A stretch of 64,000 bases of DNA, from positions 310,001 to 374,000 of the forward strand of contig JASFXZ010000079.1 in the NCBI GenBank assembly GCA_032209605.1, read 5' to 3'. Made by a program: the position numbers and the translations under genes. A model generated the notes under the pieces. The model was not told the origin of the DNA, ran no database searches, and saw nothing but the letters and a program-made list of their open reading frames with translations. Of the stretch, positions 1 through 64,000 are shown in pieces. The stretch comes from Mactromeris polynyma. Its lineage: Eukaryota; Mollusca; Bivalvia; Venerida; Mactridae. Numbering within the stretch: the stretch's first letter is position 1; every line of letters starts with the position of its first letter.

Positions 1-931
1 ATGTCTTTTAAAGATTTTCTCGGTAGCTGCATATGAAACCAACAATTTTAAGGCCTATTCGAAACATTAGAGACATACAAAGGGTTTTAATTAAAGTTAT
101 AAAGAAAATAAGAAAATTGTTAGAAATTTGCAAATGCATTACATATTAGCACGGACCTATAAACCATGTATTAATAAGAAGCAAAAGTTATGGGACAAAA
201 AAATCCACTAAAATATACAATTACCCAGCTAGTTCAGGTCAACACTTTTCATGCATCAGTTCATTAATGTTAACAGGCTTATTGTCGTGCGTTGGCGTCC
301 ATTAAGGACGACAATATTAAAAGCAATTCTCTATAAAAAAGTTTTATTCCTAAATAATAATAGCAATGAAAAACATAAGTTGATTACTAGTATACGAGCT
401 AACCATGTTCAAGTATCGTCTCATTTATTGCAATTTCTTCGCTCATGAAGTTGGTGACTCAAACCTCCATGAAATTTAAAGGTCATACCAAGGTCAATAA
501 ACTTCTCTTTGACACCCACCTCGAATATTTTAAAACTGAAATTCTCCTTTCCATAGCATGTTATCTAATAAGAGCAGAATTTCTTGAATTAAACTTTATT
601 CTGTTCTGTACTTAAATTGATCCTTCTTGGTCTTCTACATGTATATATATAATAAAAACTGAGTCTGTGTTAATTTCGATGGTTCGATTTGGGAACACAA
701 AGTAGGCCTATCTTAAAAGATGACCTAAGAAATGTGTACACGCTGATGACGGTTACCCAATACATTAGCGCCATAATTCTCTAGTCAACAATAAACTAAA
801 GGACAACAGCGAGGCTGGACTTTTTTTGTTAGTTGATTTTACTAAGAACACGTGTACATGTACTAACATTTTGTTTCATAAATACCATGAATATAATGCT
901 ATTTCACTGAGAACATCTGAACTCATTGCAA
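1..931. other. Non-coding stretch, nothing recognised
   Basis: AT-rich DNA with no open reading frame that resembles a known protein and no repeat I could pair with another copy in the window. It probably belongs to the upstream intergenic region of the pappalysin gene. Confidence 0.5.
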
Positions 932-1200
932 GCCGGTGTGGTTAGCTCAGTTGATGGAGTGGAAGGACTCGACTGCAAATCTGGAGGTCGTGGGTTCGAA
1001 TCTAGGGAGATGCATATGTTCTTCCTGACAATTTGACTAAACACCCAAAGTCATTTGTTCCCCACTTGTAGTTCATGTTATTAGTTGCCTGCGGAAAACC
1101 AGTTTGGTGATGGATGGTAACCCAGGAACACTGGATAGGTAAACTGATCACCGTACGTAAGTGGTATAATCTTAAAAATGACTTACAACCCAACACAACA
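932..1200 (+). repeat. tRNA-derived SINE
   Basis: The head looks like a degenerate tRNA gene. It has an A-box-like segment TTAGCTCAGTTGATGG near 941 and a B-box-like GGGTTCGAATC at 992-1003. A body follows that contains the phrase AAAGTCATTTGT and a TGGTAACCCAGGAACACTGG segment. Very similar body phrases recur near 49718-49965 and, more degenerate, near 6130-6320 and 8245-8400, so this is a dispersed family rather than a tRNA gene. The anticodon arm and the 3' half do not form a clean cloverleaf. Confidence 0.65.
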
Positions 1201-1713
1201 ACATGGCCAACTTTCGGGTAAGCAATTGAAAGTATGTTTGTTACCGATGATCGTTAGATCTAGAACGTTCGTACTATAGAATATGAACCAGTGTTTATAA
1301 GACTGATAAAAGAAAGTTGATTGTGCCGTAAGTTTAAAATATTTCTGTTCGTATTTCAAAGTTCATAGTTTTATCATTAATTAAAATCATTTCTGCAGAA
1401 CTTTTGGTTTGTACTGACATAACAGATTTGTTTACATACTTTGAGTATACTATTGTGTCAGATTCGCATATTTTTACGGCTGAGAATTGTGAAATATAGA
1501 AACATACTCAAACGATTACCATAACGTTTAATATATGACTACATGTACGTAAGGCTTATTGTGTTTACGGAATTGACTCCATATATATCCACTTAAATCA
1601 TAAATTAATCAAGAGGCAAATACGGATAACAAGTAATACCATCTATTTTTTTCCTGTTTTGATGTCATTTTCCGCACTGGAAGCTCATCAATCTGATTTC
1701 AGGTTTCCAGCAC

Positions 1714-2438
1714 TGGTACGGTGACACATCGTCTCCTATGCGTGGTACGGTGACACATCGTCTCCTATGCGTGGTACGGTGACACATCGTCTCCTATGCG
1801 TGGTACGGTGACACATCGTCTCCTATGCGTGGTACGGTGACACATCGTCTCCTATGCGTGGTACGGTGACACATCGTCTCCTATGCGTGGTACGGTGACA
1901 CATCGTCTCCTATGCGTGGTACGGTGACACATCGTCTCCTATGCGTGGTACGGTGACACATCGTCTCCTATGCGTGGTACGGTGACACATCGTCTCCTAT
2001 GCGTGGTACGGTGACACATCGTCTCCTATGCGTGGTACGGTGACACATCGTCTCCTATGCGTGGTACGGTGACACATCGTCTCCTATGCGTGGTACGGTG
2101 ACACATCGTCTCCTATGCGTGGTACGGTGACACATCGTCTCCTATGCGTGGTACGGTGACACATCGTCTCCTATGCGTGGTACGGTGACACATCGTCTCC
2201 TATGCGTGGTACGGTGACACATCGTCTCCCAGGCGTGGTACGGTGACACATCGTCTCCCATGCGTGGTACGGCGACACATCGTCTCCCAGGCGTGGTACG
2301 GTGACACATCGTCTCCCAGGCGTGATACGGTGACACATCGTCTCCCATGCGTGGTACGGTGACACATCGTCTCCCATGCGTGGTACGGTAACACATCGTC
2401 TCCCATGCGTGATACGGTGACACATCGTCTCCCAGGCG
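1714..2438. repeat. 29-bp minisatellite, 25 units
   Basis: Tandem units of 29 bp start with TGGTACGGTGACACATCGTC and end in CTATGCG. The length fits 25 complete units. Units 1-17 are identical to the base. Units 18-25, from about 2207, carry variants ending in CCATGCG or CCAGGCG plus scattered point changes. Because 29 is not a multiple of three and the minus strand lacks stops in all frames, the array gives spurious minus-strand reading frames. Confidence 0.95.
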
Positions 2439-2951
2439 TGTTGATGGTCATCCAAACAATTTGCTGGTAACTGTTCTGGTGTTTGCTTTTTAACTGACAA
2501 TGTCGAATGTTAACTGAAATCTATACTGTTGTATTTTGACAAAAAATATTCAAAGCATATCTCGTATAATTCTGTTTAACATTGAAATAAGTTAACATAA
2601 TCGAAAATACAAAATTGCGAGTCCATTTGCAAACAGCTATTAGTTTTAACTTATTTTACGTAGATTGAGACGCAAGTTTGCAACTTATATTACTTATTCT
2701 CGATGACTGCTTCCGTGATTGCTAAAACACTAGCGCCTGAATCAGGGGTTGTGTAGTGCGCAGTTCAACCTAACCGAAGACGAAATTCGTACCCAAACAT
2801 TCGGATCAGGAGTCAGACACTCAACCCCTCTAACCGCTGCCTCCAGCTATTGGTGTTGAATGGTACGAAGGACCGATGGTGACATCTTACTTTTTCAATA
2901 ATATCCACAACGAACCCGAAATATCATAAATCGTGAAATCATGATAATCTA
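2439..2951. other. Intergenic, nothing recognised
   Basis: AT-rich, no gene seen. Near 2864-2885 there is a partial copy of the terminal sequence of the adjacent MITE (ACGAAGGACCGATGGTGACAT). Confidence 0.4.
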
Positions 2952-3175
2952 CGAAAGACCGATGGTGACATTCGGCCGTATTCATTTCTCTCCTAGGAAA
3001 GTCTCCGATTCACGATTATCTTGAAGTCGTGATTTCACTATTTCAAGTTTGAAATCGTAAATTCGTGAAGATGGATTCGTAAATTCATGAATTCGTTTCT
3101 ATGAGTGGCAATCTTAAACTCGTGACTTTCCTAGGAGAGAAATAATGAAGCGTGAATGTCACCACCAGTCTTTCG
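2952..3175. mobile_element. MITE with about 50-bp terminal inverted repeats
   Basis: The left end CGAAAGACCGATGGTGACAT and the right end, read in reverse complement as CGAAAGACTGGTGGTGACAT, match over about 50 bp. The match continues into a perfect inner arm TCTCTCCTAGGAAAGTC. No coding capacity. A half copy lies near 24345-24420 in the pappalysin 3' UTR region. Confidence 0.75.
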
Positions 3176-4115
3176 TAATACTGTCATAATTCAGTAGGCA
3201 AACCAAATTGAGACACATGAATATGAGGACATGAACTTCAAAATTTCACAGCCGGCGATTTTATCCGTAAACGTGAACTGAGATATATCGTAAAGGTCAT
3301 TTCATCACGATATCACGTTCTATGATGTAAATTGACGAAATAAAGTCACTTCCTGTCTTCCGTACGAATGACTATAATTGTATGGGTGGGAAAAAAACAC
3401 ATATAGCAATGTGCATTCAATTTTGATTACTGCATTAAAACTTGAAAAATGTGTTTAACCAAGCACTGACGCGATACAGATCAGAAGGTAATTGTGACGG
3501 TTTTCTGACAGCGTTTATGACACAATGATTACCTAGCCGAAGTAATCACGCAATTATAATTAATTATACCTTAACTCTCAACTTTTATTTCCCAACTCTT
3601 TCCCGTCGACTGGGTTCACATTTGATAATGTTTTTGATACAACTACTGGCCAACAGAGCTAATCCGCTGTATGTTTGTAATTTAAGAATCTGCACTATAT
3701 CAAGGCAAAGTAATTTGAAACGATAAACGTGATTTTTGCAGGTTATCGTACACTTGTTGTCGATCGTTCTATTCATTTATATCATAAACGGTATAGCTTA
3801 GTGCAATAAAAACATCAACAGACTAAGTATCCAGTAGCTGTTTAGATATCTTGTGAGATAGAACTGTCGGGTCAGCAGTTTTAACCAGTATATATTTCGT
3901 CATTGTTATGCGTTTTATGTTCACGTTTCAGCGATAGGTTTGGACTTTGAAACAATACTGATAATCAGAGAACGTGGGACTAGTGAACCAATCTAATGCG
4001 TTAAATCTTGACGGTAAATGTAAACAAACGAATGCGGATTATTGCAGTGTTAATTCAAAATCTGGATGTTTAAAGTTGTAATATTAAAATAAACTGAAAT
4101 TTACATTTATTCAAA
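3176..4115. other. Upstream region of the pappalysin gene
   Basis: Non-coding AT-rich DNA up to the first coding exon. It should hold the promoter and 5' UTR. I see no element clear enough to mark. Confidence 0.4.
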
Positions 4116-7100
4116 ATGATTTGGTTTCTAATATGGATATTTTGTACAAAATACGTCACGTGTTTAAACGAACGCACGATGCCCGTGCACGGAGAGAATC
4201 GATTACTGCAGCGTCACCCACGTGCACTTGACACTCGGAGCGAGTCACCGTTCGGAAATGCGTTATATTTTCATGGAAACGAAGAAATGTTGAAATTAAA
4301 CCCAACAAAAAATGCCAATGTTGTACCAAATGAAGAATTTACCGTACAGATGTGGATTAAACCAGAGGGAGGACAGTACAGACGGACACCAATTGTCGGT
4401 ATGAGCCCCTATTATTATTCAAAGTAAATGTTATTAGCAAACATGATTTTTGTCTACCTTTTCAAACATATGTTTTAACTATTCTTCATCTACAAAAGAA
4501 TGTGTTTATTGTTTACGCTAAAATAATCTCGAATATTGCTACAATGTACTAATACCGATAGTACTAATAATTATAACAAAGATAATGCATTTAACAATAA
4601 TAATGATAAAAATAATTAATATTATTGTTACCATTATGATAATAATATTGTTTTTATATTTAAAGAATGTAACACATAATATATATGTAGATTGCATAGA
4701 CCTTAGCTGAAACAAAGGAAAATTATGACACAGGAGATGTAAAATATTTACTCCTATAGAATAACAACTTTTGTTTCGGAGACGTCTATTTAATGTACGT
4801 ACTAAATATTTAAATGAACCATTAACATGCGCGGATCCAGCAATTTGCGTCCAGCTCTCGGTTGGGACCACTCTTGATATATGATTAGAAATGAACAACC
4901 CTATTTAGCCAAAATCATATGGGGGTCCAAGACCTCCGGCCCCCCTCCCTGGATCCGCGCACGAGTAAAATATGTTACACTGGACATATCCAGTTGTCTG
5001 TGGCTGAGTGCCTTCACTATACTTAGACAAACCAAACCTATGATTATTAAGTGGCAATGTATTAATAAATTAAATCATTAGAACAGAGTTTTGTGATGTA
5101 AATTGAAGCATTTTTCTAGTTTTGTATTTACGGAAGCCTGTTCGGGCCTTCTTGCTGTCCCGCGCTGTATATTGCCGTCGCGCGTCGTTGGCGATATCAG
5201 TTACACGACATGACAACACGGGTATGACACCAATAGGCTTCCGTAACCATTTTATTCCGATATCACTTGTTTATACCGAAATCAGGAGTATATGACCAAC
5301 GTATCAGAGTTTAAATATAGCTACATGATATATTGTACAGTAAAACCTCGATAATAAGACCACCATTGGGACCCTTGAAAACTGGTCTTAATATTGAACT
5401 GGTCTTAATATTGAGGTTGAATAAAGAGCAAAACAGTGAAAATGGACTTGAAAATTGTGTTCTTGATATTGAGCTGGTCTTATTATTGAGGTGGGCTTTA
5501 TGTGAAGTTTTACTGTATTTGTGTTTTCTCGAACCAACTTCAAAAACATCCCGAGGTGCGAATCTAATGAAAGAATATGTCACACTTGTTATGTACACAT
5601 ATGTACATATGTATATTACTTCTAAACGGACCGATTTAAGCCAGGTTACAGTAATCTGGTAATCCTCTCGCAAGACCAAATATCTAAAGGACTTGACCAA
5701 ATATCTTAATCTGCACGTATGAAATGGCACATTGACTTGTTCTATATAACACGTTATGTCCTTATTAGGATACAGTTAATATAATTACAAACAAGTCTTT
5801 GTTATGCAAAAAGTCGACCCTGTCATGTAAGACCAGATTTCTAGACTATGACGTATGTTATTTAATTGCCAATAATCCAAAGGTCTGTGCTACAGTGTAA
5901 CAAATCACGGTCCCTAAAATCTCCAATCTCATTAAAATCAGCTCCAGTCGCACGCTCCTATACTATACGCTAACAGCGGAAAATAATGGAGCTAAAGTAA
6001 GGGGCTGATTTCAATGAGATTGCTAACATCCCCTAAACCCCTATGACTTCCTCTCATACATAAAGGATTTATTTAAAAACACATTGAGTTTGTAGAAGTC
6101 ATTGCACAGTAATGAGTGTAATATTCTAATCCTGGACGGGGCGAATGTTCTCCCTCACAAATTGACTCGGGTTCAAGTGTACACCACCGCTGATTCATGT
6201 GGGGAAGGTATCAGAAAAATGTTGCTAATCCGTGATGTGTCTTGTTCTGTCAACTGTCCGCCGTACATAATTGAACTATAACGGTTGAAAACCTGCGTTA
6301 AACTCCAACACAACACATATGAATTCATCCTTCCTCCCAGATAGTTCTCTCCCTTTCTCCCAGTTAGTTCTCTCCCTTCCTCCCAGTTAGTTCTCTCCCT
6401 TTCTCCCAGTTAGTTCTCTCCCTTTCTCCCAGTTAGACTTCTCTCCCTTTATCCCTTATTATCCCTAAAGTATGTGTACAAAATGTTCAATATATAAATA
6501 TGCTATAGGAAGATTAAAGGGAGAGAAGTCTAACCGGGAGAAAGGGAGATAACTCGTGACAATCTCCTTTGGATGAATTACTGTAAAACGGCTACATAAT
6601 ATGGTAGATATTATTTTATAAATGCAAGATTACAAATACAGACAGCCTTGTACATAGAAACTCTCTGTGGGTTATTAGCTCATGTATCAAATATCAATCT
6701 ATAATTGGAATGTTACATGTTGGTACATAACCAGCTGAAGAGTAAATTCCGAAGCCTGATGTATCCTGTTTTGCGGTCCTATGTTCAAAGTCCGGGGATA
6801 TTGACAAGTAATTTGTTCTATTACAGATGTAATTAATGATTGCAACACGGCGAAGGAAAATGGTTGGGCCGTCGGAATCACATTACCTAGCTTTTCTAGA
6901 CAGGACGCACGAATATTCTTCTCTTTTTTCGCCGACGGCTCGTCGGCACCGACCACTCTTCTTGCGCATAGACAATATGAAGTCGATACTTGGATCAATG
7001 TGGCCGTAACTTACGACGGTCACAAAATGACACTCTATGTAAACGGTGCAGGGGTAACTACTGTTACAGAGCGTCCCGGCGGTGCTTTCCGTCGGGCATT

Positions 7101-7883
7101 AAGTGAGTGCGCCGGTCTCTATATTGGCGGTCGAACATCCTTGGATGCATTTTATAGAGGAAATATTGATGAATTTATGTTGTGGGGGAACGTTTTAAGT
7201 CAAAGTGAAATTGTGAACAATATGAACGCGGACCCTGACACGTTTGATATGAAAGGCGATCTGATAATTTCTGACTCGTTCAAAGATTTACAAAACTGGG
7301 AAATTGTTTCTGATCTCGAGCCGATATTTGTTGAGTCCGGTATCACACTTCCATATCACACAGTGAGACTTGAAGCGCCACCCTGCGGCAAAACTGTATG
7401 CGACGATCCGGAAGTGGTTTTCAGTTACATGAATAACACACAGTTACGTCGTAAGAAGGAGATCAGATATAGAGTAATTAATATCTGCGATGATAATGGA
7501 AAGAACCCTATTTTATCCGACAAGGGCATAACCGAACAACAAAAGCAACTCAGCAAGGCATTTGAGCCATACAAGATAGATCTTATACTTGAGCATGTCC
7601 AAATTAAGAACACGACATTTACGAAAAAAGTGTTTATGTTCGATTGTCACCCGTACCAAATCGGAAACGGAATTTGCGATCAGGACTGTGCGCATTCGAC
7701 AACCGGAAATGATGGCGGCGACTGTGATCGTGTGAGGTCAGAGTGCAAAAAGGCGTTGCTAGACAACGGTCAATGCAATGAAGAATGCAACAAAGCGTAC
7801 CATAATTATGACGGTGGTGATTGCTGTAAACCGGGGGACGAAAATTCGTACCAAACATGCATTGACCCACAAAATCCACACAG
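4116..7883 (+). CDS. PAPPA: Pappalysin exons 1-2: signal peptide, LamG-like domain, LNR1-2
   Basis: Exon 1 (4116-4398) gives a leader, MIWFLIWIFCTKYVTC, a short basic pro-like stretch and the start of a laminin-G-like fold (ALYFHGNEEMLKLNP, then FTVQMWIKPEGG). Exon 2 (6827-7883) continues it (WINVAVTYDGHKMTLYVNG, GLYIGGRTSLDAFYRGNIDEF). It ends in two Lin12-Notch repeats, NGICDQDC...NDGGDCD and NGQCNEEC...YDGGDCC, which in PAPP-A sit inside the proteolytic domain. The 2.4-kb first intron holds a Tigger-like MITE and another inverted-repeat element. Confidence 0.9.
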
Positions 7884-10800
7884 GTAACAAAAGTCGTAAT
7901 GTTAAGTAAACGGAAAAAAACTTTAAATTAATTTAATTATAACACCATCAAGTTAATCAACCTTACGTCAAAGCATCAATACAAATCAAGTATTCACTTT
8001 ATCATAGTCTATTCAACAGTCAAGTTTCATAATTATTCGTAACATATTTTAACCAAAACACAGAAAGTACAATGATTATCTAAGTTTTGGAGTATTTGGG
8101 CAAGATGTGTTATAAATATTTTCTATACATGTCGGTCCGTGGTGTGATGTGCAAATTTAGTATGAACGTTATACAAGAATACTTGAAGAACTCGTTCAAG
8201 TAGTATAAGTGACCACTTCACTCAAGACAATACATCCAAAGTAATTTGTCTTCCACCTCTGATTAATGAGGGAGTGTTTCCGTTGTTTGTGGAAGAACAT
8301 GGTTGGTAATCCAGGAACACTGTTTAAGTCCGCTGTCCGCTGTATTTAACACAAATACTGTTGACAAACGATGTAAAACATCTTGTATCAGTGCTTGATT
8401 TGACATTCTGACAAAGAGACAAAGAGGTACCCACCGCTTGGCAAGATAACGAACGCTCACACCTTGATACTAGTACACGAGTTTGGTCTCCATTATGGCA
8501 GCTCTGGTACATTCTTGCTGACTGTTTCCAAATTTAAAGTGTTTAATTTTGTTGCCAGGGGTTACATGCATGTAGAAGAGCTGAAGATGGTGTTACAGGT
8601 CGAGGGGAGCGATGCAGTCAATATATTTCTGGTAACATCAAGTTGGAATAGAGAAGTATTTCATGGAATGGCTACATACCCGTGGGAAAAGAATGTTTAT
8701 ACTTCTATGGGTGAGCTAACTAGTTGTCCATTATCAGCCTTGTATCTGTATACTGTAGTTTATTTTGTGAGTTACTAATGGAGGTTTGATTTCAAGATGT
8801 GATATGTCATGTTCGTTTGTGATATTTGGCTACGGTCACTTGTCCCCGCCTCATGTCGGGTAGTTGTTGGGGCGAGTTAATACTGGTCGAGTATTAGTTC
8901 CAGAAGAACTGGTATAACTAAACAAATGTTCAAAAAATGGCGTTAACCCATTTAAAACAAGTACACAATATTTGTCAAACAGTAATACAATATATATATA
9001 TTAAGGAGTGACATTCCAATCCTGCATCATGTACAAAAAAGTGTACGAATTCATCATGTTACCAACTCTCTTATCGTCCTCAATACAAGGGATAAGACCC
9101 GAATATAAACACACGAAACCTGAACAACATGAGCATTTACTTGAAATGAGTATCTACTCGATCTTACGAGGTATAGTTGTGGTGCTAACAAGCAGACACT
9201 CTTTCCAGTACTGATTTTCAACATTAGAATTACATAGAAAATTAACTTCACTGAACATGTTAATATTCGCTGTCATTAAGGGGTCGAAGTGTAAGAATAC
9301 CTTAAATTTCAAATAAATTTAACTACCCCTATCCAATATATTGATGTTTCCTTTCATCAGTTAAACTCTGATTTTTATTTTGTTTATTTTATTTACTTCA
9401 TTATTTCTAAGGTGGAATCATTATGCACGTGGACGTCATTGGTCGGAGCGACAAATTAAAAAATCTTGTGCACGAGTTTGGTCACGTGTTTGGTTTATGG
9501 CACGTACACCGAGGAATATCTGAGATGTCATGTGACGATTCCTGCCGAGAGACACACCCATCAATGGTTTTAGGTATATTTTCACTTTCACATTCAGTTT
9601 TGTATCTGTACCTATTAGTCCTTGCATCAATCGCTTCCGAAAAGTCTTATATTTCAAAAATTGACTCCGACAGTTACCTTCAAATGTTGTCAACATTAAA
9701 AAAAACATACGTGCTTAGGGCTAAATTGTTCTTTATGTTAAATTAATTTGCAGTACTATGTTGTTGAATCCTCCCTTAGATTTGTTTAGCGCCATTTTTA
9801 TTTTCACGTCGTAACCTATGGATGGAAGTGGAGAGGTGCTGTTTCGCAAATGTGGCTTTACCTATGCTACACTTTTCCTACTTTTAACTTACCAAAAGGG
9901 CCATGAAACCCTCCAAAATCATAGTGCATACTTTTTAGATGGTAGTTAATGTCACATTTATAAACAGTCAACTGGTGTAGTGACAATTCCACCTAAAGGG
10001 GAGAGACGCCAACCAAACAAGAACCACCAACCTTTCGGCAGCCAGCAAGATGGGTTCCGCATTTTTCAAATTGTGAACCCGCAGTGATGAGAGACATGTA
10101 CTATGAAATTGGTGACAATAACCACTCGAACCCAGAGGCTGCACCAAGTACATATCTTCAAACCATATATCTTGATATACGGTTCTGGTAGCACTAGATT
10201 GTTTCTATGTCTAAAATGTTCAACAATTCTTTGACGAAATGCAAACTTATCTGATTATCATTCCTTAGGTGACCTGTGTTCCGACACCATCCCGACACCA
10301 AGGAACAGCAAGTGTATGGACCCACTGGTAGACAATGAGAGGGATTCTTGTGAAAATATCGGCTTTAATGATACACCATTTAGTAACTATATGAGCTACG
10401 CAGGTTGGTTTAGACCATCTCTATATAATTATTTCTTGGCTATGAGTTTATTTATTAGTTCAAGTTCGATTGTTACTTTAAGATAGTCATATGGGTTTGA
10501 TAAAATGTACTCTACATGGCGTAATATTTTAAATACACCATAATGCATTACCATGTTCACTGATCAAGCCACAATTATCGACGACAATGCCTATAAAACG
10601 GTATATTGTACACGCAATTACTAGTATTTTCTGTATATTTCGTAAACAAACGATGGAATGCGGGAAGAAAATATTGAAATGATACGTACTTAAAGCTGAG
10701 ATATAGCCTGCAGTCCACAGATCATTGAAGTTTGCCACAGTAAACTTATTTTGGCAGTAAACGTTTCTTCAAATAAAATTGACTGGGTCAGGGACTAAAC

Positions 10801-13800
10801 TGACAGTTAACTTCTTGGGTTATTAATTTTCTCCTACAAATTTGATCATCACGTTTCACTTGTTGGCATGATCCTATATTACCATTTTATAATACACAGG
10901 GTACACATTGGCATACAATAACATCGAAATTTGGTTTGTGTTTACATCATATAGATGCTTATAAATTTTGTTCCGATTTATAAAAGATCGCAATATTAGT
11001 TATATTTCAATACCAATCACCCAAAGATCTATACTATATGCACATATCGTCCAAAGTTATACGTTACATGCAGTAATTTGTACGAAATAATAAAAACTTA
11101 AAACCGAAGGCGTTAGCTGGTACATGCGCGAGAGTGTCACAGTTAACTTCGATTTAATTAAACGTATTAGATTTCAGCGTTTCAGGGTTAACTTCATTAA
11201 TGATTCACTGAACCTTTTCATATTCTTAATCTCGTCACTGCGACAATTAAATATGACGAAAATATTATAGAATAAATATCCCTTCGTCATGTACAAGGTA
11301 AACACATTATTTTAATCTGTACCAAGACGTGAATCATAACACCAGTTAGGAGTTCATACACACTAGGCACATTGACTAAATCAATTAAATAAACCTTGTT
11401 ACACATCCAGTAAATGATGAGTCAATTTGCAAAAGTTGTCCCTCAATGTGCATGTTGCTCTTTAGTTTGATCGCCATTTTTTGTTGAAGTAAGCATCACT
11501 GCAATTCCATCCAATATAAATCGAAATCACAACCAGAGTGGACCCTAGAAGGGTACGGTTACCGTGCATACCGACTTGGTACATGTACTTTTCGGCATCT
11601 GGAAAACCTGTAATCACGTGATACACATCAACATGCTCAACTACCTCTGTTTCAACCAGTGCGTTAACGCCTTAATTCATGGGTCACATCGAAACGAATA
11701 AGAATCATTTTTACGTTTGTGTTCACCCTTCAAAACTGTTTTTTTACAATTGGAATCTCTGTTCTGGTCTGATTTTGCAACTCCACTATCATGTTTTATT
11801 TTATTTCTTACCCCAGATATCTGTGTGAGGAGGCGCTCTTTAGTAAATGTGGCATTCCCTTAGCAAATCTGACCCACTTTTAACCACATCTTCATATCTT
11901 ATTCCTGTAAAGTTTCGTACATATTTTGTTTTTCTAGATGATACATGTATAGACCACTTCACACCACAACAAGAAGCTCGCATGCATTGTTACTTAGATT
12001 TAGTCTATCAACCAATGAGGGACATGAAACATCCATCACCAGTTGCTGTATCTCCAAAGGTATAAAAAGGATCATAATATATATGTATACATGTACATAT
12101 TTCTGAATGTTTACTGTACAGTAATTTGGTCTTGTGGTATCAAACTAGTCTGGTCTTCATGTTATATACTATGCTGTAAACCTAACACAATTGGTCCCCG
12201 AAAGTAGCACCTCTCAAAGAATTAAAGTCCGTGTTCAAAAACTGAGTTCGGAAACTAGCCTCAACATTCATGTGTCTGATTGGCAGTCTCTGACAAAAAT
12301 CGTATTTTTAAGATAATAAATAAATGTTAGTAATTTTTATTTTTGCTTATGTACGTATGTCTAGATTATTCAAGCAGACGATACAAGTGTTAGCATAGCA
12401 TGGCTACCGCCACTTGGTTTGGACAATGGCTGTGATGCTGAATACGCTTTGCATCAGTATGCTAATGTGGCCACATCGTCACATACCGGCGTGCGTTGGA
12501 CGCCACATGAAGCGACAGGTATAATCAAATGCTCTTCACAAGTCATGTTTGCTTTTTTAATGACTCGTATAAGACAAATGTCTGCTAAACAATCGTGTTA
12601 AAGACGCCAGTTGTTATCTCTTTGATTGACCAGTGTGTTTGTTTTAAATTTATGTGTATTAATGATGTAATATTCGAGTTGCTGAAATTTAATGGATTAG
12701 GGTATTCGTACTTCATTCATAGAGAAAAGCACTTACAAACACTTTTTCATTAATGTTGGCGTTTACAATTTTGACCAAGCAATTTCAGGGACGTCTGTCT
12801 TGTCTTTTTGGAGTGCTGTAATTTACTATGCAGTGTCAGTTATCCAGAGATGGTCCATTGTAAATCTTAAAATGCCTTATATCAATACTTGTACATTAAG
12901 GTATACGCTGCCTCTCTTCCTACTCTTTGTAACAACAGCATACGTTTTCCTGTAGTAATACTTTATCATTGATTAAGTCTCTCTAAAGCAACAACCTCTC
13001 GATCACGGTCGATTTTGCATCTCCTAATTGGTTTTGTTTCTGTAGAGGCTGCACGGTAGTTGACCATGTATCACTTGATTTCAGGTTTTCCAGATGCCGA
13101 GAAGTGTGCACCGAGTCGGTTTGCATGGAAACCATACCATTCTAAAGTCCACCCAGGCTGTGACTTCGACTCTTGTTGGATAGAATTAGGGTTTAAAGAA
13201 CCGGTAATAGCAGACAGGTGGGTGCGACCTTTTAAGGTCTACTTTCGAACCTAAACTATATTATCTGTCACCTTTTGAACGTTTAATTCACTCTGACTCT
13301 GGTATAAAAGCGGTTTAAAGTTGCTATAGAGTTCAAAATCGTCCTCTGTGATAAGCTGAACTATGATCAAAATAATAAATATTATAACTATTATAAAATC
13401 ATATTCGGACATATGAAGGACTATCACTTCTTTTGCTTTATTTTAAATACTTCATGTAGTACATGTACATTGTATTAACATTCGGTATTTCCTATATTAC
13501 TGGAATCCCAATATAACATGAACAATAAATGAAGTGGTTTTTACAGTGAGAGATTGAACTGAACGTTCTGTTCCTCTGCCTTTTACAGGATAAGTATCTG
13601 GGTTGCTGATATTCGTGATGACACAAGTATCTTTGTTGAAGTGATTGCAGATGATGGAGAAATAGTTCCTCTTGGTGATGTACCAGTATATTGCGATCTT
13701 GAAACTACTTTAAAAGTTGATACAAATAAACCAGTGGAAAAGGTATCAGTCATTATACCTCACATTAGATGTAATCCTCAATTCGTAAAAATATGATTAA

Positions 13801-16800
13801 TTGTAGGGGTACATGTATGCAAAGATAATTTTAGATCCTTTGCCGAGTTCAGACCGACAATTCATATTCTGTTTTCATTGCGATTCAAGTTAACGGTACA
13901 TAGTTGTTTGTACCACCAGATTAGAGGAAAGAAAACATAACGTATGTTCAGCTTTCTTGGATAAATATCAAGAATGTTCTTAACGACTCAGTTCTTTAAG
14001 TAATTTATAAGTAAGTTACTTATAATCCGGAGTGGGTATATCTGTACCTTGGATTACGTTATGATTTTTGTATTACATTCATTTAAAGATTAACCAGAGT
14101 TCAACGTATACGTGAAAGCATGACAAGTGTGTTGGTGATTTCGTTTCCACGCCTGATCAACCGATCAGTCGGTCACACTCATATTTTTCATATCTGAAAC
14201 AGGCTCGTAGCCAGAGACAAAATTAAACCGAGGCAATGAAGGCGAGGACCTGGGTGTCCTCCCCCGGGGGAAATGCTTAAGGGAGCGTTTTCCTGCGTTT
14301 TCTGGTTATTAGAATTGACTTCCAATATGCATTTAGAAGTATATCTATGTGTTATTCAACATTTTATATAGTTTCATGCAATCTTTCCTGCATTCTTTAT
14401 CTATTTAGTCATATTATTTTGGTTGCTTTGGAACCCCGTGGTGTGCATCAGCGTAGCTTCGGGCCTGTCTGAATCTCTTTGAAAGTCTTAATAAATCAAC
14501 CAACATTGTTCTTAAAAATCCAAAACTGCTGTTCAGAGAAATGAATATGATTTCAGTCATAATGCTTGATATACCAACACACACTTCTTTTTCAAAAAAA
14601 ATATCTCTAGTATTATGAAACGTTTCTAGGTGAAACTATACACAGTTGACAGTTATATAGCCATTGACGCGATCGAGTTGGTTTCTACGCCGAAATATCC
14701 ATCCTGCCTTGACCGAAAGTTCCAAAAATATAAACTTGGTAGAAATCCACCGTTTGCTGAAGGATACATAGTTGTTGCAGATAACAAGTTTACTGACAGG
14801 TAAATGACAGGTTTGTCAGTTTGTAATGGGACTTTATTCTCACACAATAGATAGTTTTCCAGCTATCAAGGTGAAGAAATGCCCCAGGTGCCAATTCCAT
14901 ACATTTTTAAATAATATAATTGACTGTGTAAATAGGAAAAAATGCCGTCATTTATACATACAACAAAAACACAAAATCGTTTTGACAAGTTCACCCTCAG
15001 GAGATTGTCACGAGTTCTCTCCCTGTATCCCTTGTGATTATACCACTCAAGTGCTCTATTATAAAATCGTATTACTTGTAAAATACGAGTGGATATTATT
15101 GAGTACTTTACATATGTTATAGAATCATAGTAAATTATCAATGAGTAAATACAACTGTGCAATATGTCTTAGTCGTTTTGGAATTTAGCTTAGAAAGAAG
15201 CACTGACGTCTGAAAGGATAAAATCCATAAACAAATTCCATGATCAATACGTTTATAATTATTAAGATCATACACAATTAGTTTAAAAGTAAGGTCATAA
15301 AACAACCCATAAGCACGAACATGATGATAATTTCATACGCAATTCGTTCATGAAATGCGTGACTAATGAGCAAATGCAAACATATACATGTACATGTATA
15401 TTCGATGTAATACATGTTCATGGTGTTTGTGAATGTATAACTTTGGTATGAGAAATTTCGTTCACTGACGTTTGGTTTTTGCCAATTTGACTGCTATTCA
15501 TCTGAAAGCGTCTCCATTGATATAAGATTTGTTCGTATCATATAAATTCAGGACGGTGACAAGAGGTGAGAAGTATACATATACTGTACAGACAATGAAG
15601 GAGTCTAAGGTCAGCGCCATTTCTCCAAGTCTTGTGTACACCCATGGTTTGCCGTTTTGTGGCGATGGTGTGACCCAAGGGTAAGAATACTAGTATTTTC
15701 TTTGAAAATCAAATCGAAGAGCAAAATATTTAAAACATGTGTGTAGCATACAAATATATACAGTCGGACCTTATTAATTAATTGCCGATAATAAATAAAT
15801 TATATATGGGTTGTATTTTTGCGATGTCACTTGTTATATAATAAAATTAGAAATACATGTTATCTGTTTGGTTGCTTGTCTTAAGTTTTCCTGATTGTTA
15901 TTTTATCTGTTGAATATCATCCAATTGAAATTCATTATTCTGATTGGTTAAACCTATTACTATTTTAGAGTAGAATTCTGTGATGACGGCAATGCTGTTG
16001 ACGGTGATGGGTGTACAATGGAATGCCAACAGGAGGAAGGCTTCACATGTACAGGTATGAGCACAGGGGATTGTCACGAGTTCTTTCCCTTTATCCCATC
16101 TAGAGTTCTCTCCCGTTGTACTTTCTACATGGGATAAAGGGACCGAACCCGTGACAATATCATGTGGGTGTGAGGTGCTCGTATTTGGATATGTACACTG
16201 TATGTGTTATAATACAGTCATGTTTTGAGGAACACGAAAAATCGGTCAATGGTCCGTCACGATTAATGCATAATACGCTGGTACAGATTTGAAATCCAGG
16301 CAACAGACATCAAGCGTGGTACATGTAAATTGAAATAACTTGTTTCACAAACGATGTAAAATAAATACATTTGAACTGAACTTAAATATAAGACTTAGTC
16401 AGGCGTTTTACAAAGACGGACATACAGCATTTGAAACTATTAGACTTGCCAAATCCAGATATGCATGTAATATTATTTCAGACGAACTTTTTCAGGTACG
16501 CCGAGTTTGTGTATGTATTCACACACCGACGACTGTGATAGCAATAAGCGCGTATGTCACATTGATGCACCTGAAGGGTTCTATGACCAGTGGGCGATAC
16601 GCGCCATAGCAAACCCGGAGTACCAGGAACCTAGTTGTCCTACGTCACTCGTTGTTGGACCACGTGATAATATCCAGGTACTCAAAATCAGTAATATGTC
16701 AGATATATTTTACACGTTTCATGCACATTTAAGTTGTAGTGGATGCGAGTTGTGTCATAAATGTGTTGATAGTGATGCTATTTTAACCTATTTAATTCAA

Positions 16801-19800
16801 AACTAGGGTTAGTTTTTTTAAACAAAACATTAACAGGGATTTTGAACACCGATGTACCGATACAAGTTTACTCACGTATTCCAGTTGAATAACCTACGTT
16901 CAAGTCAAGTTGCATGTTCCATGCTAAAAAATAAATATTTATCACACACAAATACAATTTCCAATGTGTAATCATTTTGTTTTTAAGAAATGTGAATCCA
17001 GGCCGGTAGAAACGTATTGGCGACCATGTGGTGAACTGCTTGACGTAAGTGGTGACTTCTGGATTGAGGTAAGTATTACATGTACTTTGTTCAGGAGCTT
17101 GGTACAATGGGGTCTTGATTTATATCAGTAGACCTTTCAAAACCAGTGTTTATTGTATTACGATAAATTAAAGTTTTGAGCTTTTAATGAAGGTTTATAA
17201 GGTGAGATAGATCTATTGACTTTGATGGGAACTGTATAATGCGGTACTTAACTCTGGGGTGCTCTTTATGTTTAAGTGTTCTTCAGCGTACAACTAGCTG
17301 TATATTGTACTTATAAATAAATGTTTTAGTCATATTGATTTTGTTTCATTTGCAGGTATACGTCTACAAACCAGTTGTGGCAACAGGAATAATTATACAT
17401 TTAGCCTCAGACGGCCGATCACTGAAGAATCAGGAAAAGAAACAAATACATATACAACAGATCACATCAGACGACACATACATCAGTCTGGAACATTCTA
17501 GTCTGACTGTAAGCTGTGAAGAAAGTCCGCTATACGTACCAGTAACCCAAGATCTCAGCAAACCCTTTGTATTGACTAAAGGTAGGCTACTCTCGAGTTA
17601 CTTTCTAACTTTATACAATGGTTACCTCCCTTATAACATAAAACTCATAACAAACGCTAATGCTAACCCGTTGTATCTCCGAGGCTACACCTGATCACTA
17701 AGTCGTAACATCGATTGGAATTTAGTAAATTCATTTCGAGGCATGAGAAAAGTATGTCCCTTATTTTGTATTCCAGGTGTCAGGGTAAGCTTCACCTCCT
17801 CCAGTATTGGCTTATACGCGGTTCGAATCCGAGCCTCACCGTACATCAACCCAGTTGGCATGCAAACCTGTGCTGACAACGAACTCTACAGTACTAAGCA
17901 TGGTGTATGCGTCAGTGACAAATGTTCACGTGCGAAGTGTGATGAGTTTCCGGTTAAATACGGCGTGGCTGTATGTACCGGAATTGAGGACGGAGACTCG
18001 TGCAAAATCCAGTGTGACAATGGGTACATATGACTTTTTATGTTCAATTTTGGCAGGATTTCTATGTACTACGCATACTTTGTATGATCTTTTTTCTGAA
18101 ATGACTTCATATTATTTAAGATTTGTTTATTTTTATCATTCTAAATGTAGTATGGACTTCAAATCGTTTGTTGTTCCATGATGTAACTCTTAACTTGTGT
18201 CACTCTATCAAATCAAAGCACAAAAGTGCTGTGTGACGGTACCACTCGTCTCTGTAGCCAAGCTGGCAACTCGTTGCATACAAGTTTCCGTTTTGCAACT
18301 AAACAGTTTTATAATATCCAAGTATGTGTAAATAGGTAAGATGGTTTGCATGGAAAATGGAATAAAACTAAAACATAAGACAGAAATGCGAAAAAGAATA
18401 AAAATTTATTGAAAAAATAGTAAACATTTTATCCAAGAGATCTTCAATCCGACTTGTTCTAGAAATGCTAGATTTTCAAACCGAAATAAAGAAGAATGGT
18501 CAGTAATAATGGTAGAACCTTAAAATTGTATAACAAGTGAAATGTTTGTCACGATTATAAATAAATGAAATACAAAGATATCAGACCCTTTATGTAACGT
18601 TTGTGAATATTTAATTATAAAATGACATATTTAATTATATCAGCACGAACTCAGAGTAAAATCAGTATGCCCAGGCATAAAGTTATGATAACTAGCTTGC
18701 CATAGGTTATGAGTTATCTTGTTGTAGTGGGATATTTTCCAATTAATTTTCCAAGCACAGAGTGAGATGTACGTAGAAAGATGACACCGATAATTTTCGT
18801 AGTCGTGCACAACGATACCATATCTACGATAAATCGCAATAAAGAAAAACAACAACAGTAATCACTTGTCATCGATTTATATATATCCTTTAAACGCAGT
18901 CTGAACCCGAGTACACTCTTCTATGTGCGCTCGCTTAGCGAATTTATCGCGTTTATAGGTAACCTGGCATTTTAAGTCTTGAGAACCGGTATGGTAGAGT
19001 ACCCGTCTGATTCCATTTCTGTCACGCAGTTTCTCCAACTGGCGAAAAGTAAGAATCTGTACTAAACGAAAACAGTCGACGCTCTAAAAATATGCACTTT
19101 ACAAAACGATCACGATTTATGAAATTAATAAGGAATAAAACAAGATATACATTTAGTATGTAAATGAAGTACAAAAATGAACCATATTTAAAAAATATAA
19201 AAGAGACAATAATTTTTCGTTCATTAAATTTTATTATGAGCACACCCAAAACTGTAAACAAACTCGTGTGTATTAATACATTGCTTTAAACCCCAACTGA
19301 ACTCCACAGAAACAGCTAATAAGTTCACAAACCACTTTAGCAGGTCACGTTTTCAACATTTAATTTTAATGAAACGTTTATGATATTATTTCGTTCGGTG
19401 AATTTTGGAACTACTTTGTTTGCGTAGTAATTAGGATGTGGATGTTTTTGACATGTTACCGGCTTTCAGTCTTTTTTGTGTTTTGAAAACGGGAACCAAT
19501 TGTTGTATGCCTCTCAAATTGCTACACTACTATAGACGGTACCTGAGTAGTACCGTCCAATAAAACTGTATTGATTTTGTTTTGCTGAAGTCTGAGGGCT
19601 GTGTTGCAAGCACTCGAATACAATGTATTTGTAACATTTTTTAATTCAGGTATTATGTTGATGGTCATGAGAACAAAGCTCAGTGTGTGGATGGTAACTG
19701 GGTGTCATCATCACCATTAACGTGCAGTCCAGTGGTTTGTGGCAAACCCTACGTTCCCATGGCAACTATTGTGTGTTCTGACGGAATAACATATGCAAAA

Positions 19801-22800
19801 ACATGCAATTTCAAATGTGATAAACCTGCAACTGTGACAGGTAAATTATGAATATTTGCATATATTTGCATATATCTACATACATATATTATAATGTTTA
19901 ACTGTAGTTATGTTATACCTACCAATATCACGGTTCTCTTTTCAAAAGAATGCACAGGCAGTGCCGACAGCTTATATTTATGGACGAGGCATACATCCTG
20001 TCTCTTAATTCGCCCTAAAAATAATACAGAAGTAGAAAGTCATTCGTCAGTGACTCTTAATCTATTCAGGGAATTGTCCATAAACACATATGTTTTAAGC
20101 CATGTGCTTGACCGATCATTGGTAAATGTACTGACTGGCAAGCTTACATTGTTGTTACTCTTTAAAACGATGTTAAAACGAAATGACAATGCTATGACAA
20201 TATTTATTGCATGAAACTAACATGGTATAATTTGCTTGTTTAAACAGCATTTATCATATAAACCTTAAGCTTATATCAAAACACATGCTCCGGAGGTTGC
20301 TTGGCGGGCACACTCAGGGGATTAATACAAACAAAAAGTGTTGTCGTAATCCCACCTTGAAGCAGGAATATTTCGGAGTTTTTCCAGGCATCAAAATTCT
20401 GGTCGGAATGGCCGCCAGTTTTTTCTCACTGAGCATTTAAAAGTTCTCATGTTGGGAATCATCCGCTGTCTAACAACCCCTTTATACACATTGCTCACTC
20501 CTTGAGGCAAAACGTTGAATGGTGAAAAACGGAAATACAATTGGTGGTTGTTTTTTTGTTCCGTATAAACAAATGTCTTTTTTGTTTTCGTTATTTTATG
20601 ATTTACTTCAGGAGATGACACGACTTTGACTTGTCTGAGGAACGGGAAATGGTCCAATCCGAAGGCTGCTTGTGTTGTTCAATGTAGCGCATTGGATCCA
20701 AATGCCTATGACAACGGGAAATTGAAAACTACATCCTGTGTTAAGGGGTCACAACAAGTAGGTCAGCAATGTAAAGTCAGATGTCAAGAAGGCTTCCACG
20801 TGCAAGGAGGTCGAACAAAAAGGTTTTCTATTTAGATTTACTGTTCCCTTTCTTCTCAGTATGAGTTTTATTTAATTCCCCCTTAACACCCCTAGATACT
20901 CTTTAATACCCCCGTCCATGATTCTTAATTTCCAATCATTGCTGAGTTATGCTGCTGTACAGGCTACCCCTTTCCCCCATATATTGTCTGTTTACATTTA
21001 ATGGACGCATCCCACCGTAAACGCGGAATCACATTATGGTTGGGGCACTTGATTATGATGATGATTGATGATGATGACGACAACGACGATGATGATGCCT
21101 TTAAATAGGACAAGACATAAATCTCTAATGAGGCATGACCATGCCTTTTCGCCGCACATCATTCCCCTCTCAATTACTATGAATCAAAGAGCAGTGGGTT
21201 CAAGGAGTTTGTATTGCATTAGTCAACGTACTGTTTATACCATCTTTCAGGAGATTTCTTCGAATTGTCTGCGATGATTTCGGGGAATGGTTCGGTCCAA
21301 AATGTGTACCAAATACATGTCCACCGCTACCTCAAATGTTCCAGGGAGCATACACCTGCACGGATGAATTCAAGAGCGACAGTACATGTACAATGAACTG
21401 CGCAGATGATTTATCGGTGAGTGTCTGGAGTTTTATTAATACATTCTTATGACCCTAATGCAGGATATTATTTCACAAGTATTGTGCGACTACAATGGCT
21501 GTAATAAATTGATTTTGATTCTCCCTTGCAGCAGAGTTTCTATGTAATTATGCTGGATTTTCTTGTTCTTGTTCCATTTATGTGTTGCAACCAGAGTCAT
21601 TGTGTAATACCCAACTAACCCAATGGCTCAATGGTAAATCGTTTGTCTCGGGTGCCAAATGTTGCAGTTTTGAACCCAACGTCATACAACAAGTACTAGT
21701 AGCTCCCTTGCGTACGCTCGGCATTACCGTGTAGTACCAGGACTGGTTGGCCCGGTGTCACTTTAATGTGACTAGGTATGGTAATGTGTCCAGTGTCTAA
21801 GACAAGGTACCACAGTTTTGCTGCACTATAACTGCTACGAGTAGATATCATCTCTGTATATGACTGAAAGATGTTTGGTGAGAGTACATCTATAATTGTA
21901 AGCCAACACAACTGTTTATAATTTGAGCTAACAAAAGTTTCCAATTTCTTCATATCTTCAGCTGTACCAGGCAGTGACATGTGGCAAAAATGGGGAATGG
22001 CGTAGCAAGTTGAACATCTGTCCTGGTGACTCTCAGAAAGCATGTCCCATCCTACTGTCATCTGAAAAGTTCAAGTTTATGTGCAATCATTCAAATCCAG
22101 GTTGGTCCTTTACACAAACATATCTTGTGTAACGGCTTTGTGGTATGTTACAAGAATCGCAACATAAAAAAATGTAGAAATCAAAATTTCTATAATATAT
22201 CAAAACAGACAAGTTGTTTAAATGTAGATGGCCCTCATTAAAACTTTTTGTTGCTATTGTCAGGCATTTTGCAAGGTATGAAAAATGTCATTTTGCAGGA
22301 GAAGTTACACATTTATTGGTTCTATAGCAGAAGCATATAGCGGCATACTTTTGCCACCTGTTAACTACATAATTAAGTTGAAAAGTATGTGGTTTATCTA
22401 CTGTATATATAAACATAAGCAGAGCAACCGCTGTAGAGCAACATCATCAGGGTGATGCTAATAATGGCTGCTAATGAGAGGTTGTTGCTCTAGAGATGTT
22501 CATTTAGAAGTAACTTTTGACTGCAGGAAAATTGATACATATACTGATGTTACAGAAGGTTTTTGCTCAAGAGACGACAGTGTTCGAGAGGCTAAACTGT
22601 ACATGTAATATGTGCCTTGCTATTATGAACTGTTGCAAAATTTAAACAATGATGCTTAATCAAAGCCCTGGAATGTTGCTTAGATCAATATTACTTAATC
22701 AAAGTACTGGGAAGTTTTAGATCCATAAATCAAAGTACTGGAATGTTACCTAAATCAATCCAATGGTGTTTGTTTATTACAGGCGGGGAATGCACAGTGA

Positions 22801-23884
22801 AATGCGCCATTGAGGATCATATACCAATTCAAAAACCACGAAAAACCTGGAACCAACCTGTTGATAAAGCATTTGAATATATTGACAATATTGTGTGTAC
22901 AGTTTTACAAAAATGGGAACCAGCTCCACGTCTACTTGAATGTGTACAGAAATGTTCCGAGGTAATATAGAGGAACGGTACAACATTATATATACTTTAT
23001 TCCTCGATGTTGCTTCCACAGTGGACAGTTGCCACTTCATACGGCATGACTTAAATGATCGTTTATATGTTTTCGATGCACATTGAGCATAATTATAGGA
23101 GCAAGCTACAAGTTTTATATATGCAAGCTGCAGTTGTAAACCATGTATTACAAGGACCATGCTTTGTTTTTGAGGGTTGTAACCAACTCCTGTGGTAATC
23201 GGTGAATTTATTTATTTGACAAACAATATCTTCAAATGCAGTTAAATTGTTCTAACAACCTACAACTGTCATGCCTACACTCGTTTAAGAGCGCCTTTAT
23301 AAGTTTAGTCATTTGCGTTGCCATTAAAAGCACATAATTGGTACAGAAATAATGTAAACTTCTGACATTAGGGCGTTTTGTATAATGATCAGTTATTTTC
23401 TTGTAGTGGGTATTTGATATAGATTCTGAATAAAATATTACATTCATATTCATACATTACTGAATTTATGAAACTCGTTTTCTAAAAATTATGAAAATCA
23501 CAAAATCACTTTTATCATTTTCCGAAAACGTGTAAAATGTCCAGTTATATATTATGACCATTCATGTAATACTTCTTTGCCCTTGTTGCCAAAGGCAAGT
23601 TTTCGAGAGAGATAAAACTTGTCAAAATAAATTAATTGTATTATTACCAGTCAATATGCTGCTGCTTGTTTTATTTACAGAAGTCGATTGCAGACGGTTT
23701 CTGTGACGCCAATAACAACCGTGATGTTTGTGATTGGGATGGTGGCGATTGTTGCCCCTCCACTGTACAATGGGGAGAGGTGTTTCCTATGCCTGAAAAC
23801 TGCGCTGATGAATGCTCTTGCAAAGACCCTTTAGCAATTGAGAACCGAAGGCGAACAAGGAGGCATAAACATGGATATTGGTAG
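4116..23884 (+). CDS. PAPPA: Pappalysin (PAPP-A family metzincin metalloprotease), 22 coding exons
   Basis: Secreted zinc endopeptidase. Vertebrate PAPP-A and PAPP-A2 cleave IGF-binding proteins. The exons I place are 4116-4398, 6827-7883, 8559-8710, 9412-9573, 10269-10403, 11938-12059, 12365-12518, 13085-13217, 13589-13742, 14630-14799, 15552-15680, 15969-16054, 16496-16677, 16988-17068, 17356-17581, 17777-18023, 19650-19840, 20612-20822, 21251-21416, 21962-22100, 22783-22961 and 23681-23884. All junctions are GT-AG and keep one frame: 4563 nt, 1520 aa plus stop, against about 1600 for human PAPP-A. The order is signal peptide (1-16), LamG-like region (about 40-230), LNR1 and LNR2 (about 362-430), zinc site HEFGHVFGLWH (518-528), Met-turn NYMSYA (about 590-596), five sushi modules (about 1100-1450) and LNR3. 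The ISE motif after the zinc site and the FTPQQEARMHCYLDL segment are family hallmarks. The start is the first ATG of a hydrophobic leader. Weak donors follow exon 5 (GTTGGT) and exon 18 (GTTTTC). Whether it is nearer PAPP-A or PAPP-A2 cannot be told by eye. Confidence 0.93.
5338..5515. mobile_element. Tigger/pogo-like MITE in pappalysin intron 1
   Basis: The ends CAGTAAAACCTC and, in reverse complement, CAGTAAAACTTC are flanked by TA on both sides (5336-5337, 5516-5517). This fits the CAGT terminus and TA target of the pogo/Tigger group. Internal ACTGGTCTTA...ATTGAGG motifs repeat in both orientations. It is too short to code. A related copy lies at 35476-35648. Confidence 0.65.
6322..6579. 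mobile_element. Inverted-repeat element with amplified left arm
   Basis: The outer ends AATTCATCC (6322) and GGATGAATT (6571) are inverted. The arms pair over GTTAGACTTCTCTCCCTTTA and its complement. In the left arm a roughly 23-bp CTCTCCCTTTCTCCCAGTTAGTT unit is repeated about four times, while the right arm has one. The right end TCTCCC...TAACTCGTGACAATCTCC links it to the family at 16069-16161 and 14999-15035. Confidence 0.65.
8245..8400 (+). repeat. Headless SINE body fragment
   Basis: Carries the phrases GGTTGGTAATCCAGGAACACTG and TTTGTGGAAGAACATG, resembling the body of the SINE at 932-1200. No A or B box was seen. A comparable fragment lies near 6130-6320, just 5' of the inverted-repeat element. 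Confidence 0.4.
8559..12059 (+). CDS. PAPPA: Pappalysin exons 3-6: metzincin catalytic core
   Basis: Exon 3 (8559-8710) encodes GYMHVEELK...NIFLVTSSW. Exon 4 (9412-9573) carries the zinc-binding HEFGHVFGLWH at 9471-9503 with all three histidines and the catalytic glutamate, followed by RGISEMSC. Exon 5 (10269-10403) carries GDLCSDT...NERDSCENIGFNDTPFSNYMSYA, with the Met-turn methionine. Exon 6 (11938-12059) carries DDTCIDHFTPQQEARMHCYL. The residues needed for activity are present, so the protease should be active. Confidence 0.92.
14999..15035. repeat. Solo arm of the GATTGTCACGAG MITE family
   Basis: GAGATTGTCACGAGTTCTCT continues into CCCTGTATCCC and matches the arms of the element at 16069-16161. 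The partner arm was not found nearby. It sits in pappalysin intron 10. Confidence 0.5.
16069..16161. mobile_element. 93-bp palindromic MITE in pappalysin intron 12
   Basis: The left arm GATTGTCACGAGTTCTTTCC continues to TTTATCCCAT and pairs with a right arm ATGGGATAAAGGGACCGAAC ending GTGACAATATC. The arms are about 32 bp around a short centre. It begins 15 bp after the exon 12 splice donor. Confidence 0.7.
17777..23884 (+). CDS. PAPPA: Pappalysin exons 16-22: five sushi modules and terminal LNR3
   Basis: Cysteine-patterned sushi (CCP) modules run from the CVSDKCSRAKCDEFP segment in exon 16 to LECVQKC in exon 21. Each ends in the usual W...C pattern, for example GNWVSSSPLTC, NGKWSNPKAAC, FGEWFGPKC and NGEWRSKLNIC. 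In mammalian PAPP-A, sushi modules 3-4 bind cell-surface glycosaminoglycans. The last exon (23681-23884) encodes LNR3 (DGFCDANNNRDVCDWDGGDCC) and a basic tail (RRRTRRHKHGYW) before TAG. LNR3 is the module that acts with LNR1-2 on substrate choice in PAPP-A. Confidence 0.88.
21610..21850 (+). repeat. Second SINE-like family with tRNA-like head
   Basis: An A-box-like TGGCTCAATGG near 21623 and a B-box-like GTTTTGAACCC near 21667 are followed by a body with GACTGGTTGGCCCGGTGTCA and a TAATGTGACTAGG segment. The body differs from the 932-1200 family. It lies in pappalysin intron 19. Confidence 0.45.
22650..22765. repeat. Three degenerate direct repeats, about 45 bp
   Basis: The phrase AATCAAAGTACTGGAATGTT recurs three times with changes, just upstream of pappalysin exon 21 (22783). 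It may be an old local duplication. Confidence 0.4.
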
Positions 23885-24890
23885 AATTGATGATTGCAAG
23901 AAACAGATCATGTTGCAGCGTTCTTACATAGGGCAATATTTGTTGAAAGTGCATTTATTTGTGTGTATAATGATGATCTAATTTTGTTTATTCATTTAGT
24001 GATAGCTAAGGCCATCGGTAAATGCGTCTTTGCTGTACGGAGGCTGCTAAGAATAATTGGGGTTGGTTGGTCGGTTGATTGTTATTTTTACATATTTGCT
24101 GAATATATGTAGCTGTTACAAATGGGGAGATGATGCAAAAACCTGTTCTGCACGGAAGATGATAAAAGTTTGATCGGTCAGGGTACTACTGACAAAACTT
24201 TCTTCGCATGAATGTAGACACTATACGGTCATATTTTGCATGAATGGATTATATTGGGCAGTAGTAAACAAAACGCAATTATTCCTTTAAGTATGTCTAG
24301 TTTAAAGTGACTGGACAGTAGTTATACAATATAAGACCCTAGGCGACATTCACACTTAATTATTCTCTCCTATGAAATGTTAAAATCGTGAAATCGTGAA
24401 TGTTACCACTTGTCTTTCGTAAAGTTTGCATCAGATTCCTTTACACGCAGTATGTTTATTGGCACATCAGTGGGTGTCATGATACCGAAAGAAGGACTGG
24501 TTCCACCAGTAGGTGTCACGATACCAGTATGTCTGTATCGACCAGAAGGTGTGATAGTACCAGAAAGAGGCCGGTTCGTCCGGTAGGTGTCATGGTACCA
24601 AAGAGGGTTGTATAAACATTTGTGGTATATAATCGATTACTGTTTCATTCAATGTATATATTGTGTAAGGTTAAGTTTTTCTGACTGTTTGTCATTTAAT
24701 TCATATGTGACATGTGATATATAACTGGATGATTATGTCGTCTATTCAATGTACATACTTGTATATCTGCAACAATTGCAATGCAACACTTTATCTTTCA
24801 CCTAATTATATAGTTGCTGTTATATTACACATATATACAATTTTGTAAATTAATGTAACTTTATTTCTTAAATAAAGCGACCATAAAGAT
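23885..24890 (+). other. Pappalysin 3' UTR
   Basis: Runs from the TAG stop to a poly(A) signal at 24871. It contains a half MITE near 24345-24420 and a run of degenerate GGTGTCAYGATACC repeats (about 24473-24602) with a period of about 45 bp. Extent inferred from the signal alone. Confidence 0.5.
24871..24876 (+). promoter_or_regulatory. Poly(A) signal AATAAA, pappalysin
   Basis: The first canonical AATAAA I noticed after the pappalysin stop codon, about 1 kb downstream. A cleavage site should follow within about 30 bp. Confidence 0.55.
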
Positions 24891-24899
24891 GACATTAGT

Positions 24900-25601
24900 T
24901 TATTCATTTCATCTTCCTTCATAGGCTGATATATATGCCAGAATAATGCCCTTTTTTAGGCAATATTTAATACATTATCCCACGAATTTCTTTCTTTTAC
25001 AATCATGCTATTTTCCCAAGTCATAATTTAAATGTCATTATGCATTAGTCAATAAGTATTAGACTATAATAAATTAGACCTTTATAAGCAGAGCATAATA
25101 AATTAAGCCACTATAAGGCCATCCTATATCTGGGTCTTGATTAGGTCAATATGAATGAAAGAGAGAGAGAATAACTTGCTTCAGGGAACGCCATATACAC
25201 AAGACTAAGATATCCGGGAAAACGACAGTCCATACAACATAAGGCATTTGAGGAGGCGCAGGGGTAAATACGTAAAGGGAATGGCCTGACCGACCATAAG
25301 GGATAACTAAGGAGAATCATAGAGGACAAACAGGGGGGGGGGTTAATGGATGGAATACATCACTCACAGGATAAGTCAATACAGATGACAACAATCGGCC
25401 GAAAGTTGGGAGAAAATAACATTAACACTATATAAAGTGAAAGAGTCACACAGGGGAATGGAAATCCAATATACATTACACAAATAGAAAAAATAACCAT
25501 ACTTCGTTATAATATGCCATAATAGTTTAATAGATAATGTTTAAGTGTCACTCATTCATCCCGCCAGGATTTTAGGATGTTTGATTCATGAATTTAGTAA
25601 T
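24900..25601. other. Intergenic, nothing recognised
   Basis: AT-rich DNA with a short G run near 25333. No gene, RNA or paired repeat seen. Confidence 0.4.
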
Positions 25602-25928
25602 ATTTTCGGCGCAGCCGTACTAACATGGCTATGCTATTTGCATATCGGTGTTGTGTAAACCTTTCAAATCTTACGTTTGCCACTTAACCCACTTCTCTTC
25701 AAACGGACAACGTTTACTAACCTTTGAATAATACCGCCTATGAAATACATCAGATGTTGTTTACAAAGTCATTATGCTCAATTGCCGCAAATTGCCGATT
25801 AGCTGTCGTGACTTTCCGGACACTGCATATTTAACATCCATCAGAGCACAAGTATTGATGACATCAAGTCCTTGCAGTAACAATAACGCAAACTAATCAC
25901 ATTTAAACAAGAGATGTTTGTAAAACAT

Positions 25929-26138
25929 TATGCCCCCTGTGACCTTGACCTTTGACCCCATGACCCCAAAACCAATAGGGTTCTACCCACCTGCTACCCA
26001 ATGTGAATGTGTGGACCAAGCTTGAGGATGATAGGTCAAGGGGTTCTTGAGTTATTGATCGGACCGACCGATGGACGGACATACCGCCCGACCGACAAGT
26101 GCAAACTAATATGCCCTCTCTTCTTCGAAGGGGGCATA
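25929..26138. mobile_element. MITE-like repeat with TATGCCCCC / GGGGGCATA ends
   Basis: The ends TATGCCCCC and GGGGGCATA are perfect inverted repeats. The interior holds TGACCTTGACCTTTGACCCC and a GGTCAAGGGG phrase. I recall similar sequences as common dispersed repeats in marine invertebrates. There is no coding potential of note. Confidence 0.55.
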
Positions 26139-27800
26139 AAAAGCGATCACAAGCGATGTGCCGTCAGGTTTTTATGTACTCATGTCGGAGGCAATCAACT
26201 ATATCGGTCGACGATATTAACGAGAAATTGGGTTAAAGTATGAGAAAGTACGGGTTTTTTGGCATCACATTGAAATACTCCGGAACGTTGTTTGGCCAAC
26301 ATAAGTACGTGAATAACTTGAGATACTTAAATAAGGGACTATTCTAGAATATGCATATACAATTAAATAAATCTGTATTTATGAGCCCCATTGCACTTTA
26401 AATAAATTAATTAATTCATGGTCACGAATTTAATAATTTATTTATACACATAGAAAACAATAACTATCTTTAAAAAAGATGGTCGGCACAATTGAAGTTT
26501 GAAAATTTGTTGCAATATGAAGGTTAAAATTTGTTGTACAACATACACAATGCTAAATGTTACGACTGTCGGTCATTCAATTATGCTATGCGTACTACAG
26601 AAACCCCGAGATCGCTGCGTAGTACGCTCCCACACGTATATTTTTTGATAGTTGACCTTACGAAATCACCGTTCGTTCCTGATACTAAATTTCATTGGTC
26701 GGCACGATCACGTGACTACTGAGTTAATAATAGTTGTGGGTATTTTCCAGTGCTATAACCAATCAAATGTGTACGCAATGTAATACCTTTCGTGTCGAGG
26801 AAAATGTTGACTATCTAGCTAACATCGGTTTTAGCATTTACAGAAGGCAGTGTTTCGTTCTTTCATCGAGGATTGCACCGATACGTATTACAAATAAACT
26901 GTGGCGAATTTGAGTAACGAGATGCAGAGTAACGAGATGACGCATTTCAAAATATACGTAGCGGAATATAAATCACTACACATATATACAGGCATCGGTA
27001 TAATTTTGGCATTCCGACAAAACGATAGTCACTTACGTTAGATTTATTTAGTTTTTCTAGCAATTTTCATTGTCACAGCGCCATTTCTATGACGGGGAAA
27101 GTTGTCTATCAATGCACACTGACATAAGCTTTATTTACTCATGTTTACTGTCCTACTTTTGGGACATTAGCGATTCGATGCAAGCGGCTCGCTGAATGGC
27201 TGTGGACGCATATTGATTCGCCTTCAAAAAATAGACAATATCAAATATTTTGGGAGTTATAAAGCAGAGGAGACGGGATACAAATAACTCCGTAGTGTGG
27301 TTAGTCATAGACAGTACAGTATAGTCTGTTTCAATAGAGTTCATCATAACTTATTGCATAAGTCGTGAACTCACACATCCATGTTAATAAACTTGTTACA
27401 TATCGTTTAATCTGATTAAAACAATATAAATGTTCGCGACTGGTACATAAAACCAAGAAAGTCTTCTTAATTCCAACACCGGACAATTCCTCGTGGTCAT
27501 GAATAACAACACTACTTACCGGATAAATCTTGAAATATACTATAAACAATGTTAACCAATCTGCTTCAAGGTTACACATATTTTTAAATTGAAGAGAAAT
27601 TGCGCGAAATTGCCTTGGTGGTTAACGTAAGATTTGATAGGTTTACAAAACACTGTATATGCAAATAGCAAAACTATGTAAAAACTAAGTTCAGATTAGT
27701 CGATAGTAAACACGACCATACCCACTTTCCAATACATGTAAAGCAGCTTACGGTCAATATAACAGGATTATTATTAAATTTTGATGAAATATCGCTCAAA
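26139..27800. other. Intergenic, no gene recognised
   Basis: AT-rich. The short open frames here resemble nothing I know. The inner inverted arm of the surrounding repeat lies at about 27610-27685. Confidence 0.4.
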
Positions 27801-27808
27801 GTAGACAG

Positions 27809-27885
27809 TAGCGATAGCTCAATCGGTAGCGCTTCTTACTAGTAACTTCGACCAATAGATAGGGTGTGAGTTCGAGACACATTCC
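27809..27885 (+). repeat. tRNA-like SINE head
   Basis: An A-box-like GATAGCTCAATCGGTAGCGC and a B-box-like GTGAGTTCGAGAC are separated by a typical distance. No clean cloverleaf 3' arm. An opposed, related head lies at 28331-28392. Confidence 0.45.
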
Positions 27886-28330
27886 TCCCTCCCATTGTTA
27901 TGGACAATATGATTTTTTACCCATTACTCAGTGCACGGCAATTACTTGTTGTTTGTCGTTTCTATCTGTTTATTTTTTTGTTATCGTCTAACTGTTTTGT
28001 CGTTAAATCAACGTGTTTAATGATGGCTATAGCGTCGTCGCTAAAATGTTCAGTTGAACCCCTTACGTTTTTCGAAGTAGCCATATCAACGTTGTTCCAT
28101 ATACTGTGAGTGTGTAGCGATAAACATACATGTAAATCTACTGCATGATAATACCGTGCACTTTAAAACTCATGAAACCATATCGTTATTAGTGAATAGC
28201 TGATAAATACACATGCTAAACAATGTTTTTAATTAATGATATTCGAGATAACATTAATTAGTATAAGTCGTGTAAATACAACTGTAGATGAACAACGAAA
28301 TATATAATATTGTTATGAAAAAACAACTAC

Positions 28331-28392
28331 CTCCCGATGGTCTCGAACTCATTGTAAGGCGCGAACTCGCTACCATCTGTGCTATCACGAAT
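28331..28392 (-). repeat. tRNA-like SINE head, minus strand
   Basis: On the minus strand, GTGATAGCACAGATGGTAGC then ATGAGTTCGAGACC, similar to the plus-strand head at 27809. The two heads face each other about 450 bp apart. Confidence 0.45.
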
Positions 28393-28545
28393 GTTAGTTT
28401 AATGAAATCAATATCCCAATAAATAGTTTTGCTTGTTATTTGATTTACCTATTTTGATCAATAAAGGAGGTCAAATCATGTAAACATTGCATGACGTCAC
28501 TCTCAACTTATCGTGGTATACTTATAGTACGGCTGCGCCGAAAAT

Positions 28546-29421
28546 GTATTCTCAAACAAACATACCTCTGTCTGTATGTGCATAGTGTCTTACATTTTAC
28601 TAACACTTTGCAGTATGTGCTACAAATTACGGTTACGTCCCTTCCTGAAGTTTGTGTATCACGTGACCTATGCGGACAAATTGGGAATAGGATCGCTGTA
28701 AGAAAGTAAAGTAGTTTTACTAAGATCCCATCTATGTGGAAACATATGTTGTGTGTTTCGTAAGGAGAACAAACTAGTGATATAGCATGCATGGTCACCA
28801 GCGTATATCATACTTTATAATTTACCTCCATGTAGCTGTACATGAAGAGTGGATAATCTGGTCTAGTACCAATAGAACCCAACAGAAACAATGATGGGTT
28901 TTGTAGTTTTAGTTCAAGACTTGTCTACGCACGGGATGTTTAATTGGTGATTCAACACATTTTTACTCTGAACTGTTGAAAAATACAAACGGAAAGTCTG
29001 AAGTCATTTGAGATTTACCGGTTTTCAGCCAACTTCCTGTGCTGAGGAACCCGAGTGAGCCAAGCGAGCATTTAACCTTTGATATGGTCAGCTGACTTAG
29101 ATGATCAAACAATGTTGACAAGGGAGCTAACAACTGTGAGACCGCGTTGGAACGGCTTTGCACTGGACGTTATTATATCGACCGAAACTTCATTTTAGTA
29201 CGGAGTGAATGAGGAAGTAAACTATTTTGTATAACGAATTAATTAAAATAATCAAGTTCTTGCTGGTAATTTTTTTAACATTAGTTAAGTAAATTTGATA
29301 ATTAATAGAAAATTTGAATTATTTTTCTCATTTATTTTGGACCAATTAAAACGCCGCATTCCCCAACGTATCCGACAAGAGGCGCCGCCATTGTGATACG
29401 AATTGTTAGGCACCGAGGCCA
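28546..29421. other. Upstream region and 5' UTR of the KH-protein gene
   Basis: The stretch before the start codon becomes richer in CpG (ACGCCGCATTCC, GAGGCGCCGCCATTG) between about 29350 and 29421, which fits a promoter and 5' UTR. No TATA box could be assigned. Confidence 0.4.
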
Positions 29422-32400
29422 ATGGACCCACAAGCTGCCTTTGCTGACGCTGTTGCACGTGCTAGACAGGTATACGCATAACAAAGTAAACTTTTAACGT
29501 TTCTTATTTATTTTGAACTTCATTTAAATGCATTACAAGCGTTAGATACTGTGCAAATTGGTGTGAAGCGACGGCTTCAAAGCACGCGGTCGCCACCTCG
29601 TGCGACCCAGATTTCATTGTCCACGCTGTGCTGAGTTTGCAACGTTGAGTTGTTCATTGTGTGAATCTGTAAGCTATTTTTTGGGATTACAATTTATTAT
29701 TGTTTAATATATTATGTAGTTAATAGTTAATTTGTCTTTCTTTTTCACGTTTTCGATTCAAATACTGTGGCCGAGTTTTCTAGTAAATTCTACAATAGTT
29801 CGTGCGTGGAATTCGAAATATTAATTGTTGAAATATGGAGTTTCATGTTGTTCTGATTTGATATTAATAAGCGATATTTGTCATTGATTCATTTAACTTT
29901 ATCATGTTTATTAATTTATATAAGGGCAATCTTAAATATTGGACTTCATAATTTTTTTGAAGGACTTGCCAATTTCTGGCAGCCACCTTGCAATTTCCAC
30001 TTGCCGGAATTCATTTTCACTTGCTCAAATAAAATTAACGAAGAAACATGATGTTTTGATGGTTGTTTTAATTTGTTGAATCGAAAACGAAGACTGGTAA
30101 ATGATGAAAGTGCTGTTGAACGAAGACTGGTAAATGGAAAAGTGCAATTACACAAACTAAATTGGAAAAAAATGAAAAGCAGTCGCAGTAATACTACGTA
30201 ATTAATTTTTGTGATGGCTTGGATAACAGCTAGTCAGACTGAACCATGAACAAGACATGGATTTTTTACTCCGACGGTAGTTTTACTTGTTTCGGGCAAG
30301 TGGGTTATCGTGAAGACTGGGACTAAGTGAAAACATTTATTTCAGATTGCTGCTAAAATTAATCAACCAGGCCAAGGTGGATCAGGTGATGGTGTAGCAC
30401 CAGGTAAAAGACAATTAGACGCTGATCCAAACAATTTTGGTGAGTAATCATGTTGTGTGTTCACTTGTGTGCTTGAGCACATTGTATATGCAAGGCTCAG
30501 AGGAATTTGTATATTTAAATGTTTTTTTATTACCCTGGCCTGTAGCTTGCATTCCATCTTCAAATCTAGTCACGGTAAGGGGGTTTTTAAATATTCTATG
30601 TGAACAAATAATATTGCATTTCTTTGGTTATTTTAATTAAAAAATTCTATGATGATGTTATTCGTGCATTATTATGGTGGGAATCTGAAGGTGTTCTGCT
30701 GCAGTAATTTGCCCTAAGTGTAGCTACAGGTCTGTCTCGAAAGAAAAGAAAATTGCAACCAGTATTTCTAGCTGTTATTTTCAGCTTGTTGACTATCCAG
30801 CTGAGAAAATTTTGCTATAGTTTTGTTTTACTTTGAATTACATTTGTTTAATCGGCTGTATGTGTTATTCCTCCTAGCCTTTGCTTTTGATAGGGTTCAA
30901 GTAAGGCCCTTGCTTCGTTTTATTTCTTATGTAAAAAATTGGATCAGTCATAAACATTAAATTTTCTTTGTATTTTGTATAACTTATTCATTTGATGTGT
31001 CATTTATATATTCAGTCATGAATGTCTTTCAGATATGTTAGGGAACAATATTGTAATTTAATTATAACTAACACATTATTGAGATTTTTTCATTTGAATG
31101 TAGATATTGACTTAGCATGATCATGTATGTTAGCAAGATGTCAACATGTTTTGTTTCAGACGAGCCCGAAGCTAAGAGGAGCCCTTTCTTGCAGGACCGT
31201 ATGTGTTTTACATGCTTTAACCTACACTTAGGGACCCCATGTTGGGTCTCGCTGCGCAATTAACATTCATTGTTATTTTCACTTGTTAGGTCAAGGGATG
31301 ATTGATTTATTGCCTGATTAATGTTTTTGTGAAAATTCGTAAAATTCATCCTTGTGTTATTTGGTAGAATCTCATTTCATCATCTCAAATTTGTTGTTGG
31401 ACTGTGTTGACATGTTTATGTAATGTTCCCTTTGTCGATACATAGTCAAATATATGAACATACTATTTTGTATAAAGATTTGCACTGTATATTGCTGCTC
31501 CTGTATATGTTATATATATATCTGGTTGAAATATTCATTACTCAGTTTATGTTACTGATAAAATTCATCAATGCGTTGTTTATTTACAACTCGTGCAAAG
31601 TAATTGAATTTTTTCTAATCATAAATTATTGAATTCTGTTTCGTCTTGCATTAATTGATTTCTTAATTATTCAAAAAAAATTGTGCCAAGTCCGTTTTTA
31701 AGTTTTACAGTTCATTTATAGCAGTTCTCAATTCTTATAAAAATTCAATTACATACAAATTTAATTACATTGGATACACAATTGTCTATTGCTTCAACAG
31801 CATGTCCTAGATGCAAATAAGGAATTTGAGTGTACAGATGATTTAGGATCTATTTAACATTGTGTGAATGACTACCGGCTTGTTTCACATACGTGCTAGT
31901 GAATGTAGGCATGTTTTAATTTTGTGATGAAGAAAAAGTAATACTTTGTCTGATTTCTAAGTAAATAATTGTTATGGTTATGATATAAATGTTTTGAATG
32001 AATGAGATGCTGTAACGTCTGCTGTTGAGGGTTACGTTACAGTAACCAATCATACCTATACAACAAATGGCCGGATTCTTATGGCATGTGAAAACTTTAA
32101 CTGGCTTGAACAAGTAGTCTCTAGCAGGGTGGGGATCCTCCATTTTTCAGCAGATTAACTGTTTTTGGTCAAAAGAATGAGAAACTAAAGTTTCCAGATG
32201 TCTGCAATATCTTATGAAGGGGTTTAGGGGGTTTCCTCTGATTTACATTTTTTCTTATTTGCCATTGAGCGTTCTCAGCCCTAGCCAACCTTATTTTGTG
32301 AAATTTGAGAAAGTTTAAAATATGCAAACTCCCAATGATGGTGATATTGTAAGCAATTGCTTTGGTCTACATTGAAAAGTGTACTTGTTTCTTAATTCGC

Positions 32401-35400
32401 ATATTATCTTCATCAATTATGTATTGTTTTAAAGGTACTTTGGTTGTAATTTCACCTCCATATTACGTAGTAGAAGTATATTGTCACACTAACCGCATGT
32501 ATAATGTACCTTTTTAGTAAAAAACCCTGATCTTTTATAAAGTGAAACTAAGGGGAGGGGGACCTAGAAAGAACTTGATGTGGTGATAGCCTGTAGTCCC
32601 AATATGTCAGCTCTGTCACTAATGCTTACTTTGTTGGCAGATTCCGTCAGTCTTGAGGTTTTTAGATGGAAAGTGATGTGTGCTGAAGCAGATTTTTGTC
32701 CATTCTTCTATGATCATTGTTTGGCATTATGGATTTGTCCATGTTGAATCCTCGCATTTAATGTTTCGGCCAAACGATGTTTAAATTAATTTCTGTGACT
32801 GTTGATAATGATTTTATAACTATTCACTTAAGGTATTGCACTTATGTGCAGCGCTTAGTTCCTGTGCCAAACCCTCAACAGTGGCAAAAGGGGGCGGGTG
32901 GGCAGGGTCAGAGATGTGCTATTTTTATGAAAATAACTGCTTTTGATAGAGCTATATATGTCATCCTATATACTCTTTTTCAGAGGAGAAAATTATACAG
33001 CAGCCCACATTTTGTATTCATATTTTGCGACATGAATTTTGTTTTATAATGTGACTTACTGGGATTTTTCCCGCTGTTGGAATTTCGTATGCTTAATTTT
33101 TGGGGGAAAATTTTTGGCGTTTTGAAATCTTGTATTATTGCTGTTGGGTTTTAATAACTTAATATATATTGAAATGATTCAAAATGACTGATACCAAAGT
33201 TGCATGCTTAAGTGTGAAAAATCCCAAAGATGTATTTCTATTAACTTGTAAACTATTACGCAAATCATTACTTCTTGATATATTCATGTATGCTACCCTT
33301 TCACCCCGACTCGAAATGAAATTTTATTAAATACAAGTCTTTTTAAGTAAATTATTTTTCTGCTCAAATGTTTTCACAGCTGCAAAGATTCTTTCAATCG
33401 TGCTGTGGGATGAAAGGGTGAAAGATTGTTTTTTTTTCTCATGTGTCATTTCACTTTGTGAACAATAATGTGTAGTATTTTCATATCGGTGCATACATTC
33501 GTGTATGTAGGTTCGTGTTTTTTTGTTTCATTTGTGACAAAAGTTTATAATTTTCTCCTCTGTGTGTTTATGTTTAGTTTCCTTTTTTAATCAGCTCATT
33601 ATTCTGGTTTCTTACACCCTCTGTTTAGTATTTGGTAGTTTTAATGTTCTTAACAAACACCGTAGTAACATATTTTCTACCAATTTGATACTGAAAACCA
33701 AGTCTCCAATTGTCTTGTGTGGTGGGCGGGTTAATGAACTGAAGAAAAGCGGTATTGAAATTTGTGTGTAAACATATAAAAATAATTGTCCCAACTCCAA
33801 AAATTCGCGATTAAAAATATCGTTTATGCTTAACACAAAACAAGCACTGCTTTCCATTCATTATTCTTGCACTGATGTGTAAATACAGTCACATTGTTGT
33901 AACTGCATTAAACAATTTGTGAAACTAATGATATTCTATTTAAATATGAATAATTTTTGCGAATAATAAGATTGGTGTTAGATTTTTTGCAGTGCAAGTC
34001 CCACCTTCCGAAAAAGGAAAAAGAAAGGATATGGAGTTTATTGTAGATAACCAATATTTTCCCGTTTTAATTGTGATATGTATTAACGTTTTATACATGT
34101 TTACCCCCCCCCTACATTTTCCTATCTGTCGGCATATTTGCTTATTATCTACATCGACAAGTTTACACATACTATTAAATATGTAATATACACTAGTGCA
34201 GATAGTAGGATCATTTAAGTAGCGTTGGATTTTCCTAGAAATTGTTGATGTTAATTAGTAGGTAGATTACCGTGACTTTGTTAACACAAACTTTTGTGAC
34301 ATTTCAGCCGCAGGTGGATACCCAGGACTTAACCAACCAAGGTAAATATATTAAAGTATCAACTTTCAATTCATATGAGGATAAATCTCTTGATGCAAAT
34401 ATATGACATTTATATATACACAATAATTACATTTGGAAAGTTTGTAATGGAGTGGTACAAGTTTGTACAATAGGTTTTGGGAATTTTCTTCTTTTGAAAT
34501 TGTTGTCTGGGTCTATTTAGGGTCAAAATTTGGTCCAATTCCTTGAAAGAAGTTCCCCCCCCCCCCACCCCCCATAATAGATGTTAACTTTCCATTAAAC
34601 TGCTTGTACCCCTGAAAGTTAATTTGGAAGCAGAAATGAGTAATTTATAAGGGGAATGGTGATGAGGATTGAGAAGGGAAAATATCCCGACTAGAAAACT
34701 AGTTTAAACTTCAGTGATAAAAAAATCCCATTGAATTTAGTACAATTCTCCGTCTGGGACCTTTGTGTTAACTGTTGTATTGGTCTATTCTCGTTGTCTC
34801 GAGTTCAAGGAAGTAAATTTTACTGTTTTAGCTCTTCTTCCTTATTTTCTTAACCCTTGATATCAATATAGTGTGTGTCGATCCTGTGTATGTACATGTG
34901 TATATGATAACTTGTTCACATTGAACTGATACAGTATTTATCTTTGCAACTTGGTATTAAATTGTGAAGTGATAATATTAATTTCGAGTTATATGTCCTT
35001 GTTAGTTCAGTTACAAAAAAGGGCAGGTTTGTTTCTGGTTTCCTATCTGGCCCTGATTTTTTACTTCGGGCTAAAATATTTAAAAACTTGTCCAAAAAAA
35101 GATTTTATTATATATCATTATTTAAAAAAAAATATGCAATTATTGACCGAACAAAAATGCAAATTAAATCAATAAGAAAACGTGTGCGAGTACAACCCGA
35201 CAATAGGATACAAGCTGAAGAGGAAGTATGATCAATTTTCAGCTGATACTTGACATGAAAACAAAAAATAAATCTCCTAAATACCCATCTTTTGTTTGGT
35301 CTGTAACTGGAAACAAACTTAATTGTTTGTTAGACCTCGTAAAAGACCTTTAAGTACTTATAATTGTTTCTTGATTATGAACATTTGCTTATCTTTTGTA

Positions 35401-38400
35401 TCGTTGCTGATTTTTAGTGTATATAATTACTGCTGGAAACTTATTGGTCAAGGATGACTGATATTTTTGGCTGAACTGTGTAGAACCTCGCTTAAAGACC
35501 ACCTTGATTATAAGCCTACCAAAATTAAGAACCCAGTTTGCAAGTCAATCATCACTGTCTGGCTTTATTCAACCTCAATATTAAGAGCACCTCAATAAGA
35601 CCAGTTTTCAAGTGTCCACAAGGTGGTCTTGTTGTTGAGGTTTTACTGTATTAACAAAATCTTACCAATGTGGACTTTACGTGAATTTTTGATGAATTCT
35701 ATATTTAGAAACACAGAAGCAGCCCAAGCAGCAGCTCAGGCCGCAGCGAGAATAAATCAACAACTCGGGGTCGCATCATCAGGAGGCAATATGATGCAAC
35801 AACAACCAGATCAGATGAACCTCGGTATGGTCATCACAGAGGAATACAAAGTACCAGACAGAATGGTCGGACTTAGTAAGTTCACTTATTATTAGAAATA
35901 GAAGTTGTTTGGTTTGGTCAGATCTGTGAAATAAAAGCTTAATTTTGTTGAAGGAAGTTGTTTACTATTAAAATCTTGCCTGAATTGGAATTAAAACAAT
36001 GACTGTATTTAGTGTCTGACTGAACTTCTATGGGTTTAAAATTAACCATTGTGTTCTTGGTATATACAGGATTTATCTATTGAATAAGAAGTCGATGAAA
36101 ATAGGTCTAGTCTACTCTGTTATTGTGAATTAACAAAACTTAAATGATTTGCATATTGAACAATTGTCTTTACTGCTAATTGATTTAGTATAGTAAATCA
36201 TATCTATTGGTTCTGTTGGATTCGTTTAGCGATTATGAAATTGGTCGTTTGTGCATCCCTATTTTTATGTTACTGGACATCCTGAATCTACTGTATAATA
36301 TGCTTGATTCTCAATGCACAAATTGTGGGAGCTTTGAATTGATAGTATTATCCTTAATGGTATAATTTAAAGCTACACTTAAAAAGAATAAAAGCCAAGG
36401 GGAAGTTTTTGTCCTACAGAAACAGTGTCGGGGTAAGTGCACTTTCGGAGGTCTTCCATATTTTTCATTGATATGTCAAGGTCTAGCATCGTGCTATATT
36501 AACTTCAGTTAGAGAAGGATCGGTTATTATTTGTAATTGGTCTTAATTAACTGAAACACACAAAACATGACTATGTGAAAAACTTGGATCTTCGTGTTGT
36601 TATTGAATGAACTAGATTTCCCACTTGTGTACCTCTGTCAAAGATACTCATGATTTGAACGGTATGTTTGAAATGGAAAGATAAGGTCTTGCAATTTAAT
36701 TAATGTCGTCCTCTGTAAACAATGTCAACTGCGTGCTGGCCCAACTTAATCTGCTCCTCTCCCGTACTATGAGCGAGGGTGCTTGTGTTTGATTAGTAAT
36801 GGTCGCCGAGTTTCTCATGTGTTGATTAAAGTTTTTGTTTTCGGACGTAGCACTTTCGGAGGTCTTCCATATTTTTCATTGATATGTCAAGGTCTAGCAT
36901 CGTGCTATATTAACTTCAGTTAGAGAAGGATCGGTTATTATTTGTAATTGGTCTTAATTAATTGAAACACACAAAACATGACCATGTGAAAAACTTGGAT
37001 CTTCGTGTTGTTATTGAATGAACTAGATTTCCCACTTGTGTACCTCCGTCAAAGATACTCATGATTTGAACTGCATGTTTGAAATGGACAGATAAGTTTT
37101 TATTTTCGGACGTAGCACTTTCGGAGGTCTTCCATATTTTTCATTGATATGTCAAGGTCTAGCATCGTGCTATATTAACTTCAGTTAGAGAAGGATCGGT
37201 TATTATTTGTAATTGGTCTTAATTAACTGAAACAAACATAACATGACTGTGAAAAACTTGGATCTTAGTGTTGTTATCTAATGAACTAGTTCCACACTTG
37301 TGTACCTCCATCTAAGAAACTCGTGTTTTGAACTCCATGTCAGAAATGGACAGATTAGGTTATTGTGCAATGGATTTAAAGTCATCCTTTGTAAACAAAG
37401 TCAATCGAGCACTTGCCTGACTTAATTCTTCTTGTCCCATTATACTGCGAACGAGCTTGTCACTGGCTTCCTTGTATATAATTGAAAATATTTGTTTTCG
37501 GACGTTGCACTTTCGGAGGTCTTTCGTATTTTACTATGATATGTCAAGGTCTAGCATCGTGCTATATTAACTTCAGTTAGAGAAGGATCGGTTATTATTT
37601 GTAATTGGTCTTAATTAACTGAAACACACATAACATGACTATGTGAACAACTTTGATGTTTAGTGCTCTTGTCTAATGAATTCCATACTTGTGTACCTCC
37701 GTCTAAGATACTCGTGTTTTGGACTGCATGTATGAAATGGAAAGATTATATATAAGTTGTTGGGCAATATATTTAACATCATCTTTTGCAAACAAAGTCA
37801 ATCAAGCACTTGCCTGACTTAATTTTTCTCCAATACTGCGAACGAGGGGCCTTCGTGGTCTTATAGTGATGGTCACTGGCTTCCTCATGTTAGTGAAAAT
37901 ATTTGTTTTGGACATGGCACTTTCGGAGGTCTTTCATATTTTACTATGATATGTTAAGGTCTAGCATCGTGCCACATTAACTTCAGTTAGAGAAGGATCA
38001 TTCACTTAATAGTTTCTGGTCTTAATGTACTGACACAGATATATATTTGGCACTATTATAGTCTGATTTATTTATCGAGAACATTTGAATATATTACTTG
38101 TACCATAACATTTCAAAATAGGTGTATTGAAATGTTAGTGTTTGTCCGTTAGTTTGACAGAGAAAAAGCTCTGGTTGTGTAATCCAAACAGCAGTTATAG
38201 CTTAACCCACAGGTGCATTTCCTTACCTAAATTGGCCTGGATCGGGCCTGAAAGTTCATGCACCTGTTCGCTGTCAATCTAACAGCACTGTACCCCATGA
38301 TAAACACAGTCCCTATCATTGTAGTATATATCTAATATAGCAGAATGTGAACAGCGCTCGGCCCGGTAAAAATCAGTGGTTGTCCATAGTGGTCTTAATT

Positions 38401-41400
38401 CAGTTCAAAAATAGTACAAGTGTTACTAATAATTTTAAACTTAAAACTTTTTTTTGTTTATTTAAGTTATTGGTAAAGGAGGAGAGCAGATTACCAGGTT
38501 ACAGGCAGAAACAAGTTGTAAAATACAGATTGCACCAGGTAACTAGGCGTAAATACAATACTTGGGTCCAACTGTAATTAGACTGGTCCAAATTTTAGTC
38601 CTGGTAAACACGTGATCAGTTACATATTTGGACTAGTCCTTATTATAGTAGGCTTTCATACAGAATAGTCGATGTGGAGTTTTTCAGTATCTCCCACTGT
38701 AAGAATGGTGTTATAATTTTACACTCCTGCACAATGCATGACTTTTAAAGGCTTGTATAGTACTTAATGTTGCTGATTCTTTTTAAGAAAAGTAAACATT
38801 CTGAAATATTTCGAGTGACTTGGCTTACTTGTGTTTACATTTCTGACAGTTTTTTGGTAAGTTAATGTCATGTGTTCTGTGCCATGCCAAGTGTAATTTA
38901 TATTTTACTGTTGCATTACATTTTGTTTTTATTTTAAGTCTTGTTGGATTAAAGTCATTAAATGAACATTTTTTGTGTATTCTGAATATAGTTTATTTTA
39001 AGGCTTTTGTACATTAGATGCTAGATTATCATCTATCCACTTAACAAAAGGGAGGAGCGGTTTAAAAATTTACTTCCTGCAAATAATGCATTAACATTTC
39101 TGACACTAGGTGTACAAGATGAATTTTATCATATTTTAGTAGAGTTTGGCCTTCCTTTAAAGTGTTGGAATTTTTCGTTACTAAAAAGAATTAAAAATTA
39201 AGGTTCAACTGACCCGCCTCCCACAATTGTCACTTTTTTTTTTAAGCTAAGTGGGATGAAAATCGAGCAATTAATGTATAATTGACCTTCCATATATATT
39301 GATCATTATTTTCTTACGCTTGAATTTAAAGATGTGGTCAATTTAAAAGCGTTTACTGGTTATCGAGATACATGTACAATCTTGTGTTTATTCCTGACAG
39401 TTGTGTAGCCCTTATGTTATGTTGAAATGATCTCTATACTTTCAGAATGTGACGGATATGGTATGTTTGTTTTGAACTTCAAAGATGAGTGTACCTTTCT
39501 TAAAAATGTTTACCATCAATTGGCCTTTGGTTTTATTTGCAATGTGCTGTTGCTAGAAATGATGAAATTGTAGGTCTCGTGTACAAAATGACAATATCGT
39601 GCCACTGCAAATCTGTACTCCCAGTCTCAACAATCTTGCTCTTAGATTGACCCCCTCTTTAACTCTATGTTGTATATAACGGGTTTTACTTCCTACAACA
39701 TTTTAGTCTTCGATCTAGTGCAGTCACTCTGGTCTTGGAAGTCCACCAAATCACGAAAAACATCTCTAAACAAATCATATCTTTGGCCTTTCTATTCTCT
39801 TACATATCATGTCGATTATCTTAACTTATCTTAACTTTTCGAGAGAGAGAAAACCTCAAAACTTTTCAGACTTGAGACAATGTTGGCCTTTATGGACATA
39901 GGTGACTGTCAAAGACGTTGATGTAGCATGCACATGTTAAGGTAGTGAAATTGATGATTTTGTAGTGTATCAGATCTTAATCCTTCGACTAAAAAATTGA
40001 ACAAAATTAAGCCCTGCTTATATGATTTTCAGACAGTGGTGGTATGCCTGAGAGGTCAACTACATTGACCGGAACTCCTGCAGCTATTGGGTAAGTTCTT
40101 GATAATATGAGGGCTGCTATATGGTTTCCAACCTCCAGAAACGTGAAGTCACCATGTACTGACAGTAAGCAACATTTTCCCCATTTGGCAATATGAAACG
40201 AAGTGACCATATGGAGTAAATATTGTTTCCTGCTTGCAAATAGTGACATGATGTTTCATTATCTTGAAATGACCGTCACTCACAGAATAGGTTGGAAATC
40301 CCATAGCAGCGCTCATTATTTATTTTCATTCAGTTCCTGTTGACACAGCTCCTGTCTTTACACTTCTGTGTTGTAACATTAATAAATTAAGGTCAGCTAA
40401 GACTGCAGATCTGTAATGGACTGGAGAATGATTTCCTCTTTTCTTTTTGCCGAAAAAAAACTTAACCAAACTGATGGATGGTCGGTTTTTAGGGGTTGAT
40501 GTTTTACTAAGTCTGATTTGGTATTGATTGTAGGAAATTGTACTACATCTGGATATGTAATCTTAGAAATTGGTATTACATCAATCAAACAAAATGTGAA
40601 TTCTTTGTTTTTGATAAATATAATGTTTATCTTTTTAGAAATGTAAAAGATGAGATTAACAAAATCATACAGAGAGCACAAGGTGGCGACCAAGGTGGAT
40701 TTGGGGACAATTCAGGGAATATTGAAATCAATATACCCGGTAACAAGGTCGGCCTAATAATTGGCAAAGGAGGAGAAACTATTAAGCAGCTTCAGGTAAG
40801 TGCGCTTTGAACAAAGGACATTAATCAGGAATGCTGAGCATTCAGACTCGCTCTATTCTTAATTAATGTTGCAGGCATTCCCAAGACACGTGTTTTTTTA
40901 GCCTATTAGGGGCCGTAGTTGAGTAACATTCCTCTCTGGAAAGTACATATTTCTCCTATACATGTCAAATTATCCTTGGACAGTATTGTAGCTATTTTCA
41001 TTCAGAAAGCCTGTAACACAGAAATGTAAACTCTGAAGTTAAAATATTTTCCCGTAGAGACCCTATAACCACCTCTAAGGCCCCACCAATATTCCCCTTA
41101 ACGCTGGTCCCATACCCTCTATATTCAACATTTAAAAGGTCGGCCATTTCTGATTTGTGGGACTTCGGAGAACATTTCCTTCCAAATTCCTAACCTGTAA
41201 GGCCAGGCACCTGGCAGGGAGATAATTATTATTTAATTAGTTGTTGGGTCACCATCTGACAGTATCTGATTAGGCCCCTTATGGGATTAACTAGAAACTT
41301 TGACTTACCATTTGCTAGACTGATGCCTTGACCACTCAGCCATAGGAGACGGCATTAAATTTCCTGTGTATTAATTTACAGTGTGCAATTTTTGTGGCCA

Positions 41401-44400
41401 AATTAGTTAACATAAATAAATACTTTAATAATTGACTGAAATTTGGTTTGTTGCTCGCAGGAGAAAGCTGGGGTAAAGATGGTCATGATCCAGGACAGTA
41501 ACGTACCAACAGCATTCGATAAGCCTCTTAGAATCACTGGTGACCAGATGAAATGTTCGAGAGCAAAGGAGATGGTTCTTGAACTATTGGCTTCCAAGGA
41601 TAACGACATGGGATATGATATGGTAAGTGAAAAGCATATTTTCCTTCTGAACTTTCTATTTAATCAAAATTTTGTTAGTGTATGAAAAAGTTCTGCATGT
41701 ACAGGCATTAAATGTAGTAGAAAAACCTTTCAAATCATGGTTGGTTTGATATTTTCTCTAGTTAAGGATGTTTGTTATTATGGTGTATTTAGTGTAGAAT
41801 ATTACATGTTAATACTTGAAACTATACACATTAATTTTGATTACAGGGAGGTGGTGGTGGCGGTGGCGGCGGCGGCTATTCCAATGGCGGCGGTATGGGG
41901 GGATTCGGTGGTGGACGCGGAGGTGGCATGGATATTCCTGTGCCACGTGCAGCTGTCGGTATCGTCATTGGAAAAGGCGGAGAAATGATTAAAAAGATCC
42001 AGCAAGAAACTGGAGCCAAGGTGCAGTTTAAACAAGATGACGGCCAGTCTGAGGATAGACTGTGTACAATCTCTGGGCCACCAGATAAGGTTCAGGCTGC
42101 ACAAGATATGATACAAGACCTACTGAATAACTCGAATGTAGGGGAAGTAAGTAACCTTTTTTTCTTGCCTTGCTAGTAAAACTGATTGTTATGTTTGATG
42201 AATAGGTCCTGTATGCAAGATATTTGTTTAGCTGCTTTCATCAAGAAGAGTATCTGTGTCTCTGTTACACGTGCTCAGTCAAGATTGAAAGGTTATGTCT
42301 GTGTTTATGTTTTGCCCTGTTGTTGAGCTGGTCAGAGCTGCTTGTAACTTTGTGTTATTGGCAGTGGTCCTGGTCCTGGTCCTGGTTGTTTTGTTTCCCT
42401 GACATAGATCTCCGTTACTTGCAACCTCGGTTAAATGATTAATGTGCCTTGAAATGGAATTAAATAGAGTATTGAAGTGGGTAATATGTGAAAGGTTTGT
42501 GTACGTAGTAGTGTGTGCACTTGCGGGATGAAGCACATTTTAAGAGCCAGGTTTTTCTTTCTCTGAGAAGTTTGGTGTCATAAATGTGCGATATTAACTC
42601 AGGGAATCGCTAACACTATCCGTATTAAGGGATAGAGTTTGATAGTAGACCCCGAAACAGTGTCTACAATTTTCGTCGGGACATTGTTGTGTACATGTTA
42701 AATTGTATGCAACATGTGATTTAGTTTACAAGAAAGTATATCTTCCCATGTGATTAAATGTCTTGAAACTTAGATGTAAATATTAAGTCACTTATTTAAC
42801 AGTTGTAAATATAAATCATTTTCTTTTATTGTTAAAATTAATTGTGCTGTGTAACTATTGATAAGACTATTTTCTTTCTTACTTGAAATATTTAATATGA
42901 TCACCATTTTTGTTGAAACAGAAATGCAATTTTATTTTACTTTAATATATGGTTTTCAAACAAGTCTCAACAGAAATGGATGATTTTTATTCAAAAAATC
43001 ACAACATAAAAATAATTGAAAAACTAGTTTCCATTTATACCAGTTTCCTTGTCATTAGCACATTTTAAGAGCCAGTATTTTTTCTTGAAAATGTTGGTGT
43101 CATAAATGTGCAATATTAACTCAGGGAATCGCTAACACTATCCGTATTAAGGGATAGAGTTTGATAGTAGACCCAGAAACAGTGTCTACAATTGTCGTCA
43201 AGACATTGTTGTGTACATCTTAAATTGTATGCAACATGTGGTATAGTTTACAAAAAAGTATATCTTTCCATGTGATTAAATGTCTTGAAACTTAGATGTA
43301 AATATTAAGTCACTTATTTAACAGTTGTAAATATAAATCATTTTCTTTTTATTGTTAAAATTAATTGTGCTGTGTAACTATTGATAAGACTATTTTCTTT
43401 CTTACTTGAAATATTTAATATGATCACCTTTTTTGTTGAAACAGAAATGCAATTTTATTTTACTTTAATATATGGTTTTCAAACAAGTCTCAACAGAAAT
43501 GGATGATTTTTATTCAAAAAATCACAACATAAAAATAATTGAAAAACTAGTTTCCATTTATACCAGTTTCCTTGTCATTAGCACATTTTAAGAGCCAGTA
43601 TTTTTTCTTGAAAATGTTGGTGTCATAAATGTGCAATATTAACTCAGGGAATCGCTAACACTATCTGTATTAAGGGATAGAGTTTGATAGTAGACCCCGA
43701 AACAGTGTCTACAATTTTCGTCAGGACATTGTTGTGTAGATTGTAGTTTGTATGCAACATGTGGAATAGGTTACAAAAAAGTATATCTTTCCATGTGATT
43801 AAATGTCTGTTGAAACTTAGATGTAAATATTAAAAATCACTTATTTAGTGTTATAAATGTTGTAAATATAAATCATTTTCTTTTTATTGTTAAAATTAAA
43901 TGTGCTGTGTAACTATTGATAAGGCTAATTTCTTTCTTACTTGAAATATTTGATATGATCACCATTTTTGTTGAAACAGAAAGTTTATGCAATTTAATTG
44001 TACTTTAATAAATGATAATAAATGATTTTCAAACAAGTCTATTGAAACAGAAATGGATGATTTTTATACAAAAAATCTCAACATAAAAATAATTGAAAAA
44101 TAATTGAAAAACTAGTTTCCATTTATACCAGTTTCCTTGTCATTAGCACATTTTAAGAGCCAGTATTTTTTCCTTGAAAATGTTGGTGTCATAAATGTGC
44201 AATATTAACTCAGGGAATCGCTAACACTATCCGTATTAAGGGATAGAGTTTGATAGTAGACCCAGAAACAGTGTCTACAATTTTGTCAAGACATTGTTGT
44301 GTACATCTTAAATTGTATGCAACATGTGGTATAGTTTACAAGAAAGTATATATTCGCATGTGATTAAATGTCTTGAAACTTAGATGTAAATATTAAGTCA

Positions 44401-47400
44401 CTTATTTAACAGTTGTAAATATAAATCATTTTCTTTTTATTGTTAAAATTAATTGTGCTGTGTAACTATTGATAAGACTATTTTCTTTCTTACTTGAAAT
44501 ATTTAATATGATCACCATTCTTGTTGAAACAGAAATGCAATTTTCTTTTACTTTAATATATGGTTTTCAAACAAGTCTAACAGAAATGGATGATTTTTAT
44601 TCAAAAAATCACAACATAAAAATAATTGAAAAACTAGTTTCCATTTATACCAGTTTCCTTGTCATTAGCACATTTTAAGAGCCAGTATTTTTTCCTTGAA
44701 AATGTTGGTGTCATAAATGTGCGATATTAACTCTGGGAATCGCTAACACTATCCGTATTAAGGGATAGAGTTTGATAGTAGACCCAGAAACAGTGTCTAC
44801 AATTTTCGTCAAGACATTGTTGTGTAGATTGTAGTTTGTATGCAACATGTGGAATAGGTTACAAAAAAGTATATCTTTCCATGTGATTAAATGTCTGTTG
44901 AAACTTAGATGTAAATATTAAAAATCACTTATTTAGTGATATAAATGTTGTAAATATAAATCATTTTCTTTTTATTGTTAACATTAAATGTGCTGTGTAA
45001 CTATTGATAAGGCTAATTTCTTTCTTACTTGAAATATTTGATATGATCACCATTCTTGTTGAAACAGAAAGTTTATGCAATTTAATTGTACTTAAATAAA
45101 TGATAATAAATGATTTTCAAACAAGTCTATTGTAACAGAAATGGATGATTTTTATACAAAAAATCTCAACATAAAAATAATTGAAAAATAATTGAAAAAC
45201 TAGTTTCCATTTATACCAGTTTCCTTGTCATTAGCACATTTTAAGAGCCAGTATTTTTTCCTTGAAAATGTTGGTGTCATAAATGTGCGATATTAACTCT
45301 GGGAATCGCTAACACTATCCGTATTAAGGGATAGAGTTTGATAGTAGACCCAGAAACAGTGTCTACAATTTTGTCAAGACATTGTTGTGTACATCTTAAA
45401 TTGTATGCAACATGTGGTATAGTTTACAAGAAAGTATATATTCGCATGTGATTAAATGTCTTGAAACTTAGATGTAAATATTAAGTCACTTATTTAACAG
45501 TTGTAAATATAAATCATTTTCTTTTTATTGTTAAAATTAATTGTGCTGTGTAACTTTTGATAAGACTATTTTCTTTCTTACTTGAAATATTTAATATGAT
45601 CACCATTTTTGTTGAAACAGAAATGCAATTTTATTTTACTTTAATATATGGTTTTCAAACAAGTCTAACAGAAATGGATGATTTTTATTCAAAAAATCAC
45701 AACATTAAAATAATAGAAAAACTAGTTTCCATTTATACCAGTTTCCTTGTCATTAGCACATTTTAAGAGCCAGTATTTTTTCCTTGGAAATGTTGGTGTC
45801 ATAAATGTGCAATATTAACTCAGGGAATCGCTAACACTATCTGTATTAAGGGATAGAGTTTGATAGTAGACCCCGAAACAGTGTCTACAATTTTTGTCAA
45901 GACATTGTTGTGTAGATTGTAGATTGTATGCAACATGTGGAATAGGTTACAAAAAAGTATATCTTTCCATGTGATTAAATGTCTGTTGAAACTTAGATGT
46001 AAATATTAAAAATCACTTATTTAGTGTTATAAATGTTGTAAATATAAATCATTTTCTTTTTATTGTTAAAATTAAATGTACTGTGTAACTATTGATAAGG
46101 CTAATTTCTTTCTTACTTGAAATATTTGATATGATCACCATTCTAGTTGAAACAGAAAGTTTATGCAATTTAATTGTACTTAAATAAATGATAATAAATG
46201 ATTTTCAAACAAGTCTATTGTAACAGAAATGGATGATTTTTATACAAAAAAATCTCAACATAAAAATAATTGAAAAACTAGTTTCCATTTATACCAGTTT
46301 CCTTGTCATTAGCACATTTTAAGAGCCAGTATTTTTTCCTTGAAAATGTTGGTGTCGTAAATGTGCGATATTAACTCTGGGAATCGCTAACACTATCCGT
46401 ATTAAGGGATAGAGTTTGATAGTAGACCCAGAAACAGTGTCTACAATTTTGTCAAGACATTGTTGTGTACATCTTAAATTGTATGCAACATGTGGTATAG
46501 TTCACAAGAAAGTATATATTCGCATGTGATTAAATGTCTTGAAACTTAGATGTAAATATTAAGTCACTTATTTAACAGTTGTAAATATAAATCATTTTCT
46601 TTTTATTGTTAAAATTAATTGTGCTGTGTAACTTTTGATAAGACTATTTTCTTTCTTACTTGAAATATTTAATATGATCACCATTTTTGTTGAAACAGAA
46701 ATGCAATTTTATTTTACTTTAATATATGGTTTTCAAACAAGTCTAACAGAAATGGATGATTTATACCAGTTTCCTTGTCATAGCACATTTTAAGAGCCAG
46801 TATTTTTTCCTTGAAAATGTTGGTGTCATAAATGTGCGTTATTAACTCAGGGAATCGCTAACACTATCAGTATTAAGGGATAGAGTTTGATAGTAGACAC
46901 TGAAACAGCAGCGTTATTATGTCCAAAGATTTTCTTGCATTGAAAATAGGAAAAAAATATGTATACTGATTGTAACACAGGTTCTCTCAACATCAGTTTA
47001 TTGCTAACTTTTAGGTATACTATAAATCAGAGTAAGAGGATTTTCTGTATCAAGTTATTGAACTTAGATGATGTTTGCGGTTTCTAATCCAATATATTAA
47101 ATCATCAGTCTCGGTCCATTTGGTACACAATTGACACAGGTCTGATTGAAATGATTTTTGCATTATAGTATTTTCCTTGTTTGCTTTTTCTGTAACAGTT
47201 TGGTGGTGGTGGTATGGGTCGCGGTGGTGGTGGATTCCGCGGAGGACGAGGCGGCGGTGGCGGTCGTGGAGGATTCAGCCAAGGAGGTCCAGGAGGGCGT
47301 ATGGGTGGACCTGGTGCCTTCGATGGTGGCAATTTCCAGGATCAAACCACTTTCTCTGTACCAGCTGATAAGTGTGGCTTAGTCATCGGTAAAGGTATGT

Positions 47401-50400
47401 AGGTCTCAATATTTATTGTTTTATTGACATATGTTGCATCAACTTATATGATGAAGTGGTTTTAGTTGGACATCAATAGAAGAATGCCACACATTGTTCC
47501 TTTGATTCGCACCACATGTCATTGTCCAGTGATTGTGTTGTGGAATAAATATTATACTAAAAGTCGTAGAAAACAATTTCATACGACCTGAATGCTTAAA
47601 ATTCCTAAGGTCTAAAATTTATTTATAGATCTGTAATTTCTGTTGACTAATTTTGTAGTCCAATCTTTGACTTCTGTAAGCATGTTTTGTTCTGATGTAG
47701 GTGGTGAAACTATTAAGAATATCAACAGCACATCGGGAGCTCATGTTGAACTTCAGAGACATCCTGGTCCCAATCCCAATGAGAAAGTATTTAACATACG
47801 TGGGGAACCAAACCAAATCCAGCATGCTATACAGATGATCTGTGAAAAAGCTGGTTTACCTTATGTAAGTTGACAACTATATAATATGTTTTGAATATTC
47901 TACTGAAACTCTTCGTTAAATGTGGCTGTATGAAAGTTAATTCAGTTTCTGAGCATATCTGTTTGAGTGAAGTCCTGTTTGTAATGCACATATTAGAGCC
48001 TGCCTTTTGTATTGAACTGTAGGTGTCGACATGTTGCTATATTAAAATTCAGAGTTTCAATATTCTCTATTGCGTTTTGTAACGGACAATATTGTTACTC
48101 TGAGACAATAGTTCGGTAAGAATCCTGCAGTCAGATCTGATATAAATGAAATATCTTTTAGATAGGCTTGTTGTTAGTGATTCTGTATATAGAGCAATAA
48201 AGATATGATCGATTATAAAATAATAAAACCTCCTATTTAGTGTTGTTTTGTGCCAGTAAAATTTACATGCGAGTTCAATGACTGAAGATATTTAAGCAGT
48301 TTTGTTATGTCCCAAATTACTTGAAAGAAAAGTTGGCTGTAGTTATCAATAAGTTCCTGATTTATTTTACTAATCTTTTTATACAGGATGGTCCTGGGGG
48401 AGACATGTTTCAGGGTGGTCCAGGTGGTCCCGGTGGACCAGGTCCAGGTGGCCCCGGGGGTCCACCACCAGGTGGTCCAGGAGGCCCTTACGGAGGTCCA
48501 GGTCCACAAGGACCAGGAGGCGGCGGCTATGAGCAGTATGGTGGACCTCAGGGAGGACCAGGGTAAGAATTTGAATATACTTGGAACTCTTTGTCATATG
48601 TGACTGTATGAAAATTTATAAGTCTGAGCATATATCTACTTAGGCCATGCCAAATTGGAATTTTGTTAAGCGTCCGCATGCGCCTAGGTTTTGCGCTCCT
48701 CGAGCCAAAAAAAGATTCTAAGCTAAAATTCTCATATATTTTTGATGTCCATGATTCGACAACGCCAATTTTAGTTGAGATCCGACAACGATGTGACTAT
48801 CTGACCCATTCCCAAAGCCAAATATATGTTTTTCCCAATCAGAAGCACCTACGAAAAATCATTACTGGAGCGACCTGGTATATCGTGAAGCTCTTTGAAT
48901 AACTCTCGCCATTATTGTCCTTTGTATCATAAACGACAGTTGCTACAAGAAATGTAGATTAGAATGCTTGTTTATACAAAATTTAGATATGAAAAGCCTG
49001 TTTAAACTATGCAAATTCCTAAAATTCAAGTTGAAGCGATTCAAGTTTTCTCAAATTGGCAAATTTTACAATGCAAATTTTCCCAGTTTATCTAGGGTCT
49101 TTTTCCCAAAATGGACAGAAAAAAGCCTGAATTCTTAACATTCTATTATTGTCTTGTAGAAATTTGTTTAACATTAATTTGTGTGAAATCTAGTCAATTT
49201 GTCTGAAAACTAGTCTGTTTTAAATTATATTTATACATGTATAGATCTAGTTTTGAAACAAACCGTTTTGTTTCTTTCATTTAAATATCTAAAATCATGC
49301 ATTGCTAATTATTTGAGGATATTTGTTATGAGTTTGTGTTTTTTTAAATAGGTAGCTAGGTTACGCGAACTTAGGTTGACGCTTAACAAAATTTCAATTT
49401 GGCGTGGCCTTAACCTATGTCCTACAAACTAAGTCTTGTTTAAATTGCACATATTAGAGCCTGCCTTTTGTATTGAACTGCAGGTGTCGACATGTTGCTA
49501 TATTAAAATTCAGAGTTTCAATATTCTCTATTGCGTTTTGTAACAGACAATATTGTTACTCTGAGACAGTGTTACATGAAAATTGTTTTTGACATTACTT
49601 CATTGCTTCCTCACTTTGTTTCTTCTGTTGAAAGTCTCTGTTTTGCTAGATAATCGGCATTGAAACTTTGCCTACATGAGGTTATTATGATTGTCAATTA
49701 AAAAACAATTCCCACCGGGTTAGGTCAGTTAATTGAGCACTCGACTGTTAATTCAAAGGTCGGAGGTTCAAACCCTGTGCAAGGCGCATGTTCGTCCACA
49801 ACAATTTAACTAAAGATGTTGCATCGAAAGTCATTTGTCCTAAATTCTGATTGATTCGAAGTAGTCTGTTGCTTACAGAGGAGCAGCATAGTAATGGTTG
49901 GTATCCCAGCCGTATATATAACTGAAGTAATGTTGAGAAACAACGCAAAGCACAAGACAATCCAATATGATTGTGATAAGATACTTCTTCGCAATCATTT
50001 TGATCTTAAAAAGGCCTTGGTATGCAATATTGCTGATCTTATTTCAGTCCCAACCAGCCAGGATATGGTGGTGCACCTCAAGGTTGGGGTCAGCCAGGAT
50101 ACAATCAGCAGTTCCCAGGTCAAGGTCAACAACCAGGAGCACCTGCCGGTGGAGATCCTAGTAAGTATTTGTCCACTTAATTTAACTCCTTGAATTCAAA
50201 TTGTTCATATTTTTAGTCATTTGCATGCTTTTATTGCTAACAAATTTTGCTTTCAGTTATTGTCGAAACATTATAATGAATCCCTTTCAGTGTTTAAGGG
50301 ACATCTCTCTGATTTTGACTTGATGACAAAAAACCCTTTTTTTTTATGAAGCTAATTATCAAAAAGAACTCCAATAAAATTCTACTTAAGCCACACAAAC

Positions 50401-51694
50401 AAGTAACGTCCGCGTAAAACATGCTCCAGTCAAAATCCATCAAGAATTCCTGTAAATAAAAAAGATTACGACAACCTAATCGTGTTTCAGGCAAACCACA
50501 GGACCCCAATGCTGCAGCATGGGCAGCTTACTATGCCCAGTATTACGCTCAGTACGGACAACAGGGACAGTATGGCCAGCAACCACAACAGCCCCAGCAA
50601 CAAATGCCGCAGTCTCAGCAGCCCAGTGAGTGTTAGTCACTTTTCTGTCCTTCTTTCTCTTTGTTTTTGTAATACCTAGCCTGTCTCAAGAACCTCTGAC
50701 ATCTATGATTGAAACTTGACGAACCTCTGCTAAATTATGCCTGGCCATACATTCCTATTTCCTACAAAGATCATATTGGTTAACGAGTTTCCTTTTGCTT
50801 TGCCATTGGCTTTTGACCTTTTGAGTGTGGATTTCTTTACATAATGTAGCTGTTGACTACTATAACATTTCTGTGTGGAGTTCTATTATCATTTTGCTAG
50901 TACCTGATAAAAAAATTGAAGAGCGTTCGATTCATGCATTTTTGATGGTCATCTTGAGGCAGGTTATGATATTTAGTGTATTTTTCATGTGCAACTATGT
51001 TGTTTGGAATTCCTGTATTTTAGCATCACATTTGCATGACCTGCTTGCTTCAAATCAGAACTTGATGTAATGGCAGTCTGAATATGTCTCTATTCTACCT
51101 TCACTTGAATAAAGAAAGAACTTGTTTAGCTTTCACCACTCGATATTGTTCAAGTCGTTAAATTTTCAAGATTGGACTGGAATATTAGATTTTAGTCCAT
51201 CCAGACGGTGGTGGAATACTAGACTTTGGTCGGTCTGGTTTGCAATATTTGTCTTCAGTGAGTCTAGACTGGTCTGGAATGCTGGATTTCCAGACTGGAA
51301 GTCTGGATTGTGGTCTTTGGATTGGTCGATAGTTTTTGAGACTATTGTGAAAAACTGGAGAACAGTAAAATAGTAAACTGCCTGATGAACTACATTTGGA
51401 ATGATACTTTCCTGTCTGTATAACTGTCATCTGTGATTGCTAGTTATCACTTTAAGAGACATGTTTATTCTTGCAGAATTAACGAGAGTAAAGTCTAATG
51501 TATACTGACATCGTTCTGTCTTCTCCTTTCTTTCAGCTATCAATCCCCAGACAGGACAGCCCGACTACTCACAGGCCTGGGCTGAATACTATCGTCAGCA
51601 GGGAATGTACCAACAGGCAAACGCCATCTTGGCTCAGCATCAACAACAGCAAGCCGGTCAACCGGGACAAGGGGCGCAACCCCCTCAGCAGTAG
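29422..51694 (+). CDS. FUBP1/KHSRP: FUBP1/KHSRP-family four-KH-domain RNA/ssDNA-binding protein, 16 coding exons
   Basis: Nuclear KH protein. Vertebrate relatives bind the FUSE element upstream of MYC (FUBP1) or AU-rich and intronic RNA to control decay, splicing and miRNA processing (KHSRP). The exons I place are 29422-29469, 30346-30439, 31160-31198, 34308-34341, 35709-35875, 38467-38538, 40033-40090, 40639-40795, 41461-41622, 41847-42146, 47199-47394, 47701-47864, 48387-48562, 50048-50160, 50491-50625 and 51537-51694. This gives 2073 nt in one frame, 690 aa; human FUBP1 and KHSRP have about 640 and 710. The start ATG has a good context (GCCAATGG) and gives MDPQAAFADAVARARQIAAKI, matching the family N-terminus. 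KH1 is about 115-185, KH2 198-272, KH3 305-372 and KH4 420-495, each with a GKGG loop. A Gly/Pro-rich linker and C-terminal tyrosine motifs (AAWAAYYAQYY, QAWAEYYRQQ) follow. KH4 (TFSVPADKCGLVIGKGG) looks slightly nearer KHSRP, but invertebrates usually have one co-orthologue. Its introns carry all the H/ACA snoRNA copies described below. Confidence 0.95.
35476..35648. mobile_element. Tigger/pogo-like MITE copy 2
   Basis: Resembles the element at 5338-5515: GTAGAACCTCGCTTAAAGAC at the left, TCTTGTTGTTGAGGTTTTAC then TGTA at the right, with the same TCTTATT/ATTGAGG internal phrases. It ends about 60 bp upstream of KH-protein exon 5. Confidence 0.6.
35709..42146 (+). CDS. FUBP1/KHSRP: KH-protein exons 5-10: KH1, KH2, KH3
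   Basis: Exon 5 ends within KH1 (EEYKVPDRMVGL) and exon 6 resumes with IIGKGGEQITRLQ, so the 2.6-kb intron with the five-copy snoRNA array splits KH1 right before its GKGG loop. Exon 8 ends at KH2 KGGETIKQLQ and exon 9 continues EKAGVKMVMIQD. Exon 10 holds a poly-Gly run (41847-41930) and all of KH3 (IPVPRAAVGIVIGKGGEMIKK). Ala-rich QAAAQAAARINQQLG precedes KH1. Confidence 0.93.
36439..36561 (+). ncRNA. H/ACA snoRNA-like, family 1 copy 1
   Basis: Copy 1 of five in the intron that splits KH1. The model below serves all five. In the 5' hairpin GCAC pairs with GTGC, and the upper stem is CTT/AAG plus CATAT/ATATG. The H box is ATATTA. In the 3' hairpin TTCAGTTA pairs with TAACTGAA, and the upper stem is GATCGGTTA/TAATTGGTC. 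ACA plus three nucleotides ends the RNA. Length is 123 nt. The basal stem here begins from GTGCAC rather than TAGCAC. Folded by eye; the host intron is transcribed on the same strand. Confidence 0.75.
36850..36972 (+). ncRNA. H/ACA snoRNA-like, family 1 copy 2
   Basis: 123 nt. The 5' basal stem extends to TAGCAC/GTGCTA. The 5' pocket (TTTCGGAGGT at 36854-36863 and GTCTAGCATC at 36892-36901) is complementary to the conserved LSU rRNA segment GCUGGUUCCCUCCGAA as I recall it. CUAGC pairs with GCUGG, and UUCGGAGG pairs with CCUCCGAA. The 3' basal stem has TTGAA instead of CTGAA (one G-U type change), so pairing is kept. Confidence 0.78.
37115..37237 (+). ncRNA. H/ACA snoRNA-like, family 1 copy 3
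   Basis: 123 nt, same structure with the TAGCAC/GTGCTA basal stem. It lies only 265 bp after copy 2, so the spacer there is shortened while the folded core is complete. The ACA box is at 37232-37234. Confidence 0.77.
37507..37629 (+). ncRNA. H/ACA snoRNA-like, family 1 copy 4
   Basis: 123 nt. The upper stem of the 5' hairpin reads CGTAT/ATATG (G-U in place of A-U), so pairing is preserved despite substitution, and the apical loop differs (TTTACTATG). The pockets are unchanged. ACA is at 37624-37626. Confidence 0.77.
37917..38038 (+). ncRNA. H/ACA snoRNA-like, family 1 copy 5 (most diverged)
   Basis: 122 nt. The 5' basal stem is TGGCAC/GTGCCA, a two-sided change relative to TAGCAC/GTGCTA in copies 2 and 3 that keeps all six pairs. 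The 3' hairpin has diverged but still pairs CAGT/ACTG and GATCA/TGGTC. ACA is at 38033-38035. The 5' pocket is intact, so guide function could persist. Confidence 0.72.
40108..40315. mobile_element. MITE in KH-protein intron 7
   Basis: The ends TGAGGGCTGCTATATGGTTT and, in reverse complement, TGAGCGCTGCTATGGGATTT match and continue to CCAACCT. About 208 bp, no coding potential. Confidence 0.7.
41190..41352 (-). repeat. tRNA-derived SINE, minus strand
   Basis: Minus-strand head TATGGCTGAGTGGTCAAGGC then CATCAGTCTAGCAAATGG, like a Leu/Ser-type tRNA 5' half. The body continues towards lower coordinates (GTGCCTGGCCTTACAGG). It lies in KH-protein intron 8. Confidence 0.5.
42533..42662 (+). ncRNA. 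H/ACA snoRNA-like, family 2 copy 1
   Basis: First of nine copies in the intron after KH3. 130 nt. The upper stem of the 5' hairpin is CCAGGTTTTTC/GAGAAGTTTGG (11 pairs with wobbles), while the other copies have CCAGTATTTT/AAAATGTTGG. The stem is kept although both strands changed. The basal stem GCACAT/ATGTGC, the ATATTA H box and the ACA (42657-42659) are as in the family. Confidence 0.8.
43058..43184 (+). ncRNA. H/ACA snoRNA-like, family 2 copy 2
   Basis: 127 nt; one T fewer in the 5' apical loop. The 3' basal stem TCAGGG/CCCAGA has one A-A mismatch. The base after GTGC is A instead of the commoner G; this lies outside the stem. ACA is at 43179-43181. Confidence 0.8.
43581..43707 (+). ncRNA. 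H/ACA snoRNA-like, family 2 copy 3
   Basis: 127 nt. The 3' basal stem is TCAGGG/CCCCGA. A CTATCT variant at the top of the 3' upper stem turns one G-C pair into G-U. ACA is at 43702-43704. Confidence 0.8.
44146..44273 (+). ncRNA. H/ACA snoRNA-like, family 2 copy 4
   Basis: 128 nt, all stems and pockets as in the family. 3' basal TCAGGG/CCCAGA. ACA is at 44268-44270. The following unit spacer is of the short (A) type. Confidence 0.82.
44668..44795 (+). ncRNA. H/ACA snoRNA-like, family 2 copy 5 (reference copy)
   Basis: 128 nt. The 5' hairpin has basal GCACAT/ATGTGC, pocket TTTAAGAG (44674-44681) and TGTCATAA (44709-44716), and upper stem CCAGTATTTT/AAAATGTTGG. The H box ATATTA is at 44724-44729. 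The 3' hairpin has basal TCTGGG/CCCAGA (perfect), pocket AATCGCTA (44738-44745) and TTGATAGTAGA (44772-44782), and upper stem ACACTATCC/GGATAGAGT with one A-A mismatch. ACA is at 44790-44792, then GTG. The 5' pocket complements LSU rRNA UAUGACUCUCUUAA (target U in GAC-UC-UCUUAA). The 3' pocket complements UCUACUAUCUAGCGA (target U in CUA-UC-UAGCGA). In both, the guide element starts 14 nt before the H or ACA box. The rRNA segments are from memory. Confidence 0.88.
45234..45361 (+). ncRNA. H/ACA snoRNA-like, family 2 copy 6
   Basis: 128 nt, essentially identical to copy 5, with the fully paired TCTGGG/CCCAGA 3' basal stem. ACA is at 45356-45358. Confidence 0.83.
45756..45883 (+). ncRNA. H/ACA snoRNA-like, family 2 copy 7
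   Basis: 128 nt. 3' basal TCAGGG/CCCCGA, and the CTATCT variant of the upper stem as in copy 3. Copies 3 and 7 share several private changes, which points to block duplication. ACA is at 45878-45880. Confidence 0.8.
46312..46439 (+). ncRNA. H/ACA snoRNA-like, family 2 copy 8
   Basis: 128 nt, TCTGGG/CCCAGA basal stem. One change (GTCGTA for GTCATA) in the 5' guide strand turns an A-U into a G-U with the proposed rRNA target. ACA is at 46434-46436. Confidence 0.81.
46783..46910 (+). ncRNA. H/ACA snoRNA-like, family 2 copy 9 (terminal copy)
   Basis: 128 nt. The 3' basal strand reads CACTGA, so only TCAG/CTGA can pair, and the upper stem has CTATCA (one pair lost). The pockets are retained and ACA is at 46905-46907. 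Similarity to the repeat unit stops right after this copy. Confidence 0.72.
47199..51694 (+). CDS. FUBP1/KHSRP: KH-protein exons 11-16: KH4, Gly/Pro linker, tyrosine motifs
   Basis: Exon 11 opens with an RGG-like stretch (GRGGGGFRGGRGGGGGRGG) and runs into KH4, whose GKGG loop is split by the intron after 47394. Exon 12 finishes KH4 (ETIKNINSTSGAHVELQRHPG). Exons 13-14 are Gly/Pro/Gln-rich. Exons 15-16 carry the YYAQYYAQYG and AWAEYYRQQ repeats that are transactivation motifs in FUBP1. The stop is TAG at 51692-51694. Confidence 0.92.
47986..48110 (+). ncRNA. H/ACA snoRNA-like, family 3 copy 1 (orphan target)
   Basis: 125 nt in the intron after KH-protein exon 12. The 5' hairpin has basal GCACAT paired with ATGTTGC (one bulged T), pocket ATTAGAG/TGTCGAC and upper stem CCTGC/GTAGG. 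The H box ATATTA is at 48039-48044. The 3' hairpin has basal TTCAGAGT/ACTCTGAG and inner CAATATT/AATATTG. ACA is at 48105-48107, then ATA. The 5' guide strand again begins 14 nt before the H box. I could not match either pocket to rRNA or snRNA from memory. Confidence 0.72.
48643..49409. mobile_element. PIF/Harbinger-like MITE, 767 bp, TTA target duplication
   Basis: The terminal inverted repeats GGCCATGCCAAATTGGAATT and GGCCACGCCAAATTGAAATT both continue TTGTTAAGCGTC. They are flanked by TTA at 48640-48642 and 49410-49412. A 3-bp TWA target is typical of PIF/Harbinger. No transposase; the open frame at 48663-48902 resembles nothing known. It is inserted between the 5' part of the intron and the family 3 snoRNA copy 2. 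Confidence 0.78.
49447..49571 (+). ncRNA. H/ACA snoRNA-like, family 3 copy 2
   Basis: 125 nt in the next intron, about three differences from copy 1. One of them turns the G-U pair of the upper stem into G-C (CCTGC/GCAGG). Identity stops abruptly right after the ACA (49566-49568) and just before the first GCACAT. Outside these limits the two introns are much more diverged. Confidence 0.74.
49718..49965 (+). repeat. tRNA-derived SINE
   Basis: The head has TTAGGTCAGTTAATTGAGC and a B box GAGGTTCAAACCC. The body carries GAAAGTCATTTGTCCT and GGTTGGTATCCCAG, as in the 932-1200 copy. It is inserted in KH-protein intron 13, directly upstream of exon 14 (50048). Confidence 0.62.
51170..51330. repeat. 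Degenerate short-period repeat rich in CTGGA
   Basis: Phrases such as GGACTGGAATATTAGATTTT, GGTGGAATACTAGACTTTGG and GGTCTGGAATGCTGGATTT recur with a period near 35 bp in the last KH-protein intron. No function suggested. Confidence 0.4.
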
Positions 51695-54551
51695 ACAAGA
51701 GTTAAGGTCCTTAATGAAGAACGTTGAATCAAGAGGTAGGCTTGAGGAGTTATTGTTCATTGTCATAATTTTCATACGAAGTTGGAGAGGAAGTATAGAC
51801 AGGAGTGGATGTCATCGTCGCCACAGGATTGACAAGTTGGATTTATTGTGTATCAGTTCTGTTTTCTTAAGACCTAGTTTTTATTTTTTGATTGAATGAA
51901 TTTATCTGAAACAAACGTTCTTTCATATCATAATGCTTTGAATCATGGTGTTGCAATGCTCATGTTAATACTAATGCATTGTTTATGAGATCATGTTGCC
52001 ATTTTACACTGTATTTGAATTAATTGAAATGTTTTTCTACCTGCTATGTTTCTAATTTTTCATATGACAAAGATATTTGAATTGTTCTTTCATGCATATA
52101 TTTATATGTATATTTCCATGTACTTCGAAATTTTATGGTTATAAATGCACTGTGATTTTGTCATTGTTTGAAAATTTGATCTTTGATGCTATTTTTATCA
52201 TGCTGTAGATTATGACCTTATTAATGTATATGCATAAAATACTGAGATTTTATTGTCTATAAAAACTGCGTTGGTGCAAAATATTCATGATTATTGACTC
52301 TTGTTTAATTCCAATTTATATGAATACCTGCATTTCTTTGTCGATTGTATATTTTTTTTAATATTGCATTGCATTGTAAATTTATGCTGTGATAGTCAAA
52401 ACATTGTTTCAGTGTATATACATGAAATAACATGCATTATATATATCTAAATTTCGAGGACATTTATCTAGTAATGTAGTTAAATATGCATTGTGATGTT
52501 GACATAATATTTAAAATGCTGTTTATTTTGAAGAATACTTTTTTTTGTTGAAACAATTTCATGTGTACATTAAGAGTTTTAAGATACACCATTTAATCCT
52601 CGTATTATATCAACGGGTAAGTATTGATGAGGTGAGCATTGTTTATTAATTTTATTTGTACATGTTGGGACGTTTTATTTTACTCGTATTTTACCAAGGT
52701 TATGCCATACATAACTTGGAGAACATTTCTCTGTGCTGATAGATGTTATACTATGGTTACTTGCCTGTTTATAGTAAAAGGTTGATTGGGTCTTCAGCCT
52801 TAAGAAGGTAAGTAATAATAATGTTAGCAAAATATAGTCACAAGTATACATATATGACCTCTGAGAGATGTGGTAGTGAATAGTCATTGCTCAAGCATAT
52901 TGTGGACGGTATAGTATGAATTTTCTTTTATCTTGATCACTTCACCAGGTAGGCTTGTACAGTCCTGCTGTTTACTCACTTAAGTAATGGACAATATATA
53001 TTACTACTAAGTATCATTATCATTATAAGCAGTATTTACTTCAGTGATATGTTCTTCGCTTTGTAATTAGACCGCGTTTTACCTGAATTATGTAGAAGAG
53101 TTTTGTGCAAATTAATCTATATTTTAATCAAAGTTCCATAACGTTTTTTGCCTCATAATTCTAGCATGTTTGTTGTTTTTTGTATTTTTTACACAGGTCT
53201 ATGATGCTTTCATGAAGATTTTCCTGTATTGAAGTATGTGTATAGTGACCAGTGAAGTTAGTAGTGTACTCGAGTAGATATATAGTTACTTACATTGATA
53301 CATCTCATCCCATTGTAGCGTTTCTCCTGATATATTTTTGTTTGTTTTTTTATCATGCAAGTATCATTGATGTTGTAATAAGACGTTGTTTCAAAGCAGG
53401 GATTTAATTGATGATATCGCCCAAAAATGAAAATCTTGTTACCTTATTGTGAAAATTGGAATTTGAAATTTATCAATATATTGTGATTTAAATGATGTAT
53501 AATATAAACATATGTCGAATTTTGGTTTGATTTCATAATTCACCATGCATCACCTACTCTGCTTGAAAGAGTTGACCCCTGTTTTGCAATTTTTGAACGT
53601 ATTTTCGCTTCTGTAGGTGACATTCCATCAGTATTGACATATTAGTCTCATTTGAAACAATTTTTGTATAGATAGGTATTGAAATATAAAATGTTCATAT
53701 TTGTTTGATTGATATTTTATGCTTTAATTGCTGATTCAGCAGATTATTGGACTCGAAAATATGCAACGTAGGCTTCCGGTAATCATGATTATGTATTTCT
53801 GTTGATGCTTGAAATATATAATTCATTTTTAAATGGTATACCTCGATAGACGATTAACGTTTGGATATGAATTGATATGTGATTTTTGTATACTTTGCTT
53901 TTATTAAACCTCAACTTGACTCCTTCACCTAGATGTCTAGTGCATATATTTGATGCAAATTGTTAAAACTCAATACATGTATTTCTTCATATTGCCACAT
54001 TTCAGAAACTTCCCTTTTATTCTCTTGTGTAAATATTTTTCATTCAACAATTTGTATTATTGTTCATTACGGTAGATTCACTCCCTAGAAATGCTTCTTG
54101 ATGTTGAACTTTCCATAGTGTCAGAGATTATTTTGGAATGTATTCTATAAGAAATGGCTTGTGTCGTCAACACTAAGCGTTAAGTTGACTCGGAAAATAG
54201 GGATAGATTTTGCATCAGAGAGACAGCTTGAAATTGTTATAATTTAGTGTGCGGCCAAATTTAGCTGTTCTACTTACAGTGTGGCCGATGTGCGTTTCAC
54301 TAATCAGAAAGTAAAGTGTGACTCTATTCTCATGGTTTTTGCGTGTTCATTCATAATTCATTCACCTCGAGTGGTTTTTTTGTAACAATATATTATGCTG
54401 TTGTTTTAATTGATTTTTTTATTAATTGACCGTTAATTGCTTGTCTACTTCTAGTGTATAACATATATATTATAATGGTGTTGTATGATATTCAGGTGCG
54501 TTGAGTAATCCCCCTTTATCTTGGATGTCTTTATCTAGTTATTGACTCGGT

Positions 54552-54557
54552 AATAAA
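54552..54557 (+). promoter_or_regulatory. Poly(A) signal AATAAA, candidate for KH-protein gene
   Basis: Canonical hexamer (GGTAATAAACAA) followed by a GT-rich stretch (TTTTGTGTGCTGTTGTGT), which resembles a cleavage and polyadenylation site. Confidence 0.5.
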
Positions 54558-57167
54558 CAATTTTGTGTGCTGTTGTGTAACGTAATATTCATTTATCTCC
54601 TTGTTTGCTTATATATTTGCTGGCTAATTAGTGGCAGTAAGTTTCTTGCGTATTCTGTTTTTTTAGTCTGTGGGACCTTTCTTTGTATTATGTATATATG
54701 TAAAAATTGAGAAAAAAAATCATATGAATATGTTTCACCGCTCCATGATATATGTATTGATGCTCCGTAATTTTTTGTATTTCATGATTTTAAGATCTCT
54801 TTATTATTTTTCTCATTGTTTCAATTTTATTGCATTATTTTGATGAAAAAAGATATGATTTTATATATATAATATGTGACTAAAGCATTATTGTATTTTT
54901 TGGCCATTCTTGTCAGAATATTTTTTTTCCTGGATATGTAGAAATAGAGTGATAGCCATCTCTTGATTGCGTAAAACTTAACTTGTTGAATGTAGTCGTT
55001 CGCTGTGCCATCTTGTATGCATTGTTACATAGGTAATTATTTTTACATTAAATTGTTCCAGATATTATTACTACAGGTGTAAGATTATTAATATGTTTCT
55101 TGCTATGAATTTGAAATGTCCTATCTTATCAAAACTGTTGCGATCATTACTACAATGTCTGTCTTGTCACATTTAACTTCATTTTTTAATCTGATTCCCA
55201 TTTTACATGTCATTGAACAACTGATTATATAATTACTATGTTTTGTGTTTAATCTTTCATTATATGACTTACTATGAAACTCTTAGCTATATATAGAATG
55301 ATCTATTGAATTTTATTCATTATTATTGCAGAACTGTTTTACCGTCATGTTACGATGTGCATATTAATGTATCATAGTCATTATTTCAAAAATGTGTTGT
55401 TATTTTGGACTTTGTACCTATTGAATGTTACCTAGCGTAGATAGACGGTTGCATTGTGAAATACTCTTTAAAACTGATAATATTATGTAAGAAGTAAATT
55501 TTTGAATTTTATAGGGCAGCATGACATGTTATCATTATATTTCTTTTTGTGACTATGTCTTACATGTGTTGCTATGAAGGTTTTTACCTGTTGCATAATG
55601 TTTATAAACTTTGAAAAAAAATTGATGATTATGATGATAATGTTGCTATGTCCGTATATTTCCATTGTTAGTCATTCTTATTATAATCTTTTTGTTGTTT
55701 ATTTTTGCTGTACATAGTAACACCAGTGTATTCAATCAAAATCTGTTTGTTTTATGAATTTGCCATTATGCGACATTAAATATTTAAACATGCTAAGATG
55801 CTGATATGACGAATTGTGTCTTTTTATATTGTAATGATAATAATGATGATGATGATAATGATGTTAGTGTTGATGCTATCTGGTAATTTTTGATGTATGT
55901 GTAACATTGCTTATAAATGTGATAAACTTCTATAGTATTGTTTTTCACCATTGTTTAAAATGCCTCGAATGTAAACATTTCTAATTATGTTGTTATAATA
56001 CATTATATAAGTCATGCTGTACTAGTGCTTGTTCGAATTAATGTCTTCACGTACTACATTCTTGTGAAGATTTTTAAATCTGTTTTAGTAGATACAATTG
56101 TCTTTATGATACAGTATTGTTTGTTCTTAAAGGTTTTCATATGGGGCATACGATTAACAGTCCTGAAACATTCTTTCTCATATGTGTCTGAGATTTGCTG
56201 TATAGAGGAATTTTGTCTGATGTTACGAAATTGAGTATGTAGCCCAGGCTCAAAATGCAGCCTTGTCATTGGTCAATTTTGGGACTGCTCAGAACTGACC
56301 AATCAGAGGTTTGGGTTATGAAACTGGTCTCCAAACTCTTTATTTGTAACACTAGACAATTGTTTCATCCATTACTTAAACATTTTCATTGGGAAAACTG
56401 TAATTTGGGTGAAAATGTAACATACTGCTCTTTTTGGACACGAGTGTTAAAAATTATCCTGTAGACAAATATATCTGAAACCATTTTTATTCGATTACAC
56501 ATACTTTATTTTTGAACATAATATGGAGAAAAAAACTGAAGTTAAATTGATCTCAACATGACCATTATGTTAATATTTGGGTAAAAAAATACTTATTGCA
56601 TGAAAAAACTTGTACTCAATTCAAATGTCTTTATTGTTAAACTGTTAGCATTCTGTATGTATGATTCATGTGTATTCACGATTCATTCCATGTTTTTCTT
56701 ATGTTTTCTTGTTCATTTATCTGCTAATAAGTAATGCCCCCCCACATTGAGACCTGACTAGTCATATTATGGTATTGCTTGTCATGTGTTTTAGTATCTG
56801 GTTATCTAGCAATGTAAGGTAGTGGCTGGGCTGCAGCCTATTTGATGGTTTTTTTTCTCTGACAAATTTGGTCAAGTTTGGATCTGTCCCATTTTTATTA
56901 GTATTTGTCACAAAATATCATGATTCTGAACATTATTTCATTAATTCGATGTATAAATGGTAAGCACAGACATTTGTTTAATAATGAATGTAGTAATTCC
57001 TGCTATTTTACTCAACTCTTCAGTTAATGCTGTTTTTATTGATAAAACTAATATTTGTATTCCAATACTGCATTCATATCCATGCATTTCTTAATCGTTA
57101 ATAATTACAATGCTTTATTTGCCATCTCAACTTGTTCTTGCTGTGTTTATTCTTTGTTTATTTCCGT

Positions 57168-57173
57168 AATAAA
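57168..57173 (+). promoter_or_regulatory. Distal poly(A) signal AATAAA
   Basis: A second canonical hexamer, in TCCGTAATAAAAATT. It could serve a longer 3' UTR form of the KH-protein mRNA; no strong downstream GT element was seen. Confidence 0.3.
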
Positions 57174-57896
57174 AATTATATTTATAATCAATGCTATTGA
57201 ACAATGTTCCATGAAACATATTTTAGAATTGATAACCCGTTTTTACTTTGTTTCCATGAAATGGAGTTGAATATGATGTTTGTAAAAGATTATTTTAAGT
57301 TTGCCAAGGAGCTATAAAAAGAAACATTATTCATGAAACATTGTGTTGGTTCTTTTTCATTGGTTTGTGTTGTTTTGAAACAAGGTTGTCGGGCAGAAAA
57401 ATGGCTTAAGAGTTTGCCATGTGTATTTTACATAAAATGTGGAGGTGTGTGCTAAACAACCAATCCATCAGTTCAAAACTTGCTGGCATTCAATTTGCAT
57501 GGTGATCATACCTCGCTTTACAAAGTTGGTTGTAATTAAACCACTGTAGAGGATCAGTTGATCTACATCACGAGGCTATGTTCTGGGATGTTTGCATCAG
57601 GGACAGGGGTTATAACCATTGCGCTCGGGACTCAAAAAGTTACTCTGCTGCATTTTGAGATTAGGGTGTCGGTAGAAAACAGCAATGCTTGCGTATATTG
57701 CTTCTGTTCCTTTTCTTTTAGAGTTGGGTGTGATTCAGATTTTTGAGTAAAATAATGACCATTTAACTTCAGATATGAGGATTAAAACAATTCTCGCTCT
57801 TCATTCCATAGGACAATATACCAGTAAAGTAGCCACTGTTCTGAATGCTTCAAATAGGAAATACTTGAAACAAATCCTTGCAACAAAAATCAAACA

Positions 57897-57902
57897 TTTA
57901 TT
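57897..57902 (-). promoter_or_regulatory. Poly(A) signal AATAAA, receptor kinase gene
   Basis: TTTATT on the plus strand, AATAAA on the minus strand, about 1 kb after the kinase stop codon at 58942. Confidence 0.45.
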
Positions 57903-58638
57903 TACAAATTTTGTTCAAACAATATAACAAATATTAAACAAGTAACAGTTTTTGAGAATGGAAATTTGCGATGGTTTTCTGTTCATCTGAATATCCATAC
58001 GGAGATAATGATGCAAATATATAGTGTTTTATTTTCTGCAGTGCAGAATTCAAATTCCATTTCAATCGGTGAAGCATTTTTCTGGTTATGAAATTACTCC
58101 ACACTAAGAAAATAAACCATAGCACCATAAAATACATCAAAAACATGCCTCAGTTGTAGTCGACAATATTGGCGGACCTTTTTGTCCTGCATTTTGATAA
58201 ATGCTGTTCACAAAGACAACTACACTTATCCATCGAAAACGCAGGGAAGTGATGTAGATGTTGGTTAATGAACCCTGGCGTAAATTTGTTTATATTCCAG
58301 TTCTCGATGGGTTGACTAGATAATTTTGAAAGCGGGATATTAACGTATCTCATTGACATCTAACTTCCGCTAATCAGTATGAAACAAAGTTGACCATTCT
58401 TTAAATACTGTAGCGCTTACAATTCCATATATTTACATAAATTGATTATCAAATGACACTCATCACAATTGCTTAACCCGCGGCGCGTTTCTAGAGGTGA
58501 GAAAAATATAATTCTCTGCTAGCGCTACATAGGAAGAACATCGGTGCCGTTTCTGTAGAAAAATGTCCATATATTCAGATAGGTAGCGTGATCTGACATT
58601 GCTAAACAAAATGGCGTCCGTGCGGAACAATGTCGCCT

Positions 58639-58791
58639 GCCCTGCGTTCAGTTACGGCTACCAGTGGCGAACGTTTTGTATTGTATCCGCTGCCCACCGT
58701 ATCACATTGTCTGCACATGGGCAGCCAAATTGCAAAACGTTTCGAAACGTTACGAAACGATAGCCTCAAATGACTTTACTGAACGCAGGGC
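58639..58791. mobile_element. MITE in kinase 3' UTR
   Basis: Ends GCCCTGCGTTCAGT and ACTGAACGCAGGGC are perfect 14-bp inverted repeats around a 125-bp centre that contains AAAACGTTTCGAAACGTT. No coding content. Confidence 0.7.
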
Positions 58792-58941
58792 TGGTCTGGT
58801 GAACCCCATTATGTAGCTAGCGATGCGTTCAAGCCCTTTTTAGACAATTACCTTTTCTACATCATCAAACTTTTCTCGCTTACTTCCAATACAGACGATT
58901 GAGCACAGATTAACGGTCAACACTCACGGGAAAATGGTCCA

Positions 58942-61900
58942 CTACACTGGCAATTCTTCCAAGTTTTCGATGTTTTCATATGTACATTTTGAGCTACTAG
59001 TTAGATTAACATACACAGACGCTATGTTGGAATTTTTCTGTGCATCCCCGAGCTGAAGATGAACTTTTTCTAACATATCTGCTATGCATTGTCTGATAGA
59101 AGTGAATGGTGGACGGTCAACTGGATCTATAGCCCAACATCGCCTCATTACTTTATACCTGAAAAAATGAAATGGAATACGTGAGAAAAATAAAACTGAA
59201 GGGATCAAACCTAGAAACGTTGCGAACAGAACCCCAACCGACCAACCAAAATTGGCCACGACTCAAGTTATGCTCATCGGTACAGGTTTTTTTGTGTGTC
59301 TGGTAGAAGTCTCCCGGTGTTTTATTGTTGTTCCAAGACTACAAAACTGTTGATTGCACTTTATTTTCTTTACGTTTAATTGTTCTGTTGTTCTTCATTC
59401 CATTTAAGTTTGTTTTGGTCATCGTCCTTCTTTATTCTATATTCGGTCGACTGCCCTCCAACTTAGAAGGTGCAGTAAAACAAAATTGGGACCAGGGAAT
59501 CAAAAACTGTCTGGTTTAAATCATATTTTGTGCCCCCCCCCTTCTTTTTCTTTCCCCATTTCGTACCCTGCTTATCTTTGTGCGGATCATGGTCTCTTAT
59601 TTTGTATGTAGCATTCTTGCTTCTCTCACATTTTCTTACAACATTTCCAAGAACAATAATCAGTATTATGTGGGTTTTTATACGCATTATACATACAATG
59701 GTGTTGGGCAGAACATAGGTTGAGGTAGTCGTCGTCCAGATTTGAGATATCTCTCCATGTCCCAGTTATCTACTGCAGCATACGGCCTGACACCACGTGT
59801 CATCAATTCCCACAGAGTAACTCCGAATGACCACTGAAATATAAATAAATTAACCTTTACAAGTGGGCGTGACATCATTCTAATTCAAATTTGGACCACG
59901 TGATTAACGAGGACGTTACCTAAACGACACGGACGCTTTCAATGAAGAGTATGATCAAGACGATGAAATGTTATCAAACGTTCGTAGTGAAACTGTCAAT
60001 TAGACAGCAGACAAAAATGTTTTTGTTCAACTGTTCATCAGTTATGAAAAAAGTTTCGGCTTGGGATTTTCCAATGTCAGCTCATGGCGAAAGAGTGCTG
60101 TGATACTGTTCGGAGTGGGACGTTAGAAAAACAATCTCCCACAGTCTTCACGTGTTCAGAATACAACGTGGGTACTGGGGCCTTTTTGCAAATCGAGATC
60201 AAGAAAGTGTACACAGTTGACTTCTAATACAACTTATATTGTACATTCTAAGAACAACAACACAATACAAATGCACAATCCGCATATTTTTTTAACACAG
60301 CTTAGCAATGACCCAAGGGGTTCCAAATTGCCAGAAGGTGTCCATCACTTACCACATCAGTTGACTCATCAAACACGCCATCTGATAAACTCTCCACTGC
60401 CATCCATTTAACCGGAAGTTTGGTACCTTTACTTTTAGTACTGTAATATGACGTCTCGTAGACATCACGTGACAAACCAAAATCTGCGACTTTCACTGTG
60501 AAATCTGCATCTAACCTGAAGTAAAAGAACATCATCGGTGAATTTAGAAGGGTCGTCAAAACTGCACGCCTATGGTAACATTACTAACATTGTTAAGCAA
60601 TAGGAGTAGAAAGCAACATTGAAAATACATTTTAAGGACCTTTAATTTATTTGTTAACAACATGAAAAAACATCAATGTTATCGGAAGAACTAAATATCG
60701 CTTAATGAAGAAACACGCGACTTGGAAAATTATAACAATTGCTAGTGATAAAAATAAATTGCAATACTATTAAATGCACTCGCATGCTTTTCATTGATGT
60801 AAACAACTTAACAACTTTGAAAGTTTGCTGTAACAGAACAGTCGGTGTTAAAAACTTTAGTTAATTTATCGTATTATTTGTACAAATGAAACCTTACTCT
60901 AAGATCCCAAAATATGAAGCAGTATTGATTAGAAGCCGCTCTAAAAAAAGGCATAATTAAATATTATTGCATCAAAACGATAAGTTAAAGATTAGACGAT
61001 TAAAAAAGTCACCATTATTTATTGTCGATTATATGCTTTGTATAAATCTATAATACCGAGCTGGTTAAATATGATAATGGATTTTCTCAAGAAAATTTTG
61101 CCACGGAAGTAGGCCAAAGCAAGTATCTAAAATAAGCCATTCACGACAATAAGGCTAGAAGTCCTCATCGACATGTAAAATAACTTGAGCCACGTCTTAT
61201 TTTCGGTATTTCAGGATGCTTTATTTTTCAGGGCATTCTCTCTATATATATGTCATATATTTATTCACTACTTGGCTGTCAAAATAAACTTTATAACGAC
61301 ATTAAGGAACGTACATGCAGTTACGTGCAGCCAGATCTCGATGTACGAATTTCAGCTCTGCTAAATACTCCATTCCTTTAGCAATGTCCCGACCGTATGA
61401 TACAAGGTCTTTGACAGTTGGTATCTGAAAGTAATTGTAGACCACATTTAGGTGAGAAAATGATATACATACATTGCAAACATTGTATTAGCTTGATCTA
61501 TTTTTGAGCAATTTGAGTGTCATTATGTGATTGGTTTTTACTGCCGAACATCATGGCAAGTTTGATAGTACTACAGCGGACGATTTAAAAGTGGATATCA
61601 GCAATTAAAACGAAAGCGAAAATCTTAATTAGGATTTATAAACTGGATGTGGGAATAACGATTATGATCCTTACAAATTTATATCAGCGGTGACAAAGCG
61701 GTAGCAGTGATACTAAATACAAATGGCGGTAAACACGGAACTTGCAGACGGTGTGGCTGTGATAAAATAATGGTCGTATTCGAGAGAGAGAGTATTAGAG
61801 ATGGTTCATTTCATAGAAAGTATACAATTTACTCACCGAATGATGATTAAAATAGGTAAGGATAGACAGTAAGTACGTTATTTTTTCACGGTAACATAGA

Positions 61901-62423
61901 ATGGGATTCAATTATATGTACAATGAGGACTTTTAAAGATACGCACATGTTTGTCCTCGTGCAGATAGGAGAGAAGATCACCATGATCCATAAACGGCAG
62001 GATTACAAGAGGCATCTCCTCTTTTTCTAGACATATTCCAACTAATCGCATCACGTTTTTATGTCGAAAGTTCTTCATAATGTAAGCTTCTTTCAGAAAC
62101 TGAGATACATTCATATCTCGATGTTCATTTTCTGGAAATATATCATTGATCAATCAAATGACGTACAGCGATGACGAAGAACCAATTAATGAGATGAAGG
62201 CTTGCCTTTATGAATGGCAAGTGCTGTTAGTAGTATTGCAATTGTAATTTGTGTATACAGCAGAGAAAACCATAATGCTCTAAAGTTTTGAATCTAGTTT
62301 GCATATTGACCATGATTATTTTAAGTTTAACAAAATGAATAGAATTCACTTTATCCACAGTAAGTTCGTCCCCCAAGACATGGTCCATGGTGACAATCGC
62401 TCGTGCCGTAGCCACCACTTCAT

Positions 62424-62454
<31 letters not shown>

Positions 62455-63473
62455 TTATTGACATCCACATGCGTACATTACCAAAATGCATACAGACATA
62501 AGCCCATAGTACCCATCAATAAAGTACCATTTATTTTAACAATATACTAAAAAAACTTACTGTGTAATGTTTTGATTGCCACGTAAAACTTCATGTTCTT
62601 TGCGGTCAGAAATCCTTTGTATACAGACCCGAAATTACCTGAAGGAAAAACACTTGAATGTTACAAGACCGATGGTGTTTTACTATGCTTGTGATTTTTT
62701 TCTTGAACGTCTCTGGATACAAATAGATACACTCCGAATTCGTATAAATATGGATAGATGCATTTCCCTCTAATCATGTGGGAAAACAAGTGTACCGTTA
62801 ACATTGTGCTCGCATCGCATTGGAAACAAAGTCAGGATATAATGTCTGACTGAACTGCAATGGATCTAATATTAAATTGTGTTGTAAACACACAGGTACT
62901 ATATACACAAATGTCACTTTACTCTCTTTAAGTTGTGTTATAAAGACAGTAAAGTAAACAACGGGGTCGTAACAGTCGCGCTCAAAAAACTGAGGCAAAG
63001 GACGAACCAATCACTGTATTAAAGTTGTCCGCTACTTGCGACCGGATAAGTAAATAGACGTTGATAATTAATTCTACGAAAGCTGTGTAGGTCAACTGAT
63101 TGCCAAGTATAAGTGAAAGGTTTAAAAATGGCGTTAAACCCAATATTAAAATTGCTTGAAAATAACACTGTTGTCATGATAATACTCCGAGCTTTGAGAC
63201 ATGAAATTAATGTGCTATTACGACGGTAATTGATTTTCATAAAATGATTTATCGAATTACATTTCCAAGTATGAAACTCAAATATTGGCCGAGTTTCTGA
63301 TTACTGATCTTCATTTTTGACGAAAATCGACAGATTTATAAACGGTTCAGGATTAAGTGTTGTGAGCATACCTTGACCAATTAGTTTCACAATATCCAAG
63401 GAATCGCGGGCAATCAGTAATTCCTCTTCTTCAAATCTCTGTATCAAAGTGACTGCTGAATCGTCCATTATAT
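58942..63473 (-). CDS. Receptor tyrosine kinase, MET/TAM-like, 3' part (kinase domain and tail)
   Basis: Seven minus-strand exons in order: 63473-63372, 62638-62561, 62131-61947, 61424-61315, 60515-60353, 59833-59697 and 59158-58942. All junctions are GT-AG and in frame. The product reads [18 protein letters not shown] (P-loop), VAIKTL (catalytic Lys), [20 protein letters not shown] (alphaC Glu), a [15 protein letters not shown] hinge, [10 protein letters not shown] (catalytic loop), [16 protein letters not shown] (DFG and activation tyrosines), [26 protein letters not shown] and [12 protein letters not shown]. All key residues are present, so it should be an active tyrosine kinase. The VILPFMxHGDL and activation-loop features are shared with TAM (AXL/MER) and MET/RON receptors, and by eye I cannot choose between them. 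The tail has YVNL and YENI, both Y-x-N sites of the GRB2 SH2 type. The transmembrane and extracellular exons lie beyond 64000. Confidence 0.9.
61315..63473 (-). CDS. Kinase N-lobe and catalytic-loop exons
   Basis: Exon 63473-63372 starts at an acceptor (TTTACAG) and encodes the juxtamembrane end and half of the P-loop. Exon 62638-62561 finishes GNFGSVYKG and carries VAIKTL. Exon 62131-61947 covers alphaC to the hinge, with a GTGCGT donor. Exon 61424-61315 carries [20 protein letters not shown] and ends within the Met codon after ARNC, using a GTACGT donor. Confidence 0.88.
62422..62455. repeat. (TTTA)n microsatellite
   Basis: About eight perfect TTTA units in the intron between the kinase P-loop and alphaC exons. 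Confidence 0.9.
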
Positions 63474-64000
63474 CTGTAAACACAAGTCAAAGTTTTGTTG
63501 GGATAATGTGTTTGCTAAATTATATTTGGCAGCATGTGGCGCACAGTAAGATGTTGGCAGCGATTTTTCTGGACAAAACTACATTAGTATTCGAATTTGT
63601 TACAACAATGCACATCAATTGTGCTGACCCCAAAATTGGTTGGTAGACTGTGTTTAAACTTAGAGACTCTTGGGTGTACACATTGCGAATTAGACATAGT
63701 GCATTGGCATATATATTATATTAACACAGTCACATTTAAGAGTGGATAATATGATGGATGATGCGATGAGCCACCATTTATACCCTGCGAGTCCCAGTGG
63801 GTTGTCGGCCAGACACCGGCCGGACCCCGGCCGATGTCTGGCTGATTTCCGGCCGGGCGTCTGATCGGCGTCTGGGCGGCGTCTGACCGATATATGGATT
63901 GTCTGGGTTGTCCAAAATTTGGCCCGGCGCCCGCCCGATATGCCATGCCCTGCCCTGCGAAACGCCGCACAAGGTTTTAAGTCCCATTTAAAAGTAACTC
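63474..64000. other. Kinase-gene intron with GC-rich CGTCTG/GGCCGG stretch
   Basis: AT-rich at first. From about 63795 to 63960 the composition changes sharply, with repeated GGCCGG and GGCGTCTG phrases that look like a low-complexity repeat or the edge of an element cut by the window. No kinase exon seen. Confidence 0.4.

Follow-up and report, generated by a model that had tools for sequence, protein, structure and literature searches.

The window, i.e. the complete 64,000-nt stretch of DNA analysed here, contains a gene that is, by its predicted protein, a FUBP/KHSRP-type RNA-binding-protein gene. One of its introns harbors nine direct copies of an H/ACA-like RNA (family II). This intron was inferred from splice sites read from the sequence, reading frames open on both sides and KH/FUBP matches. 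The upstream exon matched the KH domain PF00013 (E 8.6e-23), FUBP2 (2jvz, E 5.3e-36) and 1j4w (E 1e-35), and the downstream exon, joined to the exon from 47701, matched the FUSE binding protein 1j4w (E 3.7e-27).

41847..42146, + strand, host KH exon, assigned to KH3 as it matches the first half of 1j4w (approximate start, from an acceptor-like CAG)
42147..47198, + strand, host intron of the array (GTAAGT..CAG, 5052 nt), between two KH-domain exons
42533..42659, + strand, H/ACA family II copy 1 (127 nt, most diverged; upstream sequence differs)
43058..43181, + strand, H/ACA family II copy 2
43581..43704, + strand, H/ACA family II copy 3
44146..44270, + strand, H/ACA family II copy 4
44668..44792, + strand, H/ACA family II copy 5 (core identical to copy 6)
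45234..45358, + strand, H/ACA family II copy 6 (core identical to copy 5)
45756..45880, + strand, H/ACA family II copy 7
46312..46436, + strand, H/ACA family II copy 8 (guide GUCGUA, G-U tolerated)
46783..46907, + strand, H/ACA family II copy 9 (H box UUAUUA, weaker 3' hairpin)
47199..47394, + strand, host exon with Gly-rich linker and start of KH4

A repeat search detected nine 128-nt copies with 82-100% identity to the reference copy and distances of 522, 523, 566, 522, 566, 522, 556 and 471 nt between consecutive repeats. Anchoring on GCAC..ACA set the core boundaries listed above, which place the array at 42533-46907. Both results confirm that nine tandem H/ACA copies within one intron, as stated in a preliminary description of this DNA, are real; the core length given there (127-130 nt) has to be corrected to 124-127 nt. 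All nine copies lie on the strand of the host gene. The first core starts 386 nt behind the donor and the last ACA is located 291 nt ahead of the acceptor.

In copy 5, the 5' pocket is formed by the guides UUAAGA and GUCAUA, followed by the H box AUAUUA, and the 3' pocket by UCGCUA and UAGUAGA, followed by ACA. The guide-to-box distance is 14 nt in both hairpins of every copy (18 of 18 pockets), as had been described, and thus lies in the range of 14-16 nt that characterizes H/ACA RNAs. An ACA tail is present throughout. The H box, previously attributed to each copy, is AUAUUA in eight of them, in agreement with the ANANNA hinge, and UUAUUA in copy 9. Since the exchange of GUCAUA for GUCGUA in copy 8 retains pairing via G-U, both pockets are intact or G-U paired in all nine copies.

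The proposed two-hairpin layout was recovered in the minimum free energy (MFE) folds of all copies (z-scores of -2.0 to -5.7 against shuffles), copy 9 being the weakest; the hairpin-hinge-hairpin-tail order is common to all nine, the fold with open pockets having been computed for copy 5 alone. For this copy, the free fold has -40.5 kcal/mol (128 nt) and the fold with guides and H box kept open -35.3 kcal/mol (125 nt). In the MFE fold, the 3' pocket is partly closed. Among the eight distinct sequences, 97.0% of the base-pair cells are paired, and three pairs show changes on both sides, a number reached by 4 of 500 shuffles that leave the relatedness of the copies uncontrolled. In six of these sequences, the 3' basal stem has a single mismatch (one pair is broken in five sequences, another in copy 9). 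Copy 9, with its broken H box and weaker 3' hairpin, is likely impaired.

At gathering scores, no Rfam family passed anywhere in the window. A permissive scan of 4.6 kb identified SNORA62/E2 (RF00091) as the nearest family of all nine copies (39.7-46.1 bits, E 1.2e-6 to 3.8e-5). All copies stayed below the gathering score of 80 bits, at roughly half of it; the Rfam comparison proposed in the preliminary description gave a family for each copy at the permissive level, but none above the gathering score. The nematode H/ACA RNA ceN58 (RF01645) also matched all copies with 21.9-33.7 bits (cut-off 60). Other sub-threshold matches such as CRISPR-DR27, Lacto-phage-1 and caiA were taken for AT-rich noise. 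Family II has the two-hairpin structure and the 3' guide module in common with SNORA62/SNORA6 (E2/ACA6). The module UCGCUAACAC..GAGUUUGAUAGUA occurs in both and, with small changes, in ceN58, whose 5' half differs. E2 has been assigned to positions 3830 and 3832 of 28S rRNA (PMC6466398), and the 3' guide of family II pairs with the equivalent of 3832. By contrast, the 5' guide departs from the RF00091 consensus: at a distance of 14 nt from the H box, it has GUCAUA instead of GUaGGa. Its pairing partner is the Psi3747 site. By its sequence, the family II RNA is a divergent relative of SNORA62/E2.

Both pockets are complementary to LSU rRNA, as had been claimed, at two uridines (2633 and 2718, 85 nt apart) of contig L018, a partial LSU (LSU_rRNA_eukarya, 1778.7 bits) which belongs to another eukaryote. 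Because the two target segments had served as the pattern for retrieving this contig, its possession of both is no independent test. None of 400 shuffles equalled either pocket in L018, though for the same reason this result is only as good as the assumed general presence of the targets in eukaryotic LSU rRNA. Two exact patterns gave no match to an intact 28S rRNA of this species, a 129-nt query found one decayed fragment alone (78%), and a scan of viral contigs for one of the two segments gave no match.

In human 28S rRNA, Psi3747 and Psi3832 are likewise 85 nt apart, each with a value of 100 in the modification table (PMC6182160). Due to this common distance, the targets were equated with Psi3747, which is located in helix 69, and Psi3832. 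Five uridines of the target hairpin in L018 are spaced 0, 4, 6, 10, 12, as listed for human Psi3737/3741/3743/3747/3749 (PMC6182160) and for Psi518/522/524/528/530 of H69 in T. brucei (PMC10662448). The predicted target of the 5' pocket is thus the equivalent of Psi3747, and that of the 3' pocket the equivalent of Psi3832. The U19 site Psi3741/3743 had been considered for the 5' pocket and was dropped since the spacing in L018 gives Psi3747.

Three other introns of this gene contain H/ACA-like RNAs as well, of two additional families, which the preliminary description had overlooked. Family I comprises five tandem copies in an upstream intron (inferred, like that of the array, from frames, splice consensus and family matches), and family III one copy in each of two downstream introns.

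36439..36558, + strand, H/ACA family I copy 1, intron 35876-38466
36850..36969, + strand, H/ACA family I copy 2, intron 35876-38466
37115..37234, + strand, H/ACA family I copy 3, intron 35876-38466
37507..37626, + strand, H/ACA family I copy 4, intron 35876-38466
37917..38035, + strand, H/ACA family I copy 5, same intron (most diverged, 83% to copy 3, H box ACAUUA)
47986..48107, + strand, H/ACA family III copy a, intron 47865-48386
49447..49568, + strand, H/ACA family III copy b, next intron (donor 48563, acceptor about 50490)

A DNA search of the 793-Mb assembly found family II at its nine places only and altogether 16 units of the three RNAs in four introns, none elsewhere. Model R1 recovered the nine family II copies and six further units; it missed family I copy 5, which was found by repeats, by the DNA search and by model R2. 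This copy was the sole unit new to R2, the other 15 of the 16 having served to build it. Two weak extra matches of each model (R1, E 0.4 and 0.69; R2, E 0.24 and 1.4) were taken as noise. LSU targets for families I and III were sought in the partial L018 with ten guide definitions, none of which stood out from shuffles (between 76 and 400 of 400 were as good, 400 referring to a definition without any site). A family III match near the Psi3830 site was too weak.

The layout of the copies and their box distances, the complementarity of the guides to a eukaryotic LSU rRNA, the resemblance to an Rfam family and the position and orientation in the intron support the earlier reading of the array. 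With a probability of roughly 0.86, it would consist of a single intron-encoded H/ACA guide RNA, repeated nine times in tandem, which is a divergent SNORA62/E2 relative and targets two LSU uridines. Judged from the sequence, the copies are best read as rRNA guides of the ordinary intronic kind whose number rose through unequal exchange. The FUBP-type pre-mRNA would be transcribed and spliced, H/ACA core proteins would bind the copies within the intron, and the flanks would then be trimmed. Each mature RNA of approximately 127 nt would guide dyskerin to both uridines, the 5' pocket acting on helix 69 and the 3' pocket on the Psi3832 equivalent. As every copy retains guides able to pair, the nine would add dosage of one RNA; copy 9 is probably decaying.

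The spacers give some insight into the growth of the array. Every pair of the eight spacers differs by at least five substitutions. From unit 2 onwards, spacers of two types (A and B) take turns, and the array has unique ends. Units of about 0.5 kb and later an A+B dimer were probably multiplied by unequal exchange. Within one spacer type, the units differ by only 1.3-3.8%, indicating that the copies are young. Fixed differences between A and B were absent from 124 core columns but present in 18 of 346 flank columns (P about 0.002, unit 1 left out), and the total numbers of variable sites in core and flank differ weakly (Fisher P 0.07). Since the stretch devoid of fixed differences overruns the core by about 100 nt upstream and 35 nt downstream, conversion rather than selection may be the cause.

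The youth of the copies could by itself account for the intact pockets if the array arose mostly by neutral tandem duplication, with one or a few copies making RNA and the remainder being a young local satellite. The defects of copy 9, the widespread mismatch in the 3' basal stem and the similar growth of family I in the same gene would also fit this explanation. On the other hand, the preservation of the pockets in all copies and of the H box in eight, together with the both-sided changes in three pairs, speaks against it, and neutral duplication appears possible rather than likely. A more far-reaching proposal, which we regard as doubtful, is that the FUBP-type gene acts as a dosage amplifier for H/ACA guides with its 16 units, three RNAs and four introns. 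One RNA would couple the helix-69 pseudouridine to the Psi3832 site through its non-consensus 5' guide, an excess of it would be provided by copy number and freed by internal cuts, and modification would track array length.

End trimming alone would not free the inner copies of an intron with nine RNAs. Two snoRNAs per intron can give long RNAs capped by snoRNPs at their ends (PMC11028025), and as the sequence gives no sign of internal cutting, the intron might yield such an RNA, similar to the H/ACA sno-lncRNA SLERT, with several snoRNPs inside. However, the LSU pockets are explained by guide function, and the hairpins present at most 60 nt after the ACA of each of copies 1-8 could, speculatively, be cutting sites; we consider this outcome very unlikely. 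Pairing between the two flanks of a copy was discarded, as the folds of three of the nine copies gave no more than 4-7 expected pairs. That the copy number is an artefact of assembling long tandem units is hardly credible: the cores of copies 5 and 6 are identical, but the spacer substitutions, the A/B alternation and the unique ends contradict it. A chance resemblance to H/ACA RNA, to which the failure of all copies to reach the curated Rfam cut-off might point, is practically dismissed by the family match including the conserved 3' guide and by the LSU complementarity of both pockets, which lie at the right distance from their boxes and point to sites known to be modified.

Intronic clusters have precedents, which qualifies the earlier remark that nine copies per intron are unusual. 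Huang reportedly described multiple intronic H/ACA snoRNA gene clusters in Drosophila in 2004, with several H/ACA genes in introns of protein genes as in the array, and the title of one study names intronic clusters in Chlamydomonas. In the SNORD113/114 and 115/116 repeats, each copy lies in its own intron. In support of the remark, animals mostly keep one snoRNA per intron (PMC11028025), and Drosophila papers describe clusters with one gene per intron; here, nine and five sense-strand units share the introns 42147-47198 and 35876-38466, respectively. The SNORD repeats are large and locally tandem like the array, but are of the C/D class, eutherian and imprinted (PMC11028025). SNORA62 in human resides in RPSA, whereas the array has a FUBP-type host and nine copies. 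Three Suberites species carry an invertebrate E2 orthologue, sponge SNORA62, in their last FAU intron, its expression being verified; it is likewise intronic but has a ribosomal protein host, and the sections of that account considered here mention no array of copies (PMC4515611). Among the literature matches listed, neither a closer case of a tandem multicopy H/ACA array in animals nor a report of FUBP as snoRNA host was present, both weak negatives because the term H/ACA is hard to search.

While the RNA class and the pseudouridylation chemistry are already known, the copy number and the target pair are noteworthy. If expressed, the array would clearly deviate from the animal habit of one snoRNA per intron and offer a natural series for studying the processing of introns with several snoRNAs and a possible control of the pseudouridine level by guide copy number in helix 69, a region for which guide loss is described as harmful in trypanosomes (PMC10662448). 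The combination of a conserved 3' guide with a deviating 5' guide suggests that, in an old snoRNA family, either pocket can acquire a new target independently of the other.

A repeat search of the window, which belongs to an assembly of 793 Mb in 299 contigs, revealed a core of 124-127 nt that is directly repeated nine times at 42533-46907. The repeats all lie inside one intron (42147-47198), as the preliminary description had claimed; the core length of 127-130 nt given there is slightly too high. Folding gave two hairpins, a hinge and a tail for each of the nine cores (z -2.0 to -5.7). ACA is present in all copies and AUAUUA as H box in eight; copy 9 possesses UUAUUA and a weaker 3' hairpin. 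Except for this one box, the proposed H/ACA layout holds. All 18 pockets have a guide strand beginning 14 nt ahead of the H or ACA box, the spacing that had been stated for both hairpins.

Features of the host gene region and of the 28S rRNA search (window positions unless a contig is named)
42147-47198: array-bearing intron; first core 386 nt past the donor, last ACA 291 nt ahead of the acceptor
36439-38035: family I, another H/ACA-like RNA, five tandem copies in the upstream intron 35876-38466
47986-48107: family III, a third H/ACA-like RNA, copy a, in the downstream intron 47865-48386
49447-49568: family III, copy b, in the intron following 47865-48386
L017 1501-1611, antisense: decayed 28S rRNA fragment, 78%, only match of an LSU query in the assembly

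Comparison with Rfam placed all nine copies nearest to SNORA62, though their scores of 39.7-46.1 bits are below its cut-off of 80 bits. The second match was nematode ceN58 (21.9-33.7 bits, cut-off 60 bits). The array RNA has the 3' guide module in common with both families, whereas its 5' guide differs from the SNORA62 consensus. Because of the scores below the cut-offs, the shared 3' module and the differing 5' guide, the array RNA is classified as a divergent relative of SNORA62 and, by the curated score, not as a member. A genome-wide scan with RF00091, a lower bound since 38 of 22031 candidates were scored, recovered seven of the nine copies at E up to 0.001 and no other locus; a DNA search of the whole genome found the core at nine places only.

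Both pockets are complementary to segments of L018, a eukaryotic LSU rRNA contig filed under a bacterial bin; exact-pattern searches of the assembly did not find the species' own intact 28S rRNA. L018 was the one contig in a species-genome collection matching a two-part pattern built from the expected targets, with a gap of 60 to 90 permitted between the parts. Since the pattern was made from the targets, the presence of both (UAUGAC-UC-UCUUAA and UCUACUA-UC-UAGCGA) is due to selection. Selection extended neither to their precise spacing nor to nearby uridines, apart from the uridines inside the pattern (-4 and +2 at the first site, -2 at the second). The target uridines, 2633 and 2718, are separated by 85 nt, as are human 28S Psi3747 and Psi3832, both with the value 100 in a table of PMC6182160. 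Uridines at -10, -6, -4, 0 and +2 relative to 2633 fit the spacing of Psi3737, 3741, 3743, 3747 and 3749 in that table and that of 518, 522, 524, 528 and 530 in T. brucei H69, listed in PMC10662448; those at -9 and -2 relative to 2718 fit Psi3823 and Psi3830 (PMC6182160). By these spacings, 2633 and 2718 are equated with Psi3747 and Psi3832. The guides scored 29 and 31 on L018; 400 shuffled guides for each pocket stayed below these scores, with maxima of 25 and 30. A 28S query matched the assembly once, at the decayed fragment in L017 (78%), whose reverse strand retains TATGACTCTC and TCTACTATCT.

Scanning the window with R1, a covariance model made from the nine copies, detected six units beyond the array (E 1.6e-5 to 0.032), including four of the five family I copies; two weaker matches were set aside. 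Of the seven copies in families I and III, six carry AUAUUA as H box and one carries ACAUUA, with fold z values of -2.2 to -4.8. Genome-wide DNA searches located family I and family III at their five and two places only. The 5' halves of both families resemble that of the array RNA (0/500 shuffles as good for family I and, in three comparisons, for family III). The 3' halves of family III are less alike (16, 4 and 0 of 500 shuffles as good), and that of family I showed no resemblance (289/500). The seven Rfam matches of family I were all sub-threshold (E 0.18 to 1.5) and all concerned H/ACA families; in family III, copy a had two weak sub-threshold H/ACA matches, while copy b had none. Neither family had an LSU target on L018 better than shuffles.

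From unit 2 onward, spacers of types A (about 398 nt, shorter in unit 8) and B (431-441 nt) alternate, diverging by 1.3-3.8% within and 6-9% between types. With unit 1 left out, fixed A/B differences occupy 18 of 346 spacer columns and none of 124 core columns. The uniform core may be explained by conversion as well as by selection, because the difference-free stretch overruns its upstream end by about 100 nt and its downstream end by about 35 nt. Core 1 differs by 7-9% from the other cores, yet has an ordinary A-type spacer. The array probably grew by unequal exchange, of single units first and of an A+B dimer afterwards.

The observed part of the mechanism comprises the anatomy, family resemblance and complementarity of the array RNA. 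Its copies would be released dependent on splicing, and each would guide two pseudouridines. With end trimming alone, a long RNA bounded by two snoRNPs would remain, of the sno-lncRNA type described in PMC11028025. Copies 1-8 are each followed, no more than 60 nt past the ACA, by a hairpin of about UGUUGUGUAC..GUAUGCAACA (42660-46500), which is absent after copy 9; conceivably, this hairpin is a cutting site that frees the inner copies.

According to PMC11028025, animal hosts mostly carry one snoRNA per intron; other papers give examples from Drosophila. Judged by their titles, intronic H/ACA clusters in Drosophila and intronic clusters in Chlamydomonas are on record. The kind is already known; it is remarkable that a single intron has a conserved rRNA guide nine times, that the gene has 16 units in all and that two targets are paired in one RNA.

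The exons on both sides of the array intron encode KH domains, whose best matches among solved structures are FUBP1, FUBP2 and KHSRP, and all nine copies are co-oriented with this gene. Its later open frames contain AWAEYY and AWAAYY motifs, which are known from FUBP1. Elsewhere in the window, a 29-bp minisatellite (1714-2440) comprises 25 copies with 98% matches. Open frames at 4098-23884 with Laminin_G_3 and Notch/LNR domains and an HExxHxxGxxH motif presumably belong to a pappalysin-type protease, and those at 60305-60580 and 61911-62153 on the minus strand match a tyrosine-kinase domain.
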